Under the pieces are notes generated by a model. The model was not told where the DNA came from. It ran no database searches and saw nothing but the letters and a program-made list of their open reading frames with translations. The position numbers and the translations under genes were made by a program. Source: Arenibacter sp. ARW7G5Y1 (lineage in GTDB: Bacteria > Bacteroidota > Bacteroidia > Flavobacteriales > Flavobacteriaceae). From it: DNA of 64,000 bases. The stretch spans positions 1 to 64,000 of the forward strand of contig NZ_QJJZ01000002.1 of NCBI RefSeq assembly GCF_003201775.1. The letters are read 5' to 3'. This document shows, piece by piece, positions 1-64,000 of this stretch. Position 1 is the stretch's first letter. Every line of letters starts with the position of its first letter.

Positions 1-206
1 CGGGGCTCCATGAAGCCACTGGCTTTATACTTGCAATCCTTGTACTTGGATGGTATTTGTTTTTTCTCCTCCAAATATATCGTTAGACGGTTCTCGTATA
101 AAACATGCTTTATAGGCTTCTTATCAAATCCAACAATATCAAAATAATCTAATATTCCTTCTGGTAATATTAAACTTAACAAGGATAACTCAGTGCCTTT
201 ATTCAT
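1..206 (-). CDS. ISAon1-like transposase, N-terminal region, cut by window edge
   Basis: The minus strand is open from an ATG at 206 to base 1 and reads about 68 residues, starting MNKGTELSLLSLILPEGIL and continuing with YFDIV, LYLEEK-like and SKYKD...GF segments. This resembles the short N-region protein or domain of ISAon1-type insertion sequences of Bacteroidota, which precedes the DDE catalytic part. The remainder, including all catalytic residues, lies outside the window, so intactness cannot be judged. Its position beside a mobilisation module fits an insertion sequence inside a mobile island. Family assignment is from remembered sequence style, not a search. Confidence 0.6.
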   Translation of the reverse strand, partial: MNKGTELSLLSLILPEGILDYFDIVGFDKKPIKHVLYENRLTIYLEEKKQIPSKYKDCKYKASGFMEP

Positions 207-336
207 CAATGTATTTTAAAGCACAAAGAAAATTATTTTTCTCTTTAGACCCAACTTTTGAGATTGATCCAACATTTCTTTTCCGTTCCATTTCTTCACT
301 TTTGCTTATATTTATTGGTATGAAGATTGTATCCCA

Positions 337-1011
337 ATGGAAAAATTCATCCAAAACGCCGGTAGGGCACTTGCCAGGGTACGGACCGCCACCAATGATT
401 TTCTGAACGAACGGATCGGCGGCAATAGGGGAAACCTTATTTTTTTCCTTGTTTGCGTATATATCCTGTTCATACTTCTTGTTTCGGCCGTTATCAATTT
501 TAGGTCGCTTATCGACCATTATGCGATATATCTTGGGTTGTTATTGGCCTTGGTTCTGGCCATACTTTGGGTGGCCGTTTTTTATGAGTCCGAATCCCAT
601 ATGGCCAAGGACGGACATGGTTTTACAATGGAGCGGTTGAAAAGGTCAAGGATGAAGTTCCATCTTTTGGATCTGGACCCCGATGGGCGGAAGGAACTCG
701 AACGCATACTCTTGGGCAGGAATGTCCTTACCAAGATCAATTTTACCATGGGCAACAAAAGTGGGGAATCTGCAAACCACCGTTTACTTTTTGTCCTGTT
801 CGATGAGATCATTGTCGGGGGAATTACCGAGATTACCGGGGAACGGAAACTGGAATTCTTCCAATTTCTGCAAAACTCCTTTCTTATGAACGGTGAACCG
901 ATCAACCCCAATACCCTAAAGTCCAGTTTCTCCTCTTGGAAGGCCGATCAGGAAAAGACAAATTCCAAGAACCAACGGAAATTGGTAAAACAGATGCTGG
1001 GCAAAGCATAA
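337..1011 (+). CDS. hypothetical two-pass membrane protein of the mobile module
   Basis: This 224-residue protein has two clear hydrophobic segments, at about residues 33-53 (LIFFLVCVYILFILLVSAVI) and 65-85 (YLGLLLALVLAILWVAVFY). A soluble C-terminal part of about 140 residues rich in charged residues follows. I recognise no catalytic motif. The C-terminal part (FVLFDEIIVGG, LEFFQFLQNSF, FSSWKAD) vaguely recalls the RteC-like proteins of Bacteroides conjugative elements, but too weakly to name. It lies upstream of and co-directional with two HTH proteins and a DnaC-like ATPase, so it probably belongs to the maintenance or transfer part of an integrated element. The ATG at 337 is the first that includes the basic N-terminus; an upstream ATG is in another frame. 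Confidence 0.6.
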   Translation: MEKFIQNAGRALARVRTATNDFLNERIGGNRGNLIFFLVCVYILFILLVSAVINFRSLIDHYAIYLGLLLALVLAILWVAVFYESESHMAKDGHGFTMERLKRSRMKFHLLDLDPDGRKELERILLGRNVLTKINFTMGNKSGESANHRLLFVLFDEIIVGGITEITGERKLEFFQFLQNSFLMNGEPINPNTLKSSFSSWKADQEKTNSKNQRKLVKQMLGKA

Positions 1012-1138
1012 TTATAGCATAATCCTTCCCAAACCCCGATTATCGTATTGACATGTGCATATCTGTTGCCATATGTTTGTCCCGTACAAAAGAGCGATCG
1101 GCCGGTTGCACATTCTTCAAAATCCTAAAAATACGATA

Positions 1139-1429
1139 ATGGAAAATCAACAGGATGTGGTAACACTACTTACAGAGATCAAGGGGCTATTGGCCCACAA
1201 CAAAAAAACGCTCAATGTGGATGACCTGGCACGTTACACCGGTCTTTCAAAGAGCAAGATATATAAACTTACCCAACAGCGGCTCATCCCCATGGGGAAC
1301 AATCCCCATATACGCCAGAAATTCTTCGACAAGGATACCATTGACGCCTGGCTCCTGGGGGAGCCCGATCTTTCCGATGAGACCTTGGAACATAGGTTCA
1401 ATGAGTCTCTAATAAAGAATAGGAGGTAA
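1139..1429 (+). CDS. helix-turn-helix (excisionase/MerR-like) DNA-binding protein
   Basis: From the ATG at 1139 this gives a 96-residue protein. Its core (LNVDDLARYTGLSKSKIYKL, then IPMGN..IRQKFFDKDTIDAWL) is the HTH_17 / excisionase-type winged helix: a first helix ending at the TGLS turn, a recognition helix SKSKIYKL, and a wing ending in the typical D-x-I-x-x-W-L. Such proteins are widespread in Bacteroidota mobile elements, where they act as recombination directionality factors or small regulators. The frame is open further upstream to 1055, but the 1139 start removes an unrelated cysteine- and histidine-rich extension and fits family length. It ends 4 bases before the next gene, so the two are probably co-transcribed. 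Confidence 0.75.
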   Translation: MENQQDVVTLLTEIKGLLAHNKKTLNVDDLARYTGLSKSKIYKLTQQRLIPMGNNPHIRQKFFDKDTIDAWLLGEPDLSDETLEHRFNESLIKNRR

Positions 1430-1433
1430 ACGG

Positions 1434-1898
1434 ATGTCCATTGACATGGAACCCACGGAAAGGAATTTTCAGGGCATCTGGATACCCAGATCGATCTACC
1501 TGAACAAGGAGGTGAACTGGTATGCCAAGATCCTTTTCTTGGAGATACACAGCTTTACAGAAAATGGGAGGGAATGCTATATGTCCAACAGGTACATCGC
1601 CTCCTTCCTGCATATTTCCGAACGACAGGTCAGCAGGTACATTTCCGAACTGAAATCCCTGGGCTGGATAGAGGAGACCTCCTTCAACGGAAGGAAGCGA
1701 TACCTGAGAAGTCTGCTCCGTTTTGGGTTTAAAATGGGCGACCCTGCCCCGACAAGAGTGTCCGGGCTGCCTAGACAAAAATGTCCAAGCAGCATGGACA
1801 AAAATGTCGAGTATACTAAACAAGTAACAAAACAAGGAAAAAAAGAATTTACCTTTTTAAAAGAAGGAAATAAAAATAGAAGTCCAATATTGGAATAA
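1434..1898 (+). CDS. helix-turn-helix replication-type protein
   Basis: This 154-residue protein begins after a rare good AGGAGG sequence just before the ATG at 1434, unusual in this phylum where Shine-Dalgarno sites are weak. Residues about 10-95 (IWIPRSIYL...WYAKILFLEIHSF, CYMSNRYIASFLHISERQVSRYISEL, GWIEE) form the winged helix common to plasmid and phage replication initiators and DnaD/RepO-like proteins: an N-terminal helix pair, an HTH with ISERQVSRYI as recognition helix, and a wing. The C-terminal tail is short and basic. The next gene is a DnaC-like ATPase 5 bases downstream, the usual pairing of an origin-binding protein and helicase loader. A role in element replication is inferred. 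Confidence 0.65.
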   Translation: MSIDMEPTERNFQGIWIPRSIYLNKEVNWYAKILFLEIHSFTENGRECYMSNRYIASFLHISERQVSRYISELKSLGWIEETSFNGRKRYLRSLLRFGFKMGDPAPTRVSGLPRQKCPSSMDKNVEYTKQVTKQGKKEFTFLKEGNKNRSPILE

Positions 1899-1903
1899 TC
1901 GCT

Positions 1904-2566
1904 ATGGAAAAGGGATGGTCGGAACAATTTCGGAGAAAGGAAACGCAACCAAGACCGTTATGCGCCCCAGAGCTTTTTAAAAAAGTTTTTTATAGGGCGG
2001 CACAGGAATTTTATGCCCGCATGGATCTCGATTTTGAAGTGGACGGGACCAACAAAAATTTCCTCGGGCATTTCTGCAGGTACTGGAACCGGGACCCTGC
2101 ATTCGAACTTTTGGAAAATATCTCCCTGAGGAAGGGATTGATGGTCTTCGGTTCCTACGGCACCGGAAAGACATCGAGTTTTAAGATCATCCAGAACATG
2201 TCGAGACAATATGGCCTTCGGCCACTTTGGTTCCCATCCATCAGTGCCCAGGAAGTAGTGGACAAGTACAATGCCGAGAAGAACAAGGACGATGTCATAG
2301 ACTACTATTCCAAGGGAACCTTCCTGTTCGATGACCTGGGATCGGAAACGGTGGCGAACAATGTATACCAATACGGAAAGGAGGATATATTCGTCAGGAT
2401 CTTGCTCAACCGTTACCGCAATTTTGAGGACCTGGGGACAAAGACCCATATCACCACCAACCTGAACTCTTCCCAACTAGAGGACCGGTACGGGAGGCAG
2501 ATATCGGACAGGTTCGTAAGGATGTTCAACCAGTTAAAGTTGGACGGCCCCAGTCGGAGAAAGTAG
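1904..2566 (+). CDS. DnaC/IstB-like AAA+ ATPase
   Basis: This 220-residue protein carries a Walker A at about residues 84-93 (FGSYGTGKTS), a Walker B at about 144-149 (FLFDDLGSE) and a sensor-1-like TTNLNSSQLEDRYG...ISDRFVRMF segment with the R-x-x-R-x-x typical of DnaC/IstB helicase loaders (THITTNL, then DRYGRQISDR). The N-terminal 60 residues (ELFKKVFYRAAQEFYARMDLDF) would be the helicase- or partner-binding part. It follows the HTH protein with a 5-base gap, consistent with a replication module in which the HTH protein binds DNA and this ATPase loads a helicase. IstB of an IS21-type transposon is the main alternative, but no IstA is nearby. Confidence 0.75.
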   Translation: MEKGWSEQFRRKETQPRPLCAPELFKKVFYRAAQEFYARMDLDFEVDGTNKNFLGHFCRYWNRDPAFELLENISLRKGLMVFGSYGTGKTSSFKIIQNMSRQYGLRPLWFPSISAQEVVDKYNAEKNKDDVIDYYSKGTFLFDDLGSETVANNVYQYGKEDIFVRILLNRYRNFEDLGTKTHITTNLNSSQLEDRYGRQISDRFVRMFNQLKLDGPSRRK

Positions 2567-2734
2567 CTGGTGAAAAGAAAAATAGACTTAAAGTTCGTTG
2601 TTAAAGTTTAAAAGGGGATTATAGGCCATAAGAATAGAGACAAAAACGAAGCATATGATCCTACATAATTTTTCTTTGGTGCCTTCATTTTGGGGTATTC
2701 GAAAACCGGTAGCATAGCGTATAAGGTTTGAATA

Positions 2735-2770
2735 GCAAGAGGGTAACACGCCAAGGCGGTGTTACTGTTG
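2735..2770. other. candidate oriT: hairpin upstream of the mobilisation gene
   Basis: Within the 460-base gap between the ATPase and the mobilisation gene, GTAACAC at 2743-2749 pairs with GTGTTAC at 2759-2765. An inner GCC/GGC stem (2750-2757 region) and a bulged G make a compact hairpin preceded by GCAAGAGG. Inverted repeats just upstream of BfmA/BtgA-type genes mark the transfer origins of small Bacteroides mobilisable elements. No nick site can be assigned. The rest of the gap (2567-2734 and 2771-3028) is A+T rich and shows no gene. Confidence 0.35.
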
Positions 2771-3028
2771 CTAAATTATTGAATATCAATTATTTAAAAT
2801 TAGCGTAAATGGATTTCACTGTGGCAAATTGACTAAAAATACCTGTAATCCATTGGATTCATTGACAAAAATTACTGTAGCCAAATTTTTTAAACATAAA
2901 ACAGCACTTGTAAAATACTGATAATCAATGCGATAAAAATATTTCGCTAGTTGGTAAAAATAATTGGTATCGCAAATTTGCGTCATATGCCTGGCAAACC
3001 ACAATGAATGCTGATAAAATTTACTGTA

Positions 3029-3610
3029 ATGGAAAGAAATGTCAAGAGACAAAATACTTTTTCGGCTATTAGTATCAATAGAATAACAGCGGAACGTTTT
3101 AGGGAATATTCCAAGACCGTTGCAAAGTCTCATTCGGATACCATTGATACGATGATCGATTTTTTTGAGAAGGCCAATATTACCCCTAAGAGCCAGGTGA
3201 TTATTAGCTTTATCAAGTATCAGGTTTATCTCGATGGCAGGTTCGATTATATTGAACAACTTTTAAGGGATCTGGAACGAAAATACCTTAAGCCTACACA
3301 CGATATGCTTAAAAGTCTTTTCGACGGGGTAGCGCCCAAGAAGAAGGAAAAACAACAGCCTTTGCTTTTGGACCGGAACACCATTAAGATGACCAAGGCG
3401 GAATGGCGGATGGAGGAGGAAGTTGTTCCCATTGCCAAATACAATGAGGCTGTTAGGGGGAGGGATGAGGATAGAAAAAAGTTCAGGGAAGTATTGCGTA
3501 AAATTGCATTTGTGGAACCAACCTTTGGCAAGCACTATTTTAGAGTTGAAATGGAGGCCAATGAATTGGAAAGGTTAAAAAGAGAATATTTGGGCAGGTA
3601 TATCTATTGA
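3029..3610 (+). CDS. BfmA/BtgA-family mobilisation protein
   Basis: From the ATG at 3029 (MERNVKRQNTFSAISINRIT) this is a 193-residue protein. Its N-terminal part, with a ribbon-helix-helix-like FSAISI strand, a FREYSKTVAKSHSDTIDTMI helix and FFEKANI, matches the BfmA/BtgA family of Bacteroides mobilisation accessory proteins, whose hallmark is K-x-x-R-x-F-x-x-x-S-K...SHSETL. These proteins bind oriT and help the relaxase. No relaxase (BfmB/BtgB type) follows, so this is either an orphan or an accessory that borrows another element's relaxase. An in-frame ATG at 3008 would add seven residues; the 3029 start matches the family N-terminus better. Confidence 0.75.
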   Translation: MERNVKRQNTFSAISINRITAERFREYSKTVAKSHSDTIDTMIDFFEKANITPKSQVIISFIKYQVYLDGRFDYIEQLLRDLERKYLKPTHDMLKSLFDGVAPKKKEKQQPLLLDRNTIKMTKAEWRMEEEVVPIAKYNEAVRGRDEDRKKFREVLRKIAFVEPTFGKHYFRVEMEANELERLKREYLGRYIY

Positions 3611-3632
3611 GCCACAGACAAGTGTAGGTGCG

Positions 3633-3690
3633 CCCTAATTCGATTTTATGTAACGCTTATCTTCCCGAACACTATAAAATCGAATCAGGG
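3633..3690. repeat. imperfect inverted repeat after the mobilisation gene
   Basis: CCCTAATTCGATTTTATG at 3633-3650 is matched by the inverse of CTATAAAATCGAATCAGGG at 3672-3690 with one mismatch over the central 16 bases. TGCGC on the left (about 3628-3632) and its inverse at 3695-3699 extend the pairing with unpaired bases. The loop is about 22 bases. A folded structure of this size could be a terminator (no T-run follows), an element end or a recombination site. The remaining bases up to 3950 are A+T rich and show no gene. Confidence 0.5.
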
Positions 3691-3950
3691 TCCATGCGCA
3701 GGTTAGTTATGGTTAGATTTGGGGTTAATAATTTTGTACTATTATTTTACAATTATCTGTTCAACTTCATTCTTAATGGACAATTCTAATACTCACTGTA
3801 AATTCTTATGTATGCCAGTTTACATCTACTATGTGAATTAATCCAGCGTATATGTAGCAAACAATTAAATATATCACCAAAACCAAAAAGGCTATAAATG
3901 TTCTTGTAAAGGGATTTGGGTATTAAAAAAGTCTAAGTTGGCCTAGTGAT

Positions 3951-4937
3951 TTAGGGCAAGCTATATTGTTTATTAAATTGCTTTGGAGTACACCCATATT
4001 GCTTTTTAAATTGTGTGGCGAAATATTGACTTGATGTGAATCCGCAGTCATAAGCGACTTCTTGAATACTTAGTTGGTGGTCTTCATTAAGAAGTTTTGA
4101 CGCTTTTTCTAGCCTTAAGTAATTTAGATATTCAACTGGAGTCATGTTTGTAATTTTTTTACAAAAATGAACAAATCTTGTTGTGCCAAGATTGCACTGA
4201 TTTGCCATAGACTCTAATGTCCATGCTTTCTCAATATGGAATGGTAGTTCAGTCAAAAATAATTCCACAGTGCGTCTGCTTTCCATTAAAGTTTTGTCTA
4301 ACGACACATTACCCTTTCTAAAAACGTTTAGAATACTCAACAATAGACTGTTAATAAGTATCACAAGCTCAGATTCTATATGTTCCAAATCGTTGCTGCT
4401 TACAACTTTTCCAATTTCATTGAAACATGATCTTATTTTAGAATCCGATTGCCAAATGACTTTTTCATTTTGTCTTAAGATTTTTGTAAGTTCTTTAAGG
4501 TCTTCACGAGAAATAACAATCCAATTCGGCCATTTCCATGCCTGGTGTGGGTTACGAACGTTAACATCAAGAATTAGCCAATAAAGTCGGCCTACACCAA
4601 TATTTGGGTTTCCTAATTTATGAAGTTGCCATGGCCTCATTATTGTAAAATGGTTTGCCATAAGTTGTGCATTTTCAACATTTTCAGTTGAAATGGACAT
4701 AGTTCCAGTCTCTAAATATGTAATTTCTATACCTTCATTTCTGTGCCAATCAAGACCCCAATTCTGTGGCATATGTGCATCCCAGTAGCCAACACTGTTA
4801 ATACCTTTCAACATTTTAGTTGGTAGCGGCCTACCTGGATAATCCAAACGAACTAGGGACGATAGTTCAAGTTCACCTTTTTGCCACGCTTTCTTTAAAG
4901 GAGTACATGTGTCTGCTTTATAGTTTTTAAAGTCCAT
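3951..4937 (-). CDS. AraC-family transcriptional regulator
   Basis: This 328-residue protein has an N-terminal cupin-like sensory domain (about residues 55-130, with HMPQNWGLDWHRNEGIEI and the MANHFTIMRPWQLHKLG strand pair typical of sugar-sensing AraC proteins). Its C-terminal double HTH spans about 225-325: WTLESMANQCNLGTTRFVHFCKKITNMTPVEYLNYLRLEKASKLL, then SIQEVAYDCGFTSSQYFATQFKKQYGCTPKQF. The second helix-turn-helix with CGF-x-S-x-x-Y-F is complete. It is transcribed away from the copper-protein/SusCD operon starting at 5208 across a 270-base A+T-rich gap. It is therefore the likely activator of that operon, responding to a sugar or sugar derivative. The ligand cannot be inferred. Confidence 0.9.
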   Translation of the reverse strand: MDFKNYKADTCTPLKKAWQKGELELSSLVRLDYPGRPLPTKMLKGINSVGYWDAHMPQNWGLDWHRNEGIEITYLETGTMSISTENVENAQLMANHFTIMRPWQLHKLGNPNIGVGRLYWLILDVNVRNPHQAWKWPNWIVISREDLKELTKILRQNEKVIWQSDSKIRSCFNEIGKVVSSNDLEHIESELVILINSLLLSILNVFRKGNVSLDKTLMESRRTVELFLTELPFHIEKAWTLESMANQCNLGTTRFVHFCKKITNMTPVEYLNYLRLEKASKLLNEDHQLSIQEVAYDCGFTSSQYFATQFKKQYGCTPKQFNKQYSLP

Positions 4938-5207
4938 ATGTTTAAAATTCTACATTGAAATATTTGAATGCATATAAATTAACATCTTAAAGTACCATGA
5001 TTTATATAAATGTTAAAGCACATAAAATCAATAAGTTAGTTTGTTTTAATTTCGTGAATATAGTAAAATTAAGCTAATCGTATTTTTTTTTGTTTAAAAT
5101 TATTCATTGTTTAATATTTAACAAGGGGAGTAAAAAATTATTGTATTCTTGTAATTGAGTAGTGATTATTATCATATTCATATTATTAAATAAATAGATA
5201 AAAAATA

Positions 5208-6017
5208 ATGAATACGGGTAGTTTAAAGAAATTTGATTTCAATAAAAGATATAGGCTTTTTGTGCTAACTGAGAAGATTCCGATCCTAATAATGTGCTTT
5301 GTCAGTTTAACTTTTGGCACTCTTAGGGCACAGGATGACAAAGATGAGATAATCTTGGTGCCACAAAATCGGGCTATTGTTCAAAGGTGCTTTTTGGAGT
5401 TGGATGGTGTTAAGAAAACGTTCTGTGTGGCTGTTGGTGAACCAAATAAGGTCCATTATGCTTTAGACCTTTCAACTGGGGCAATTGTCAAGATTTGGAA
5501 GGGTGATTTCTTGGAAGCTACCACTATGTGGACAGGGAGAGGTCAGGAGCAGCTTGCGGAACCATTGGGGAATAAGATTTTGACAATCAAATCCAATTCT
5601 TCCATATTATTTGAAAATGGAAGTAAACACAAAAATGCAAATCAGTCATTAGAATATAAGGGATATACTTTGGATGTGAAAGGGAGTCCAACATTTAAAT
5701 ATGCCAATGACGGAATTGAAGTCGAGGACAGAATTTGGTCCACCGTGGAAGATACACAAAAATTGCATAGAGACATTCGATTTTCATTGAATTCCTCGAA
5801 TGGTGAAAATATAAAATATAGGCTCGCTCAGGGGGCTTCAATTAGAAAAATTAAGAAGAATGTCTATAGTATAAATGATAAGAGCTATATCATAACAATT
5901 TCATCAAAACTTAAATCTGAGCCTGAAATTCAAAATACTTCCCATGGGCAAGATTTGGTTATTCCGCTGTCAAGTATAAAGAATAGTGATGTTTTGGAAT
6001 ACTACATAACATGGTGA
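5208..6017 (+). CDS. secreted protein resembling the conserved domain of haem/ThuA-cluster proteins
   Basis: This 269-residue protein has a basic N-terminus and a hydrophobic segment (ILIMCFVSLTFGTLRAQ, cleavage likely near residue 43). The mature part contains ...FCVAVGEP.KVHYALDLSTG.IVKIWKGDFL, then MWTGRGQEQLAEPLG. This pattern (AVG-x-P..-Y-x-x-D...-W-x-G-x-F-L-x...W-x-G-R-G-x-x-x-x-x-P-L-G) occurs in large secreted proteins of Bacteroidota and Planctomycetes, usually next to c-type haem or beta-propeller domains. No CxxCH haem motif is present here, so it is not itself a cytochrome c. It is the first gene after the AraC regulator and precedes the copper-propeller protein by about 60 bases, so the two products probably work together in the periplasm. 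The molecular function is unknown. Confidence 0.6.
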   Translation: MNTGSLKKFDFNKRYRLFVLTEKIPILIMCFVSLTFGTLRAQDDKDEIILVPQNRAIVQRCFLELDGVKKTFCVAVGEPNKVHYALDLSTGAIVKIWKGDFLEATTMWTGRGQEQLAEPLGNKILTIKSNSSILFENGSKHKNANQSLEYKGYTLDVKGSPTFKYANDGIEVEDRIWSTVEDTQKLHRDIRFSLNSSNGENIKYRLAQGASIRKIKKNVYSINDKSYIITISSKLKSEPEIQNTSHGQDLVIPLSSIKNSDVLEYYITW

Positions 6018-6078
6018 TTGTGGAATAACATTAGCTGTAAAAGTTGTCAATATAGAAATATACGTAAAGAAAATTGAA

Positions 6079-8196
6079 ATGAAGAATATGAACTTTTTCG
6101 AGTTTAGATTTAAACAAAACATACATGCCATTTTAAGTGTTGGAGTTTATTTATGTTTTGCGCTAATTGTTTATGGTCAGGACCATAATCATATGCATCA
6201 TGATTTGGGTGACGAGGAGGACAAATATTATAGAATTGCTACAGTAGCAATCCCCGATAGTATTAAACTCGAAGTTAGTGGAATGGCAGAATTACCAGAT
6301 CAAAGGTTAGCAGTTTCTACCAGAATGGGCGAGCTCTGGATAATTGAGAATGCAACCATGGAAAATAATTCTAAACCTATTTTTAAATTGTTCGCTAGTG
6401 GGTTGCATACCCCTTTAGGTCTGGCATATAGAGATAAAGCATTCTTTGTGGCTCAGAGAGCGGAGCTTACGAAGATAACCGACACAAATGGCGATGATAT
6501 CGCGGATAAATTTGAAACTATTACAACTTGGCCATTGTCCGGAAATTATTGTGAGTATAACCATGGCCCAATTCTGCCCCCTGATGGCAACTTCTATATA
6601 AATTTTAATTTGGGAGATAATGGCATGGGTGCCAGTAGCGAGCCATTTTATGGTGAAATGGGAAGTCATGCAGCTTGGCGCGGTTGGATGGTTCAGGTTA
6701 CCCCAGAGGGTAAATTGAATCCTTACGCTGCGGGACTTAGATCGCCAGCTGGAATTGGAGTGAACTCTATTGGCGACGTATTTTATACAGAAAATCAAGG
6801 AGGATGGGTTGGCACGGGCTATCTTTCCCACGTTGAAAAGGGTGATTTTTTCGGTCATCCATCTAGCTTAAAATCGGCCAATCTTCCTGGTTCCCCTGTA
6901 AAAATTGATACTTCCCAAGTACCACGTGATAAACCATTACTTCATGAAATGGTGGATAGACTACCCGGCTTCAAAATGCCATCGGTTAGATTTCCACATG
7001 GAATTTTAGGAACGTCACTAACTGGTTTTGTACCTGATACTACGAATGGAAAGTTTGGGCCCTTTACCGATCAGCTCTTTGTCGGGGATGAAGGTCAGGC
7101 CAATATAATGCGTGTATTTCTTGAGAAGGTTAATGGAGCATACCAAGGTGCAGTATTCCCTTTCAAGAAAGGATTTGAATCAGGAATTTTAAGAATGAAC
7201 TGGGCCTCGGATAATTCTATTTATGTAGGGATGTCGGACAGAGGTTGGCATTCATCTGGACCAAAAAGATATGGACTTCAAAGATTGGTTTGGACAGGAG
7301 AAATACCATTTGAAATCAAAACAATAAAGGCTCAATCTGATGGTTTTGAATTGGAGTTTACCATGCCAATTAATGAAAAAACCGCTATTGATCCCAATAA
7401 CTATCAAATTACAAGTTTCGATTATGCTTACCAGCAAAAATATGGTAGTGATCTTTATGAAAAAAAAGAAGGAAAGATAAAGGCGGTTAAAATTTCCAAT
7501 GGCGGTAAGAGTATAAGAATTGTTTTGGATGAACTTAGAAAAGGGTTCATTTATGAGATAAAATGTAGCGGAATTAAATCCACCCAAGGGAGTCCATTAT
7601 TACATGATTTTGGCTTTTATAGTTTAAACAACGTTCCGATTGGAAATCCATTAACTCTTGATGATTCGGTCACACAATTCCATGATAAGGAGATTGAAGA
7701 AAAAACTGTAAAAAAAACACCCAAAAAACAGGTTGTCAAACAAGCCAATAATCAAAGGATATCGACAAAAACATCCTCGTTAAAAAAGAATCAAAATTCT
7801 GTTCCAGCCGATTGGGTTAATGGTCCTGATATGACTATAACTATAGGAGTGAAGCCTGGCTTAAAGTATGATTTGGAGAGTTTTAATATTAAACCGAATG
7901 CCAAGGTAAAATTGGAATTGGTAAATACGGATGACATGCAACATAATTTGGTCGGTACACTTCCGAAATCGGCAGATAAAGTTGGAAAAACGGCATTGAG
8001 CCTAGGTATTGACGGTACAGCAAAGAATTGGGTGCCTGATTTAAAAGAGGTTTTGTTTCATACAAAAATTGTTCAACCAGGTGCTACTGAGGTAATCTAT
8101 TTCGTTGCTCCGGCAGCAGAAGGTGACTATGAATATGTTTGTACTTATCCCGGTCATTATATGAGTATGAGGGGGGTTATGAAAGTCTACAAATAA
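6079..8196 (+). CDS. secreted beta-propeller (sorbosone-dehydrogenase-like) fused to a type-1 copper domain
   Basis: This 705-residue protein has a signal peptide ending near QDHNHMHHD; the mature N-terminus is histidine-rich. Residues about 55-420 form a propeller of the kind seen in PQQ-type or DUF7133 'membrane-bound dehydrogenase' proteins (GMAELPDQRLAVSTRMGELWI, LHTPLGLAYRD, NHGPILPPDGN, GLRSPAGIGVN...GDVFYTENQGGW, HGILGTS). A linker rich in K, T and Q (about 535-580) leads to a plastocyanin/azurin-like domain with H622 (DMQHN), C688, H693 and M697 in the azurin spacing C-x4-H-x3-M. The protein probably oxidises a sugar or polyol and passes electrons to copper, or receives them. No PQQ ligand set can be proved by eye. 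The fusion is uncommon. Confidence 0.75.
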   Translation: MKNMNFFEFRFKQNIHAILSVGVYLCFALIVYGQDHNHMHHDLGDEEDKYYRIATVAIPDSIKLEVSGMAELPDQRLAVSTRMGELWIIENATMENNSKPIFKLFASGLHTPLGLAYRDKAFFVAQRAELTKITDTNGDDIADKFETITTWPLSGNYCEYNHGPILPPDGNFYINFNLGDNGMGASSEPFYGEMGSHAAWRGWMVQVTPEGKLNPYAAGLRSPAGIGVNSIGDVFYTENQGGWVGTGYLSHVEKGDFFGHPSSLKSANLPGSPVKIDTSQVPRDKPLLHEMVDRLPGFKMPSVRFPHGILGTSLTGFVPDTTNGKFGPFTDQLFVGDEGQANIMRVFLEKVNGAYQGAVFPFKKGFESGILRMNWASDNSIYVGMSDRGWHSSGPKRYGLQRLVWTGEIPFEIKTIKAQSDGFELEFTMPINEKTAIDPNNYQITSFDYAYQQKYGSDLYEKKEGKIKAVKISNGGKSIRIVLDELRKGFIYEIKCSGIKSTQGSPLLHDFGFYSLNNVPIGNPLTLDDSVTQFHDKEIEEKTVKKTPKKQVVKQANNQRISTKTSSLKKNQNSVPADWVNGPDMTITIGVKPGLKYDLESFNIKPNAKVKLELVNTDDMQHNLVGTLPKSADKVGKTALSLGIDGTAKNWVPDLKEVLFHTKIVQPGATEVIYFVAPAAEGDYEYVCTYPGHYMSMRGVMKVYK

Positions 8197-8247
8197 TTTA
8201 CAAATCAACAATAAGTAATACTAATCCAAGCTTTTTAGATATTGGGA

Positions 8248-9525
8248 ATGGATACATATGTACTAAATAAATCAAGATTGTTTACAGCAGCCAGTGTCGC
8301 TTTGGTTGTAACGGCAATGACATTTGCCATTAGGGCCAATCTGTTGGGGCCATTGGGTGAGGAGTTTGGACTGTCACTTAGCGAAATAGGGGAGATTGCT
8401 TCTGCCGCATTTTGGGGTTTTACTGTGTCCATGCTCATAGGAGGTGCCATTTGTGATGTAGTAGGAATTCGTTTGATGTATTGGATAGCATTTTTAGGTC
8501 ACATACTCGGGCTGATACTTACCATCCTATCTGTTGGTTATTGGTCCTTATTTCTATCCACATTGTTGGTGGGATTAGCGAATGGTTTTATTGAATCTGC
8601 GAGTTATACAATGGTAAGTAGTATGTATACCAATGAAAAAGCGAAAAAGATAAACGATTGGCATATTTGGTTTCCGATGGGGATAGTTATAGGGGGTGTA
8701 ATTGCTTATGGATGTACGCTTTTGGATTTGGGTTGGAAAATACAAATGGCTGTAATGATTCCACCTACACTTGTGTATGGTTTTATGTTCTTAGGTCAAA
8801 AGTTTCCAAAATCCGAGAGAGTAACTATGGGCGTTAGCACTTCGGAGATGATCCGGGCATGCTTTGGGCCATTATTTATTTTTATGGTGTTTTGTATGTT
8901 GCTTACAGGAGCAACCGAATTGGGAACAAATCAATGGATCGCGGAGCTATTGTCCGCCGTTGGTGTTCCTTCAATTTTACTATTGGTATTCATTAATGGC
9001 ATTATGGCAATTGGCAGGTACAATGCAGGGGCAATTTTAAAGAGAACGTCAAGTACTGGTTTGTTGTTTTTCTCAGCTGTTTTTTCCTTTATCGGACTTC
9101 AGTGGCTTGGTCTTGCCCAAGGATACGTTTCTTTCCTCGCGGCAGGTGTATTTGCAGTTGGGATATGTTTTTTCTGGCCTACAATGATCGGTTTTGTCTC
9201 TGAGAATATTCCTAAATCAGGACCACTGGGTTTATCTATTATGGGGTCGGTCGGATTACTTTCCACAGCTTTGATCATGCCAATATTTGGAAGAGTATAT
9301 GAATCACAATTATCTAATGCTATACCACAAGGGGCAAATTATCAAGAAATGTTAAAAGCGGAAGTTGGGAGCTACAATCATAATATTTTAAATGAAGCAA
9401 AAGTAATTGCAGGGTCGGATACCTTAATGTATGCATCAATACTTCCTGCAATTCTAATTTTAGCTTTTGGCATATTGTTTTTCGTAAGGAAGAAACGTCG
9501 GACAATGGCTCCAAAACAAATCTGA
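8248..9525 (+). CDS. MFS transporter, sugar-type
   Basis: This 425-residue protein has about 12 hydrophobic segments in two halves. The first half has the MFS loop 2-3 region after TVSMLIGGAICDVVGIRLMYW, with the D-x-x-G-x-R core (DVVGIR). A helix pair follows at LILTILSVGYWSLFLSTLLVGLANGF. The architecture and its GFIESASYTMVSSMYTNEKAKK segment resemble the FucP/NarK-like carbohydrate porters. I prefer the ATG at 8248 over the TTG at 8242. It lies between the copper-propeller gene and a sugar isomerase, so it probably carries the oxidised sugar or its parent across the inner membrane. The substrate is unknown. Confidence 0.85.
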   Translation: MDTYVLNKSRLFTAASVALVVTAMTFAIRANLLGPLGEEFGLSLSEIGEIASAAFWGFTVSMLIGGAICDVVGIRLMYWIAFLGHILGLILTILSVGYWSLFLSTLLVGLANGFIESASYTMVSSMYTNEKAKKINDWHIWFPMGIVIGGVIAYGCTLLDLGWKIQMAVMIPPTLVYGFMFLGQKFPKSERVTMGVSTSEMIRACFGPLFIFMVFCMLLTGATELGTNQWIAELLSAVGVPSILLLVFINGIMAIGRYNAGAILKRTSSTGLLFFSAVFSFIGLQWLGLAQGYVSFLAAGVFAVGICFFWPTMIGFVSENIPKSGPLGLSIMGSVGLLSTALIMPIFGRVYESQLSNAIPQGANYQEMLKAEVGSYNHNILNEAKVIAGSDTLMYASILPAILILAFGILFFVRKKRRTMAPKQI

Positions 9526-9583
9526 ACCAGTATTTGGGATTCTGATATCAACAAGAATAATTAATTAATAATCAATATAAATA

Positions 9584-10432
9584 ATGGCAAAATTTAGAAT
9601 TAGTTTAAATATGGAGTACTGCCGAAGTGCTGATAAAAGTTTTAGGGAAGGGGTTAAAATAGCCGCCGAATTAGGATATAAGTATATTGAGCCAATGGTC
9701 CATACCGGATGGGGCCTTTTGAGTGAGGTTGATTATTTTCATTCCTTTTCCATGGAAGAAGATACATTGCTTATGAAAGAGATATGTGATTCCCATGGTG
9801 TCAAAGTAAGTAGTATAAGTGGTCATAGTCCATTAATGAAACCGGAGGCAGCAGTATCAAGACTTACACGATCCATTATTTTGGCCGATGCATGCGGAGC
9901 CAGGTTCGTCAATAGTGATGAAATGATAAAGGATGATTGGATGGATGACAAGTTAGCGTTTGAGGCTATGAATTACACGTTGACAAAAGCAGAAATGGTT
10001 GCAAGAAGGCATAAAGTCTATTTATGTATTGAACCTCACGGTATTTATACCAAAACTGCGGAGGGGTTAATGCAGATTGTCAATTTGGTGAAATCACCAT
10101 GGATTCAGGTAAATTGGGACACTGGAAACTCTTATTTGGCAGGTGTTGAAGACCCCTATGATGGGCTCATGCATGTACGGGACAGCGTTTACCATATCCA
10201 TGCTAAAGATATAAGTATGGAACAAAGTGAGATGGAAAGAGGTAGTGTTACAGGTACACCTGTTGGGTGTGCATGTGGGGAAGGCATGGTGAATTGGGAT
10301 AAGGTATTTGAAATTCTAGAACCAATTGACAGGGAAATATTTCTGAGTGTGGAATGTGGAAAGATCGATGAGGCTAAAAGAAGTATAAAGTTCTTGGAGA
10401 AGGTTCTAGGAAATAGACTTATTAAAGATTAA
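9584..10432 (+). CDS. sugar phosphate isomerase/epimerase-type TIM-barrel enzyme
   Basis: This 282-residue protein belongs to the AP endonuclease 2 / xylose-isomerase-like TIM-barrel family (IolE, IolI, tagatose 3-epimerase). The four expected metal ligands are visible in order: E in LCIEPHG, D in VNWDTGN, H in VYHIHAKD and E in LSVECGK. The GLGxxG-less N-terminus (FRISLNMEYCRSADKSFREG) is a normal first strand. There is no signal peptide, so the enzyme is cytoplasmic, matching uptake by the preceding MFS porter. It probably isomerises, epimerises or dehydrates a keto-sugar or inositol-like compound made by the operon's oxidising protein. The stop is 6 bases from the next ATG. Confidence 0.85.
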   Translation: MAKFRISLNMEYCRSADKSFREGVKIAAELGYKYIEPMVHTGWGLLSEVDYFHSFSMEEDTLLMKEICDSHGVKVSSISGHSPLMKPEAAVSRLTRSIILADACGARFVNSDEMIKDDWMDDKLAFEAMNYTLTKAEMVARRHKVYLCIEPHGIYTKTAEGLMQIVNLVKSPWIQVNWDTGNSYLAGVEDPYDGLMHVRDSVYHIHAKDISMEQSEMERGSVTGTPVGCACGEGMVNWDKVFEILEPIDREIFLSVECGKIDEAKRSIKFLEKVLGNRLIKD

Positions 10433-10437
10433 TACTT

Positions 10438-11412
10438 ATGAAACATTATAACTGCGTTCTTCTGTTTGGCATTTTAATGGTTGTGAGTTCGTGTGGTTTT
10501 GGTACGGCGGGCTCTGGTTCTGGTTCCAAAAAGAATAACCAGCCTACTTGGCAATGGGAACAAACAGACAAGTCCCTCACTTTACTAAATGGTGAAAATA
10601 GGGTCTTATGGAAGTTAAATTTCGATTCAGAGCAGGACAAGCCTTATTTTCATCCCTTACGAACTCCAAAGGGATATAACCTAACATTGGAAAGGCCAAA
10701 GGACCATCCTTGGCATAGGGGGCTATGGTTTTCCTGGAAGGATATTAACGGTGTTAACTATTGGGAGGAAGATCCAGAGATAGGTGTGGCTGAAGGCAGA
10801 AGTATAATCAAGGCTGTCAGTATTGAAAAACTTAAAAACTTCTCGGCCAAGATTATTTTAAATATTTCATATGAGGAAAAAGGGGTTCCGCAAATAACTG
10901 AAAAACGGGTTATTGAGATTAGTTCTCCCCAGGATAGGGAGGAGTATACTATCCAATTCCATCAAAGTTTTGAAATCTTAGAGGATCTACGTCTTTACCT
11001 TGAGAAACCTGCAAAGCACGGTGGTGTTGAATGGGGCGGGTATGCCGGTCTATCGTTTAGAGCCTCTGATTCTTTGGTAAATCACCAGTTTACCACATCC
11101 TCAGGATGGGTCAATAGCGATAATATTACGGGATACGGAGAAAAAGAACGCTGGATGGACATGACAGCAAAAGTAATGGGTTCGCAAGAGTATGTAGGAT
11201 TGACCATATTTGATTCACCCGACAACCCTCGATTTCCATCTCCCTATTATGTTTGGTTTGCAAAGGGAGAGCATGCATTTTTTACACCTTCTTTATTGTT
11301 CGATGGACCGATGGATCTTAAAAAAGGGGAGTCATTATTACTTAACTATTTGGTTTTGGTACATGATGGAAAAAAATCAAATGAACAATTAAGTCAATTT
11401 GAAAAATTTTAA
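10438..11412 (+). CDS. PmoA-like (DUF6807) secreted lipoprotein
   Basis: This 324-residue protein starts with a lipoprotein signal (VLLFGILMVVSSC, lipidated C19), followed by a glycine/serine-rich spacer. The body shows the DUF6807 hallmark PYFHPLRTPKGYNLTLERPKDHPWHRGLWFSWKD (HPLRTP..., HP-W-H-x-G-L-W-F), then N-x-W-E, and EKPAKHGGVEWGGYAGLSFR, SGWVN, and PSPYYVWF. The family is called 'methane oxygenase PmoA-like' in databases for historical reasons; no methane chemistry is implied. Its members occur in sugar catabolic loci with isomerase/epimerase, Gfo/Idh and ThuA genes, as here. The conserved histidines suggest metal or sugar binding. Function is unknown. Confidence 0.8.
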   Translation: MKHYNCVLLFGILMVVSSCGFGTAGSGSGSKKNNQPTWQWEQTDKSLTLLNGENRVLWKLNFDSEQDKPYFHPLRTPKGYNLTLERPKDHPWHRGLWFSWKDINGVNYWEEDPEIGVAEGRSIIKAVSIEKLKNFSAKIILNISYEEKGVPQITEKRVIEISSPQDREEYTIQFHQSFEILEDLRLYLEKPAKHGGVEWGGYAGLSFRASDSLVNHQFTTSSGWVNSDNITGYGEKERWMDMTAKVMGSQEYVGLTIFDSPDNPRFPSPYYVWFAKGEHAFFTPSLLFDGPMDLKKGESLLLNYLVLVHDGKKSNEQLSQFEKF

Positions 11413-11532
11413 GTCCCATACGGGATCCAAGTAAAGGTGAATTTCCAAATAAACTTGGAAAAACCCTAGGCAGCTTTATAGTAATTTGAAGAATAAATAA
11501 TCACTTGATAACCTTTTAAACAATATGAACTT

Positions 11533-14500
11533 ATGGAAAAACTTCAAAAATGTCATGTCTTTGATGTGACCAAATTTAATTTAAACTTTAAACTGACTTT
11601 TGTTTTGGCAGTTTTCAGTTTATGCAATGGCCTAGCACATCCCAAGATAGAAGAAGGGATTATGGAAAATAAATTGTCCAAAGGAATTACAATTCATGAT
11701 GATTTATTTGGAAATACTAAAACGCAGAATATAATTACAGGTACGGTAATTGACGAAAGTGGAAACCCCTTAGCTGGAGCATCAGTTGTAGTAAAGGGTA
11801 CAATACAAGGAGTACAGACGGATTTTGATGGGAAATTCACCTTAAGCTATGAGGGGGATGCAACCATTTTGGTGGTGTCATATATCGGATATGGCACCAA
11901 AGAAATAACTGTCGATAACGCTACAGAGTTAAACATTCAGCTAATGCCAGAGGCATCTTCATTGGATGAGGTGGTAGTTGTGGGTTATGGGACCTCGAAA
12001 AAAAGTGAGATTACCGGCTCTGTGGGTATGATTACAAGTGAAGATATAGCTCAGCAGCCTAGTGTTAATCCACTTCAAAACCTTAGAGGTAAAATTGCTG
12101 GTGTAACTGTTTTTTCAAATTCCGGTGCTCCTGGAGGAAACAATAAAGTTTTGATTAGGGGGCAAGGGACCATCAATGCTTCCACACAGCCATTATACGT
12201 GGTGGATGGGGTGCAAACCGACAATATTGACTATTTAAACCCAAGCGATATTGTAAGTATGGAAGTTTTAAAAGACGCTTCTTCTGCAGCCATTTACGGA
12301 GCAAGGGGTGCAAACGGAGTAGTATTGATTACAACGCAAGGAGGATTGGAAGGTAAAGGCCTAATAGTGGAGTATAAATCCAACTTAAGTGTTGGAAGGT
12401 TGGCCAAAAAAAGAAACTCCAAATATAGAGCTATGAATTCATCAGAATTTATGGATGTTCAAAGAATTGCCGTTGAGAATGCTCCTTATTTCAGGGACTA
12501 TGCACCTGGTGAAGAGCCTACCTTGGTTCTGAATAATGAACTTCTCTTTGATAGTAACGGTAACCCTTTATACGATACCAATTGGGAAAAAGAGGTGACA
12601 AGAACGGCCTTTTCCCAGGACCATCATATCAGTATTCGTTCCGGTAGTGAGAATTCCTCAACTGGTCTTTTTCTAAACTATACTGATCAGAATGGGATCA
12701 TTCTAAACTCATATTTGAAAAGAGCTGATATGAAATTATCATATGATGTTGATCTGAACGATTGGCTATCAACAGGGCTTATACTTCGTTTAAACCATGT
12801 ATGGGAGAATGTTCCGGAGGTTGAGGGTAGTGGTGTCGCAGCCATATCCCGAGCCATACATGAATTCCCTTCTATTTTCCCTATTAGATGGCCAGATGGC
12901 ACTTATTCGAACTCGACCCAGACTCAAGGTACCAGCCTAATATTGGAAGGTGCGCCCAACCCTGTTTCAGTTCTTAATGAGGTAGAAAACCTGAATAATA
13001 GAACTAATATCAATGGGAATATTTTTGTCGACTTAAAACTTTCTCCTGAACTATCGTTCAGGTCCCAATTCGGACTGGTCAATAGGGGTTTAAAAAATAG
13101 GTATTATGGTCCAACCAATATTCTAACTATGGGCTTTCCGGATGGTAGGGCATCTATAACCAATCTGAATTCTACATTTTGGCAGAACGAAAACTTTTTG
13201 ACCTATGACAAAGAATTCGAATCAGGTAATTTTAAAGCTATGTTAGGTGCCAGTTGGCAGGAATTTACACAAGATCAAAATAGTTCCTCAGTGACTGGAT
13301 TTAAAAATAATTTTTTTAAGTACAACAATTTAGGTGTTGCTGAAATTACGAATCCGGCACAATCTGACTATACGGATTGGTCTATGAATTCCTATTTTTT
13401 TAGGGGTAATTATACACATAATGGGAAATACACAGCGACTATTACTGGTCGGATGGACGGTTCTTCCAGATTTGGTGACAATAATAAGTATGCATTTTTT
13501 CCTTCTGGTGGTGTGTCTTGGTTTGTTTCCGAAGAGGACTTTATGTCTGAGGTTAAGGCAATTAATATGTTGCGACTTAGAGCCTCTTATGGTGTTACCG
13601 GAAATACTGAAATAGGATCATACAATTCATTAGCTACCATAAGTTCAGGTACCAATTTAATAGGTGGAGAATTAAGGTCTACCAGTGAAGTTACTCGGTT
13701 GGCAAACCCTGACCTTAAGTGGGAAAGGAGTAGCCAGGTTAATTTAGGTCTTAATTTAAGGGCATTTAATGATGTATTATCTGTTGAGGCCGATTACTAC
13801 TATAAATTGACCACAGATTTATTATTAGATAGACCTATACCTTCAACTACTGGTTTCACCTCAATTACGGATAATATAGGAGAAGTTTCCAATAGAGGGG
13901 TTGATTTATTGATTACCACAAGAAATTTGGAAACTCCGAACTTTTCATGGAATACTTCCTTTTCTGTTAATTATAATAAAAACAAGGTTGAAGCCTTAGG
14001 AGAGAATGATGAAGATATTTTTCCTGGTCCGTTTTGGGTTGGTGGAAGTCAGACCGTTTTGAGGGTAGGAGAGCCGGTTAGCTCATTTTGGGGCCAAGTG
14101 AGATTGGGAACTTATGGAACTGATGAGGCCGATGAAGCAGCGGCTTTAGGTAAATTGCCTGGTCAAATCAAGAGAAGTGATAATCAACAGATTATTGGCA
14201 AAGGATTACCTGATTATAGGGGTAGCTTAATTAACAAGTTTTCTTTTGGACGTTTTGATGCTATCGTGGATATGCAGTTTTCGTATGGAGCGGACATATT
14301 GCAACAATTTGTTACAACGGCTGAAGATCGACAGGCATTGACAAATGGCTTTAAAACACAGCTTTATGATAGCTGGACGCCTAACAATCAAGATACATCT
14401 GTTCCTATTATTAGACATACTGTAATTTCTGGTCAGGACTTGGCTGTGGATAGCCATTGGGTAGCAGACGGATCATACCTCAGGGCCAATTTAATTTCTT

Positions 14501-14724
14501 TGGGGTACAACTTCAACAATAACGTACTAGATGCTTTGGGATTGAAACACTTTAGAATGAACCTGAGTTTGGAAAACGCTTTTGTTATACAATCCAAAGA
14601 TTTTAAAGGATATGATCCTGAATCAAATGGTCAGTGGGATAGTTCAAATTTTGGACAAAACATATTCTTTTATTCTTATCCAAAGGCACGAACCTTAACC
14701 ATGGGCCTTGCCGTGAAATTCTAA
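11533..14724 (+). CDS. SusC/RagA-type TonB-dependent outer-membrane transporter
   Basis: This 1063-residue protein has, in order, an N-terminal signal-like helix (FKLTFVLAVFSLCNGLAH), a carboxypeptidase-regulatory-like domain at about residues 70-140 (ITGTVIDESGNPLAGASVVVKG...DFDGKF), the SusC 'TonB box' DEVVVVGYGTSKKSEITGSV at about 147-166, a plug domain (PLQNLRGKIAGV, RGQGTINASTQPLYVVDGV, AIYGARGANGVVLITT) and a 22-strand barrel to an aromatic C-terminus (GLAVKF). No STN domain is present, so transport does not signal to an anti-sigma factor; control by the AraC protein fits. It imports oligosaccharides or a large glycoconjugate with the SusD protein encoded 14 bases downstream. Confidence 0.95.
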   Translation: MEKLQKCHVFDVTKFNLNFKLTFVLAVFSLCNGLAHPKIEEGIMENKLSKGITIHDDLFGNTKTQNIITGTVIDESGNPLAGASVVVKGTIQGVQTDFDGKFTLSYEGDATILVVSYIGYGTKEITVDNATELNIQLMPEASSLDEVVVVGYGTSKKSEITGSVGMITSEDIAQQPSVNPLQNLRGKIAGVTVFSNSGAPGGNNKVLIRGQGTINASTQPLYVVDGVQTDNIDYLNPSDIVSMEVLKDASSAAIYGARGANGVVLITTQGGLEGKGLIVEYKSNLSVGRLAKKRNSKYRAMNSSEFMDVQRIAVENAPYFRDYAPGEEPTLVLNNELLFDSNGNPLYDTNWEKEVTRTAFSQDHHISIRSGSENSSTGLFLNYTDQNGIILNSYLKRADMKLSYDVDLNDWLSTGLILRLNHVWENVPEVEGSGVAAISRAIHEFPSIFPIRWPDGTYSNSTQTQGTSLILEGAPNPVSVLNEVENLNNRTNINGNIFVDLKLSPELSFRSQFGLVNRGLKNRYYGPTNILTMGFPDGRASITNLNSTFWQNENFLTYDKEFESGNFKAMLGASWQEFTQDQNSSSVTGFKNNFFKYNNLGVAEITNPAQSDYTDWSMNSYFFRGNYTHNGKYTATITGRMDGSSRFGDNNKYAFFPSGGVSWFVSEEDFMSEVKAINMLRLRASYGVTGNTEIGSYNSLATISSGTNLIGGELRSTSEVTRLANPDLKWERSSQVNLGLNLRAFNDVLSVEADYYYKLTTDLLLDRPIPSTTGFTSITDNIGEVSNRGVDLLITTRNLETPNFSWNTSFSVNYNKNKVEALGENDEDIFPGPFWVGGSQTVLRVGEPVSSFWGQVRLGTYGTDEADEAAALGKLPGQIKRSDNQQIIGKGLPDYRGSLINKFSFGRFDAIVDMQFSYGADILQQFVTTAEDRQALTNGFKTQLYDSWTPNNQDTSVPIIRHTVISGQDLAVDSHWVADGSYLRANLISLGYNFNNNVLDALGLKHFRMNLSLENAFVIQSKDFKGYDPESNGQWDSSNFGQNIFFYSYPKARTLTMGLAVKF

Positions 14725-14738
14725 AAAAGACAATAATC

Positions 14739-16307
14739 ATGAAAAAAACAGCAATATTATTATCATCGTTTTTGATTCTTCTAATTTGTTCATGTGATAA
14801 ATTTCTTGAAGAAAATCCTAAAAACCAGATTTCTGTCGATCAATATTTTAATGAACCGGATGACGTTAGGTCTGTTGTCAATTCACTTTATGGCATAGGA
14901 GCTTTACAGCGATATATTTCCGGTGATTTTCAAATTAATGCAATGTTGGGAGGCTATTTATCTGGCTTTTTTGAGAATGAACGTACCGAACGTCCAGGAC
15001 CTTTTGAAGCGAATAACTTAACGTTGAACCCCAATAATATGGATGAGTATCTTTTTAATTATTGGAGGGATGCCTATGACGCTATTGCCAAGGCCAATAC
15101 AGCTATTAAATATATTCCTGATGTACCAGGACTTTCGGCGGAAGAAGCAAATCTTCTCTTAGCGGAGGCGCGATTCTTTAGGGCATTCAATTATTTTGCT
15201 TTGGTGAGGGATTTTGGAGATGTTCCCTTGGTAACTGAACCATCGGAGAATTTGGATAATATATATGTGGCCCGTACTTCGTCCGATCTGGTATACGACT
15301 TTATAATCGAAGACCTGGAGTGGGCAATTGATAATGGTGGATTGTCCGATCTTCCATTTCATTCGAATGGCTATCGAATTACTGAAGGAGCCGTGGCTGT
15401 GACCTTAGCTAATGTACAGCTGCAGAAGGCTGGTTATCCACTACAAGGAGGGACCGAAAGTTATGCCAGGGCAGCTGAGGCGGCCAAGCTAATTATTACA
15501 AGTGGAAATTATTCACTTATTCCTAATGGGAATACTGCAGAGGAAAGCGCATATAATGTAATGCGTAATTCGGAGACTGAAAACGAATATATATTTTCCA
15601 TAGAAGCCGATGAGCAGTATAGAAGGACAAATTATTTTCAACTTACATTGCCTAAATATGCTGCCGTTCCAGATGTAATTCCTGGTGATGTTTGGATCGT
15701 TTATAGACCATTGGATGAATATTTGAGGGTGTATGACCCCAGTTTAGACATTAGGATACAAAATCGTCAGATCTGGCACAACTCAATAGAGCGTAATGGG
15801 GAAGTTTATGATTTCAATGGGAACTGGGCTCCTTATACCTGGTATGATGAAGTTGCTTTGTTCGAAACCGGTAGGGGAGGCAAAAATATTAACATCAATC
15901 TTTATTCGGAAGTACTCTTAATTGCAGCGGAAGGAATAGCACAATCAGAAGGAGTAACTAGTGAAGCGGTTGGATATCTTGCCGATGTGAGAAGCCGTGG
16001 GTACTGGCAGACAGATCGAAATCAAATTGAATCTGAATTGGCAGCACTCACAAAGGAGCAATTTGTGGAAGAGGTATGGAAAGAAAGACTTAGAGAATTA
16101 CCCTTGATTTTTAAGACTTGGTCGGACATTCAAAGAACAAGATTATATCCTATCACTTCAGAAACTAACCTAGGGGAGGTGAATTTTGTGAATGTAGTTG
16201 GTTCAGTAAATCCTTATGGAGCTACTTTTCAAGAAAAACATTTATTACTTCCAATAGCGACAAGGGTAAAAGACAGAAACCCAGAAATAACTGGAAATGG
16301 TTATTAG
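14739..16307 (+). CDS. SusD/RagB-family outer-membrane nutrient-binding lipoprotein
   Basis: This 522-residue protein has lipobox LLICSC (lipidated cysteine near residue 19) and the D-K-F-L-E-E-N-P start typical of SusD proteins. The N-terminal TPR-like region contains YWRDAYDAIAKANTAI and AEARFFRAFNYFALVRDFGDVPLV, the strongest SusD signature. The C-terminal part has YSEVLLIAAEGIAQ, VWKERLRELPLIFKTWSDIQRTR and LLPIATR..DRNPEITGNGY. It lies 14 bases after susC and forms with it the lidded outer-membrane import complex. A rho-independent terminator follows, so it is the last gene of the operon that starts at 5208. Confidence 0.95.
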   Translation: MKKTAILLSSFLILLICSCDKFLEENPKNQISVDQYFNEPDDVRSVVNSLYGIGALQRYISGDFQINAMLGGYLSGFFENERTERPGPFEANNLTLNPNNMDEYLFNYWRDAYDAIAKANTAIKYIPDVPGLSAEEANLLLAEARFFRAFNYFALVRDFGDVPLVTEPSENLDNIYVARTSSDLVYDFIIEDLEWAIDNGGLSDLPFHSNGYRITEGAVAVTLANVQLQKAGYPLQGGTESYARAAEAAKLIITSGNYSLIPNGNTAEESAYNVMRNSETENEYIFSIEADEQYRRTNYFQLTLPKYAAVPDVIPGDVWIVYRPLDEYLRVYDPSLDIRIQNRQIWHNSIERNGEVYDFNGNWAPYTWYDEVALFETGRGGKNININLYSEVLLIAAEGIAQSEGVTSEAVGYLADVRSRGYWQTDRNQIESELAALTKEQFVEEVWKERLRELPLIFKTWSDIQRTRLYPITSETNLGEVNFVNVVGSVNPYGATFQEKHLLLPIATRVKDRNPEITGNGY

Positions 16308-16356
16308 TCTGAGTTAATATTTTAAGTAGTTAGTTTATTTGTTGAGTTAGTTTAAG

Positions 16357-16390
16357 AACCGGTGTCTACATGGCATCGGTTTTTATTTGT
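16357..16390 (+). terminator. rho-independent terminator of the first SusCD operon
   Basis: AACCGGTGTC at 16357-16366 pairs through G-U-tolerant pairing with GGCATCGGTT at 16372-16381 around a TACAT loop, and a T-rich tail follows. It ends the operon that begins at 5208. Confidence 0.7.
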
Positions 16391-16444
16391 ATTTAAACCA
16401 ACAGCAAAAAAAATTATGATTAAAAATGGGATTCTTAGTAATGA

Positions 16445-16768
16445 TCACTTTAATTTGTTCTGAACAAATAGGCAATATGCTTGATCAAGAAATTCTCCCT
16501 CATCAAAAGGCAAAAGTTGATTTGCCAATTCCAGCGTTTTCCGAATATCCAGTCCGGGATCGTTAAAATCCCCTTCCACATGGCTGGCCAAAATGCAAAC
16601 GTTTATCAAGGACTCTATGGTGCTGAACAGATCTGTATAGCCATCAAACTGAAGGAACGAAGCTTTAAATTTATTCTTGTGAATATCAGAGGTGTGCAAT
16701 GTTGTTAGTTGATACTTTGCTGATTCTTTCAACATTTTTAATTGTTTCTTTTTTATTCCCATGGTCAT
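16445..16768 (-). CDS. small unknown protein, paralogue 3 of 3
   Basis: This 107-residue protein has no signal peptide or membrane segment. It is clearly related to the two proteins encoded upstream in the same direction: all three share a KxxF..S/SL strand, a VDL/TDLxxTxxxLxxVCxxA helix and an A-x-x-L-L-P-x-x-x-x-x-x-LD...KL ending. Here the last part reads LELANQLLPFDEGEFLDQAY...QNKLK. I do not recognise the family. Tandem triplication plus a divergent XRE regulator suggests a small regulated cassette. It begins 11 bases after the previous gene's stop. Confidence 0.6.
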   Translation of the reverse strand: MTMGIKKKQLKMLKESAKYQLTTLHTSDIHKNKFKASFLQFDGYTDLFSTIESLINVCILASHVEGDFNDPGLDIRKTLELANQLLPFDEGEFLDQAYCLFVQNKLK

Positions 16769-16779
16769 AAGTTTTACGA

Positions 16780-17124
16780 TTATGTTAAACCCTCCCTCAA
16801 TTTATCTTTCCTATAATAGAGGTTGAGATCATCCAAGAGCGCCTCCTCCCCTTGTGGTAAAAGTCTATTGGCAATGGTTAGTATTTGACGGATGTATTCC
16901 TTTTCATATCTATCATTGATCTCATCACACAATTCAGGGTCGATTGTCTTCATAGCTAGGTAGAGCATGGCTCGGACGGTCAACATCAAATCCACATGAT
17001 TTTCTACATAGAAAAGACTTACCTCAAACTTATTTTTAAAGAAGGTGTGGGGTTTTAAGGTAGGATGGTGGTCCATTGCCTGATGCTTTAAGCTATTGAT
17101 CAGTTTTTCTTCGTTCGGGTTCAT
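16780..17124 (-). CDS. small unknown protein, paralogue 2 of 3
   Basis: This 114-residue soluble protein is the middle copy of the tandem family. Its shared blocks are NKFEVSLFYVENHVDLMLTVRAMLYLAMK and LTIANRLLPQGEEALLDDLNLYYRKDKL. The start codon overlaps the stop of the upstream paralogue as ATGA (17121-17124), so translation is probably coupled. The charged stretch EINDRYEKEYIRQI between the two blocks suggests a helical bundle. No known domain is recognised. Confidence 0.6.
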   Translation of the reverse strand: MNPNEEKLINSLKHQAMDHHPTLKPHTFFKNKFEVSLFYVENHVDLMLTVRAMLYLAMKTIDPELCDEINDRYEKEYIRQILTIANRLLPQGEEALLDDLNLYYRKDKLREGLT

Positions 17125-17492
17125 AGCTGGTGATCTTTAGGAGATTTTGTAGTGGTATTGTATAAATTGGTCAGCTTTTCGGTTAGGTAGTCCATAAAAT
17201 CCATTTGACTATGTGGCAATATATTTAGGGCCAATTCAAGCACCCTGCAAACGCTGTCATGTTTGGTCACATTTTGATTGTTTGGGGACAAAAGCATTCC
17301 GTTCCCATCCAGAGCAAATACACATACTTCCAGAAGGCTCGCTATGTTCAATAGCAGATCAATGTTGTCCCTTACCTCTAAGGATATCGTATGATTTCCT
17401 AATGGATTACCAGGATCCTGTTTTAACAGCCCCAAAAGGTTTTGATAGCGTTTATGAATGTCCTTCAAGGTATTTAATTTTTTCTTTTTCAT
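17121..17492 (-). CDS. small unknown protein, paralogue 1 of 3
   Basis: This 123-residue protein is the first gene of the three-gene operon. After a basic start (MKKKKLNTLKDIHKRYQNLL) it has the family blocks VRDNIDLLLNIASLLEVCVFALDGNG and VLELALNILPHSQMDFMDYLTEKLTNLY. An asparagine-rich tail ends in the ATGA overlap with paralogue 2. It is soluble and of unknown function. The promoter must lie in the gap shared with the divergent XRE gene. Confidence 0.6.
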   Translation of the reverse strand: MKKKKLNTLKDIHKRYQNLLGLLKQDPGNPLGNHTISLEVRDNIDLLLNIASLLEVCVFALDGNGMLLSPNNQNVTKHDSVCRVLELALNILPHSQMDFMDYLTEKLTNLYNTTTKSPKDHQL

Positions 17493-17642
17493 GGGCTGTT
17501 TATTAGGGTAGGTTCGAGGTTTCTATTTCCGTTAATGTTGATTAATTCTATTATGAGCAATTCCCTAGTGTCATAATTTTTAATTAATTCTTATGAAGTA
17601 ACTCTATAATTACAATGTACCGAACCAAAACAGATTGTATAT

Positions 17643-17681
17643 TACCAATTGAATTTGGTATTTTACCAATGGCATTTGGAG
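17643..17681. promoter_or_regulatory. two operator-like inverted repeats, 21 bp apart
   Basis: TACCAA-n6-TTGGTA at 17643-17660 is a perfect inverted repeat. A second site, TACCAA-n6-TTGGAG at 17664-17681, begins exactly 21 bases (two helical turns) later. They lie in the gap between the divergent three-paralogue operon and the XRE gene, the expected place for the XRE dimer to bind cooperatively. Confidence 0.55.
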
Positions 17682-17735
17682 ATTTTCCATTATCTTTATT
17701 AATCAAAAAAAGACAACAAAAAGTAAATTTCACAC

Positions 17736-18158
17736 ATGAGCACTGCAACAAAACCAAACCATATTGGAAGGAAGATTGGCCGAATAAGGGAATTACGAGG
17801 AATGAAGCAGGAAGCTTTGGCCATGGAGCTCGGCATTAGCCAACAAAGCGTTTCTTTAATGGAGCAAAGTGAAACTATTGATGAAGACAAACTGGAAAAT
17901 GTAGCCAAAGCCTTAGGTGTAACCGCAGAGGTAATCAAGAATTTCTCTGAGGAATCTATGATTTACAACATTCAGAATAACTATGAAGGCTCTAACAAAG
18001 GAGCAAATTCTATAAGTGTATCTAACTTTAACTGTACATTCAATCCACTTGACAAATTATTGGATGCACATGAGGAAAACAAAAAACTCTACGAACGATT
18101 GTTAGCTGCTGAAAAGGAAAAAATAAGTTACTTGGAAAAATTGTTGGATAAAAAATAA
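17736..18158 (+). CDS. XRE-family helix-turn-helix regulator with coiled-coil tail
   Basis: This 140-residue protein has a Cro/C1-type HTH at about residues 10-65 (IGRKIGRIRELRGMKQEALAMELGISQQSVSLME...IDEDKLENVAKALGV). Then comes an INNYEGSNKGANSISV linker with low-complexity N and S, and a C-terminal heptad helix from about 105 (LLDAHEENKKLYERLLAAEKEKISYLEKLLDKK) that should dimerise. This layout is common in Bacteroidota regulators of small cassettes. It is divergent from the three small paralogues and has twin inverted repeats upstream, so autoregulation and control of the paralogues are likely. Confidence 0.85.
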   Translation: MSTATKPNHIGRKIGRIRELRGMKQEALAMELGISQQSVSLMEQSETIDEDKLENVAKALGVTAEVIKNFSEESMIYNIQNNYEGSNKGANSISVSNFNCTFNPLDKLLDAHEENKKLYERLLAAEKEKISYLEKLLDKK

Positions 18159-18187
18159 TACTATTTCTTATAGAGACTTATAAGTTT

Positions 18188-18231
18188 AAAACCATAAGTG
18201 ATTTCACATTAGACGAATCTCTTATGGTTTT
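18188..18231 (+). terminator. terminator hairpin after the XRE gene
   Basis: AAAACCATAAG at 18188-18198 pairs perfectly with CTTATGGTTTT at 18221-18231, followed by CTTGTTTTG. The loop is long (22 bases). The rest of the gap to 18662 shows no gene; it holds the diverged repeat at 18338-18399. Confidence 0.5.
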
Positions 18232-18337
18232 CTTGTTTTGTTTCGGAAATGATTTCCATAATTCTAAATAAGGATTGCTTGAGTATCCAAAGAAAAAGAT
18301 AAGTAGGGGGAAATATTGAACTAGTCCTGAACCAGTT

Positions 18338-18399
18338 CTTGCGGGAGTTGAAAAACCCAAAAGTTTTCCAACCCCCTCGGAACCGCTGATAAAAGCATG
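18338..18399. repeat. diverged 62-bp repeat, left copy
   Basis: This stretch aligns without gaps to 34576-34637: 45 of 62 bases match by my count, including GCGG-AGTTG-AAAA, ACCGCT and ATAAAA-CATG. The two copies flank the defence island, one just outside its left end and one in the integrase debris at its right end. Nature unknown; it could be a remnant of an insertion sequence or of an old element end. Confidence 0.45.
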
Positions 18400-18662
18400 T
18401 AGCATAGAAAAAAATGCCCCATACCTTTATCTTTCCCCACGCGCAGTTGGTTGCACTGAGTAAATATGGGGAACGCTTAAAATAGCCAACAAGTGTGGAT
18501 TCTGCGGTTTTCCTTAACGAATATCTTTTGGAACACTACAAAAATTGCATTGGATCCAGGTGTAAAGTTTAAGGGTAAGTACTAGGGGACATTTTAAGGA
18601 AGACTTAATCTATCTATAGCACAACTAGCTTATAATTTTTGATGAATGAAGACCCCTAACCC

Positions 18663-19124
18663 TTAATTATAATTTAGCCTATGATCTATATGTGGATGCT
18701 CCCATTTACCGCTAATTAAGTATAGCTCGTAATAAATAAACCATTCCAATGCCCATGGGATTATAGTATCGTATAAATTATGTTTTCGAAAATTCCAATA
18801 AAAGTTATCTGTCTCACGATGAAATAAACATAGACTCATGTCATTCGAAAACATATGAATTTCATCATTATAAATAATTTCAGGGCTATTAATAAACACC
18901 CTTGGACTATATATACCGTCATAGACAATTTTAAATTCGTACTCAACTGAGTAAGGGGTTGGCTTAGTTTTGCCGATACAGATTAATTTATTATTCAAAA
19001 TATGACAATTCAAAAAGCCATAATTTATTTCAATTAGCTTTTTCTCTCTTACTAGAATTACTCGAGAAGAGAGAAAAGATTGAGACCTATTGAATCTATT
19101 TTTATGAAATTTTCTACCAGCCAT
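18663..19124 (-). CDS. stand-alone E2-like protein of type II-short CBASS
   Basis: This 153-residue protein ends with DTIIPWALEWFIYYELYLISGKW..PHIDH, the conserved tail of the E2-like domain of CBASS proteins (W-x-x-E-W-L-x-x-Y-E-x-W-x-x-T-G-x-W, then His). The E2 active site is H90...SNDMSLCLF with C99 as candidate catalytic cysteine. The E1 and JAB domains of full type II CBASS (Cap2, Cap3) are absent, both here and nearby, which defines the type II-short arrangement. The ATG at 19124 overlaps the end of the CD-NTase gene by 11 bases. In this group the E2 is thought to modify or prime the CD-NTase by thioester-type chemistry. I am sure of the association, less so of the biochemical activity. 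Confidence 0.75.
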   Translation of the reverse strand: MAGRKFHKNRFNRSQSFLSSRVILVREKKLIEINYGFLNCHILNNKLICIGKTKPTPYSVEYEFKIVYDGIYSPRVFINSPEIIYNDEIHMFSNDMSLCLFHRETDNFYWNFRKHNLYDTIIPWALEWFIYYELYLISGKWEHPHIDHRLNYN

Positions 19125-20121
19125 AATTTGTGTGAGGTTTATTTTTTACACCATTGCTGGATGAAATAGAACCATCTTTTTGTGTGAATGCAGTACCGCT
19201 TAAAACTTTTTCGGAAAGCTTTCTTAATGCAGATTCTTTTGCATCGATGTCTTCATCAGCACCAAATGGAAACTTGTCCCCCATATGCTTTCTCCATAAT
19301 TTACTTGCTTTAAGTTGATTAGGCTCATCATTACAAGCCTTTTTTGCATCCTCTATAAAATCCTTTAAATTAGAAAGAAAGTTATTCTTTCTTGCATCGT
19401 CATAGCCTTCAAAAAGATCATCATAAGGTGTACTAGGTACGATACATTCAAACTTCTTAGTTAAGGATTCTTGAATTTTTATTAATGTATCTTTTAAGGA
19501 AATATCATCTCTATCATCAAATTGAATGTTTTCTGCCGCAAGAATGGACATGGCTAAACCACTTGGCATTTTATTCCTTTTAAAGTCTCCCCAAGCTTTC
19601 AAAGATTTGGTGGTTCTATGAAATTGTCCATTTGTATCTTTTTGATTAAAATACCATTGCACCACTTCTTTAGGGTCACTCTCTTGTAAGTCTTTATTTT
19701 TAACAGCTAGAAATGGATGATCCTTATCCTTTGGAAAATAATAAGCCGGAAAATCAATATGATAGTCGGATTGATAAATTACCCTTATACATTTACTTCG
19801 ATGTTCTGGTGGTGTCATTGTGGCATCTTCAACAGCATTTTTAATCCAGGTTTGCAGTGTAGTGCCAGAAACACCAATTTCCCTTTTAAAATATACCCCA
19901 TCGTCCAAATCACATTCATCATCCTTAGTTAATATTGTCGTTCCCATTTTATAGGAGCCTTGAATATAAAATTCAGGTTTGTACTCTGGGTGATTATCTT
20001 TAAAATACTTTCTGATTTTATTTCTAAGTACTTCTTTTGAGTTCATTAAACCCTCTTTTTTCTTTTTTTTGATGTTTAAATTCTTATCAAAATCCAAGAA
20101 TAGTTTATTACAATTCGCCAT
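19114..20121 (-). CDS. CBASS CD-NTase, DncV-like cyclic nucleotide synthase
   Basis: This 335-residue protein is a cGAS/DncV-like nucleotidyltransferase. The GS motif is at G55-S56 (IQGSYKMGT), the first two catalytic aspartates at D71 and D73 (ECDLDDGVYF) and the third at D123 (YHIDFPAYY). The C-terminal half includes KSLKAWGDFKRNKMPSG and ASKLWRKHMGDKFPFG, as in the DncV clade. On infection such enzymes make cyclic di- or trinucleotides that activate the adjacent effector, here a patatin phospholipase, so a 3',3'-cGAMP-type product is plausible. The C-terminus ends in -HTNYGW. An in-frame ATG 75 bases further in (M26, after a lysine-rich stretch) is an alternative start. Confidence 0.88.
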   Translation of the reverse strand: MANCNKLFLDFDKNLNIKKKKKEGLMNSKEVLRNKIRKYFKDNHPEYKPEFYIQGSYKMGTTILTKDDECDLDDGVYFKREIGVSGTTLQTWIKNAVEDATMTPPEHRSKCIRVIYQSDYHIDFPAYYFPKDKDHPFLAVKNKDLQESDPKEVVQWYFNQKDTNGQFHRTTKSLKAWGDFKRNKMPSGLAMSILAAENIQFDDRDDISLKDTLIKIQESLTKKFECIVPSTPYDDLFEGYDDARKNNFLSNLKDFIEDAKKACNDEPNQLKASKLWRKHMGDKFPFGADEDIDAKESALRKLSEKVLSGTAFTQKDGSISSSNGVKNKPHTNYGW

Positions 20122-20159
20122 TTTTTTTATTTTTTAAATTAATACCGGATTAGAATTTG

Positions 20160-21140
20160 TTATTTAGTTGAGAAAAATGAATTCAGGACTTCCTTACCTT
20201 CAAATTGAAATATTCGTGAGGCCTTCTCGGCTAATTTATTCAGCTTGTTAGGGCAAGTTTCATCCATAGCTACGTTGAAGTTTTGGTCAAAATCCAAATC
20301 AATTCTCTTATATAAAAAGCCTTCATTGAATTTTTTCAAAACGGAAATAGAATTATGGGCCAATTGAGATTGTCCTTGCATAAAGAGCTCAAGAATTCGC
20401 TTTTTTGACAGCCAGTATGTTACTGACCATAGTTTTTTATTTCTGGTTTCTGAATATTTATACTGACCAGTACCCAATGATAATAATTCAATATCAGCAA
20501 GCTCTTTTTCAAAGCGTGTTCTTGCTTCAATTATACCAAGCATACTAGGGTTGTTGGCGTAAACCCCACCATCAACTTTATTTGAAAAAGACTCTAATGT
20601 ATTTGAATCTATCCTTTTGAAGGTGTTCGAATATGCGTTAAAATATGTAGGTGCTGCAGACGTTGCCATGGCAGCCATATAAATGGGTATATGCTTATCT
20701 ATAATTAAATCTGTTGCGTGAGGGGTTTTTAATACTTGCGTAGCACCATCTATCAAACTATAAGTAGGAATTAGAACCTTGGTCTCTTTTATATCATCAA
20801 TTCTCGGATCAGTATCCATTGAATGATACTTTTTAAAAATGTCTCTAATTAATTTTTCTAGAGGTTTGTTACAATAAAATGGTTTCTTAAATAAATTGTA
20901 CCTCTTTTTTCCAAATATAGTATTTGCGTTTTTTTGGTATAGGTTCAAGATTTCTTTAGCCGGTATTCCTAGTGATAAGGCAAGCGCGATTATACCTCCA
21001 GTAGAAGTTCCACATATTAAATCGAAATGTTTATGAATTTGACCTTCACCAATTTCCTCCTCTATGCTAGTTAAAAATTTAGCAGGAAAGACTCCTTTCA
21101 TACCCCCACCATCAATAGATAAAATTTTAAATTTTTTCAT
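20160..21140 (-). CDS. capV: CapV-like patatin phospholipase, CBASS effector
   Basis: This 326-residue protein is a patatin-like phospholipase. The oxyanion loop is at 9-16 (SIDGGGMKGVFPA), the nucleophile S46 in GTSTGG, and the catalytic D190 in KVDGGVYANNP. The adjacent DncV-like synthase and E2-like protein identify it as CapV, whose activation by a cyclic dinucleotide degrades membrane phospholipids and kills or arrests the infected cell. It is the first gene of the CBASS operon, 39 bases before the CD-NTase. Its own promoter/operator lies at 21171-21208, matching the one before the methyltransferase-kinase gene. Confidence 0.9.
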   Translation of the reverse strand: MKKFKILSIDGGGMKGVFPAKFLTSIEEEIGEGQIHKHFDLICGTSTGGIIALALSLGIPAKEILNLYQKNANTIFGKKRYNLFKKPFYCNKPLEKLIRDIFKKYHSMDTDPRIDDIKETKVLIPTYSLIDGATQVLKTPHATDLIIDKHIPIYMAAMATSAAPTYFNAYSNTFKRIDSNTLESFSNKVDGGVYANNPSMLGIIEARTRFEKELADIELLSLGTGQYKYSETRNKKLWSVTYWLSKKRILELFMQGQSQLAHNSISVLKKFNEGFLYKRIDLDFDQNFNVAMDETCPNKLNKLAEKASRIFQFEGKEVLNSFFSTK

Positions 21141-21170
21141 AAACCATTACAGTATTTAAGATTAATACTG

Positions 21171-21208
21171 CAAATATCACAACTAGATGTGCAATCTAAT
21201 TGCACATC
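21171..21208 (-). promoter_or_regulatory. CBASS promoter with palindromic operator
   Basis: GATGTGCAAT-CTA-ATTGCACATC at 21186-21208 is a perfect 10-bp inverted repeat. On the minus strand, six bases downstream, GATATTTG (plus 21171-21178) fits the Bacteroidota -7 consensus TAnnTTTG at 7 of 8 positions. The start of capV is 30 bases further on. The same block, with TTTG at the same spacing, is at 31282-31319. Confidence 0.65.
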
Positions 21209-21273
21209 AAAAAATAATTAAAATTTTACCTTCTCGTAATTAAAAAAATGGACTGTAAGAAATACTAAAATAG

Positions 21274-24200
21274 CTATGCCATCATGGCATTACCGTTGAT
21301 ACGTTCTATAATGCTTATTACTTTATAGGCATCACGATCATTAAAAATACCCAAAAGACCTTGATCATTCATATCTGTAAATGGTGGTTCAAAAAGCAAA
21401 CTTGGCTCAATAGTACCATTCTGGGTTAAATAGGAAATAATATTCTGTATAAAAGTTATTTGGTCTGCCCTTAAATTACCTGCTTGTAGAAACTCAGAAA
21501 AAGCCTCTTGGGCAGCTTTGACATCTAGCCCAATGATACCTCTAATAAATACACCTAATGGTTCTTCACCAAATTCCTTAACATAGTCCTTATATGTTCC
21601 TCTTTCTGTACCATCGAACAGAATAGATTCTAATAGCTTCAATTCTTTTGCAGTTATAGGCTCGTTGGTAAGTAATTTTGAAATTGTTAACTGATGCTTA
21701 TTCTCTCTTACAAAACTCTCAACTCTTCTTCTGTATGCGTTTCCATAATTGGAGGATATATCAGGTTCTTTAATTGTCATGGTTATATCAGAATCTTGAA
21801 GATTTGAGTAAATAATTGCTCTGTTATTACTTTCAAGATATTGTATTAATTCTCTTAATTCTTCTCGAATACTCTCTAACTTTTTTTGAGAAATATCTTT
21901 GTAAAAATCTTGTCTTTTAATGTCTTCAATAAGCGGTTTTGCTCTAAGCACTACTGGAATTGTATACTTAAGACTTAACCCTTCAGCAATATCAATAAGG
22001 GTTTCTTCGTATTTCCTTTTTGTACTTGACATCATTAGGGTGGCAATTTGAAGCTTTAACATCATTAAGTCAAAACGCCTTGCCATTTCATTAATAGTTT
22101 CAGGTATTGGTAGCTCTGATAAATATTCCTCTATAATATGAGCATCATTGCTATCAAGAGTATTCCATCTTGCCCGATCATTAAATTCGTCTACATATTT
22201 CAAATTCATGGAAACTTGAAATCTTTTTCTATCCAATTGTTGAATAGTATTATGCAAGATATCAAGTAATGAATTAGCCAATTCTATATTTTCTGTTTCT
22301 CCATCCTCGGCAAGCAACCTACTTAAATGTAATCTCGATTCAAAAATCTGTTGTGTTATTGGCTTTCCAACTAAAGACTCTTTACCTTTTTTCTGAACTT
22401 CAAAGAAATCAAAATTGCCACATACATCAAAAATCAAGAATTCCTCTTTGGGCTGATTTGGTCCAAAAACATCATCGCATAGCCTTGTACCTCTACCAAT
22501 CATTTGCCAGAATTTTGCATAGGATCGCACCACTTTGAAGAATACCAAATTTAATATCCTAACAGCATCTATCCCTGTGTCCATCATATCTACAGAAACC
22601 GCAATTTGGGGATTGTTCTCTTTATACCTATCACAAAATGAATCTATTAGGCTCTGTGCGTGAGACACCTCATTATGTATCATTGAGATAAAACCAGCAG
22701 GTAATTCAGGATATCTTTCTGTAAAACATTCTACGATAAATTTTGCATGATTCTGATTTACTGCAAAAATGATAGTTCTACCTAGTTTATCTCCGCCCTC
22801 TATTTTTAACCCATTTTGCATTAAAGCGTCCAAGACCTTGTTTACAGTATCTTTATTAAATAACCATTTATTCATGGCATTTGCCCTAATTTCTTCAGGG
22901 AATAACCCAGTAGTTTGATCTTGAAAAGTTGCTTCGTATTTCTCTTTTTCTTTTCTAGATAAATCTTTATATTTTATACCTTCTCTTAAAAAATCAGTAG
23001 TAATATCAATGTTTTTATAGGATTTTAAATATAAAGGAACAGCTTGGTTTAGTTCATAAAGGAATGTTGGATCCTCATTACTACAGCCAAAAAGTTCAAA
23101 AGTATTGTGGTCGATACCGTCTTTAGGAGTTGCCGTAAGTCCAACAATACTTGCATCAAAATAATCAAATATAGCTCTATACCGATTATAAACAGAACGA
23201 TGTGCTTCGTCAATAATGATTAAATCGAAATGACCTACACCATAAAATCGTTCATCAGTAGTTCTAACATTATCAATCTTGTTCATCATACTTGGGTAAG
23301 TACTAAAAACCAATCTTGTAGTGTCATTCTCTTTTTCCTCGGTTAAATCTATAGAGGATAAATTTGGTAAATGCTCATTAAAACTATTTTTTGCTTGACG
23401 AACCAAAGCATTTCTATCGGCAAGAAACAACGCTCTTTTAACCCAATTATTTTTAAAAAGTACATCTACCAAAGCAGCTGCCGTTCTAGTTTTACCGCTA
23501 CCGGTCGCCATAACCAATAAGGCTCTTCTCTTATTGCCACAAATTCCATTTTCACTATCTGTAACAAAAGTTTCTGCAACCCTATTTATTGCTTCAAACT
23601 GATACGGCCGGTTAACAATACTCGTATTAATCGTGGCGTTTCTTAAGTCCTTTATAGTGGACCTTTTTTGAATCATCCACTGTAATTCCTCTTTGGTGTA
23701 AAAACCGAAAACTCGACGTGGATAACTATAGAATTTATCATCCCATAATTTGCTTTCGTAACCATTGGTATAAAAAATAACAGGTCTTTGACCGTGCATT
23801 TGTTCTAAACAATTGGCATATAAGTAGGCCTGGTGTTTACCAATTTCAACATCTTTGGTGGTTCTTTTAGCTTCTACTAGTGCCAACGGCTTTCCGTTAT
23901 CATCCCAAAGTACGTAATCTACGGAACCGTTACCTTTTGGATTATCAACTGTAATGGGCATGCCAATAACTGGGTATTCTATTTCTCTACCGATATTCAA
24001 ATCACCCCAACCAGCTTCTTTTAAATCAACATCTATTATATGTTGTCTTGTTTCAGCTTCCGTAAACTCTAAGGAAATAGGCTTTAATCGAGCTTGCTTT
24101 TGCTCTTTAAGTTTAGCTACTGCAACCAACTTTTGCTGTTCAAAGTTTCGGAAAGAAATTTCACTTTCTTGAGCTTTAGCCAAAATAGCTTCTTTTTCCT

Positions 24201-24711
24201 TTTCAAGATTCGCAATTTGTTCTAGTAAAAGATTATGGGCTTTTTCTTGTTCTAATTGTTGTTCTGTTAATTGACGTTGTTTTTGACCTAATTTAGGAAT
24301 AATGGCTTCATTAAAGGATCCTGGTAATTCTGGAAAAGATTTACTGTAATTTCTTGAAAACCATTTCAAGAAATCAAAGCAATATCGTATGCTAATTAGA
24401 GCATCTTTATTCGTCACACGCCGACCATAATGAGAGGCATTATTCCCAGTTTTTCTAACGATATGTAAACCGTTATTAAGTTGATAGGGTATGAGACTTT
24501 TAATTTTTTCATGTGTCATTAATTGTACAAGATCGGCATTAAAAGGCTTTTCTATATACTCCAAATCATACATTAGGTGCATACATTCCTCCAATACTAA
24601 ACGGCAGTAACTGGCAGTTGATACAGGCTCTGTATAAACTCTGTCTTCTGCTTTTTTTAATTTATTATAGAGTGATATCCACTCGACTTGAAGAAACTGA
24701 AAGTTGCCCAT
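21274..24711 (-). CDS. hsdR: type I restriction enzyme, R (translocase/nuclease) subunit
   Basis: This 1145-residue protein has an N-terminal DUF4145-like helical domain (about 30-125), a coiled coil (about 140-205), a PD-(D/E)xK nuclease with D265, E280 and K282 (SVDYVLWD...LALVEAKRT), then an SF2 motor with Walker A at 402-409 (MATGSGKTRT), DEAH at 501-504 (IIIDEAHRS) and LTATP. The motif VI region is MIGRGTRLC. The C-terminal EcoEI-type domain binds HsdM. It completes HsdM and HsdS, encoded just upstream. The order hsdM-hsdS-small gene-hsdR with short gaps implies one operon. All nuclease and motor motifs look intact, so the enzyme is probably active. Confidence 0.92.
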   Translation of the reverse strand: MGNFQFLQVEWISLYNKLKKAEDRVYTEPVSTASYCRLVLEECMHLMYDLEYIEKPFNADLVQLMTHEKIKSLIPYQLNNGLHIVRKTGNNASHYGRRVTNKDALISIRYCFDFLKWFSRNYSKSFPELPGSFNEAIIPKLGQKQRQLTEQQLEQEKAHNLLLEQIANLEKEKEAILAKAQESEISFRNFEQQKLVAVAKLKEQKQARLKPISLEFTEAETRQHIIDVDLKEAGWGDLNIGREIEYPVIGMPITVDNPKGNGSVDYVLWDDNGKPLALVEAKRTTKDVEIGKHQAYLYANCLEQMHGQRPVIFYTNGYESKLWDDKFYSYPRRVFGFYTKEELQWMIQKRSTIKDLRNATINTSIVNRPYQFEAINRVAETFVTDSENGICGNKRRALLVMATGSGKTRTAAALVDVLFKNNWVKRALFLADRNALVRQAKNSFNEHLPNLSSIDLTEEKENDTTRLVFSTYPSMMNKIDNVRTTDERFYGVGHFDLIIIDEAHRSVYNRYRAIFDYFDASIVGLTATPKDGIDHNTFELFGCSNEDPTFLYELNQAVPLYLKSYKNIDITTDFLREGIKYKDLSRKEKEKYEATFQDQTTGLFPEEIRANAMNKWLFNKDTVNKVLDALMQNGLKIEGGDKLGRTIIFAVNQNHAKFIVECFTERYPELPAGFISMIHNEVSHAQSLIDSFCDRYKENNPQIAVSVDMMDTGIDAVRILNLVFFKVVRSYAKFWQMIGRGTRLCDDVFGPNQPKEEFLIFDVCGNFDFFEVQKKGKESLVGKPITQQIFESRLHLSRLLAEDGETENIELANSLLDILHNTIQQLDRKRFQVSMNLKYVDEFNDRARWNTLDSNDAHIIEEYLSELPIPETINEMARRFDLMMLKLQIATLMMSSTKRKYEETLIDIAEGLSLKYTIPVVLRAKPLIEDIKRQDFYKDISQKKLESIREELRELIQYLESNNRAIIYSNLQDSDITMTIKEPDISSNYGNAYRRRVESFVRENKHQLTISKLLTNEPITAKELKLLESILFDGTERGTYKDYVKEFGEEPLGVFIRGIIGLDVKAAQEAFSEFLQAGNLRADQITFIQNIISYLTQNGTIEPSLLFEPPFTDMNDQGLLGIFNDRDAYKVISIIERINGNAMMA

Positions 24712-24716
24712 CTATT

Positions 24717-24983
24717 TTACATATTTCTTAATCTTTCAATAAAATCACTAGTTAAATTATCATTAGGGATTACATTAAAATCACTATAAGTTCCTAAAGT
24801 ACCCAGAAAGTTTTGAACCGAAGTGATATGCTCTTCAATAGTCTTATCTGCTAATGTTTCTAAAGGAGTAGCTTCTTCTCCAATAATAGTAGTAACATAA
24901 AGTTTATGATGACTGTTAAATAGTAAAATAACTGGATATTTTTCTCCGGATACTTTTGTGATGACTAAACTAATTTTTAACAT
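24717..24983 (-). CDS. small protein between hsdS and hsdR
   Basis: This 88-residue soluble protein has a beta-rich N-terminal half (LKISLVITKVSGEKYPVILLFNSHHKLYVTTII) and a helical C-terminal half (KTIEEHITSVQNFLGTLGTYSDF...TSDFIERLRNM). It lies 5 bases from both neighbours, hsdS upstream and hsdR downstream, so it is certainly co-transcribed and probably functional. I recognise no family. A regulator or anti-restriction-style control factor of the type I enzyme is conceivable but unsupported. Confidence 0.6.
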   Translation of the reverse strand: MLKISLVITKVSGEKYPVILLFNSHHKLYVTTIIGEEATPLETLADKTIEEHITSVQNFLGTLGTYSDFNVIPNDNLTSDFIERLRNM

Positions 24984-24988
24984 ATTTC

Positions 24989-26149
24989 TTAATTTTGGAC
25001 CAACTCGCCTTTAAACGCCTTTTGTAAAAGACTATTAAACAATTCTTCTGATTTTTTTAAACTCTTTTGTGTGATAGATTTTTGCTGTTCAATAATGGAT
25101 AATTGATTTATAAATTGATGTTGTAACTCAATTGGCGGGTCAATAATAGGAAAATCCTCAATGTGACCTTTGTTAAGTTGCCTTTTATCAATACCACCTA
25201 CACATACATTTCTAATATGACCTCTATATTCCTTTGTTGTCAGTATATGCAAAACAAACTCATTTATAATTTCTTTTTTAAGCCTTATAAAATAAACGTG
25301 GCCATTTACATTTGCTTTATCATCCTCACCTAAATACATTGCAGCTCTACCCAAACTACTATTTTCCGTATTAATTCTACCCGTTTTTGTCATTAAAATG
25401 TCTCTGTGCTTTAGGCTGCTTTTCATCATTTTATCATGAGTCGCTTGATTTATAAAAGCTATATCTTCATGCACTAATCTATTCTTCCAAACATTTTGAC
25501 TTCTAAAAAATGTAATACCTTCTTGAACATAAACTGCACTTCCGCCTTTCGGCGTATTCCCACTATGTATTTTTGTTGAAATTTCCTTTAATTTTTTAAC
25601 TTTCCACCCTTTAGGATTACTTACAGGGTCCCCAAACATATCCAAAAATAGGGCATGTGAGAGATCACCATATTTTGCCAGAAGTGTTAGGTCTTTTTGT
25701 TTTATTGAATCTGCTGCATCCAGTATATTGGCAATTTTTTGTTGTTGAAATATTGGAGGTAACGGTATTTGTAGGCTTTCTAATATTGGTCTTGAAATGT
25801 GAGGAATAGTTGCTCCGGTACAATTTTCCCTTAAATACTTAAACTTTGATTGTAAAAACCTACCTACATAATCAACATTAACACCTTCAACTTTTGGAGT
25901 TAATTTAGCCAAAGTACTTCCAACAACACCTTTTAAATTATACCCTATAGTTCCTGCATTAGCGCCATCCCAGGCTATAAGGATATCATTTAAATCACAC
26001 AAAACGTTTGAAGGACTTTTGACGGCAAATTTTAAAATATCATCATTTCTAAGGTCACCTATTTGAATATATCTAAGTCCAGTATCGTTGTCTGATTCTT
26101 TCGCTTTTTTGCCTTTGGAAATTTTAAATAGATTACTTAATTTTCTCAT
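24989..26149 (-). CDS. hsdS: type I restriction-modification specificity subunit
   Basis: This 386-residue protein has the HsdS layout of two target-recognition domains separated by helices. The first TRD (about 1-125, YIQIGDLRNDDI, ENCTGATIPHISRPILESLQIPLPP) is followed by a helix (IFQQQKIANILDAADSIKQKDLTLLAKY). The second TRD (about 185-345) contains KKLKEISTKIHSGNTPKGG, and the second helix is at about 345-380 (SIIEQQKSITQKSLKKSEELFNSLLQKAFKGEL). The ATG overlaps the stop of hsdM (ATGA at 26146-26149). It binds two half-sites and sets the sequence modified by HsdM and cut by HsdR. The target sequence cannot be predicted by eye. Confidence 0.93.
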   Translation of the reverse strand: MRKLSNLFKISKGKKAKESDNDTGLRYIQIGDLRNDDILKFAVKSPSNVLCDLNDILIAWDGANAGTIGYNLKGVVGSTLAKLTPKVEGVNVDYVGRFLQSKFKYLRENCTGATIPHISRPILESLQIPLPPIFQQQKIANILDAADSIKQKDLTLLAKYGDLSHALFLDMFGDPVSNPKGWKVKKLKEISTKIHSGNTPKGGSAVYVQEGITFFRSQNVWKNRLVHEDIAFINQATHDKMMKSSLKHRDILMTKTGRINTENSSLGRAAMYLGEDDKANVNGHVYFIRLKKEIINEFVLHILTTKEYRGHIRNVCVGGIDKRQLNKGHIEDFPIIDPPIELQHQFINQLSIIEQQKSITQKSLKKSEELFNSLLQKAFKGELVQN

Positions 26150-27621
26150 TTCAACAATACTTCTAAAGTTTGTAAAGCTGCATCTCTCTCTCTGTTCAGT
26201 TCCTTTATTTCCTCAATAATAGTTGCTGGTGGTGCATAAAACACTTCATCATATATTACTTCTTTGTATCGGCTAATAGATAAATCCCAATCATTAGCAA
26301 TAATTTCCGCAACTGGAACAAGAAAGCTTTTATCCTTTCGTTTTCTTTTAGCTTCCCCAGTTAAATTGTAATAACGGTTTACAATATCTGGTATATCATT
26401 TTCTTTTGTTTCAGTTCGTTGATCATTTAAAGAATATCCATCAGATTGCATGTCATAAAACCAAACATTATCCGTTCCTGCCGTGCCTGTTTTAGTGAAA
26501 AACAGAACGGCAGTACTAACTCCCGCATAAGGCTTAAACACCCCACTTGGCATAGATATCACGGCATCTAATTTGTGTTTTTCTATTATCTCTTTTCTAA
26601 TTTGCTTGTGTGCATTAGAGCTGCCAAATAGCACTCCATCCGGTACTATTACCGCGCATCTACCACCGGTTTTAAGCATACGTAACATCAAACCTAAAAA
26701 TAGTAATTCTGTCTTTTTAGATTTTACGGTTTTCAGTATCGACGTTTCTACCCCATCATAATCTAAACTCCCTTTAAAGGGTGGGTTCGCTAATATTAAT
26801 GAGAACTGGTCTCTTAAATCTCCATTGCTTTCACTCAAGGCATCTTTACTAATGAGTATTGGGTTTTCTATACCGTGTAATTGTAGGTTCATTGCGCCAA
26901 TACGTAACATGGTACTATCAAACTCTACACCTGTAAACATATTACTATTGTAGTGCTCTCTAAAGGCTTTATTATGAAACCAATCGGGGTGTTTTTCATG
27001 TATATACTCTCCTGCTGCCACCAGGAATCCCGCAGTTCCTGCCGAAGGATCGCAGATGGAATCTTCTTTTTTAGGCTGTACCATATCGACAATCATTTTT
27101 ATGATATGTCTTGGGGTTCTAAATTGCCCATTTCTTCCAGCAGTAGAAATTTTAGATAGTAGATATTCATACACATCTCCTTTAGTATCCCTATCGTCCA
27201 TTTTGATTTTATCAATTAATTGTACAACTTGGTCTAGCAACCTAGGTGTAGGAATCATAAATGTAGCTCCGCTCATGTATTTAGCAAATACGCCGCTGGC
27301 ATCACCTACCTGTTTCATATGCTCGAACACAGAAAGGTCATCTACTACCTGTTTCGTGAACAAATCGAACATTGCTTGTGGCTCTTTATTTTTGAAAGAA
27401 TTCCAACGTAATTCAGACTGTTCTTTTGTAAATATTATGTTGCCAATAGGCTTTTTTATCATTGCTGATTTTCGCTCTTCTAGCAATTGAATTTCATCTA
27501 ACCTACGTATAAAAAGTAGGTAAGTAAACTGCTCAATTACAGTTAATGGGTTAGATACTCCGCCAGTGGCAAAGCTGTCCCATATCTTATCTACTTGTGA
27601 TTTAATATCTCCTGTAATCAT
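26146..27621 (-). CDS. hsdM: type I N6-adenine DNA methyltransferase subunit
   Basis: This 491-residue protein has the HsdM N-terminal helical domain (QVDKIWDSFATGGVSNPLTVIEQFTYLLFIRRLDE), the SAM-binding motif I DPSAGTAGFL at 191-200, and the catalytic NPPF at 279-282. GQFRTPRHI at about 166 is the usual G-Q-F-x-T-P entry. The C-terminal part interacts with HsdS. It is the first gene of hsdM-hsdS-small gene-hsdR and follows the receiver-domain gene by 22 bases, so it probably shares the transcript with the methyltransferase-kinase unit upstream. Confidence 0.94.
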   Translation of the reverse strand: MITGDIKSQVDKIWDSFATGGVSNPLTVIEQFTYLLFIRRLDEIQLLEERKSAMIKKPIGNIIFTKEQSELRWNSFKNKEPQAMFDLFTKQVVDDLSVFEHMKQVGDASGVFAKYMSGATFMIPTPRLLDQVVQLIDKIKMDDRDTKGDVYEYLLSKISTAGRNGQFRTPRHIIKMIVDMVQPKKEDSICDPSAGTAGFLVAAGEYIHEKHPDWFHNKAFREHYNSNMFTGVEFDSTMLRIGAMNLQLHGIENPILISKDALSESNGDLRDQFSLILANPPFKGSLDYDGVETSILKTVKSKKTELLFLGLMLRMLKTGGRCAVIVPDGVLFGSSNAHKQIRKEIIEKHKLDAVISMPSGVFKPYAGVSTAVLFFTKTGTAGTDNVWFYDMQSDGYSLNDQRTETKENDIPDIVNRYYNLTGEAKRKRKDKSFLVPVAEIIANDWDLSISRYKEVIYDEVFYAPPATIIEEIKELNRERDAALQTLEVLLK

Positions 27622-27643
27622 TTATTCTATAGGTTTTGTACTC

Positions 27644-28816
27644 TTATAATTTAGTTACTTCTTGAGCCATTTGATTTTCTCTAACAACAAATTTTATTTT
27701 ATCATTTCGAGACAATTTCAAATTTACAATGTCGTTCTTATGTATACTAACCTTTTTACCTTCTCTATTAATTTCGGCTGTCCCCCAACCATTATTAGCA
27801 ATTTGTAATATTCTAGAAATTTCATATTTATTACCAAATTGGTCAAATTCTATATCCTCCCAAAAACTTTTGTTTAATGCCTTATTACTGTTTGTTTTTG
27901 AATATTCTGAAAACCATATTAAAACATCCATAAGTTTATAGGCTAAGCTGTATAGCAAATATGGAGATTTAATGATTTTCCTATAATCTTGATAATCCAT
28001 ATTCTGTGTAATGTCTACTTTAGAAGTATGTGAAGCTGCTCCAGTTACCAAAATAATAGATTTCACATTTTCAGATATAATTTTCGGAAAATGCGTTTTA
28101 CTGCACTTTACCTTTGAGTGTCTAGCATCTTGTCCAGAAAGGAATAAACCCGATTCTGTTATATTAACTTGACTGCCTCCTTTTTGCACACATGCATCAT
28201 GAAGCAAAGATAATTCATTGGCTTTCCTGAAAAAATGTTCTAAAACTATTCTTAATTTGGTAAAATAAAGTTCATCTTCAAAGTTTGCGAACCCGTTCTT
28301 TACTCCATTTAAAATTTGTAATAATGTCTTTTCAACTTCAGGTTCATAATCCTTTACGACTTTAAAAATTATCGGATTTTCATGTCTAATCTGAGTTTCT
28401 ATTTGTTTTGAAGAAGCATCGACCAGCATCTGAAAAAGCTTATCCTCATCGTCACTTTTTCCTTTTTCAAAAACGTTTTTAAATGCATTGTTAAACTCCT
28501 CCGAAGCATATGCTTTTGCCTGCCCAGTTAAAACAAAATATTCAAATTTTTTTGGTAACTGAAGTATTCTATCCTTAGTTTGATGTACCCATTTTGTATC
28601 TTCAGAACCTGGGCTATCGTTTTCATTTTCAAAAAATTTAGCATCCAACAAAACAGAATCATATAAATGATGATTTCTTTCAAGCTCACCGCATCCTCCA
28701 TTCATTGATTTAAAGGGCACAAGAGTAATATCATAATCTATTGCCGTTTTATGTAATGCAGACAACTCTTCATGTTGATCATCTATCCAAAGTATATTGT
28801 ATTTCGTATTATTCAT
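27644..28816 (-). CDS. receiver-domain protein, partner of the methyltransferase-kinase
   Basis: This 390-residue protein has an N-terminal response-regulator receiver: D12-D13 in NILWIDDQ, the phosphoacceptor D58 in DSVLLDAKF, T97 in FVLTGQA and a conserved lysine near K118 (NVFEKGK). The C-terminal 250 residues are not a DNA-binding output domain I recognise. They include YFTKLRIVLEHFFRKANEL (HEPN-like helix style), QNMDYQDYRKIIKSPYLLYSLAYKLMDVLIWFSEY, and a C-terminal OB-like GWGTAEINREGKKVSIHKNDIVNLKL. The ATG overlaps the end of the methyltransferase-kinase gene by 8 bases, so the two are translated together and probably form a phosphorelay. The output could be an effector rather than a transcription factor. 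Confidence 0.75.
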   Translation of the reverse strand: MNNTKYNILWIDDQHEELSALHKTAIDYDITLVPFKSMNGGCGELERNHHLYDSVLLDAKFFENENDSPGSEDTKWVHQTKDRILQLPKKFEYFVLTGQAKAYASEEFNNAFKNVFEKGKSDDEDKLFQMLVDASSKQIETQIRHENPIIFKVVKDYEPEVEKTLLQILNGVKNGFANFEDELYFTKLRIVLEHFFRKANELSLLHDACVQKGGSQVNITESGLFLSGQDARHSKVKCSKTHFPKIISENVKSIILVTGAASHTSKVDITQNMDYQDYRKIIKSPYLLYSLAYKLMDVLIWFSEYSKTNSNKALNKSFWEDIEFDQFGNKYEISRILQIANNGWGTAEINREGKKVSIHKNDIVNLKLSRNDKIKFVVRENQMAQEVTKL

Positions 28817-31256
28817 TTAATAATGGTATTATCGGAAAATTAAACTTAAAGGTAACTGGATAAATATCATTTTCATCCAAAATCAAATGCCAATCAGGAT
28901 TTCCAAAATGACTAGCTATTCTATTAATGTCATATCCTCCCAATCCAGTACCCTTTTTATTATTAGCAGTACTAAATTTAGCTACAAACTTATTTTTGTC
29001 GAAATTTTTCGGAAAGGGAAGGCCATTGTTTTTAATTGTTAGTTCTAAAAAGTCCTCAAAAACTTTAGCCTCAATGGAAACTACATTTCCCGTTCTTTTT
29101 TCTTCAAAAGCATATTTTTCAGTATTTGATATAATGTTATCTAATAAAATTTTCATTAAAGTTAAATTACAACTTATTGCCTTATTACTAATTTCCATCC
29201 TGGTCAAAGGTTGGTAATCAATCTTGAATTTCAAACCAGTATCAGGGTAATTTTTAATCATACTATTAATCTGTTCTAATGAAGCAATGGAACTTTGATA
29301 ATTGGTTAAAACAAGACCACCTTCCCCCTTCTCTAACATTGCACTTATATGATTAATATCGTCACGGATTTCTTCAAAAGTTTTAAGTAAATCAACTTTA
29401 TAATGATTTCTAAACTTCTTTTTTACTTCCTCAAATGCTTCGGAGTTATTGCTATCAAAAAATCTTAAAAGACTTTTTGCATTAGATAAAATATTTTGAC
29501 GGGGAGCACCGATTGAATGTTTTAAGGACGCAAATTCATCAAATTGATTAACTGTTTTCCCATGTAATAGAGCATTTCTTTCCTTTTCGAGATTATCTAA
29601 TTTTTTAGATAATTCTTTTAAACCTTTTACCTTTCCTCGTTGTTCTTCAATTGTAGGTAATTCGACTTTAATATTTAAAAAATCACTTCTTTTAAGAGAA
29701 GGGATCACGCCTGAAACTCGAAATAAATCAACTTGCTCCGAAATAATCTCAGCATGCATCTCATTTATTAGATAATATTGATCAACTATATTTTGATCTA
29801 CATTGAATGCTAAAATATCTGGTGTTATATAAATTGATTCTCCTTGAAAATCAAAATAAGTAGCCTTCAAAGTTTTAAACCGTAAAGAAATAAGAACACA
29901 TGATTCTGAAATACGCTTGGAGTGTCCGGGTAAAACTTGCAATTCAATTTGATTCAAATTCAGAAAGTAATCCTGACTTTCGTTTTTGAGATTTCGAATT
30001 TTAACTAACTTTCCTAATTTCCCCTTCTCAGTTCTCTTACCTTGAATAGGCGTTATAATAGCTTTTAATGGCAATCCACTGAAATCTCTTGCAAAATAAC
30101 GTTGTACACTTAAATTATACTCGAAATCTCTTACCTTAAAATTAGGAACAAAGCGTACAAATTTCGAGTCTAAATTATCATCAAGAATATCTAATAATCT
30201 TTCAAAATCTAGTTTGTTGCCTTTAACATTTTTTGAAATAATAAAATCCTTGGCATTTACCATTCGAATCTTTCCATGATTTTGAGAATTATGGCTTAAG
30301 ATCACTATGCATGTTGGTATCGCTGTATGACTAAGTAATCCTGTGGGTAAAGAAATAATTGTATCAATCTTTTCTTGTTCGACTAGTCTTTTACGAAGTT
30401 CATATTCATTACCTCCTCGAAACAAAATACCTTCAGATAAAACTGCAATAACCTTTCCATCATTATGTATGCTTTCAAGTCCTCTATCTAATAAAAACTG
30501 TTCAAATGAAATATTTCTAAATCCATAACTTGGGTAATCTGTATTCTTCATTTTTAATCCATAAGGTGGATTGGAAACAATTAAATCATATTGTATCTCA
30601 GAAGGCCAATTCTCTATAGAATCTTCTAATTTGTATTCAACATTTCTTAAACTGTTAATTCTGAAATCTCTATTACTCAATAATCGTAACATACCAAGAG
30701 CCCATGTGGTTTTATTTAGTTCTTGGGCAAAATATTTTTGATCAGAATTTATATTGGCACTAAATGACGCTAAACCAGCAAATGGATTATATATTCTAGC
30801 ATATTCAGGTACTGCTGCCAATTCCATAACAAGCTTAGTAATTTCAATTGGAAGCAAAAATTCACCAGATCGCTTACCTTGAGATTCACTTAGATGATAT
30901 AGTAAATTTTCAAAAATCAATTCAAATTTGATTTCTAATTCTTTTTTATCAATTTGGATTAAATTATAATAAAAATCTTCAAAATTTTCTTCGTTAATAT
31001 TTTGAATTATTGGCTCGTATATTTCAAATATTCTGGCATAATAACCCTCAATTTTCAACGAGTTTTTCAATCTAATAATAATATGATCCTTTTTAGTGCT
31101 AAAATCATCGATAATGTTATCGTTGTAAGCAGAAAGTAAAAACAATACTACGTGAAAATCATCAACAGGTATAGCTCCTCTAAGAATATTAAAACACTTC
31201 CAAATTTTATTGGAAATATACTTTACATCTTCATTTTCTTCATGACCAAAATCCAT
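28809..31256 (-). CDS. N6-adenine DNA methyltransferase fused to a target-recognition region and a histidine-kinase module
   Basis: This 815-residue protein has, in order, an HsdM-like helical N-terminus (1-130), G-x-F-L-L-P-x-E-I entry, motif I NPFAGLASF (157-165), catalytic NPPYG (229-233), an HsdS-like TRD segment (about 395-540, ending LPTIEEQRGKVKGL), a short coiled coil (541-570) and a kinase core. In the kinase core the H box is FASLKHSIGAPRQNIL with H580, the N box ILLDNIISN (704-711), the G1-like NNGLPFP and the G2 KGTGLGG (769-774). Methyltransferases with their own TRD are known (BcgI-like), but a fusion to a HisKA/GHKL kinase is not one I recognise. A receiver protein overlaps the 3' end. 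Expected role: sensing DNA or modification state and signalling by phosphotransfer. All catalytic motifs look intact. Confidence 0.82.
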   Translation of the reverse strand: MDFGHEENEDVKYISNKIWKCFNILRGAIPVDDFHVVLFLLSAYNDNIIDDFSTKKDHIIIRLKNSLKIEGYYARIFEIYEPIIQNINEENFEDFYYNLIQIDKKELEIKFELIFENLLYHLSESQGKRSGEFLLPIEITKLVMELAAVPEYARIYNPFAGLASFSANINSDQKYFAQELNKTTWALGMLRLLSNRDFRINSLRNVEYKLEDSIENWPSEIQYDLIVSNPPYGLKMKNTDYPSYGFRNISFEQFLLDRGLESIHNDGKVIAVLSEGILFRGGNEYELRKRLVEQEKIDTIISLPTGLLSHTAIPTCIVILSHNSQNHGKIRMVNAKDFIISKNVKGNKLDFERLLDILDDNLDSKFVRFVPNFKVRDFEYNLSVQRYFARDFSGLPLKAIITPIQGKRTEKGKLGKLVKIRNLKNESQDYFLNLNQIELQVLPGHSKRISESCVLISLRFKTLKATYFDFQGESIYITPDILAFNVDQNIVDQYYLINEMHAEIISEQVDLFRVSGVIPSLKRSDFLNIKVELPTIEEQRGKVKGLKELSKKLDNLEKERNALLHGKTVNQFDEFASLKHSIGAPRQNILSNAKSLLRFFDSNNSEAFEEVKKKFRNHYKVDLLKTFEEIRDDINHISAMLEKGEGGLVLTNYQSSIASLEQINSMIKNYPDTGLKFKIDYQPLTRMEISNKAISCNLTLMKILLDNIISNTEKYAFEEKRTGNVVSIEAKVFEDFLELTIKNNGLPFPKNFDKNKFVAKFSTANNKKGTGLGGYDINRIASHFGNPDWHLILDENDIYPVTFKFNFPIIPLLNE

Positions 31257-31281
31257 AATAATTTATTTAAGTTCTACCTTA

Positions 31282-31319
31282 CAAAGTAAAAACTTAGATA
31301 CGCAACTTAATTGCACACC
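31282..31319 (-). promoter_or_regulatory. promoter/operator of the methyltransferase-kinase operon
   Basis: Bases 31295-31319 match the CBASS operator region 21184-21208 without gaps at 20 of 25 positions, keeping the ATTGCACA half-site. On the minus strand TTACTTTG (plus 31282-31289) lies at the same 6-base spacing as the -7-like box of the CBASS promoter. The methyltransferase-kinase ATG at 31256 is downstream. The left half-site is imperfect (TACGCAAC against TGTGCAAT). Confidence 0.6.
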
Positions 31320-32356
31320 TAGGTAGTATAATATTTATTCATTTCAATCGCGTGCTTTTTTATTTCATCCTTTACAATATCAGGAGAAATCACTTCCAAG
31401 TCCGAACCGAATGATAACAAGGTCTGATAAAGCTCTCTGTTAGGGATTACCAAAATAGTTATTGTCCTGTTTTCCGGATCTGACTTATCTACTTTTTGTG
31501 TTGCCCCGTGGATTGGTTTTGTAAGAACATAATTTATTCTTTCTAATGAAAACCTCAGTTTGATTTCAACGGGGTTTATGTCTTTATCCCTTGATACGCC
31601 AATAATCTCGTCAAAGTAGTCGCCCCAGTCAATTTCATTTTGTATAATGTCCAAGTTTAATTCGCTGAAGCCTAAGATTCGATCTAAAGCTAAGGTTGTC
31701 ACTCCATTATACTTAACTCCCTCTTGGAATCCAAACAAGAACCATCTGTTATTATACTGCTTAAGATGGTAAGGATGAATAATTCTTTTTGAACTTTTAC
31801 TTTCTTTGAATGACTGATATTCGATTTCTAAAACTTTTTTTCTAACCAATTGATTATAAATCTTACCAACTAATGGTTGACCGGTATAATCTCTATTGCT
31901 TTGATAACTAATTAACCCACTAAAATCTTCATGTACCAAATCGAATGCAGATTCAATTCTGGGGAATAGTTCATCTAGCCAATTAAATTCTTCACGATTG
32001 CGATATCTTGATAGAATTGATAAGGTCTCTGAAAGCTGTTCTTGATCTGATTTGTTAAGTAAGTGATTCCCAAGAGCGTACTCGGAACGTGAGTATTTAA
32101 AAATGGTTTTTTTTGTATCAAAAAGGCCTTTTTGAAATACCGGGAACTCTTCCATGTCATAATTCCTACCTATCCCTTCTTCAATTTTCTCTTTTATATA
32201 TTTAATATCGTTCTGAATAGTTTTTCTTGAAACACTATCATCAAGTGCTTCGGTAATGTGCTCTATTAATTTTTCCAATGTCCATTTAGCTGCAGGACTT
32301 GAAAAACACTCATCCAAAATTGTAATACGTTTCTGAAAATTTTTATTTAATGGCAT
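31319..32356 (-). CDS. WYL-domain transcriptional regulator (CapW/BrxR-like)
   Basis: This 345-residue protein has an N-terminal winged HTH (about 5-60, RITILDECFSSPAAKWTLEKLIEHI...SVSRKTIQNDIKYIKE). A WYL domain with the SH3-like core spans about 165-235 (VGKIYNQLVRKKVLEIEYQSF, HPYHLKQYNNRWFLFGFQEG, LALDRILGFSEL), and a WCX-like C-terminal part follows (IKLRFSLERINYVLTKPIHG...VIPNRELYQTLLSFGSDLEVISP). WYL regulators of this type repress CBASS (CapW) and BREX (BrxR) loci and bind palindromes in the target promoters, probably released by nucleic-acid ligands. Its stop codon overlaps the operator just upstream of the methyltransferase-kinase gene, and a similar operator precedes capV, so it is the leading candidate to bind both. 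Confidence 0.85.
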   Translation of the reverse strand: MPLNKNFQKRITILDECFSSPAAKWTLEKLIEHITEALDDSVSRKTIQNDIKYIKEKIEEGIGRNYDMEEFPVFQKGLFDTKKTIFKYSRSEYALGNHLLNKSDQEQLSETLSILSRYRNREEFNWLDELFPRIESAFDLVHEDFSGLISYQSNRDYTGQPLVGKIYNQLVRKKVLEIEYQSFKESKSSKRIIHPYHLKQYNNRWFLFGFQEGVKYNGVTTLALDRILGFSELNLDIIQNEIDWGDYFDEIIGVSRDKDINPVEIKLRFSLERINYVLTKPIHGATQKVDKSDPENRTITILVIPNRELYQTLLSFGSDLEVISPDIVKDEIKKHAIEMNKYYTT

Positions 32357-32392
32357 TATCTTATTTAATGATTCTTAATAGCTAAATGTTGA

Positions 32393-33181
32393 TTATACCA
32401 ATTTAATCAACTGGGTCTTTAGCCACTCAAAAGCAGCTCCTTGGTCATATTCAATTTCAGGTCGCAATAAAGCCTCCATATCTCCTGAAAAGTTGGGGTC
32501 AATTTCCTTTTGCTCCATATTCTGTAAAAACTCTTTTTGGGTAGGAGATTTGCCAACCGAAAAATTCATATACGCCTTAAAGCATTTAAGAATATGGCCA
32601 TGGTCTAATTCCAGATGTGATCTGGAATAATCCAAATCGAACAAATCCCGGCCTTTACTGCGTTGGTATAAAGCGCGTAGCTTGGTGCCAAGAAGTTCAT
32701 TGATGTTATAGGTTCTAATATTGGCGCTCCCTGTAAACCAATCGCTTTTAACCTCAAATGGGAACTCTACCCAGCGTAAAACATTAAAGTGCTCTTTACA
32801 ATTAATTTCTAATTTGAGGCGTAACCGTATGTCCTCGTATTCAGAAGTAAATCTATAAAACGCTTTTGCTCCATGACCGCTGACTTTGGTGTTTCGGGGT
32901 TCTTCAAAAAATGTAATTACCTCACCAATTCGTTCCATAATTGGTTTGATGGGACCTTCCTTAATTTGAACCAAATCAATATCTTCAGAATATCTAGGTG
33001 CGGGGTGGAGGTATAGTTTGTGTAATGCCGTGCCACCTCTAAAAGCTAGATTCTCTCTTAGAAAATCATCGGAAAACAACTCTACCAGGGTTCTGCTAAT
33101 GACCAAATCTTGTTCTACTTGTGAAAATGATTTCCATGGGGCATGTTCTTGCCACTCTGCTATGTAGGGTCTTGGAATCAT
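32393..33181 (-). CDS. abiEii: AbiEii-type nucleotidyltransferase toxin
   Basis: This 262-residue protein is of the AbiEii/AbiGii nucleotidyltransferase family: LAFRGGTALHKLYL (G49-G50-T51) followed by RYSEDIDLV with D67 and D69, and the downstream KLRLKLEIN and LGTKLRALYQRSKGRDLFDLDYS motifs typical of the family. The toxin of type IV AbiE systems adds nucleotides to tRNA or otherwise stops growth. The ATG overlaps the stop of the antitoxin gene (ATGA at 33178-33181). All expected motifs are intact. It is 37 bases upstream of the WYL gene and may share its transcript. Confidence 0.9.
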   Translation of the reverse strand: MIPRPYIAEWQEHAPWKSFSQVEQDLVISRTLVELFSDDFLRENLAFRGGTALHKLYLHPAPRYSEDIDLVQIKEGPIKPIMERIGEVITFFEEPRNTKVSGHGAKAFYRFTSEYEDIRLRLKLEINCKEHFNVLRWVEFPFEVKSDWFTGSANIRTYNINELLGTKLRALYQRSKGRDLFDLDYSRSHLELDHGHILKCFKAYMNFSVGKSPTQKEFLQNMEQKEIDPNFSGDMEALLRPEIEYDQGAAFEWLKTQLIKLV

Positions 33182-33972
33182 ATATCGCTCTCTAGTTTGA
33201 TGTTTTCATCAACTTTCCAAAAATTAGTTACGGCTCCAGCACTTTTTTTGGATGATGGGTTGAGCAAGACAGGATAATATTTTACTGTTTTGAAATATTC
33301 AGTAAGTACTTGAATTAACTTCTCATTATCGTTTTCGAATCCATCAATGAAATATCCCAATCTTTGTAAAGTGCTTTTGTGCGGATACCAGGACAATAAA
33401 TCTGATAAATTGGAGTAGGTGATACTGTCCATAAGCTCTTCTAGGACAGAGAGCATTCTATTCAATCCGCCCAATTTATTTTGATAGTGAATTAGGTCCA
33501 CAGCGGTCAATACTGGATCTGAAATTTTGAAAATTCCAGCATCCGATTTTTTAGTAAGGATATTTTTTTCAGGCCAATTGGTGGTAGTAAAAAAACGTAT
33601 ATCCAATGCCCCTTTGTTTATGTCCAATAGGGTTGGCTTTGTAGTAATTATATAATCACGCTGAATTTGCTGATGACTTGCACCATGAAATTTTGCTGCG
33701 GAGTATAAACCGATATAATAGGGCCTTTCTAAGTATTTAAATAGCTTTTCGCTATATAATTGAATCGGCAGTTTGGTCTGTTTCGAGTACCTAGGGGGGA
33801 TAATGAGAAAAAATTCCCTTCTTAGCGGAATAATATCCCCTTTTTTAGTTAAGTATGATAAATCCGTTGTTAGGTCCTCCTTATCTTTCTGGATCACCTC
33901 TTGGAGCTCATCCTTGGAAAAGGAGTATTCTTCAAGTGAGAGTTTTTCTTTTATGAAATCGGCGAGATACAA
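33178..33972 (-). CDS. abiEi: AbiEi-type antitoxin/transcriptional repressor
   Basis: This 264-residue protein has the AbiEi layout: an N-terminal winged HTH (KLSLEEYSFSKDELQEVI..DLTTDLSYLTKKGDIIPLRREFFLIIPP), then the antitoxin body (YSEKLFKYLERPYYIGLYSAAKFHGASHQQIQRDYI, FFTTTNWPE, ISDPVLTAVDLIHYQNKLGGLNRMLSVLEEL). AbiEi proteins neutralise AbiEii and repress their own operon by binding inverted repeats; a long inverted repeat lies right upstream of this ATG. The gene is the first of the co-directional defence block, so its promoter could drive downstream genes as well. Confidence 0.88.
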   Translation of the reverse strand: MYLADFIKEKLSLEEYSFSKDELQEVIQKDKEDLTTDLSYLTKKGDIIPLRREFFLIIPPRYSKQTKLPIQLYSEKLFKYLERPYYIGLYSAAKFHGASHQQIQRDYIITTKPTLLDINKGALDIRFFTTTNWPEKNILTKKSDAGIFKISDPVLTAVDLIHYQNKLGGLNRMLSVLEELMDSITYSNLSDLLSWYPHKSTLQRLGYFIDGFENDNEKLIQVLTEYFKTVKYYPVLLNPSSKKSAGAVTNFWKVDENIKLESDI

Positions 33973-33986
33973 TTATAGTAATTTTC

Positions 33987-34019
33987 CGAGAAAGTTAGTA
34001 ATAATTACTAATTATCTCG
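33987..34019. promoter_or_regulatory. inverted repeat upstream of abiEi, probable operator
   Basis: CGAGAAAGTTAGTAAT at 33987-34002 and ATTACTAATTATCTCG at 34004-34019 form arms of 16 bases with two mismatches around a single A; the inner TTAGTAAT/ATTACTAA is perfect. It begins 15 bases upstream of the abiEi ATG, the position expected for AbiEi autorepression. It overlaps the end of the integrase remnant. Confidence 0.6.
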
Positions 34020-34130
34020 CATTTTTACTAAAGTATTTTTAATTGAGTTGTTGAACTTCAATAACACTTCCAGACCTTTTTCTACAATATCAGTATCTAA
34101 CTCTTTAAGATTGGCTAGGTAAAGGCCGGA
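34008..34130 (-). pseudogene. integrase remnant, C-terminal tail
   Basis: Read on the minus strand, this reads YLANLKELDTDIVEKGLEVLLKF..., the same as the end of the intact integrase at 35197-36405 (YLKELDTEIVDKALEVLL) apart from conservative changes, followed by a 17-residue extension to a TAG at 34008-34010. The upstream part of the gene is missing here and continues, after a 640-base break, at 34769-34853. This is a decayed second integrase. Confidence 0.75.
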
Positions 34131-34768
34131 GTCTAATAATCAGAAGTTGTTAATGAAGGGCCTGTGATGGCTATGTATTTAGCCTAAAATCTAAGATTTC
34201 AAAAATGTCTTTTTGTTTATAAAATTCCACCGTTTTTCACTTTTGCACTATTTTCATGTAACATGAAAAAGCGAAATAATTGAAAAGTGAACGTTAAGAT
34301 AAAAGCAATTATAAGTAATATTCAAATGAAACTATGAAAATTTGCGCCAACACAAAAGAACGTGCGCAAATCTTAAATTGGTATGAAAAACATGTGCAAT
34401 TGCCATTAATTACTTTATGCAATCGTAGGCTTTAAATTGAACTGGCCTTAAACCGCCATATCTAAAGTATCAACAAGGTAGAGTCTATTTTTGGCTAACC
34501 CTACACCAAAGCGGAAAGGGATATCAATGAATTGGATTCAACAAAAGCTAAATGGGAGACAAGGTTATCCAAGTCCCTGCGGAAGTTGTAAAACTTCTGG
34601 ATTTTTCAATCTCCTCAGGACCGCTCATAAAAACATGGCACTATTACTTTGAAATTACTTAAATTAGATTGTTAAATAATTTATACTGAATGATAATTCA
34701 TGTATTAAATATAAAATTGAATCTTAATGAATGATAAATCATTCACAAGTTGGCATGCAAATCGTGAT
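34131..34768. other. 640-base insert splitting the integrase remnant
   Basis: This stretch separates the two integrase fragments. It contains a hairpin TTTTCATG/CATGAAAA near 34252-34271 nested in CACTTTT/AAAAGTG, a 33-codon open frame at 34334-34435 (MKICANTKERAQILNWYEKH...) with no recognised homologue, and the right copy of the 62-bp repeat. It has no transposase gene and no obvious terminal repeats, so it could be a small non-autonomous insertion, or the break could be a recombination between two integrases. Confidence 0.4.
34576..34637. repeat. diverged 62-bp repeat, right copy
   Basis: This matches 18338-18399 at 45 of 62 positions with no gaps. It is also open in one frame as ...PSPCGSCKTSGFFNLLRTAHKNM, and the left copy in the same frame gives SCGS-stop-KTQKFSNPLGTADKSM, so the ancestor may have been coding or a repeated untranslated element. 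Confidence 0.45.
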
Positions 34769-34853
34769 TGGCTAATGACATCTGTTTCAACACCTTTTTG
34801 TTTGAGGCAATTGGTAAAACTATGCCGGGCAACAGAATTGCTTGAATTTTCAG
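34769..34853 (-). pseudogene. integrase remnant, catalytic box II
   Basis: The minus strand reads NSSNSVARHSFTNCLKQKGVETDVIS, matching VSSYVARHSFANCLKQKGVATDVIS of the intact integrase at 35197-36405. After ...DVIS the match ends abruptly, and the missing GH...Y segment partly resumes at 34130. The nucleophilic tyrosine region is thus lost. From 34854 to 35054 I see only a GTTCAT/ATGAAC hairpin and no gene. Confidence 0.75.
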
Positions 34854-35054
34854 GTTACAGTAATATGGACTTGAAAATAGCTTGAAGAGTTTTTAGTAAA
34901 ATTGTCCGTGTTCATTCATTTTGACTGTTCATTGTCCATGAACATTATAAAAAAATGAACGGTTGTGATAGAATATCGCAAAAAGGATTTCATTTATGAC
35001 GTTATTTCAATGCTATTTTTTTCTATTAATTGTTCGCTTTGAAAAGTTAGTGAG

Positions 35055-35155
35055 TATTTGCATTAGTAAGTTGCTTATTGTAAAAACATAGGATATTTTG
35101 CATTAACATTATTCTTATTGCAAATTTTCGCGATATTTTGCAATAGTAAAAAGTA
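35055..35155. repeat. tandem repeat, 2.5 copies of a ~40-bp unit
   Basis: Units begin TATTTGCATTA at 35055, TATTTTGCATTA at 35094 and TATTTTGCAATA at 35134, with a CTTATTG(T/C)AAA block in the first two. The repeat ends just before the stop of the intact integrase gene, which is on the opposite strand. It could be a set of binding sites for the integrase or a host factor near the element end, or a transcription end. Confidence 0.5.
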
Positions 35156-35196
35156 CCTGCATCCAATCATTTTAACTTGTCTTTTCGCTAATCTAT

Positions 35197-36405
35197 TTAT
35201 AACAACACCTCAAGCGCCTTATCCACAATCTCAGTATCCAGTTCTTTTAGATAGGCTTGTGTAACCGCTAGATTCTGATGCCCTAAGGATTCACTAATGA
35301 CATCGGTGGCCACACCTTTTTGCTTAAGGCAATTGGCAAAACTATGCCGGGCCACATAACTGCTGACATTTTTCGTGATATTACATAGTTTGGCGATCTC
35401 TTTGAGCTCCTTATTGTAAATACCGAGCATTTTATGTTTCCTATCAGCAAGTTGGGTGGGGGTATAGTCTTCGCGAAACAATAAGGGGAATACATATTTG
35501 TTGCCATAGCCGTGAACGCGATAATAGTCCAAAATTTTCTTTACTGGGGGCATAATGGCTATGGAGAAGTTTCCTTTGGTCTTCGCTCTGGTGTAATAGA
35601 TGACGTTAGCCTCAACATCTTTCCATTCCAAGCACATCATATCGGCAAAATTCATTCCTCTGGTATAGAAGCTAAAAACAAAATAGTTCTTACAATTTAT
35701 TAAGTGCGGATGGTCTGACAAATCTAAATTGATGATGCGCATAATCTCTTCAAAATCCAAAGCACGTTTAAATCCTTTGCCTCTTAAGTTTGATATTTTA
35801 TAGGTTTTAAAGGGATATAAGCTTTCTTTTATTACACCGCGCTCTATAGCTTTATTAAACAATGCCCTTATGGCCCTCATTTTAACACCAACGCCACCAT
35901 CTGTACCACCTCGGGACCTAAGAAAGGCATCATATTTACTTAAAAAAGCAGGGTTTACCTCTCTAAAATTTAACTTCTTCATTTTATGAAAAATTTGAAT
36001 GGAGGTTTTGGCATCTTTATAGGATTTTGCATTGCCGATGCGTCCAGCAAAGGTCATTTCTTGAATAATCTCATCAAAAAAAGCAAAAACATCATTGCTT
36101 ACTGGGTTAAATGTAACTCTATATCTAGAATCAAATTCCTGTATACTGTAATCGGGATTTTCAATTTCCAAATCAGTTATAATTTGGTAAGCTCTTTCTT
36201 TGAACTTTACAAGTAGTCTGTTGAATTGGACATGGTTAGGATTTCTTTTATTGAAACTTCCTGTGGAATCTATCCATTCATCCAATTTTGCATTGAATGG
36301 TGTTTTGTAGTGCCTACATTGCCTTTCTTTTGTTACGCGCAAACAGACGGGATAGGTTCCATCCGATAACAATTTTTTCTTGAGAACGATTTTAAGTGTA
36401 ATCAT
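35197..36405 (-). CDS. tyrosine recombinase (integrase) of the island
   Basis: This 402-residue protein has the Bacteroidota integrase layout: an N-terminal arm-binding part (TLKIVLKKKLLSDGTYPVCLRV), a SAM-like core-binding domain (about 105-205) and a catalytic domain with R249 (FYTRGMNFADMMCLEW), a lysine near K276 (TRAKTKG), R353 in YVARHSFA, H376 in SLGHQNL and nucleophile Y385 (VTQAYL). All catalytic residues are present. It is transcribed away from a tRNA-Asn 3' fragment about 210 bases upstream, the typical int-att arrangement, so it very probably integrated the island at that tRNA gene. Confidence 0.93.
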   Translation of the reverse strand: MITLKIVLKKKLLSDGTYPVCLRVTKERQCRHYKTPFNAKLDEWIDSTGSFNKRNPNHVQFNRLLVKFKERAYQIITDLEIENPDYSIQEFDSRYRVTFNPVSNDVFAFFDEIIQEMTFAGRIGNAKSYKDAKTSIQIFHKMKKLNFREVNPAFLSKYDAFLRSRGGTDGGVGVKMRAIRALFNKAIERGVIKESLYPFKTYKISNLRGKGFKRALDFEEIMRIINLDLSDHPHLINCKNYFVFSFYTRGMNFADMMCLEWKDVEANVIYYTRAKTKGNFSIAIMPPVKKILDYYRVHGYGNKYVFPLLFREDYTPTQLADRKHKMLGIYNKELKEIAKLCNITKNVSSYVARHSFANCLKQKGVATDVISESLGHQNLAVTQAYLKELDTEIVDKALEVLL

Positions 36406-36417
36406 ATTTTATAAATT

Positions 36418-36495
36418 TGGGGACAACATTTAAACTTTCAAACCCTTCTATATCCTATTGAATATGGTAGAAATGGGGACAACATAGGGACAACA
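36418..36495. repeat. GGGACAACA repeats between int and att
   Basis: TGGGGACAACAT occurs exactly at 36418-36429 and 36474-36485, and an abutting third AGGGACAACA is at 36486-36495. They lie between the integrase start and the tRNA fragment, where arm-type integrase or directionality-factor sites are expected. The gap 36496-36612 contains no gene. Confidence 0.5.
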
Positions 36496-36612
36496 AATGG
36501 GTTATTAAATGTAAAAATTGTATTTCTAAATACAAAACAAATTTTCATAAAACATTGATAATCAATACATAAGTTGCTAAATGGCACTACATGAAAGCAC
36601 GTCTTTAGCGCC

Positions 36613-36654
36613 TGTTAATCAGAGGGTCCTTGGTTCGAGCCCAAGAGGGGGAGC
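36613..36654 (+). other. tRNA-Asn 3' fragment, probable attachment site of the island
   Basis: TGTTAATCAGAGGG followed by TCCTTGGTTCGAGCCCAAG and GGGGGAGC is the tRNA-Asn(GTT) sequence from the anticodon loop through variable loop, T arm (GGTTCGAGCC) and acceptor 3' strand. Upstream of 36613 the anticodon 5' stem, D arm and acceptor 5' strand are absent. A 3' fragment next to an integrase gene is what integration into a tRNA gene leaves at the far end of the element. The intact, restored tRNA-Asn is not in this window, so it should be beyond the left edge. Confidence 0.75.
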
Positions 36655-36661
36655 AAAAAAT

Positions 36662-36696
36662 AAAAGAGCTGCACGAAAGTGTGGCTCTTTTATTTA
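36662..36696 (+). terminator. terminator after the tRNA-Asn fragment
   Basis: AAAAGAGCTGCAC at 36662-36674 pairs (two G-U pairs) with GTGTGGCTCTTTT at 36679-36691 around GAAA, followed by ATTTATT. It is the original terminator of the displaced tRNA gene. Confidence 0.75.
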
Positions 36697-36721
36697 TTAC
36701 CCGTTTGGAGCGAGAAGTTTA

Positions 36722-36741
36722 CCCTGAGCGGAGTCGAAGGG
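36722..36741. repeat. CCCTGAGCGGAGTCGAAGGG interspersed repeat
   Basis: The sequence is nearly palindromic (CCCT...AGGG, with CGGAGTCG in the centre). It matches the well-known TTCGACT-x-CGCTCAGGG type of small intergenic repeat found in many Bacteroidota genomes. It lies immediately before the second 19-bp copy of the tRNA tail. Confidence 0.5.
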
Positions 36742-36759
36742 AGCCCAAGAGGGGGAGCA
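36741..36759. repeat. second copy of the tRNA-Asn 3' tail
   Basis: GAGCCCAAGAGGGGGAGCA is identical to 36637-36655, 104 bases downstream of the first copy. It looks like the end of another displaced or deleted tRNA-Asn gene, followed by its own terminator. This suggests either a tandem tRNA-Asn pair or a second integration event. Confidence 0.6.
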
Positions 36760-36762
36760 GAT

Positions 36763-36797
36763 AAGCCCGGTAGAACACTAGTTTTACTGGGTTTTTT
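36763..36797 (+). terminator. terminator after the second tRNA tail
   Basis: AAGCCCGGTAGAAC at 36763-36776 pairs with GTTTTACTGGGTTT at 36781-36794 through three G-U pairs around ACTA, with a T-run after it. The following bases up to 36990 show no gene. Confidence 0.65.
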
Positions 36798-36990
36798 CGT
36801 TTTTAGATTTTAGTCTATCCCAAATTCATGATTAAAGTCAGCAAATAATCGTTCAATCTGGATTTCTGAAGTAGCCATACCCTACTTTATTCCTTTTTGT
36901 AAGTTATTTACATTTTTAGGCGATAATTTGATGTGATTATAAATTGGTTTTAATAAATTTGAAAACCACTTAATAAATAACCATAACCAA

Positions 36991-37185
36991 TTGGAATCTA
37001 GCAAATTTGTACTATATACAGCGGATAATAAATATGTGGTTGAGTATCTACTAAAACAACTCATATTGAGTGATAGTATTACAGAGGCGCTTATTTTTGA
37101 TAATCACGAAATAGCCATTGGGTTTAGGAAAATGTTGGCGACTGATTGCCAATTGCAATGTTCTATTAATACCTACATTGAGTAA
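36991..37185 (+). CDS. doubtful small ORF or gene remnant
   Basis: The frame is open from 36943 to the TAA at 37183-37185 and reads ...LESSKFVLYTADNKYVVEYLLKQ and SITEALIFDNHEIAIGFRKML, which is protein-like in composition, but there is no ATG and only a TTG at 36991. It could be the 3' end of a decayed gene. It is not recognised as any family, and 37186-37458 is empty. I give it low confidence. Confidence 0.2.
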   Translation: MESSKFVLYTADNKYVVEYLLKQLILSDSITEALIFDNHEIAIGFRKMLATDCQLQCSINTYIE

Positions 37186-37458
37186 TGAGTTTGTGATAGG
37201 AAAATATTTTGTTTTTTAACTGGGCAAAATTCTCATCAAACCTTTCCTGTCCCTACCTCTAATTTTTGATTTCCTTGCACTCCAAAGTACTGTCTGTGCT
37301 AAGGATTTGGTCTTAATCAAAATGATACTATTATTTAGGCATTACATTGGATTAGGCCCAACTTCCAGAGATTTGAATTTTACTGGTTTGAACCCATGTT
37401 CGAATGATAAGTTTTTTGGTTTCCGAATTTTTCGCAAGAATAGCTTGTATGCATTCCA

Positions 37459-38409
37459 CTACTGTCCATTCACCATTTGTACTAATTTCATTCGGCTTTT
37501 TATACCGATTTTGGTGTATATCCTATGCGTATGGTCCTTAACCGTCTGTAGACTAATAAACAATTCATCTGCTATTTGTTGGTTGGTCTTACCCAGGCAG
37601 ATTTGTTCAATAACCTCCTTTTCACGATTCGAGATTTCATACATACTAAAAATTAATTCCTTTTTATCTTGATTGGGGTTTTCGGTATGGAAAGGGACAA
37701 ATAACAAATGGGCATTGCGTTTCAGATAAAATAAGGGGGCAAAATTTGAAATAAAATACACCAATATCACCAGGCCAACAATCCATTGGCTTGAAAAGGC
37801 AAAGGGCAGTGCCCCCAGTCTTAATACAAGGGCCAAAAGCATTAAAATTACAAAGCGGGCCACTATTTTGTTATGTGTTCGTTTCTGCCTTTTTAAATAG
37901 TGCCATACAATCCCAGAAAATAGGAGCATATAACCAAGTTCCAAAACAGCAAATATGGCCATTTCAGTATAAATAACATGTGCTTCAATGATTACTGGAA
38001 GGTTGTCCTTAAAAAAGAAAATTCCGGAAACCATGATAATTACAATTGCCAAATAAACTAGATAAATACGAAATGCCCTGTTATCCAACTTTACGGCGAC
38101 CAGCGTATATCCCATTTTAACCAACATGAACCAGGAAATAAGCAAAAAGGGCACGCCAAGTACAGGTAAAAAATTGGTTACCGTTTCCACGGTATCATCA
38201 TCAACCTCAATTGAAGTGAGTATAACCCGCATAATGATCGGTGCCCATATGCCATAAAAGGCAAATGAAAAAGAGGTGACCAAAAAATAAAAATAGTTGC
38301 GGTGAAACTCGGTATTGTAGGTAGTGATGAATTGGTGGGCCACTAATATACTTGCCGATGTTATGGCGGCACAAAAAATAAATATCACTATGAAGGTTAA
38401 ACTTAGCAA
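37459..38409 (-). CDS. membrane-bound LuxR-type HTH regulator
   Basis: This 316-residue protein has about seven hydrophobic segments in the first 235 residues and a C-terminal LuxR/GerE HTH (about 255-315: ISNREKEVIEQICLGKTNQQIADELFISLQTVKDHTHRIYTKIGIKSRMKLVQM) with the canonical S-x-R-E-x-E-V...G-x-x-N-x-x-I-A...L-x-x-S-x-x-T-V-K-x-H. The membrane part resembles the 7TM-type sensors of Bacteroidota. It is not fused to a receiver, so it probably responds directly to a membrane or lipid signal. It is divergent from the membrane protein at 38532. The targets are unknown. Confidence 0.85.
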   Translation of the reverse strand: MLSLTFIVIFIFCAAITSASILVAHQFITTYNTEFHRNYFYFLVTSFSFAFYGIWAPIIMRVILTSIEVDDDTVETVTNFLPVLGVPFLLISWFMLVKMGYTLVAVKLDNRAFRIYLVYLAIVIIMVSGIFFFKDNLPVIIEAHVIYTEMAIFAVLELGYMLLFSGIVWHYLKRQKRTHNKIVARFVILMLLALVLRLGALPFAFSSQWIVGLVILVYFISNFAPLFYLKRNAHLLFVPFHTENPNQDKKELIFSMYEISNREKEVIEQICLGKTNQQIADELFISLQTVKDHTHRIYTKIGIKSRMKLVQMVNGQ

Positions 38410-38531
38410 GTGCTGGATTGTTATAGGTTAAAAGTATGAAAATGCAGCTAATACCTACCCCTACCTTAGTAGTGATTTTAAATTCACTACTAAAGTTGGA
38501 ACGCTTTTTAACAAGACACCCTTAAATTTAT

Positions 38532-39236
38532 ATGAATTTAAAATTGAAGCTCATGGAAGTCATAAAAGAAGGGAAAAAACCTGAAGCAACTATATCTGGA
38601 AGTTACGGTTATGGTTGGCAGCAAATGTGGAAACACTTTTTATATTTGTTTTTAGTGATGGTCATTGTGGGTATTGCCGAATCTCCTGCTTCCATTGTTC
38701 GGGATTCCGATGCCGATAATTCCCCAGTGATGATAGTTTTACAGATTTTGGCCGCAGCCTATTGGTTGCTTTTCTTTTCCGTGGTGAAGTATGGTGGCGA
38801 TTTAATGTACCTCCGTGCCATTCGTAATGAAAAATTCGAAATCAGTGAAATGTTCAACGGCTTTAAAAAGAATTATACCAATATCATCCTTGCTAATTTG
38901 CTCACCTTTGCCATTGTAGGATTAGGGTTTGTTTTGTTAATTGTACCAGGAATTATTTTGGCCTGTAGGTTGGTATTCGTTTCCTATCTGGTCATGGATA
39001 AAAATATGGAGCCCGTTGCGGCTGTTGAAAAAAGCTGGGAAATGACCAGAGGGCACGGTTGGCAGATTTTTGGAATGGGATTGCTTGTAATTCCTATAGT
39101 AATTGGGGGACTCATTTGTTTTATTGTTGGTATTGTTTTCTCCATTATATGGATTTCCGCTGCTTTTGCCTCCATGTACCATGCGGTCGACCTGAAGGAA
39201 AAAGAACAATTGAATGAATTTGGCGCTGTGAATTAA
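38532..39236 (+). CDS. polytopic membrane protein (DUF975/GlpM-like fold)
   Basis: This 234-residue protein has about five hydrophobic segments (FLYLFLVMVIVGIAE, VLQILAAAYWLLFFSVV, IILANLLTFAIVGLGFVLLIVPGIILACRL, WQIFGMGLLVIPIVIGGLICFIVGIVFSIIWISAAFASMYH). The core LIVPGIILACRLVFVSYLVMDKNMEPVAAVEKSWEMTRGHGWQIF is the signature of a widespread small family (P-G-I...MDxxxxxxxAxxxSxxxxxG) whose members lie near regulators. The function is unknown. It is divergent from the LuxR-type gene and shares the promoter gap, so it may be its target. Confidence 0.75.
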   Translation: MNLKLKLMEVIKEGKKPEATISGSYGYGWQQMWKHFLYLFLVMVIVGIAESPASIVRDSDADNSPVMIVLQILAAAYWLLFFSVVKYGGDLMYLRAIRNEKFEISEMFNGFKKNYTNIILANLLTFAIVGLGFVLLIVPGIILACRLVFVSYLVMDKNMEPVAAVEKSWEMTRGHGWQIFGMGLLVIPIVIGGLICFIVGIVFSIIWISAAFASMYHAVDLKEKEQLNEFGAVN

Positions 39237-39298
39237 AGTGCCTATACTGTGATCAAAATGTTCAACGAGAACTTTTGATAACGTGGGATTATTTTGAG

Positions 39299-39910
39299 CT
39301 ATTCCTTTCCAGCAGATAGTTGATCGTTTTTTAGGGTCCTAAATAGTAGGAATAGTACCTGATGCATTTCCTCTCCTATTGATTGTCTTAGTATGGAAAA
39401 GGCTTTGGTGATATGTGCCTCGACCGATTTAACAGAAACTTGTTTATATTCGGCAATTTCCAAATTGGTGAGTCCATCATGTTTGCTCAACATAAATATT
39501 TCTTTGCATTTCGGAGGAAGGTTTTGGATGGCCCGTTTTACTAATTTTATTCTTCGTTCCAGGGCATATTCATCTTTATTTTCCACCATAGTGGTTAGCG
39601 CATCAATATATTTTTTCTCTAAGGGAACTACTAATTTCTGCTTTCTATATTCATCTATAAATTCATTGTAAACCGATTTATAAAGAAAACTACTAATTTC
39701 AAAATCCGGATTTAAACGATTTCGTTTCTTCCAGGTACGTATAAAAACATTTTGGACAATGTCTTCAGCAGCTTTCTCATCATTTATAAGACTATAGGCA
39801 TAAAGACATAGCTTGTGATGATAGTTGTCCACCAGGAAGGTATACGCTTTAGAATCTCCTGATTTAAGAGCTTCAATCAATTGTAGGTTGTCAAAATATT
39901 CAAATGGCAT
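39299..39910 (-). CDS. ECF-type RNA polymerase sigma factor
   Basis: This 203-residue protein has sigma region 2 (about 20-85: FLVDNYHHKLCLYAYSLINDEKAAEDIVQNVFIRTWKKR) and region 4 (about 120-180: AIQNLPPKCKEIFMLSKHDGLTNLEIAEYKQVSVKSVEAHITKAFSILR), with the Bacteroidota-type sequence L-P-P-K-C-x-x-I-F-x-x-x-x-x-x-G-x-x-x-x-E-I-A. It is divergent from the fecR anti-sigma gene at 40024, and the SusC that follows has an STN domain. The expected mechanism is SusC signalling through FecR to release this sigma for expression of the downstream PUL. Confidence 0.92.
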   Translation of the reverse strand: MPFEYFDNLQLIEALKSGDSKAYTFLVDNYHHKLCLYAYSLINDEKAAEDIVQNVFIRTWKKRNRLNPDFEISSFLYKSVYNEFIDEYRKQKLVVPLEKKYIDALTTMVENKDEYALERRIKLVKRAIQNLPPKCKEIFMLSKHDGLTNLEIAEYKQVSVKSVEAHITKAFSILRQSIGEEMHQVLFLLFRTLKNDQLSAGKE

Positions 39911-40023
39911 ATGGTAATTTGGTAATAATTGTCGGTTAATTTGGGCAATTTATAAAAAAAATGCATTTAAAAGTTAGGGTATTGTAAAATACATACGTAT
40001 TAATTGTAAATAGTACGTTTCTA

Positions 40024-41193
40024 ATGGGCAATAAAAAAGCAAAGGAACTAATTACCAAATTCCTAACACGTCAAGCCTCGGCAGCCGAGTTGGATATGTT
40101 AGCAGTATGGTTGCAGGATGCTGAAAACGAAAAATTGTTCATCGACTATATCAAAACAAATTACGCCATTGAACACGAAATGAGACAATTCGACGCCAAT
40201 AATCTAAAGAATAGGTTACAGCAATTAATGGATGAAGAGATTAAGGCTGTCAGACTAAAGAAGATCCGTAAAATAATTAGTTATGCGGCAGCAGCAGTGG
40301 TCACCGGTTTATTGGTCACTGGTTATTTCCTTAGGGAAAATTTTTTCTCCAAGACAATAGAAACGAATACAAGAATAATTAGCAATAATGTTAATATTGG
40401 ATCGGAAAAAGCCACTTTGACCTTGGAAGATGGCTCTCAAGTTGTATTGGAAAAAGGGAACACTTATCAAACACAAAATGCAAGTAGTAATGGAGAGGAA
40501 ATAGTATATGGAGCAACTAATAGTACTGTGGCAGAAGTAGTTTATAATTTTTTGACCGTTCCAAGGGGAGGTCAGTTTCACTTAGTTTTATCCGATGGTA
40601 CCGAAGTTTGGTTAAATTCCGAATCCCAACTTAAATATCCGGTGAATTTTATTAAAGGTCAAATCCGAAAAGTGGAGCTGGCATATGGTGAAGGATACTT
40701 TGCTGTTTCCCCGAGTACGGAACATGAAGGTTCAAAATTTGTGGTGTCCAATCAATCCCAAGAAATAGAGGTTTTGGGAACTGAATTCAATATGAAGGCA
40801 TATAAGGAGGAAGCTAATATTTATACCACCTTGGTGGAGGGCAAGGTGGTAATTAGTACCGCAAATGGAAAACGCGAACTGCAACCCTCACAACAGGCAA
40901 ACCTAAATCTTAATGATAACAGTATGGAAGTTGCTACTGTTAAAGTTTATCACGAGATTTCCTGGAAAGATGGTGTTTTTAGTTTTCGAAAAAAACCTTT
41001 AGTGGAGATCATGAAGGTGTTATCTCGCTGGTATGATATGGATGTTAATTTCGAAAACCCTGAATTGGAAAAAGCAGGGTTTAATGGGGTACTGGGAAAA
41101 GATCAAAGTATAGAGGATATATTGAATACAATAAAAAATTTCGGGGTCATCAAGGACTACGAAATAATTAATAAAACAATACTCTTAAAATAA
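40024..41193 (+). CDS. FecR-type anti-sigma factor
   Basis: This 389-residue protein has an N-terminal cytoplasmic DUF4880-like part (KKAKELITKFLTRQASAAELDMLAVWLQDAENEKLFIDY), a single membrane segment at about residues 80-101 (IISYAAAAVVTGLLVTGYFL), and a periplasmic FecR domain (LTLEDGSQVVLEKGNTY, VPRGGQFHLVLSDGTEVWLNSESQLKYPVNF, RKVELAYGEGYFAVSP, VVSNQSQEIEVLGTEFNMKAY) and secretin-like C-terminal region (FSFRKKPLVEIMKVLSRWYDMDVNFENP...GVLGKDQSIEDIL). It sits between the divergent ECF sigma and the STN-SusC gene, and it is the classic relay protein for PUL induction. Confidence 0.92.
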   Translation: MGNKKAKELITKFLTRQASAAELDMLAVWLQDAENEKLFIDYIKTNYAIEHEMRQFDANNLKNRLQQLMDEEIKAVRLKKIRKIISYAAAAVVTGLLVTGYFLRENFFSKTIETNTRIISNNVNIGSEKATLTLEDGSQVVLEKGNTYQTQNASSNGEEIVYGATNSTVAEVVYNFLTVPRGGQFHLVLSDGTEVWLNSESQLKYPVNFIKGQIRKVELAYGEGYFAVSPSTEHEGSKFVVSNQSQEIEVLGTEFNMKAYKEEANIYTTLVEGKVVISTANGKRELQPSQQANLNLNDNSMEVATVKVYHEISWKDGVFSFRKKPLVEIMKVLSRWYDMDVNFENPELEKAGFNGVLGKDQSIEDILNTIKNFGVIKDYEIINKTILLK

Positions 41194-41205
41194 AATTTTT
41201 TAAAA

Positions 41206-41253
41206 AAAGGGAACGAAGGAGAACATTTAGCGGTGCATCAACTTCGTCCCTTT
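41206..41253 (+). other. hairpin between fecR and susC
   Basis: AAAGGGA-A-CGAAG at 41206-41218 pairs with CTTCG-TCCCTTT at 41242-41253 (12-bp stem with one bulged A). No T-run follows, so a simple terminator is not supported; it may stabilise the downstream mRNA or act as an attenuator that sets the ratio of FecR to SusC. Confidence 0.4.
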
Positions 41254-41299
41254 AAAGCGTATTACTTAAACAAATGTTCAACCAATACTATGTAAATTT

Positions 41300-44200
41300 A
41301 TGAAAATTAAATTAATTCAGTCCCGGTCGTTCGTCCGAATGCGGGTATTATTCATGATTATGAGAACCTTTATTTTTCTATTGTGCACAACCGTTTTTGG
41401 GATTACAACGGAAAAGTCATTTTCTCAAGAGAAAATAATTATAGACGCCAACAAGGTAGTCTCTGTAGATGAGGTCTTTGATATTATTCAAAACCAGACC
41501 AAGTATCGTTTTTTATATCCAGACGATTTGTTTGCAGATGCTCCTCAAGTGCAATTACAGAAAGGAGTGATTGGAGTAGATGAGCTTTTAAAGCAAAGTT
41601 TATCCAAGAGTGCTGTTGAATTTGAGCTGTCCAGAAAAAATCGTATCGTAATCCGTGAACGGCACATCAATTCCGTGTCAACAGAAGAAGTTTTGCTCCC
41701 ACAGCAATATGAAGTTTCAGGAACAGTGACGGATCAGACGGGTCAACCCTTACCGGGTGCCAATATTGTTGAAAAAGGAACAGCCAACGGGGTAACAGCC
41801 GATTTTGACGGGAATTTTTCAATAGATGTTGCTAATGAAAACGTAACCTTAGTGGTTTCCTACATTGGCTATGCTACAAAAGAAGTTCCCATTAGGGGAG
41901 AGTTCAATCTTAATGTTGTGTTGGAGGAAAGTGCTGCTGGCCTTGAGGAGGTGGTAGTAGTAGGTTATGGTACACAAAGTAAAGATGCATTAACAGGTTC
42001 TGTTGCGCAAATAAAATCGGATGATTTTAATAAAAGACCTTTGACAAATGCAAGTCAAGCCTTGCAGGGTTTAGCTGCTGGAGTACATGTAAGTCAATTA
42101 TCAGGTGAGCCTGGACAAGATGTAACACAAATTACCATAAGGGGTATTTCATCGTTTACAGGAAGTAATTCAGCCTTAGTACTAGTAGACGGTATTGAGG
42201 CTGACCTTAATGCGGTAAATCCTGACGATATAGATACGATTTCGGTTTTAAAAGATGCTTCTGCAACCGCCATTTATGGGTCTCGTGCAGCGAACGGAGT
42301 AATATTGGTAACTACCAAAAGAGGTAAAAAAGGAGAGGGACAACTTAACATTGATATGTACTCTGGATTTCAAACGGCTACAAGATTACCCCAACAAGTC
42401 TCGGATCCCCTGACCTATATAAATGTACATAATATGGCCTTCGAAGTACCAACTACCGGAGACCTCAATGGGCCTATAGGAGCCCCCTTTTTATCGGATG
42501 CGGCTTTAGCACGATATCAGGCATTTTTGGATGAAACCGGTTTTCAAGGAACAGATTGGATAGATGAAGTATTTAATACCGCACCCATAAATAGAATCAA
42601 TGTTAGTGCAAGGGGTGGCTCAGAAAAATCAAATTATTTTGCTTCAGCATCTTACTTGGATCAAGAGGGTATTTCCATAGGGACCGGATCAAAACAAGGT
42701 ACTTTTAGGTTAAATTTAGATTCGCAGATTACTGAAAAAATACAGATAGGTGCCACGGTTACCGGTAATTATAGAGAGAATATTAGACCTAATATCAGTT
42801 CTGGGGGAGGCCAATTATTTTTAGCCATTCGACGACACCCTACAGTACCCGTCCAATTGGATAACGGCGCTTGGACAGGGAATAAATTTGAGCAGGGAGG
42901 ATTTGGAGCAGATTGGGATAATCCAATTGCCATTGCGAACGAAACTAAAAATACGGCTAAAGAGTTGAGAACTCTGGGAAATGTCTATATTCAATACGAG
43001 CCAATTAAAGATTTAAAAATAAAGGGCTTAGCTTCAGGTAATATGACCAATATTGACATTACAGCCGTAAATAATGCATACGACTATTGGCGTGTTAGGG
43101 ATTATTTTGAAGATGGGACTTTTTCACGCGCAGGGGGTAATTTTAATAATAGCTTGAACAAGGAGCATACAACAAGTTTTAATACCCTTCTGCAAACAAC
43201 AATAAACTACGATTTTGATATAAATCAAATTCACTATTTTGAAATTCTTGGAGGATATTCTGAAGAGTTGCAGAGATCAGAATCTTTGAATGCCGGTACT
43301 AGTCAGTATAATCAGCCTGGTATTGAGGTTATCGGCAATTTGAATCCAGAAAATGAAATAGCTGGAGGTAGTGCTAACCATATTGCTTTTAGGTCTTATT
43401 TTGGACGTTTAAATTACGATTTCGAGGGGAAATATTTATTGACCGCAAACTTTAGGGCAGATGCGACTTCTCGTTTTGCTCCAGAAAACCGATGGGGTTA
43501 TTTTCCTTCTTTTTCTGCAGGTTGGATTCTTTCTAAAGAGAATTTTTTTAATACGGACGGGTTAATAAACTTTTTAAAGCTTAGAGGATCTTGGGGTGAG
43601 GTCGGTAATCAAGATACAGGAGGACTTTACCTGTACCAATCCTCAGTTGCACAAAATGCCGGATTAAGTTATGTTTTTGATAATCAGCAAGCACTCGGCG
43701 CCGGACCTACAAGTTTAGCTAATAGGGATGCCATTTGGGAAACTGCTGTTAAAAAAGACATAGCATTGGAAGGACGTCTATTTAAGAATAGATTGAATTT
43801 TAATTTTAATTATTTCTTTGAAACACGTAAAGATCAATTGTTGGGGTTTCCGGTGCCTGGATTGGCTGGGGGTTTGGGAAACCCAGTTGTTAATCTGGCA
43901 GAGGTTGATGCATGGGGCTGGGATTTTGCGCTAGGATATTCCAATAGCGTGGGAGATTTTAATTATAGCGTTAGTGGTAATTTATCCCACGCAGAAAATG
44001 AAGTGATAAAGATAGCCGGAGATGTGGACAGGATTATACGGGGTCCTGTTGGAACCCAACTTGTTGAAGTGGGATATCCTATTGATCAACCTTTTTTAAT
44101 TGTAGCTGATGGTTTGTTTGAATCTCACGAGGAAGCACAGGCGGCGCCAATTACAGATGGTAGAGGTAATCAAACCGCAGGTGATATTAAATATATTGAT

Positions 44201-44770
44201 CAGAATGGTGATGGGGTCATAAGCCAACAAGCAGCAGCAGATGATAAAGTGCCTGTTGGTAAGCCTTATCCTGATCTGGTCTACGGTTTTAATATTGATT
44301 TTAACTACAAAGGAATCGACTTGTCAATTCAGGCTAATGGCGTAGCGGGTGTCGATTATTGGGCTACTTATCATGCAGTTGAGCCATTTTCCTCCCAAGG
44401 AGGTATACCTAAACGTTACCTAGAGGAATCTGTTAGTTTTAATCCTAATGGAACATTGCCTAGAGTGGTATTTCAGGGAGTATATCACGGTAATGAAGGA
44501 TTAAGGTTTCCTTCTACTTTCGATCTTTACCCTGGCGGTTATTTAAGAATTAAAAATATCCAAATTGGATATTCCTTTCCGCAGAGCGTGATTTCCACAA
44601 TTGGGCTATCCAAGTTTAGGATTTATGCAAATGCTCAGAACCCATTTTTGATTACAAATTTGTTTGACGGGATTGACCCAGAAAGACCATTGGGTAATGG
44701 AGGGTCGGTTGATTTTAACCGCATTCCAACTACGAAAATCATTTCCTTAGGATTTAATATTGCACTTTAA
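41300..44770 (+). CDS. SusC-type TonB-dependent transporter with STN signalling domain
   Basis: This 1156-residue protein has a long signal region, then an STN domain (about 45-125: IIIDANKVVSVDEVFDIIQNQ, YRFLYPDDLF, GVDELLKQSL, VEFELSRKNRIVIRE). It continues with a CarboxypepD_reg-like domain (EVSGTVTDQTGQPLPGANIVEKG, DFDGNF), the TonB-box/SusC motif EVVVVGYGTQSKDALTGSV, a plug and a beta-barrel ending GFNIAL. The STN domain identifies a transducer that contacts FecR when it binds ligand. It is followed by susD (14 bases after its stop). It imports an oligosaccharide released from the PUL's substrate. Confidence 0.95.
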   Translation: MKIKLIQSRSFVRMRVLFMIMRTFIFLLCTTVFGITTEKSFSQEKIIIDANKVVSVDEVFDIIQNQTKYRFLYPDDLFADAPQVQLQKGVIGVDELLKQSLSKSAVEFELSRKNRIVIRERHINSVSTEEVLLPQQYEVSGTVTDQTGQPLPGANIVEKGTANGVTADFDGNFSIDVANENVTLVVSYIGYATKEVPIRGEFNLNVVLEESAAGLEEVVVVGYGTQSKDALTGSVAQIKSDDFNKRPLTNASQALQGLAAGVHVSQLSGEPGQDVTQITIRGISSFTGSNSALVLVDGIEADLNAVNPDDIDTISVLKDASATAIYGSRAANGVILVTTKRGKKGEGQLNIDMYSGFQTATRLPQQVSDPLTYINVHNMAFEVPTTGDLNGPIGAPFLSDAALARYQAFLDETGFQGTDWIDEVFNTAPINRINVSARGGSEKSNYFASASYLDQEGISIGTGSKQGTFRLNLDSQITEKIQIGATVTGNYRENIRPNISSGGGQLFLAIRRHPTVPVQLDNGAWTGNKFEQGGFGADWDNPIAIANETKNTAKELRTLGNVYIQYEPIKDLKIKGLASGNMTNIDITAVNNAYDYWRVRDYFEDGTFSRAGGNFNNSLNKEHTTSFNTLLQTTINYDFDINQIHYFEILGGYSEELQRSESLNAGTSQYNQPGIEVIGNLNPENEIAGGSANHIAFRSYFGRLNYDFEGKYLLTANFRADATSRFAPENRWGYFPSFSAGWILSKENFFNTDGLINFLKLRGSWGEVGNQDTGGLYLYQSSVAQNAGLSYVFDNQQALGAGPTSLANRDAIWETAVKKDIALEGRLFKNRLNFNFNYFFETRKDQLLGFPVPGLAGGLGNPVVNLAEVDAWGWDFALGYSNSVGDFNYSVSGNLSHAENEVIKIAGDVDRIIRGPVGTQLVEVGYPIDQPFLIVADGLFESHEEAQAAPITDGRGNQTAGDIKYIDQNGDGVISQQAAADDKVPVGKPYPDLVYGFNIDFNYKGIDLSIQANGVAGVDYWATYHAVEPFSSQGGIPKRYLEESVSFNPNGTLPRVVFQGVYHGNEGLRFPSTFDLYPGGYLRIKNIQIGYSFPQSVISTIGLSKFRIYANAQNPFLITNLFDGIDPERPLGNGGSVDFNRIPTTKIISLGFNIAL

Positions 44771-44783
44771 AAAAGAACACAAG

Positions 44784-46367
44784 ATGAACACAAAGTATAT
44801 ATATAAAACTATATTATTAAACCTTGCAATGGGTTTATTGTTATTGGGTTGTAATAATGATTTTTTAGATAGGAATGATTTAAATGGGCTGGCAGAAGGT
44901 AATTTCTTTAAAACAGAAAGTGATGCTACCCAGGCATTGAATGCTGTTTACGGGGTTTTACAGGAAAACACCTTTGCGCTTTATGCCCCTTTGTTAGGTT
45001 CGGCAACCGATGAGATTGTAAGGGGGCCAGGGAGTCAAGGTTTTTCTGATTTATCAGATGGTACGGAAGCTCCAGGTAATTCTGATACCGCTATCCAAAG
45101 ACGTTGGAACCATTGTTATGAGGGGGTTTTTAGAGCCAACTACTTTATAGAAAATGTCCAGAACGTTGAAATGGATGAGGCATTAAAGAATAAAATGGTG
45201 GCGGAAGCCCGTTTTTTAAGAGGGTTTTTCCATGCCAATCTTGTACCATATTTTGGAGATGTGCCCTTGTTGCTTAATACTGTGTCCATAGACGAGGCAG
45301 TTAATATGGTTAGAACTCCAAAAGCAGATGTTATGGCTTCAGCCATTAGTGATATTCAATTTGGAATCGATAATTTGCCAACAACGGTATCAGAAAATGG
45401 TCGATTGACAAAAGGAGCAGCAGCTGGCTTTTTAGCTCGTGTTCTTTTGAATGAAAAAAATTATGATGCAACTATAAATGTGACGCAAGATATAATAAAT
45501 GGGGTATATGGTTCTTACAGTTTATTTCCAAACTTTTCAACTCTTTTGTATGAGGAGAATGAAGGCAATTCTGAAATATTATTTGATATTCATTTTAGTA
45601 ATGTAGAACCAAGCGTTGGTGAGTCTATTAATTGGCATTCAGTAACGCAGTCTTCAGCTCAAGGTTCTGCTACTTTTAAAGAATTAGTGGACGCTTTTGA
45701 AAGCACTAATGGACTTACGATAGATGATCCCAATAATACCTTATTCGATTCTGCAAATGAATATGCAAATAGGGATCCAAGACTTTGGGCGTCCATTCAA
45801 TATCCAGGTGCAATTTACGGCATTAAGGATAATGATGGTAATTTCGTATATAACAGAGGTGTTTGGCCCGAATGGTTAACTGGCGATTCCAATGATTACC
45901 CTTGGTCCAACCGTTATCACATGAAAAAATATCTAAACCCTTTGACAGATCCTCCTAGACAGGATGGACTTACACTGCCTGATGGTACCAATTTTGTTGT
46001 AGTTCGTTATGCAGATGTTTTGTTAATGTATGCAGAAGCAAAAATAGAATCTGGATCCATAGATCAATCTGTTTTAGATGCTATTAACACTGTGAGGGCA
46101 AGGGCATATGGAACAATTAAAGAAGATACTTCCAATTACCCTGCAATAACAACTATGGATCAATCGGAATTAAGGGTTGTTTTGAGAAGGGAAAGGAGGG
46201 TAGAATTGGCATTTGAAGGATTGCGCTGGTTAGACTTGGTAAGATGGGGTACTCTAAAGGAAGCTAAGGCAGCAGTAGGCAAAGGATGGCAGGCTAATAT
46301 TTGGCCTATACCAGAATCAGAGATAGAACGTGCAAAAGGGCTGACACAAAATGCGCCATGGAACTAA
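44784..46367 (+). CDS. SusD/RagB-family outer-membrane lipoprotein
   Basis: This 527-residue protein, from the ATG at 44784, has lipobox LLLLGC and the N-D-F-L-D-R start. SusD signatures are CYEGVFRANYFIENV and KMVAEARFLRGFFHANLVPYFGDVPLL near residue 130, and RYADVLLMYAEAKIESG and LRRERRVELAFEGLRWLDLVRWG near the C-terminus, ending WPIPESEIERA. A TTG at 44760 gives a longer frame but overlaps susC and is an unlikely start. It is the partner lid of the SusC at 41300. A terminator follows at 46453. Confidence 0.95.
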   Translation: MNTKYIYKTILLNLAMGLLLLGCNNDFLDRNDLNGLAEGNFFKTESDATQALNAVYGVLQENTFALYAPLLGSATDEIVRGPGSQGFSDLSDGTEAPGNSDTAIQRRWNHCYEGVFRANYFIENVQNVEMDEALKNKMVAEARFLRGFFHANLVPYFGDVPLLLNTVSIDEAVNMVRTPKADVMASAISDIQFGIDNLPTTVSENGRLTKGAAAGFLARVLLNEKNYDATINVTQDIINGVYGSYSLFPNFSTLLYEENEGNSEILFDIHFSNVEPSVGESINWHSVTQSSAQGSATFKELVDAFESTNGLTIDDPNNTLFDSANEYANRDPRLWASIQYPGAIYGIKDNDGNFVYNRGVWPEWLTGDSNDYPWSNRYHMKKYLNPLTDPPRQDGLTLPDGTNFVVVRYADVLLMYAEAKIESGSIDQSVLDAINTVRARAYGTIKEDTSNYPAITTMDQSELRVVLRRERRVELAFEGLRWLDLVRWGTLKEAKAAVGKGWQANIWPIPESEIERAKGLTQNAPWN

Positions 46368-46452
46368 TTCATATTCTTTAATCTGATGAAAATATTCAAA
46401 GCTCTGGGTATTAAAAATAGGAACTATACAATATTGTTTAACTAATTTATTC

Positions 46453-46485
46453 AAAAGGGCAGACCAAAGAATCTGCCCTTTTTTT
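46453..46485 (+). terminator. rho-independent terminator after susD
   Basis: AAAAGGGCAGA at 46453-46463 pairs perfectly with TCTGCCCTTTT at 46472-46482, around CCAAAGAA, followed by a T-run. This separates susCD from the sulfatase operon. Confidence 0.85.
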
Positions 46486-46629
46486 ACCTATTATGCTCTT
46501 TTGCATTTCTTTAACATGACCGGATATAGGGGTAACATAGGTAATAATAGATATTTTTCATTTAAAGAGATTTTGTTATAGTCATGAAAATTTCAACATT
46601 TAAGTCTTTAAAGTCATTCGTTCATGCAA

Positions 46630-46653
46630 AAAAGTACCATAAGAGGTACTTTT
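46630..46653. other. second hairpin in the susD-sulfatase gap
   Basis: AAAAGTACC at 46630-46638 pairs perfectly with GGTACTTTT at 46645-46653 around ATAAGA. It could terminate leftward or rightward transcription or belong to the 5' leader of the sulfatase operon. The rest of the 400-base gap is A+T rich and shows no gene. Confidence 0.4.
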
Positions 46654-46771
46654 ACTAGTGGCAGTATCAATATCCTTTGTCGAATTTTAAAAAATTTAAA
46701 AAATGCTTTTTTTGAGAAAAATCTTAGGATTCTTAAAAGCAAATTATACACCTTACTAAAGTATTTCACAC

Positions 46772-48337
46772 ATGAAAAGAGTATTCAATTTTATTACAAT
46801 ACTGTTCGTTTTCTCCCAACCCTCCGTCCATGCGCAAAGAAATAAGGCAACAACCCAAACCCCCAATATCATCTACATCCTTGCAGATGACCTGGGGTAC
46901 GGCGATGTAAAAGCTTTTAACCCCGAAGGTAAAATTGCTACCCCTAACCTGGACGCCATGGCAGCCAATGGCGTTAAGTTTACCGACGCCCATACGTCAT
47001 CGGCGGTATGTACTCCAACTCGATACGGCATACTGACCGGGCGATATAATTGGAGATCTTCCTTAAAGAGCTTTGTGTTGAGTGGTTATTCCAAATCCTT
47101 GATAAAACAAGAACGTACCACCATTGCCGAAATGCTAAAAACACAAGGCTACAATACAGCCTACGTAGGCAAATGGCACTTGGGCTGGGACTGGGATATT
47201 CAGGATCAGAATCCCAACTTAGAGCATAATAAACTTAATGCAAACCCAGAGGTGAACTTTGCCTCTCCTGTCAAAAATGGCCCCGCTACCCATGGGTTCG
47301 ACTATTCCTTTGGTTTTTGTGGTTCCTTGGATATGGCGCCATATGTTTACGTGGAGAATGATATGCCTACTATGGTGCCGACCAAGACTACGGTATCGGT
47401 CGATGAAAAAGGCATTTGGAGAAAAGGACCTACCTCGGACGATTTTGTTCATGCAACCGTGCTTCAGGATCTGACGAATAAGGCCGTGCAGTATATAGAT
47501 GAAAAGTCCAAGGGCAAATCGCCCTTCTTCTTATATTTTCCATTGCCTGCCCCCCACACCCCTATTTTACCTACCACGGAATTTTTAGGCAAGAGCAATA
47601 CCAATATGTACGGCGATTTTGTGATGCAGGTGGATGATGTGGTAGGCCAAATAAGGACCGCCCTTAAAAAACAGGGTATATCCGAAAATACGCTTTTGGT
47701 GTTTACCAGTGACAATGGCTGTTCTCCAAAGGCCGACTTTGAGGAGCTTGCCAAAGTAGATCATGATCCCAGCTATACTTTTAGGGGTACCAAAGCGGAT
47801 ATCTTTGAAGGAGGGCACCACGTACCCTTTATAGTAGAATGGCCTAATAATGCTCCAAAAAATACAAGTACGGACAAAATTATCTGTACCACCGATTTTT
47901 TTGCTACTTGCGCTGAATTAACAGGGTATAAAATTAAAGATACCGAAGCGGAGGACAGTTATAGTATGCTGTCTCTTATAAATGGGGAAAAGGATGAGGA
48001 AATACGTGAATATACCGTACATCATTCCATAAATGGGTCTTTTGCCATCAGACAGGGCTCTTGGAAATTAAGTATTTGTCCCGGATCCGGGGGTTGGAGC
48101 TATCCAAGGCCACAGGACATAAAACAAGAGAATCTGGATTTACCTGCTATGCAGCTATACAATTTGGCGGCCGATATTGGGGAAACAAAAAATTTGATAG
48201 CCCAATTCCCGGAGAAGGCTACCGAGCTTAAGTCGGCCCTTAAAAAAATCATTCTCGATGGGAGAAGTACTCCTGGGGCCAAACAGGAAAATGAAGGTAT
48301 GATGGGCTGGGAACAAATTGAAGGTATTATAAATTAA
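46772..48337 (+). CDS. formylglycine-dependent sulfatase 1 of the PUL
   Basis: This 521-residue S1-family sulfatase has a signal peptide (FNFITILFVFSQPSVHA). The metal ligands are in IIYILADDLGYGD and FTSDNGCS. The active-site motif is C80-T-P-T-R, and the LTGRY extension recognised by formylglycine-generating enzymes follows. GKWHLGW, a histidine motif in LPAPHTPILP, and FRGTKADIFEGGHHVPFIVEWP complete the catalytic set. It is secreted to the periplasm and removes sulfate from an oligosaccharide. The subfamily cannot be assigned by eye. Confidence 0.92.
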   Translation: MKRVFNFITILFVFSQPSVHAQRNKATTQTPNIIYILADDLGYGDVKAFNPEGKIATPNLDAMAANGVKFTDAHTSSAVCTPTRYGILTGRYNWRSSLKSFVLSGYSKSLIKQERTTIAEMLKTQGYNTAYVGKWHLGWDWDIQDQNPNLEHNKLNANPEVNFASPVKNGPATHGFDYSFGFCGSLDMAPYVYVENDMPTMVPTKTTVSVDEKGIWRKGPTSDDFVHATVLQDLTNKAVQYIDEKSKGKSPFFLYFPLPAPHTPILPTTEFLGKSNTNMYGDFVMQVDDVVGQIRTALKKQGISENTLLVFTSDNGCSPKADFEELAKVDHDPSYTFRGTKADIFEGGHHVPFIVEWPNNAPKNTSTDKIICTTDFFATCAELTGYKIKDTEAEDSYSMLSLINGEKDEEIREYTVHHSINGSFAIRQGSWKLSICPGSGGWSYPRPQDIKQENLDLPAMQLYNLAADIGETKNLIAQFPEKATELKSALKKIILDGRSTPGAKQENEGMMGWEQIEGIIN

Positions 48338-48366
48338 ATTTTCAAGAATTCAAACTACACAAATCC

Positions 48367-49956
48367 ATGCGAAGGTTTTATATATCCATTCTCTCTTGTC
48401 TTGCGATATTACATGTTTCTTGTCAAAAACAGGAAAGTAAGGGGCAACCTAATATTGTTTTCATCCTTGCCGATGATTTGGGCTATACAGACCTGAGTTG
48501 TATGGGCAGTACCTACTATGAAACACCCAACATAGACAGGATAGCGGATCAAGGAACTATTTTTACCAACGGATATGCCGCCAGCAGGGTCTGTAGTCCC
48601 TCACGGGCAAGTATAATGTCAGGCAAATTTACTGCTAGACACGATATTACAGTACATATTGGGTCTCCTTCTGGTGAAGCATGGCGAAAAAGGAATCGCT
48701 TTACAAAACTGCTTCCTGCAGAATATACCCATAACCTACCCAAGAAGTATATTACCATGCCCGAAGCGTTGAAACAGCAAGGTTATAAAACTTTTTTTGC
48801 CGGGAAATGGCATTTGGGGGACAAGGGTTCTTGGCCCGAAGATCATGGATTTGATATCAATGTTGGCGGCTGGACGTCTGGAGGGCCAAGGGGAGGTTAT
48901 TTTTCTCCCTATGACAATCCAAAATTGGAAAACCTGAAGGATGGTGATAACCTATCGCACCGCCTTGCAAATGAAACGGTTAAATTCATTCAGGAAAATA
49001 ATCCGCAGAAAACCGGAAAACCCTTTTTTGCCTATCTCTCCTTTTATGCGGTGCATTCGCCCATTCAGACTACTCGTGAAAAATGGAAGAAATACCGGGA
49101 CAAGGCAGTGCAACAAGGAGTGGCGGAAAGCGCCTATAGCATGGGAAATTTTTTGCCCATTCGCCAGGTGCAGGACAACCCAATTTATGCTGGCTTGGTA
49201 GAGCAAATGGATGAGGCTGTTGGGCAGGTGCTTTCTGCCCTCGATGAGTTGGGGCTTGAGGAAAGTACTATTGTTGTGTTTACGTCCGACAATGGAGGGG
49301 TGGCAGCCGGAGATAATTTTTCTACCAGTAACAAACCCTTGCGAGCTGGTAAAGGATATCAGTTTGAAGGTGGTATAAGGGAACCCTATTTTATCAAAAT
49401 CCCTGGTCTATCCAAAGGAGGGGAGAAAATTGACTACCCAGTTTCGGGAACAGATTTTTATCCCACATTTTTGGAGTTGGCTGGTGCCCAACAACTTCCC
49501 AAGGAACATAACGATGGAATTAGCCTTCTCCCTTTGTTTAAAGGGGAACCATTGGCCGAGCGTGCCCTTATCTGGCACTTTCCACACTATGGTAACCAAG
49601 GGGGGGAACCTTCTTCCATTATTCGTCGGGGCAACTGGAAACTCATTCATTACTATGAGGATGGAAGAAAAGAACTCTATAACCTGTCTAAAGACCTTGG
49701 GGAGGCAACGGATCTCGTGGCGGACTATCCTGATAAGGTACAGGAACTTAACATGGAGTTGTTCGACTATCTAACAGAGGTGGGGGCCAAATACGCAAAG
49801 CCCGACCCGGAATATTCTGAAGAGAAGGCTAGGGAATTTTTGCACAAAATGGAATATGAAAAAATGCCCGCACTGGAGAAACAACGGATGGAGATGTTAT
49901 CCAATGATTTTGATCCCAACAACAATTGGTGGGGCAGTATGGTGACCAAAGATTAA
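48367..49956 (+). CDS. formylglycine-dependent sulfatase 2 of the PUL
   Basis: This 529-residue lipoprotein-type S1 sulfatase has lipobox LHVSC (C19), the FILADDLGYTD metal site, and C76-S-P-S-R as formylglycine motif followed by ASIMSGKF. GKWHLGDKGSWPEDHGFD and FTSDNGGVAAGDNF provide further ligands; YAVHSPIQTTREKW fits the substrate-binding loop. Its C-terminal 45 residues (REFLHKMEYEKMP...NNWWGSMVTKD) are duplicated as a pseudogene downstream of the first GH97 gene, evidence of a local duplication. It ends 10 bases before the GH97 gene. Confidence 0.92.
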   Translation: MRRFYISILSCLAILHVSCQKQESKGQPNIVFILADDLGYTDLSCMGSTYYETPNIDRIADQGTIFTNGYAASRVCSPSRASIMSGKFTARHDITVHIGSPSGEAWRKRNRFTKLLPAEYTHNLPKKYITMPEALKQQGYKTFFAGKWHLGDKGSWPEDHGFDINVGGWTSGGPRGGYFSPYDNPKLENLKDGDNLSHRLANETVKFIQENNPQKTGKPFFAYLSFYAVHSPIQTTREKWKKYRDKAVQQGVAESAYSMGNFLPIRQVQDNPIYAGLVEQMDEAVGQVLSALDELGLEESTIVVFTSDNGGVAAGDNFSTSNKPLRAGKGYQFEGGIREPYFIKIPGLSKGGEKIDYPVSGTDFYPTFLELAGAQQLPKEHNDGISLLPLFKGEPLAERALIWHFPHYGNQGGEPSSIIRRGNWKLIHYYEDGRKELYNLSKDLGEATDLVADYPDKVQELNMELFDYLTEVGAKYAKPDPEYSEEKAREFLHKMEYEKMPALEKQRMEMLSNDFDPNNNWWGSMVTKD

Positions 49957-49966
49957 AAATGTAAAA

Positions 49967-51907
49967 ATGAAAATTATAATGATAGTGCGAAGAATCTTCT
50001 TTATTATTGCCTTGCTGACAGGGTTGGTGTCCTGCCAAAAATCCCTTGATAATTTCAACTTAACTTCCCCAGATGATAATATTGACTTGAGAATTTCATT
50101 GATTGATAGTACCCTTACTTATCAGCTTAATTGGTCTGGAAAAGAAATACTTGGAATTTCTGAATTGGAAATATTCACTGAGTCTGCAGTAACTGTATTG
50201 GATTCCCGGATTGTTGAACACGATAGTACATGGACTACTGCGTGGGGGCAGCAAAGTAGCATCCGTGACCATTATAAAGAACTTCAATTGGATTTAAATA
50301 TCGATGGAGTGGGAGGGAAAATGCTGGCGAGGGCCTATAACGAAGGTGTGGCTTTCCGTTTTGTGCTTGCAGATGGTCCAAAACCAAAGGAGGCAGTACT
50401 TAGTTGTTCGTACGCCTTGCCAGATGGGAGTGCCTTTTTTGCGCCTCGGGGTGAACACGAACCTATGGGCCCCCTTAGCCTTAAGGATTTAAACACCTAT
50501 CATTCGGGAGAAATGGATAAGGGTCTAAAAACAACAATTAGTGTGCCTTTACTTGTTGAAACACCAGACCATTTGTATATAGCGCTTTTGGAATCGGACT
50601 TGTATGCAGCAAATGGCTTTAAGTCTATGAATCTTGGAGTTAATTTGGAGGCTGGAAATGTTGAATCTATTAACAAAGTTGAATTAAGTGAGGAAGGTCT
50701 TACTACACCATGGAGGTTAATTCTTTTAGGCAAATCTGCTGGCGATTTAGTCGTAAACACCACTGCTATAAACTTGGCAACCCCATGTCAATTAGAGAAT
50801 ACAGACTGGATAAGACCAGGAAAGTGTTTATGGGATTTCCGTGTAAATGGATATACCGCTCCTGATGGTTTCGTCTATGGTATCAATACAGAAAGTTACC
50901 TTCGTTTTATTGACTATGCGGCTGCTACAAGTATTGAGTATTTTATGATCGATGGTGGATGGTATAGCGGGCATTCTGATGGAGAATTCAAAGTTAAGGA
51001 GGATCTAGATATTGCCAGAGTCATGGATTACGCGAAGGAAAAAAAAGTTGATGTTATTTTATATTATGACAGAAAAAGAGGGGATTTTGGGGACACTCAA
51101 TTATATCCCTATTTTCAATCGCTCGGCGCCAAAGGGATAAAGTATGGATTTATGGGTGATAACCCGGACTTTTCTCGAGGAGCCATTAAGAAAAGTGCTG
51201 AAAGTGAGTTGCTCATCGACTTTCATGATGGGCCAGTTCCTTTTACCGGTATACACAGGACCTTTCCAAACGCAGTCACCCGCGAATATTGTCACGCCCA
51301 ACAAGATTCAAGAAGAGCCTTTACTCCCGAGTCCTTTATTAAAATGGCATTGATTAATGCCATAACGGGTCCATTGGATATGAACAACGGTAATTTTGAT
51401 ATAACGGGGATAAATAGTGGTTTGCGGCATAAAAGCCCGCTTGAAACAAATACTTATTATTCAACAGTGGCCTCTGAAGCCGCCCGAACGCTAGTAATTT
51501 TCAGTGGATTGGTTTGTATTCCTGATGCCCCTGAGGCTTACGAATCCAAGAAAGATCTATTTGAATTTATCCAAAAACAACCTGTAGGGAAATGGAACGA
51601 AACCCGAATTCTTCATTCAAAAATTGGGGAGTACATCACAACTGCCCGACGCCATGGGAAAGATTGGTTTATTGGCAGTGTGTACAACCAACAAGGTGGG
51701 GAATTGGATATTGAGCTCAACTTTCTGGATGCAGGGACGGAGTATAAGGTAACGTATTATGAAGATGCCCCAGAAACCCATTGTAAGACCAATCCAGAAG
51801 CTTACCAAGTGAGGAATGGTAAAGTAAAAAAGGATGATGTAATTAGTGCAATAATGGCCCCTGGTGGGGGACATTGTATGTGGATAAGGCCTGTATGGAG
51901 TGAATAA
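49967..51907 (+). CDS. glycoside hydrolase family 97 enzyme, copy 1
   Basis: This 646-residue lipoprotein (lipobox LVSC) has the GH97 N-domain ([46 protein letters not shown]), the TIM-barrel catalytic domain (about 275-530: [84 protein letters not shown]) and a C-terminal beta domain ([21 protein letters not shown]). Known GH97 members are calcium-dependent alpha-galactosidases or alpha-glucosidases. The position that is Asp in retaining members appears as Gly in GIKYGFMG, so the mechanism cannot be assigned. It follows sulfatase 2 directly. Confidence 0.88.
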   Translation: MKIIMIVRRIFFIIALLTGLVSCQKSLDNFNLTSPDDNIDLRISLIDSTLTYQLNWSGKEILGISELEIFTESAVTVLDSRIVEHDSTWTTAWGQQSSIRDHYKELQLDLNIDGVGGKMLARAYNEGVAFRFVLADGPKPKEAVLSCSYALPDGSAFFAPRGEHEPMGPLSLKDLNTYHSGEMDKGLKTTISVPLLVETPDHLYIALLESDLYAANGFKSMNLGVNLEAGNVESINKVELSEEGLTTPWRLILLGKSAGDLVVNTTAINLATPCQLENTDWIRPGKCLWDFRVNGYTAPDGFVYGINTESYLRFIDYAAATSIEYFMIDGGWYSGHSDGEFKVKEDLDIARVMDYAKEKKVDVILYYDRKRGDFGDTQLYPYFQSLGAKGIKYGFMGDNPDFSRGAIKKSAESELLIDFHDGPVPFTGIHRTFPNAVTREYCHAQQDSRRAFTPESFIKMALINAITGPLDMNNGNFDITGINSGLRHKSPLETNTYYSTVASEAARTLVIFSGLVCIPDAPEAYESKKDLFEFIQKQPVGKWNETRILHSKIGEYITTARRHGKDWFIGSVYNQQGGELDIELNFLDAGTEYKVTYYEDAPETHCKTNPEAYQVRNGKVKKDDVISAIMAPGGGHCMWIRPVWSE

Positions 51908-52083
51908 ACATTAATTAAATGACATTGGTAGATCTGTTTCATATACTTTTGGTTTTGGCTGATATTCCAATTCGTTCCCACTACCATGCCGATGGCGTAA
52001 GTTTTGAACCGATACCTAAAGAAAATAGTATAAGGATAAGATACCCAGTTTTATCAATATCCATATGATCAAATTAGGGAGAA

Positions 52084-52283
52084 CCTTGTTCGACTATCGG
52101 ATAAAATTGTAGAGCAAAATATGTACGGCCTACCTTGTTTATTCAGAAAAAGAGGCCAGGGAGTTTTTGCACAAAATGCAATATGACAAGAAGCCTGCAC
52201 TGGAAAAACAACGTATCGACCTGTTATCCAATGATATTGACCCCAAAAACAACTGGTGGGGCAGTATGGAGACCAAAGATTAA
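52084..52283 (+). pseudogene. duplicated tail of the sulfatase gene
   Basis: From TTGTTCGACTATC at about 52086 to the TAA at 52281-52283 this matches the end of sulfatase 2 (49759-49956). The last 49 codons read YSEKEAREFLHKMQYDKKPALEKQR...NNWWGSMETKD, and the earlier part has drifted and is frameshifted. The intergenic and leader sequence after it also matches the one before copy 1. A segment sulfatase tail-GH97 was thus duplicated in tandem and the sulfatase part decayed. Confidence 0.85.
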
Positions 52284-52305
52284 AAATGTAAAAATTAAAA
52301 TTATA

Positions 52306-54219
52306 ATGATAATGCGAAGAATATTCTTTTTTATTGCCTTGCTGACAGCTTTGGTATCTTGCCAAAAATCCCTGGATAATATCAACCTTACTTCTCCAGA
52401 TGGTAATCGTTCCATTGGGATACAGCTTGTTGATAATAAGTTGAATTATCAGGTTGGTTCTCAAGGTGTAGAATTTATAAGGACTTCGGAATTGGAAATA
52501 GTACCAAACGCGAAGGTGACCATCTTGAATGCCACAGAAATTGAAAACGACGATAGCTGGAATCCGGTTTGGGGGCAGCAAAGCAACATCCGTGACCATT
52601 ATAAAGAACTTCAATTGGATCTAAATATCGATGGTGTAGAGGGAAAATTGTTGGCCAGGGCGTACAATGAAGGAGTTGCTTTTAGATTTGTCCTCAACGA
52701 AGGCGAAAAACCTAAGGAGGCCATTTTTAAATGTACTTACAATTTGCCCAACGGCAGTAATTATTTTTCACCAGCAGGCGAAAGTGAACCATTGGGCCCC
52801 GTGGATTATAAAGGACTGACCGATTATTTACAGGACAAAGGTCCTAAAAAGAGAAAAATTAGTGTGCCTTTAGTTGTTGAATCGACAGACCAATCTTTTA
52901 TGGCATTATTGGAGTCGGATCTTTATGTGGCCAATGGTATGGATCCCATGCATCTTGATGTTGGGGAGATTGAAGGAAAAATTGTATCAATTAACAAAGT
53001 AGCATTAAGTGAGAAGGAATGGACCAGTCCTTGGCGGGTAATTCTTTTTGGGAAATCGGCTGGCGACCTTGTGGTGAACACAGTGCCCATCAATTTGGCA
53101 AGTCCGTCAAAACTTGATAATACGGATTGGATAAAGCCAGGAAAGACGTTGTGGGATTGGCGTGTTCATGGTTATACCGCTCCTGATGGGTTTGTCTATG
53201 GCATTAATACCGAAAGCTATTTCCGTTTCATCGACTTTGCCGCTGAAAAGGGTATCGACTATTTTCTTATCGATGATTCCTGGTATAAGGAGGTTACCAA
53301 AGGGCATTTTGAGCTTTCCGATAAACTGGACCTGAAAAAAGTGATCGATTATGCCGCGGAAAAGGAGGTAGATCTAATGTTGTACTATGACAGGAGGCAT
53401 GGAGAATATGGCGATGATGAACTTTTTCCTTATTATCAGTCTTTGGGAATGAAAGGAATCAAATACGGATTTATGGGTAGTAATGTGGATTTTACCAGGG
53501 AGGCCATTCAGAAAAGTGCAGCAAGTGAGTTGCTGATCGATTTCCATGACAGTCCGGTACCTTTTACAGGAATACGACGTACTTACCCTAATGCCATTAC
53601 TCGCGAATACTGCCATGCCCAGCAAGATTCACGTAGGGCCTTCACACCTGAATCGTTCATTAAAATGGCACTGATAAACGCCATTACCGGCCCTTTGGAT
53701 ATGAACAACGGCAATTTTGATCTAACGGGGATCAACAGCGGGCTCCGACAAAAAGGCCCAAGGGAAACAAATACTTATTTTTCAACCGTGACCTCCGAAG
53801 CAGCTAGAACGCTGATCATTTTCAGTGGTCTAGTCTGTATCCCAGATGCCCCGGAAGCTTATGAAACCAAGGCCGATCTTTTCGAATTCATTCAAAAATT
53901 GCCTGTTGGGAAATGGGACGAGAGCAAGATCCTGCATTCCAAAATAGGCGAATATATTACAACGGCAAGGCGCCACGGTAAAGAATGGTTCATTGGAAGC
54001 GTTTATAACCAACAGGGAGGAACTCTGGAAATTGATCTCGACTTTTTGGAGGCCGATAAGGAATACAATATTACCTTTTATGAGGACACCCCTGAAACCC
54101 ATTGCAAAACCAATCCTGAGGCTTACCAGGTGCGGAACGGCAAAGTTAAAAAAGGAGATGTTATTAAGGCTGCAATGGCACCAGGAGGCGGGCATTGTAT
54201 GTGGATAAGACCTAATTAA
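52306..54219 (+). CDS. glycoside hydrolase family 97 enzyme, copy 2
   Basis: This 637-residue lipoprotein starts at the ATG at 52306 ([19 protein letters not shown]). The upstream ATG used by copy 1 has become ATT here, so the start moved a few codons downstream. The domains and motifs are those of copy 1: [49 protein letters not shown], and nearly the same C-terminal domain. The N-domain is more diverged ([17 protein letters not shown]). The duplicate could have a different linkage or position preference. It is followed by a sulfatase gene 8 bases downstream. Confidence 0.88.
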
Positions 54220-54227
54220 TTAAGAAA

Positions 54228-55661
54228 ATGAGGGTGAAAATTATTGTAACGATCAGTATTTTATTTTTTTTGGCAGCGGTCTGTATGCAAAAAAAACAAG
54301 ATCCAGCCGCTAAGCCAAATTTCATCATTATCTTAACCGATGATCAGGGCTACAGTGATGTAGGCTGTTACGGTTCCCCAAATATCAAGACCCCTAACCT
54401 GGATAAAATGGCAAGTGAGGGAATGAAGTTTTCCAACTTTTATGCCCAAACAGTTTGTGGGCCATCACGTGCGGCATTAATGACGGGTCGTTACCCTATG
54501 CGTAATGCACGAAACGACAACGGAGAGGTGCCGCATCCCAAACTATCGTTAAGTGAAGTTACTATTGCCGAAGTATCAAAGCCATTAGGATATAAAACGG
54601 GAATGATTGGAAAATGGGATTTGGCAGGTCACAGTCCAGAACAATTCAATCCAAATTTATTGCCCATGCACCAAGGGTTTGACGAATCCTTTTTTACACC
54701 CACAAGTAACGATTCCAAAGTGCATTTGTTGCGAAATGAAACGTTGGTAGAACCTAAGGCCGATATGTCCACACTTACCAAAAGATATACGGATGAAGCG
54801 ATTGATTTTATTGAAAAGAATAAGGACCAGTCATTCTTCCTTTACTTGGCTCATACCATGCCGCATACCCATTTGGCCGTTTCCGATGAATTTAAGGGAA
54901 AATCGGAAGGTGGCTTTTATGGCGATGTTATTGAAGAAATAGATTATAATGTTGGACGAATTTTTAAAAATCTTAAAGATAATGGATTGGATGAAAATAC
55001 CTATGTGATTTTCGCCAGCGACAATGGCCCGTGGTGGATACAAGGGGACCATGGCGGAAACGCCGCACCCCTTAGAGGGGCTAAAACTTCGGCATGGGAA
55101 GGCGGACTTCGGGTACCATGTATAGTTAGGGCCCCAGGAAAAGTGCCGACTGGAAAAACTTCGGATTTGGTAACGGTCACCATCGATTTGTTGCCCACAT
55201 TGGCCAAAATAGCAGGGGCAACAATTCCTATGGACAGGGTGATTGATGGCTTGGATATTTCCGACATTATTCATGGAAAATCAACAGATTTGGAAAGATC
55301 TTTTTTCTACTACCAACATCATATATTGCGAGCCGTACGAAAAGGCAAATGGAAATTGCATTTACCGCACCAACCCGATTCGACATCCATAGTTTATGAA
55401 AAGTGGCCCGTTCACTCTGCGCCAGAAGACCGCGTTCTATATACAAAATACACGCTGTACAATTTAGAAAATGATATTGCGGAAACTACCGATGTCTCTG
55501 CCGAAAACCCGGAAGTTGTTACTGAACTGACAAAACTTTTGGATTGGGCAAAGGAGGATATTGGCTATTTGGGGGCAAGAGGTTTAAACGTAGGCTCCCT
55601 AGGAACAGAGCCTTATTTTACTCCAAATGAGTTTTTTCCTGAACATATGGATATTAAATGA
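54228..55661 (+). CDS. formylglycine-dependent sulfatase 3 of the PUL
   Basis: This 477-residue S1 sulfatase has a lipoprotein-type signal (LFFLAAVC, C19). The metal site is [13 protein letters not shown] and the formylglycine motif C77-G-P-S-R with [15 protein letters not shown] replaces the usual GKWHLG, so the position of the histidine that usually binds sulfate is Asp here, an unusual feature. [14 protein letters not shown] and [39 protein letters not shown] supply the other residues. It is shorter than its neighbours. Its stop overlaps the next gene's ATG (ATGA at 55658-55661). Confidence 0.9.
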
Positions 55662-57262
55662 TCTGTAATATGCTTTTCAAAATGAAATATTGTCGAAAAT
55701 TACCTAACACACTAATTGTTGCTTTTATTCTTTTATATTGCTTAAGCCCCATAATAATGCAGGCTCAAGATAATCCCAATGTGGTCTATATTTTAGTGGA
55801 TGATTTGGGTTATGGTGATATAGGTTGTTATGGTGCAACAAAAGTAAAAACGCCAAACATAGACAAATTGGCAAGTGAAGGTAAAATTTTTACAGATGCA
55901 CATTCGGCTTCGGCGGTATGTACTCCATCCCGTTATGCTTTAATTACTGGGCAATATCCTGTTCGTGGGAATAACGGAAAAGGAATTTGGGGGCCCGCGC
56001 CCGTTACTTCAGAACTATTGATAGACCCGGATACATTTACCATAGCGGATGTATTCAAAAACAAGGGTTATGCAACGGCCGCCTTGGGAAAATGGCATTT
56101 AGGATTTGGCAAGGGAGAAAACACTTGGAATGAACCATTGCGCCCTGGACCGAACGATTTAGGGTTCGATTATTACTACGGTATTCCCGTTGTAAACAGT
56201 GCACCACCTTTTGTATATGTAGAAAATGACCGTGTGGTGGGAGAAGATTCAAACGACCCTTTGGTGTATGTAGGAAGAGGAAAAGAGAAAGAGGTTACTC
56301 CAATTACTCCTATACCACCAGAAGCTTCACAAAGAACGGCCAATATGTTTAAAGGGGCAGTTGCCGCGCATAAGATGTACAACGATTATACCGTAGGAAC
56401 CGTTTTGGCAGGAAAGGCTGTGGAGTGGATTACAGAGAATACCACCAATGACAAGCAAAATCCTTTCTTTTTGTACTTGGCCACCACCCATATTCATCAC
56501 CCCTTTACTCCTGGAAAAAACTTTCAAGGAAAAAGCGATGCCGAACTTTATGGAGATTTTATTCAAGAACTTGATTGGATGGTAGGACAAGTAACTTCTA
56601 TATTGGACAAACAAGGAGTAGCCAAAAATACCTTAGTAATCTTTACCAGTGATAACGGAGCAATGTTGAATCTGGGAGGTCGCAATGCCGTGAAAGCCGG
56701 ACACAAAATTAATGGAGATCTATTGGGTTTTAAGTTCGGGGTTTGGGAAGGTGGACACCGTGTGCCTTTCATTGCCAAATGGCCGGGTAAAATTGAGGTG
56801 GGAACTGTATCCGATCTATTGATCTGTAATGTGGATATGTTGGCTACTTTTATGGAAGTTACAGGTCAAGACCCCAATAGCTTGAAGAATTCTGACAGCA
56901 AAAATATTTTGCCGGCTTTATTGGGCAATCCGGAAATGCCTATTCGCAATGAATTGCTGTTGGCGGCAAGCAAACCCACCCATTTATCACTCCGAAAAGG
57001 GAAATGGATGTACATTCCAGCAAAAGGTAGTGGGGGTTTTAATGGCTCAAAACCTCAGCATCATGCTTGGGGCGGTGCCCCTGGGGTAGACTTTGTAGGA
57101 GGAACAAATAGCGATATTGTGAACGGGCAAATAAAAGAAAATGCGCCTTCGGGACAGCTATACGACTTGGAAGCGGATAAATATCAAACCACCAATGTGT
57201 ACAATCAGTATCCGGAAGTGGTGAAAGAAATGGTGGCTGTTTTAGATACCTATAAACCCTAA
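55658..57262 (+). CDS. formylglycine-dependent sulfatase 4 of the PUL
   Basis: This 534-residue S1 sulfatase has a signal peptide ([17 protein letters not shown]). The metal site is [15 protein letters not shown], the formylglycine motif C88-T-P-S-R with YALITGQYP, and [10 protein letters not shown] follows. [21 protein letters not shown] is present, as is [48 protein letters not shown]. The ATG at 55658 overlaps the previous stop; a second ATG at 55670 gives a shorter leader and is also plausible. It contains a glycine-rich insert ([24 protein letters not shown]) near the C-terminus. Confidence 0.9.
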
Positions 57263-57277
57263 GAGTAATTTTGAAGT

Positions 57278-58804
57278 ATGATTAAAAAACAATCGACTAT
57301 TATAAGGTGTCTTGCCAGTGTTTTGTTCTCCGGTTTACTAACGATATCATGTACATCCAAAGTCAAAACTGATAGGGAAATCAGGCCTAATTTCATCTTT
57401 ATTATGGCAGATGACCTGGGTTGGCAAGATGTGGGCTTTATGGGAAGCAAATGGTTTGAAACCCCCAACCTGGATAAGTTGGCCGGGGAAAGCCTTGTTT
57501 TTAACAATGCCTATATGTACCCAACCTGCTCCCCATCAAGAGCGGCTTTGTTAACGGGGAAACAGTCTTTTAGAACAGGAATCTATAATGTGCCTGTATT
57601 GGAAAAAGGGGATAACCAACACAATATATTTTCGCGTTGGACGGTTGGCCTGGAACATACCATGTATGCAGAGCCCTTAAAAAATGTAGGTTACCAATCC
57701 ATCCATTTGGGAAAATGGCATGTGGTAGGTCCCAATCCAGTAGAGGAAACGGCTTATCCATTTGAAAAACCCTTAAAGCAACCTGCTAACGGAAACTTGG
57801 ATTGGTTGGCAGACCACTTATCCATCGATATTCAAAAATATTATCCTTTGGGAAAGGGGTTTCATGAGAATGTAGGAGGCACCTGGTGGGGTGATCCTGC
57901 CCGCGGGTATACGGAAGGCTACCAATCCGGAAGTGGAGGTTATAAAGCCCCTTTCAAAAATCCTTTTATTGAGGATAAGGAAGATGATGAATGGTTGACG
58001 GACAGGTTGACCGATGAGGCCATCCATTTTATAAAGCGCAATAAAAAGGAACCGTTTTTTGTAAACCTTCACTATTATGCACCACATCGTCCTACAGTGC
58101 CTAGAGACAAGGATTCGTTTCAGAAATTTATGGGCAAAGCGGCTGATTCCATAACAGGTCAAGGAGAAAATAACCGTGAAGAAATTGCCGGCTACGCCAC
58201 CATGATTGCCTCCATAGATGAAAATGTGAAGCGCATTTTTGATTATTTGGATCAGGAGGGGTTGAGGGAAAATACAATAGTGATATTCACTTCCGATAAC
58301 GGATTTAACGGTTTGCAAAGCGGCACAAATACCTTGCGGGGGGCCAAGGGAACTATTTATGAAGGCGGCCTACGGGTACCTGCTTTTGTAAATTGGAAAG
58401 GTCATGTTGCCCCTGGGGTTTCGGAAACCCCCATTTGCGGAATGGACTATTTTCCCACATTTTTAGAGTTGGCCCAGGTGAAGGATTATGACGGAAAACT
58501 TGATGGGGAAAGTTTGCTACCCTTGTTGAAAAACACAGCGTTGAAAGAGCGGGCACTATTTTGGCATGTGGCAAGTACCTATAAAAATCTGCCCTGTTCC
58601 ATAATTAGAAAGGAGAAATGGAAGCTGATCCAGTATTTAAACGATGGTAGGGTAGAATTGTACAACTTGGAAAAAGATTTAAAGGAAGCGAATAATTTAG
58701 TTGATGAAAATCCGGAAATAGTTTCCCAATTATTGAATGAACTCATAACTTGGCGAAAAAACAATAAAGTACCGCTTCCAGCAGCGTCGGTACTACCATT
58801 TTAA
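57278..58804 (+). CDS. formylglycine-dependent sulfatase 5 of the PUL
   Basis: This 508-residue lipoprotein-type S1 sulfatase has lipobox LTISC (C25), metal site IFIMADDLGWQD and formylglycine motif C84-S-P-S-R with AALLTGKQ. GKWHVVGPNP holds the histidine region. The insert WGDPARGYTEGYQSGSGGYKAPF is likely a substrate loop. YYAPHRPTVP and FTSDNGFNGLQSGTNTLRGAKGTIYEGGLRVPAFVNWKG complete the set. It is the last sulfatase of the run, 26 bases before the GH117-like gene. Confidence 0.9.
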   Translation: MIKKQSTIIRCLASVLFSGLLTISCTSKVKTDREIRPNFIFIMADDLGWQDVGFMGSKWFETPNLDKLAGESLVFNNAYMYPTCSPSRAALLTGKQSFRTGIYNVPVLEKGDNQHNIFSRWTVGLEHTMYAEPLKNVGYQSIHLGKWHVVGPNPVEETAYPFEKPLKQPANGNLDWLADHLSIDIQKYYPLGKGFHENVGGTWWGDPARGYTEGYQSGSGGYKAPFKNPFIEDKEDDEWLTDRLTDEAIHFIKRNKKEPFFVNLHYYAPHRPTVPRDKDSFQKFMGKAADSITGQGENNREEIAGYATMIASIDENVKRIFDYLDQEGLRENTIVIFTSDNGFNGLQSGTNTLRGAKGTIYEGGLRVPAFVNWKGHVAPGVSETPICGMDYFPTFLELAQVKDYDGKLDGESLLPLLKNTALKERALFWHVASTYKNLPCSIIRKEKWKLIQYLNDGRVELYNLEKDLKEANNLVDENPEIVSQLLNELITWRKNNKVPLPAASVLPF

Positions 58805-58829
58805 GGAAAAATTAAAAACAAAAAAAGTT

Positions 58830-59870
58830 ATGCAAAGATCAATTAAAGGCAATCTGTCCGTATTCTATATTTGTACGGCGATGGTAATACTTTTTTTGGC
58901 TAGTTGTAAGCCCAAAAACGAGGAGAAACCAAAAGAAGTAGAAGAAGTTGTAAGTCAATCGCAAGGGGCGACTACCACATTTACCTATCAGGAGATTCCG
59001 GGCATTGGTATAGATAGTCTTTACAACAGACGGGACAATAGCGACATCATCAAGGTGGGCGACACTTATTATGTGTGGTATTCTCGAATGGATAGTCCAA
59101 CAACGGCAGGGTATTGGGCAACCATATGGTATGCTACCTCAAAAGATGATGGACATACCTGGGAGGAGCAGGGCATGGCCTTGGATGTTGGTCAGCAGGG
59201 TGAATTTGACAGTCACTCTGTATTTACTCCTAATATTTTGGCATATAAAGGGAAATACTATTTGTATTATACAGGGGTTAAGCCCACTCCCGGCAATGCC
59301 AAAAAAGAATTCGAGAACAATTCGGAAACCGATATTACGGCTATAGGGTTGGCAGTTGCCGATAGTCCGGAAGGCCCCTTTGTAAGGGTCCAGAATAACC
59401 CTATATTGGAAATTAGTGAGGTGCCCGAGGATTTTGATAGCTACCGCATTGATGATGCCGCTTTATTGGTAAAGGATAGTAAGATTTGGTTGTATTACAA
59501 GGGTCGATCCATTGTTCATGGAAAAAAGGGGCCTGGACTCACAAAAATGGGAGTCGCCATAGCCGACCAACCCGAGGGACCTTTTAAAAAGCACCTAAAC
59601 CCCTTAATTGATAAGGGACATGAAGTATTGATCTGGAACCATAATGGGGGAATTGCATCCCTGGCATCAATTAGTAAAACCATACATTGGGCCAAGGACG
59701 GATTAAATTTTTCCCCAAGGGAAGAAAATCTAAAGAAAATTCCAATAGCTCCAGGCCTTTATCGTCCACATTTGGAGGATGGGAACCAAGCCATGGAAAT
59801 TCCGGGATGGGGTATTTCCCTTAAGGGCAAAAAAGGAGTCGTCTACCTAGAGCGTTTCGAAATGGAGTAA
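58830..59870 (+). CDS. GH117-like five-bladed beta-propeller glycosidase (lipoprotein)
   Basis: This 346-residue lipoprotein (LFLASC) has a propeller of the GH43/GH117 clan. RRDNSDIIKVGDTYYVWYSRMDSP, then YWATIWYATSKDDGHTWEEQG, HSVFTPNILAYKGKYYLYYTGV, FDSYRIDDAALLVKDSKIWLYYKGR and GHEVLIWNHNGGIASL align well with the motif series of GH117 alpha-1,3-3,6-anhydro-L-galactosidases (base Asp in RxDNSD, Asp in RIDD, His in GHEV). Anhydrogalactose cleavage would fit a red-algal galactan. GH43-type activities are the alternative. It ends the operon of the PUL. Confidence 0.7.
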   Translation: MQRSIKGNLSVFYICTAMVILFLASCKPKNEEKPKEVEEVVSQSQGATTTFTYQEIPGIGIDSLYNRRDNSDIIKVGDTYYVWYSRMDSPTTAGYWATIWYATSKDDGHTWEEQGMALDVGQQGEFDSHSVFTPNILAYKGKYYLYYTGVKPTPGNAKKEFENNSETDITAIGLAVADSPEGPFVRVQNNPILEISEVPEDFDSYRIDDAALLVKDSKIWLYYKGRSIVHGKKGPGLTKMGVAIADQPEGPFKKHLNPLIDKGHEVLIWNHNGGIASLASISKTIHWAKDGLNFSPREENLKKIPIAPGLYRPHLEDGNQAMEIPGWGISLKGKKGVVYLERFEME

Positions 59871-59952
59871 TAGGGATAGGGCTCCCACTAAAAAATTGGT
59901 TAGTGCTCATTGGCAACTGTGGCATTATTCCAAATTAGTTCCTGACGATCAA

Positions 59953-59996
59953 AACAAAAAAATCCAACCTATGCAACTAGGTTGGATTTTTTTGTT
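59953..59996. terminator. bidirectional terminator between convergent genes
   Basis: AACAAAAAAATCCAACCT at 59953-59970 pairs perfectly with AGGTTGGATTTTTTTGTT at 59979-59996 around ATGCAACT. The A/T-rich ends serve both the GH117-like gene and the convergent outer-membrane gene. Confidence 0.9.
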
Positions 59997-60016
59997 AGCC
60001 CGTAAGAGGGCTTAGT

Positions 60017-62398
60017 TTACCTTCTACGCTGCCCGGAATATTGCATGGCCTCTCCCTTTCCAAAGCCATAGCTAAAGCCTAGGGCTACAAATGTGCCTCT
60101 TTGACGGCGATTGTAAACCTCGTAATTGGCCTGGGCAATTTGGCTCTCGTCCACTCTGGAGGCAAACAGGTCCCTGACGCTTAAATTGAGGACGGCCTTG
60201 CCTTTCATAATGTTTTTTCGTAACCCTAAATCCATATAGAGATTATCGCTAACATCACTTTGTACAGTTTGGTAACTGGACTGATAGTTGCCGGTCATTT
60301 CCACATCGAAATCGGATGGAAGTTTAACCTTTGTCATTAATTTGGAAGTCCATTGATCATTGCTAAAATCGAAAACAGTGGTCTCGAAGATGCCATTCCT
60401 TTTAAATTGATTGTAATTAAAGTCCCCGTTCAAGGTAAGCCATTTGGCCGGACTGTATTTGGCGTTGAACTCTATACCGGTGGCTTTGTTTACTCCAATA
60501 TTTTCGGGTCTATAGGTGCTTACATTGTTTTCGAAGGTAGTAATACGTTCTATAACGTCTGTGGTATATCGATGATAAACCCCAAAATTAATACTGGCAA
60601 CGCCTAAAATATATATACTGGTAATCTCATAGGAATCGGTAAATTCTGGCTGTAATTCAGGGTTACCTTGGCGTACACTATAATTGTTTCTGATATTGAA
60701 AAAAGGATTCAAATCCCACATTCTGGGCCTGTAAATCCGTTTGGAGTAGCCTGCTTGGAGGGATATCTTGTCGCTAAATTTATAGGAACTATGAAGGCTG
60801 GGGAAAAAGTTGCCATAATTTTGACCGTTGGCCGAGCTTGTAGTGACAAGAAATGTATTCTGATCGGTCTGTTCCAAGCGCAGGCCTCCTTTTATGCCCC
60901 ATTTTTTTCCTTCGTAGGATCCAGTGCCGTATAGGCCAAGAACTTTTTGGTCAAATTCAAAAACATTGGTCAAACCAGGGTCGTTTACAAAGGCGCCGTC
61001 CGCGAAATTATTTACCTCGTAATCATTGCTAACGTCGTTCAGGACATATTGGCCCCCTGTCTCTATAGTCCATTCCTCTGTAATGGGATTGGTATAATCC
61101 AGTTTAAAAGTAAATATAGCTTCTTTAAAATCGGTTCTAGTCTGTTGTCTACTATCATTGTCATCCCCAGTAATAGTGGTATTTAAGAATTCGGAGGATT
61201 GGTCCTTCCCAAAGAAATTTCCCAAACCACTAAAGAGCAGGGTATGGTCCTCATGGTTTTCAAAGTCTTTTTTATACTGTAGTTCGTACTGGAATTTGGG
61301 ATTTTTTGCATCAGTAACTTCGGTGCGTTCCCATTCCGAGCTGACGGCATTGTTGGAGTCCAGAGCTACGAAACTGGTGTTGGAGGGTTGTTCCTCTATT
61401 TCCATGGCAAAGTTGCCTGAGAGAGTCAATACGTTATTATCGTTGATATGATAGTCTGTTCCCAGGACAAAATTGTAATAGGTTTCATTGCGGTATTCGG
61501 TACCATTACTAAGAATAGTGGTGTTGTTTTCCAAATCTACGTTACGGGTTTCAAGATCGTTGGGCATATCCCGAAGACCTACCCCTAGTTGGGTGAACAG
61601 GTTGAAATTCTCTGTACGCCTATTTAAGCTTACGCCCACACTATGGCTATCCGGGGCTCCGGTATTCACTGAAATGGAACCATTAAGGCCTTTTCGTTCT
61701 TCCTTTTTTAGAACAATATTGATAATTCCAGATGTTCCTTCGGCCTCATATTTGGCGGAGGGATTGGTCATTACCTCCACCTTCTCAATCATGTCTGCCG
61801 TAATGGTTCCCAAGGCATTGCCTTCATCACTTGCAATGATGGACGGCTTACCATTAATGAGAATCTGCACTCCCTGACTCCCTCTAAGACTAATACGCCC
61901 CTCTATGTTGACATTAACGGAAGGTACATTGTTTAAAACTTCCAAGGCACTTGCACCGGTAGTACTAAGATCTTTGCCGACGTTGAATACACGTTTGTCC
62001 AATTTAAATTCGGTACGTGAAACTTCGCCCTGTACCACTACTTCCTGTAATTGTTCTGCGTCCTCCGAAAGGGCCACATTCCCTAAATCTATCGTTTTCC
62101 CCTGGGTTGGTGGTGGTCCAAATGTTTTGGTCCTGAATCCTAAAAAACTTACTTCTATATAGTATTCGGAAGCATCCGTTTCCAAGCTAAAACTGCCATC
62201 ATCCTTAGTGGTAGTTCCATTTATGGGCTTTTTGGTTTCGTTATCGCCGACCATAACCGTGGCATAGGCAATGGGCTGTCCATTGGATTCCTCCACTACA
62301 GTTCCCTTAATGGTTACCGTGCCTTGTTGCGCCAAGGCAACAGGACAACAGAGCATTAAAGAACCAGCAATTAACATTTGCACCAATATTTTTTTCAT
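60017..62398 (-). CDS. outer-membrane beta-barrel family protein (TonB-dependent-receptor-like)
   Basis: From the ATG at 62398 this is a 793-residue protein. Signal LVQMLIAGSLMLCCPVALAQQ is followed by a CarboxypepD_reg-like domain (TIKGTVVEESNGQPIAYATVMVGD, SFSLETDASEYYIEVSFLGF), a plug-like domain (VVVQGEVSRTEFKLDKRVFNVGKDLSTTGASALEVLNNVPSVNVNIEGRISLRGSQGVQILINGKPSI, MIEKVEVMTNPSAKYEAEGTSGIINIVLKK) and a large barrel ending GFSYGFGKGEAMQY. This is the OMP_b-brl_3 group, not SusC. A longer ATG at 62440 is less likely. The divergent kinase/regulator pair at 62611 may respond to it. Confidence 0.9.
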   Translation of the reverse strand: MKKILVQMLIAGSLMLCCPVALAQQGTVTIKGTVVEESNGQPIAYATVMVGDNETKKPINGTTTKDDGSFSLETDASEYYIEVSFLGFRTKTFGPPPTQGKTIDLGNVALSEDAEQLQEVVVQGEVSRTEFKLDKRVFNVGKDLSTTGASALEVLNNVPSVNVNIEGRISLRGSQGVQILINGKPSIIASDEGNALGTITADMIEKVEVMTNPSAKYEAEGTSGIINIVLKKEERKGLNGSISVNTGAPDSHSVGVSLNRRTENFNLFTQLGVGLRDMPNDLETRNVDLENNTTILSNGTEYRNETYYNFVLGTDYHINDNNVLTLSGNFAMEIEEQPSNTSFVALDSNNAVSSEWERTEVTDAKNPKFQYELQYKKDFENHEDHTLLFSGLGNFFGKDQSSEFLNTTITGDDNDSRQQTRTDFKEAIFTFKLDYTNPITEEWTIETGGQYVLNDVSNDYEVNNFADGAFVNDPGLTNVFEFDQKVLGLYGTGSYEGKKWGIKGGLRLEQTDQNTFLVTTSSANGQNYGNFFPSLHSSYKFSDKISLQAGYSKRIYRPRMWDLNPFFNIRNNYSVRQGNPELQPEFTDSYEITSIYILGVASINFGVYHRYTTDVIERITTFENNVSTYRPENIGVNKATGIEFNAKYSPAKWLTLNGDFNYNQFKRNGIFETTVFDFSNDQWTSKLMTKVKLPSDFDVEMTGNYQSSYQTVQSDVSDNLYMDLGLRKNIMKGKAVLNLSVRDLFASRVDESQIAQANYEVYNRRQRGTFVALGFSYGFGKGEAMQYSGQRRR

Positions 62399-62610
62399 GA
62401 CTTGCTTTAATAGATTAAAAATGGATTGTAACAATTGCAAAGATTCATTTTTTTATTGAGAAGGGTGGGGTATTTTCTGTGAACGACAAAAGTATTCCAT
62501 TAAACAGCAGTTAGTAGTTTTCATGAAGGGCATGCGCTGTTTAGGGGTTTAATTTTGCCGTTGGCGTAGCACTATTTTTTGAAACGGGGGCAATAGCTTA
62601 GATTTGAAGT

Positions 62611-63627
62611 ATGAAAAAAGCAAGGATATCCAGAAAGGAATTGTTCTTTCAAGTCGTACTCCATATCTTGGTGTTGCTTTTCTATTCCTTTGATAAGAAC
62701 AATCCGGGGATTACATTTGCCCAACTGGTTTTCTTTTTGGCCTATACTATTTTTGCCGCTTTTATTACCTACTTTCTAATGCCTAGATTTTTATACCGAA
62801 AAAAATATTGGCAGTTTTTAGGATTGGTGGTTTTGGTATTGTTTGGACTTATTTGGGCCGAGGAGCTTTTGGAACTGGTTTTTTATCCAGGAACAAAAAA
62901 AGCCATAATTGTACCTGGGATTTATTATGCCATCTTTGATGTGTTGCCGGTAATTGCAATTTTGTCGGGGTTTAAATTTGCTTGGGATGCGATAAGTTCC
63001 CAAAGTGAAGTGGAAAAGTTAAAAATGTCGGCGCAGGAAAATGAACTTCAATTTTTAAAATCGCAGATCAATCCCCATTTCTTGTTTAACAACCTTAACA
63101 ATCTTTATTCTTATGCCATTGACAACTCCCCAAAGACACCTACCATTATTTTGGAACTATCCTCGGTATTGCGTTATATGTTATACGATTGCAAGGAAAG
63201 GTATGTACTCCTATCCAAAGAAATAGAACATTTGAGAAACTATACCCAATTAAGTGAACTGCAAATAGAAAATCGGGGCGTTGTTGATTTTAATACAGAT
63301 ATTACAGGGTCAGGATACCACATTGCACCACTAATATTGACCGTATTCGTGGAAAATGCCTTTAAGCATAGTACCGCTAGCCAATCTGAGGATATTTTTA
63401 TTAGTGTGGATATCAAAGTATCTGAAAATGGCCTTTTACATTTTGAATGCACCAATTCTTTTAGGCGCGAAACCAATACGGATGACCTCTCCCATGGTAT
63501 TGGTCTACAAAACGTGAAAAAGCGCCTTCGGCTTATTTATCCCGCTGCCCATAGTTTATCAATTGATGAAACAGATACCACCTATTCGGTTAAGTTGGGC
63601 ATTGACCTTAAAAAGGACAACACATGA
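62611..63627 (+). CDS. LytS-type membrane histidine kinase
   Basis: This 338-residue protein has four hydrophobic segments in the N-terminal 145 residues (VVLHILVLLFYSF, LVFFLAYTIFAAFITYFL, FLGLVVLVLFGLIWAEELLELVF, VLPVIAILSGFKFAW), a coiled-coil linker and the His_kinase domain: LQFLKSQINPHFLFNNLNNLYSYA with the phosphorylated histidine in NPHFLFN, then an ATPase region (VENAFKHSTA, GIGLQNVKKRLRLIY). It lacks a large sensory domain, as usual for this group. The TGA overlaps the ATG of the LytTR-type regulator gene (ATGA at 63624-63627). Confidence 0.92.
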   Translation: MKKARISRKELFFQVVLHILVLLFYSFDKNNPGITFAQLVFFLAYTIFAAFITYFLMPRFLYRKKYWQFLGLVVLVLFGLIWAEELLELVFYPGTKKAIIVPGIYYAIFDVLPVIAILSGFKFAWDAISSQSEVEKLKMSAQENELQFLKSQINPHFLFNNLNNLYSYAIDNSPKTPTIILELSSVLRYMLYDCKERYVLLSKEIEHLRNYTQLSELQIENRGVVDFNTDITGSGYHIAPLILTVFVENAFKHSTASQSEDIFISVDIKVSENGLLHFECTNSFRRETNTDDLSHGIGLQNVKKRLRLIYPAAHSLSIDETDTTYSVKLGIDLKKDNT

Positions 63628-64000
63628 TTCGTTGTATCATTATAGAGGACCAACCGCCAGCACAGCGTGTACTTCAAAAGTACATAGGTGAAATGAAGAG
63701 TTTGGAGCTCATGGCTACTTTTGCGGATGCCCTCAAAGCCATGGATTACTTAAAGGCCGAAGAGGTAGATCTTATATTTTTGGATATCCATTTACCCAAG
63801 ATTTCTGGGATGGACTTTCTTAGGGCCCTGAACAGGAAACCCCATGTTATTTTAACAACTGCCTTTTCGGAATACGCATTGGAAAGTTATGAATATCATG
63901 TGCTGGATTATTTATTAAAGCCATTTTCGTTTGAAAGATTTGTAATGGCCGTTTCCAAAATCCCGGTTCCTAACTTCCAAAGGCCTTCCATAGAAAAGGG
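63624..64000 (+). CDS. LytTR-type response regulator, cut by window edge
   Basis: The open frame from the ATG at 63624 to base 64000 reads a receiver domain: MIRCIIIEDQPPAQRVLQKY with the acidic pair, DLIFLDIHLPKISGMDFLRAL with the phosphoacceptor Asp, ILTTAFSEYALESYEYHVLDYLLKPF with conserved Thr/Ser and Lys-Pro. This is the receiver start typical of LytTR regulators, but the DNA-binding domain is outside the window. The overlap with the kinase gene indicates a two-component pair. Confidence 0.9.
   Translation, partial: MIRCIIIEDQPPAQRVLQKYIGEMKSLELMATFADALKAMDYLKAEEVDLIFLDIHLPKISGMDFLRALNRKPHVILTTAFSEYALESYEYHVLDYLLKPFSFERFVMAVSKIPVPNFQRPSIEK

Follow-up and report, generated by a model that had tools for sequence, protein, structure and literature searches.

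A putative two-component cassette with a type I methylase-like sensor kinase beside restriction and CBASS genes in Arenibacter

Introduction

Why should a methylase-like protein next to a type I restriction-modification (R-M) operon end in a histidine kinase? The question is raised by a locus of Arenibacter sp. ARW7G5Y1, which we analysed in a 64-kb window, the whole stretch at positions 1 to 64,000 of NZ_QJJZ01000002.1. The gene of an 815-aa fusion protein overlaps by 8 bases that of a 390-aa response regulator. A first-pass annotation had described a methyltransferase-kinase fusion with an overlapping receiver gene, and this observation is confirmed in the window sequence. The genes of the region are as follows.

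18663..21140, minus strand: CBASS genes (E2-like 18663-19124, cyclase 19114-20121, phospholipase effector 20160-21140)
21274..24711, minus strand: hsdR, with an N-terminal DUF4145 match
24989..26149, minus strand: hsdS, with two Methylase_S stretches
26146..27621, minus strand: hsdM
27644..28816, minus strand: response regulator gene, 390 aa
28809..31256, minus strand: fusion gene, 815 aa, with HsdM-like N-terminal domain, N6 methyltransferase fold, single HsdS-like target-recognition domain (TRD) and histidine kinase
31319..32356, minus strand: WYL-WCX transcription factor (CapW/BrxR-like), a probable repressor (Pfam WYL 6.3e-12, WCX 1.1e-10)
32393..33972, minus strand: AbiEii/AbiEi toxin-antitoxin pair, upstream of the WYL gene

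Conservation and distribution of the cassette

The response regulator is encoded by the next gene in all 71 intact fusions examined, 67 of which are non-redundant. The majority of these loci were located via the receiver, and the same order was found in 6/6 loci when the search began from the fusion and in 11/11 full-length matches from 395 evenly sampled Bacteroidota genomes. Judged from these genomes, the two genes form a conserved cassette found mainly in Bacteroidota; the receiver is dedicated, as first proposed, with none unlinked among the 71. The frequent linkage to type I R-M was likewise supported, with the reservation that hsdM is absent among the examined genes at 16 of 66 loci (BLAST).

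Bacteroidota titles are carried by 59 of the 61 scan loci. The other two are metagenome-assembled genomes (MAGs), L060 titled Algicola, a gammaproteobacterial name, and L088 titled Clostridia. Two of 299 genomes matched in the phylum of L088; one is the L088 MAG itself, and the other (G673) covers profile positions 128-224 only, with no family gene at the locus. Plasmid copies occur in three records, all from Myroides odoratimimus and each of 43,223 bases, with identical gene order in the two viewed. A phage origin of the cassette was considered and rejected, with no phage match and no relative confirmed in viral contigs, where 96 stretches matched a pattern.

The family counts leave out a receiver-only match without fusion (L018), ordinary HsdM matches to the fusion (L032 and L033), duplicate loci (L035, L069, L074 and L079) and loci lacking an intact fusion (L056, L064, L066 and L078). 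The receiver folding alignment (A4) excludes L094 and one L084 copy, and the fusion folding alignment (A5) excludes L044, L083, both L084 copies, L086 and L094.

Phosphotransfer residues of the kinase and the receiver

The domains of the two proteins were delimited as follows.

30081..30920, minus strand: methyltransferase fold of the fusion, residues 113-392 (motif I NPFAG at 157-161 and motif IV NPPY at 229-232, both intact)
29652..30074, minus strand: single HsdS-like TRD, residues 395-535 (Pfam Methylase_S 446-562; used in the conservation test)
29319..29651, minus strand: long helix 536-602 from the TRD into the DHp region (to 646), AlphaFold model
29517-29519, minus strand: phosphoacceptor candidate H580, in 68/68 family members
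28821..29309, minus strand: GHKL/HATPase_c catalytic domain, residues 650-812 (N711, N743, G745, G771, G773)
28400..28816, minus strand: receiver domain of the response regulator, residues 1-139 (D12, D13, D58, T97, K118)
27893..28399, minus strand: helical output domain, residues 140-308, weakly DUF4145-like (R189 and H263 invariant in 68)
27647..27892, minus strand: C-terminal beta-rich domain, residues 309-390, S1/CSD-like OB by family evidence

H580, N711, G745, G771 and G773 are present in all 68 fusions and N743 in 67, so that H580 and the ATP-binding boxes noted at first sight in the window are kept across the family. The receiver retains D13, D58 and K118 in 68/68 and T or S at position 97 in 68/68, while position 12 is D in 65 and E in 3. 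Pfam recognises HATPase_c in 48 of 49. Kinase parts and receiver co-diverge (rho 0.78 and 0.84, 23 loci); the co-divergence of kinase and WYL protein stays within the null (rho 0.23, null maximum 0.30, 23 loci).

Alternatively, the GHKL part might be an ATPase with a structural role that performs no phosphotransfer, and its receiver-like partner a pseudo-receiver. This would conform to the HATPase_c score of the window copy, which falls below the Pfam cut-off, and to the residue after H580. Canonical HisKA kinases carry an acidic residue directly after the phosphoacceptor His, and here it is mostly absent (T 27, S 14, D 9, E 1, n=68; S in the window copy). H580 itself lies inside the predicted helix 536-602 in a place of locally low confidence (AlphaFold; pLDDT <50 for 567-578). 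However, the invariance of H580, N711, G771, G773, D13, D58, K118 and T/S97 and the joint divergence of kinase and receiver argue against a purely structural role, which we regard as very unlikely.

The methyltransferase fold and its target-recognition domain

Motif IV ([NDS]PP[YFW]) is intact in 30 of 68 fusions and absent in 38, versus intact in 54/54 neighbouring HsdMs, as scored at the aligned position in fusions and anywhere in the protein for HsdM. The family tree, a quick one in which certain members are highly divergent and a long-branch warning applies, gives 13 state changes versus 22.5 after shuffling, and the loss is thus clustered. The SAM-pocket motif I is kept in 58/68 and motif II is acidic in 61/68; 29/68 keep both and have lost motif IV. 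In the structure search the fusion fold matches complete methylases, and the best Foldseek match by E-value is 7eew, a type I methylase whose structure was determined together with Ocr.

The fusion has a single Methylase_S stretch (Pfam), whereas HsdS is characterised by two TRDs. Across 23 loci, median identity of the fusion TRD is 0.355 versus 0.372 for the fusion methyltransferase part (rho 0.82), compared with 0.18-0.19 for HsdS TRDs versus 0.57 for HsdM. Covariation between the fusion TRD and the neighbouring HsdS is within the null (rho 0.09, null maximum 0.42, 23 loci), and the fusion TRD has a net charge of 0.0 per 100 aa where HsdS TRDs reach +3.2 and +4.5. By these comparisons the fusion TRD is neither diversifying as HsdS TRDs do nor tracking the adjacent HsdS. 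It had been suggested that the kinase senses whether the cognate R-M target is modified; this input is unsupported and was rejected, because the TRD, as conserved as its own methyltransferase part, does not covary with HsdS.

Two alternatives bear on this part. In one, the fusion is an active methyltransferase that methylates a fixed sequence, and kinase and receiver report turnover or methylation state of that sequence. The window copy, which keeps motifs I and IV, may be able to methylate DNA; complete methylases are what the fold resembles, and a constant TRD would mean a constant target. But motif IV has been lost in more than half of the family with the kinase still intact, and the TRD is near-neutral in charge, which makes this explanation unlikely. 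The same loss, set beside unvarying kinase and receiver residues, also goes against the earlier description of the protein as primarily a methyltransferase.

In the other, the HsdM/S-like head is a decoy in the likeness of a type I methylase: phage anti-restriction agents, either DNA mimics of the Ocr or ArdA kind or SAM-depleting enzymes, would strike the head and so make the kinase fire. A constant sensor beside hsdM and hsdS that do not co-diverge with it would suit such a guard, as would the dispensable motif IV alongside mostly kept SAM-pocket motifs and the match to 7eew. That match, however, is due to the fold and not to Ocr, and we give the decoy a small, tentative share of our belief.

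We read the pair as a two-component system whose sensor derives from a type I methylase, and not as a methylase with a kinase, because the phosphotransfer residues are invariant, motif IV is often lost, and the TRD is neither diversified nor tracking HsdS.

The WYL gene and a shared operator/promoter

A conserved palindrome and promoter, TRTGCA-N7-TGCAYA with TTTG 15 nt further, lies between the WYL gene and the fusion; across the loci, a WYL gene and this element usually precede the fusion. The window holds exactly two such elements.

31282..31317, minus strand: operator 1 TGTGCAATTAAGTTGCGTA at 31299-31317, with promoter element ending TTTG at 31282, before the fusion
21171..21206, minus strand: operator 2 TGTGCAATTAGATTGCACA at 21188-21206, with promoter element ending TTTG at 21171, before the CBASS phospholipase gene (start 21140)

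Neither the WYL gene nor the two operators appeared in the first-pass annotation.

A total of 84 sites were found in 70 loci versus 2.1 (maximum 5) in shuffles, 48 of them before the fusion; the two sites of the window compare with 0.04 in shuffles. A loose form of the element gave 3 matches genome-wide, and its backwards control also 3. The strict operator and the receiver co-occur, the latter being found in 6 of 12 operator genomes versus 11 of 395 overall (Fisher p 8e-8). Genes behind the operator include hsdM, hsdR, a DUF2130 gene family, CBASS cyclases, RmuC genes and PADLOC candidates. A CBASS cyclase or effector follows it in three loci (the window, L037 and G142), and in G033 the operator occurs twice, once next to WYL/RmuC and once next to a BrxL gene.

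The WYL protein matches WYL and WCX, with a weak HTH_11 match (Pfam, E 0.024), and a palindromic site at a defence promoter, as in CapW/BrxR, is present at the sequence level. Before the WYL gene itself the operator is not enriched (2/48 versus a shuffle mean of 1.3), and autoregulation is therefore not seen. The operator precedes the fusion in 6 of 11 loci without a detected WYL gene, and for this reason we only infer its binder; ORFs directly upstream of two such fusions (L063 and L047) gave no Pfam WYL match.

Because the only two elements of the window precede the fusion and CBASS, restriction, kinase and CBASS probably form one regulon. The link to CBASS proposed earlier is supported in part, at the level of a shared operator/promoter rather than of a demonstrated receiver action.

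The output half of the response regulator

The output appears to be a helical domain, weakly DUF4145-like, usually followed by an S1/CSD-like tail. The DUF4145 profile gives weak matches in 3 of 53 members (best E 0.0076), and hhalign against HsdR N-termini is also weak (E 0.019, probability 2.5%). S1CSD-TOTE-2 is matched in 18 of 53 members (best 2e-6), with no match in the window copy, and a C-terminal tail of at least 60 aa is present in 51 of 68 regulators. Pfam finds no HTH family in the receiver protein of the window, and whole-model PDB searches of the regulator return receiver domains as top matches.

HEPN ribonucleases carry the motif Rx4-6H, and an Rx4H (R189, H194) is visible in the window copy. 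A HEPN RNase output was rejected: counting the Rx4H spacing from R189 alone, R189 is found in 68/68 and residue 194 is H in only 6/68.

Proposed mechanism and significance

Overall, we give a somewhat better than even chance to the explanation that the pair is a two-component system which is cytoplasmic and belongs to a defence regulon. Once dimerised via its DHp helices, the kinase would unite a pair of HsdM heads and a pair of half-S TRDs in the manner of an M2S methylase, and helix 536-602, running from TRD into DHp, could couple head occupancy to H580. What is sensed would be constant across members rather than the variable target of the neighbour; the signal could be incoming DNA, the loss of a cofactor or an anti-restriction protein made by a phage. 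Phosphate would pass from H580 to D58, and the freed output, the helical domain mostly with its OB-like tail, might act on RNA or a partner protein and so set the level or onset of defence. Independently, the WYL protein would repress the fusion-receiver-hsdMS operon and CBASS via the shared palindrome, with relief on infection as with CapW.

More speculatively, and with a low probability in our estimate, these parts may combine into a guard kinase, in which a decoy derived from a type I methylase detects what phages do to restriction enzymes, be it SAM depletion or the binding of a DNA mimic, and passes the signal by phosphotransfer to a regulator with RNA-directed output, in a WYL regulon with CBASS. 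If true, failure of restriction would be passed on to cell-suicide immunity. To our knowledge, it is largely open how bacteria decide when restriction should give way to abortive defence. The cassette offers a concrete candidate signalling route, a methylase-derived sensor kinase with its receiver, and opens to experiment the question of what a methylase can sense when its catalysis is dispensable. The DNA element links type I restriction with CBASS in a single putative regulon and may help to locate defence genes.

Comparison with known systems

No recognisable published description of the cassette was found in the openly licensed literature, judged mostly from titles and abstract openings. 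HATPase and REC are among the domain abbreviations of the systems predicted by DefensePredictor (PMC13092281), which may or may not include the cassette. The NCBIfam MADS2 model for the mad2 equivalog gave 16 bits against a cut-off of 720.

The cassette shares with two-component systems the phosphotransfer residues, a DHp-like long helix and a dedicated adjacent receiver. It differs in its input, an HsdM and half-HsdS module, and in its output, helical and weakly DUF4145-like with an optional OB-like tail in place of a Pfam HTH in the window's receiver. Compared with a type I methylase of HsdM and HsdS, the fusion has one TRD, undiversified, a fused kinase and a frequently lost motif IV (38/68).

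Schlafen RNase-minimal histidine kinase-wHTH fusions near BREX likewise join a histidine-kinase domain to a defence protein, but the available portion of their description mentions no methylase, TRD or dedicated receiver (PMC12839542). RptR is a repressor tied to type I R-M islands; it differs in being alpha-helical and binding a 6-bp TAGCTA, with no kinase or receiver as a part in the account available (PMC12255303).

CapW/BrxR share with this locus, as far as the available accounts describe them, a WYL and WCX protein beside defence genes, a 19-bp palindrome near the promoter and CBASS among the putative targets (PMC9122588, PMC9122589). For CapW and CBASS, relief of repression on infection is reported. 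In contrast to those accounts, the TRTGCA-N7-TGCAYA operator here, in Bacteroidota, comes after and not before the WYL gene, and one palindrome joins a two-component/type I R-M operon and CBASS.

Gene Organization and Predicted Proteins

An 815-residue protein and an overlapping 390-residue partner had been described in the first-pass annotation, and both were found to be encoded as claimed.

28809-31256, minus strand: fusion protein, 815 aa (HsdM-like N6 methyltransferase, single HsdS-like TRD and histidine kinase)
27644-28816, minus strand: receiver protein, 390 aa (response-regulator partner), gene overlapping the fusion gene

The fusion matches N6_Mtase and Methylase_S in Pfam, with HATPase_c just under the cut-off. 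Profile searches including Pfam returned zero matches for the receiver protein; its predicted structure is confident (pLDDT 90.5), with the receiver leading into a helical domain and then into a beta-rich tail at the C-terminus. Downstream of the pair lie hsdM-hsdS-hsdR and CBASS, and the genes upstream encode a WYL-WCX protein and an AbiE pair. The AbiEi-AbiEii genes (32393-33972) abut the WYL gene on its upstream side, and the homologous locus L052 has the identical order. A tyrosine-recombinase-like gene (35197-36405) had no match in the PADLOC search; past it, sigma-factor-like, FecR-like, TonB-receptor-like and SusD-like genes, named from ORF translations, occupy 39299-46367.

Conservation and Distribution of the Cassette

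The cassette of fusion and receiver genes is real, and uncommon (11/395 sampled Bacteroidota genomes) yet widespread. Scanning a genome collection of 84,980 species with the receiver profile yielded 61 loci: 59 carry Bacteroidota titles, and the remaining two are titled Algicola (a MAG) and Clostridia. In all 61 the ORF immediately upstream of the receiver bears a kinase; the fusion is intact in 57, and fragmented or ended by a contig edge in four. With 13 further loci included, the receiver follows the fusion on the same strand in 71/71 intact fusions (67 non-redundant), most of these loci having been retrieved via the receiver. In a search started from the fusion, the window and all five relatives matched into the kinase part have an adjoining receiver, and two other matches, spanning the methyltransferase part only, are ordinary HsdMs. 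Among 395 evenly drawn Bacteroidota genomes, 27 gave receiver profile matches, 11 of them covering most of the profile length; the kinase is upstream in all of these 11.

The WYL gene stands directly upstream on the same strand in 46/66 intact-fusion loci and nearby in four more. By BLAST, hsdM was found within eight genes in 50/66 (downstream in 47, upstream in 3); of the other 16, one carries an HsdM by Pfam, and several have few genes remaining before the contig end. Locus L028 holds the WYL-fusion-receiver trio within 19.5 kb devoid of any hsdM-like ORF other than the fusion, and in L013 the sole hsdM is split and about 8 kb downstream. A Myroides odoratimimus plasmid, found by tblastn of plasmids, carries WYL, fusion, receiver, hsdM, hsdS, two more genes and hsdR, ordered as in the window. 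The architecture and conservation of the system are firm. A tandem duplication, fusion-receiver-fusion-receiver, is present at L084:3525-10921.

Conserved Residues and Methyltransferase Motifs

Across 68 non-redundant pairs, H580, N711, G745, G771 and G773 of the fusion and D13, D58 and K118 of the receiver are invariant, and receiver position 97 carries either T or S in 68/68. Motif IV ([NDS]PP[YFW]) is intact at the aligned place in 30/68 fusions (29 when sought across residues 150-300), and in 54/54 neighbouring HsdMs, for which, unlike for the fusions, the whole protein was searched. On a quick tree with long branches its state changes 13 times, all 13 forced by well-supported branches; since random labels give 22.5 changes, the losses are also clustered by descent. 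The SAM-pocket motifs are retained more often than motif IV (motif I 58/68, motif II 61/68). Motifs I and IV are both intact in the window fusion, so this copy may be active as a methyltransferase.

Judging from sequence, we read the cassette as a two-component system whose sensor derives from a methylase; its phosphotransfer, signal, repressor binding and output are putative.

Divergence of the TRD and the Receiver Output Half

Co-divergence was compared over 23 loci in which no gene is missing. In these, the fusion TRD shows a conservation like that of its methyltransferase part (median identity 0.355 vs 0.372) and tracks it (rho 0.82), whereas neighbouring HsdS TRDs show 0.18-0.19 identity against 0.57 for HsdM. 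No coupling of the fusion TRD was seen in these loci to HsdS (rho 0.09, null maximum 0.42) or to its two TRDs singly (rho -0.08 and 0.12). The charge of the fusion TRD is near-neutral and that of the HsdS TRDs basic. The fusion TRD is not a normal specificity domain, and we infer that the fusion protein reads something fixed. The kinase parts co-diverge with the receiver (rho 0.78 and 0.84), and the methyltransferase part does so at rho 0.63; within the same 23 loci, fusion with HsdM (0.08, 0.17), receiver with HsdM (0.23) and kinase with WYL (0.23, null maximum 0.30) do not exceed the null.

In the helical domain of the receiver protein, R189 and H263 are invariant (68/68). This domain weakly resembles DUF4145, a family to which the N-terminal part of the window HsdR has a match as well. 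The tail has at least 60 residues in 51/68 and matches an S1/CSD-like family in 18/53 members. The output of the receiver may act on RNA.

A Palindromic Operator/Promoter Element

TGCR-N7-TGCR occurs in 34/47 gaps between WYL and fusion genes (35 allowing N5-9; shuffles mean 2.4, maximum 7), and TTTG follows exactly 15 nt past the palindrome in 31. We take TAnnTTTG to be the Bacteroidota -7 box. In the 200 bp preceding the WYL gene there is no palindrome excess (2/48, shuffle mean 1.3); in the 200 bp past the receiver there is one (9/48; shuffle mean 1.6, maximum 5).

The combined element occurs 84 times in 70 loci against 2.1 in shuffles (maximum 5), and 48 of these stand before the fusion. 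Others in these loci precede hsdM (3), hsdR (1), DUF2130-group genes (4; one of them tested against Pfam, the rest grouped through mutual BLAST matches), one CBASS cyclase gene, one RmuC gene, three PADLOC candidates and a handful of other ORFs. Nineteen have no gene start in range, including sites adjoining fusions whose called start lies upstream of the site. A gene of 424-446 aa (DUF2130 by Pfam in L027:12905-14185, similar by BLAST in the other seven) follows the receiver in eight homologous loci, with its own operator in four. Two identical elements lie 256 bp apart near the cassette in L013 (7904 and 8160), and a DUF3825 and cold-shock-domain protein is encoded directly behind an operator at L068:10916-12100.

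The window contains two elements against 0.04 expected, the first before the fusion and the second as follows.

21171-21206: second element, immediately preceding the CBASS operon; no further copy occurs in the window

Its TTTG extends to 21171, about 30 bases before the CBASS phospholipase gene (start 21140). The whole 5.73-Mb genome has three elements, the third a poor palindrome; a backwards control pattern also gives three, and the genome-wide count is not significant by itself. A stricter form, matching only the CBASS site in the Arenibacter genome, has 14 sites in 12/395 genomes, against three sites in two genomes for the backwards control. The receiver is present in 6/12 of the strict-element genomes (p 8e-8). 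In genome G142 a strict element precedes a CBASS cyclase with HORMA. Genome G033 (loci L131 and L142), in which the 395-genome survey found no match to the receiver profile, has a WYL gene, then the operator, then an RmuC gene; another site, between BrxL and KAP-NTPase genes, lies about 14.5 kb off.

The cassette probably sits in a WYL-controlled defence regulon, and the operator observations point to the WYL protein as the putative binder, but the operator also occurs in 6/11 loci where no WYL gene was detected. Two papers (PMC9122588, PMC9122589) describe CapW as binding palindromes of 19-24 bp at the promoters of CBASS systems, and BrxR as binding a 25-bp pseudo-palindrome.
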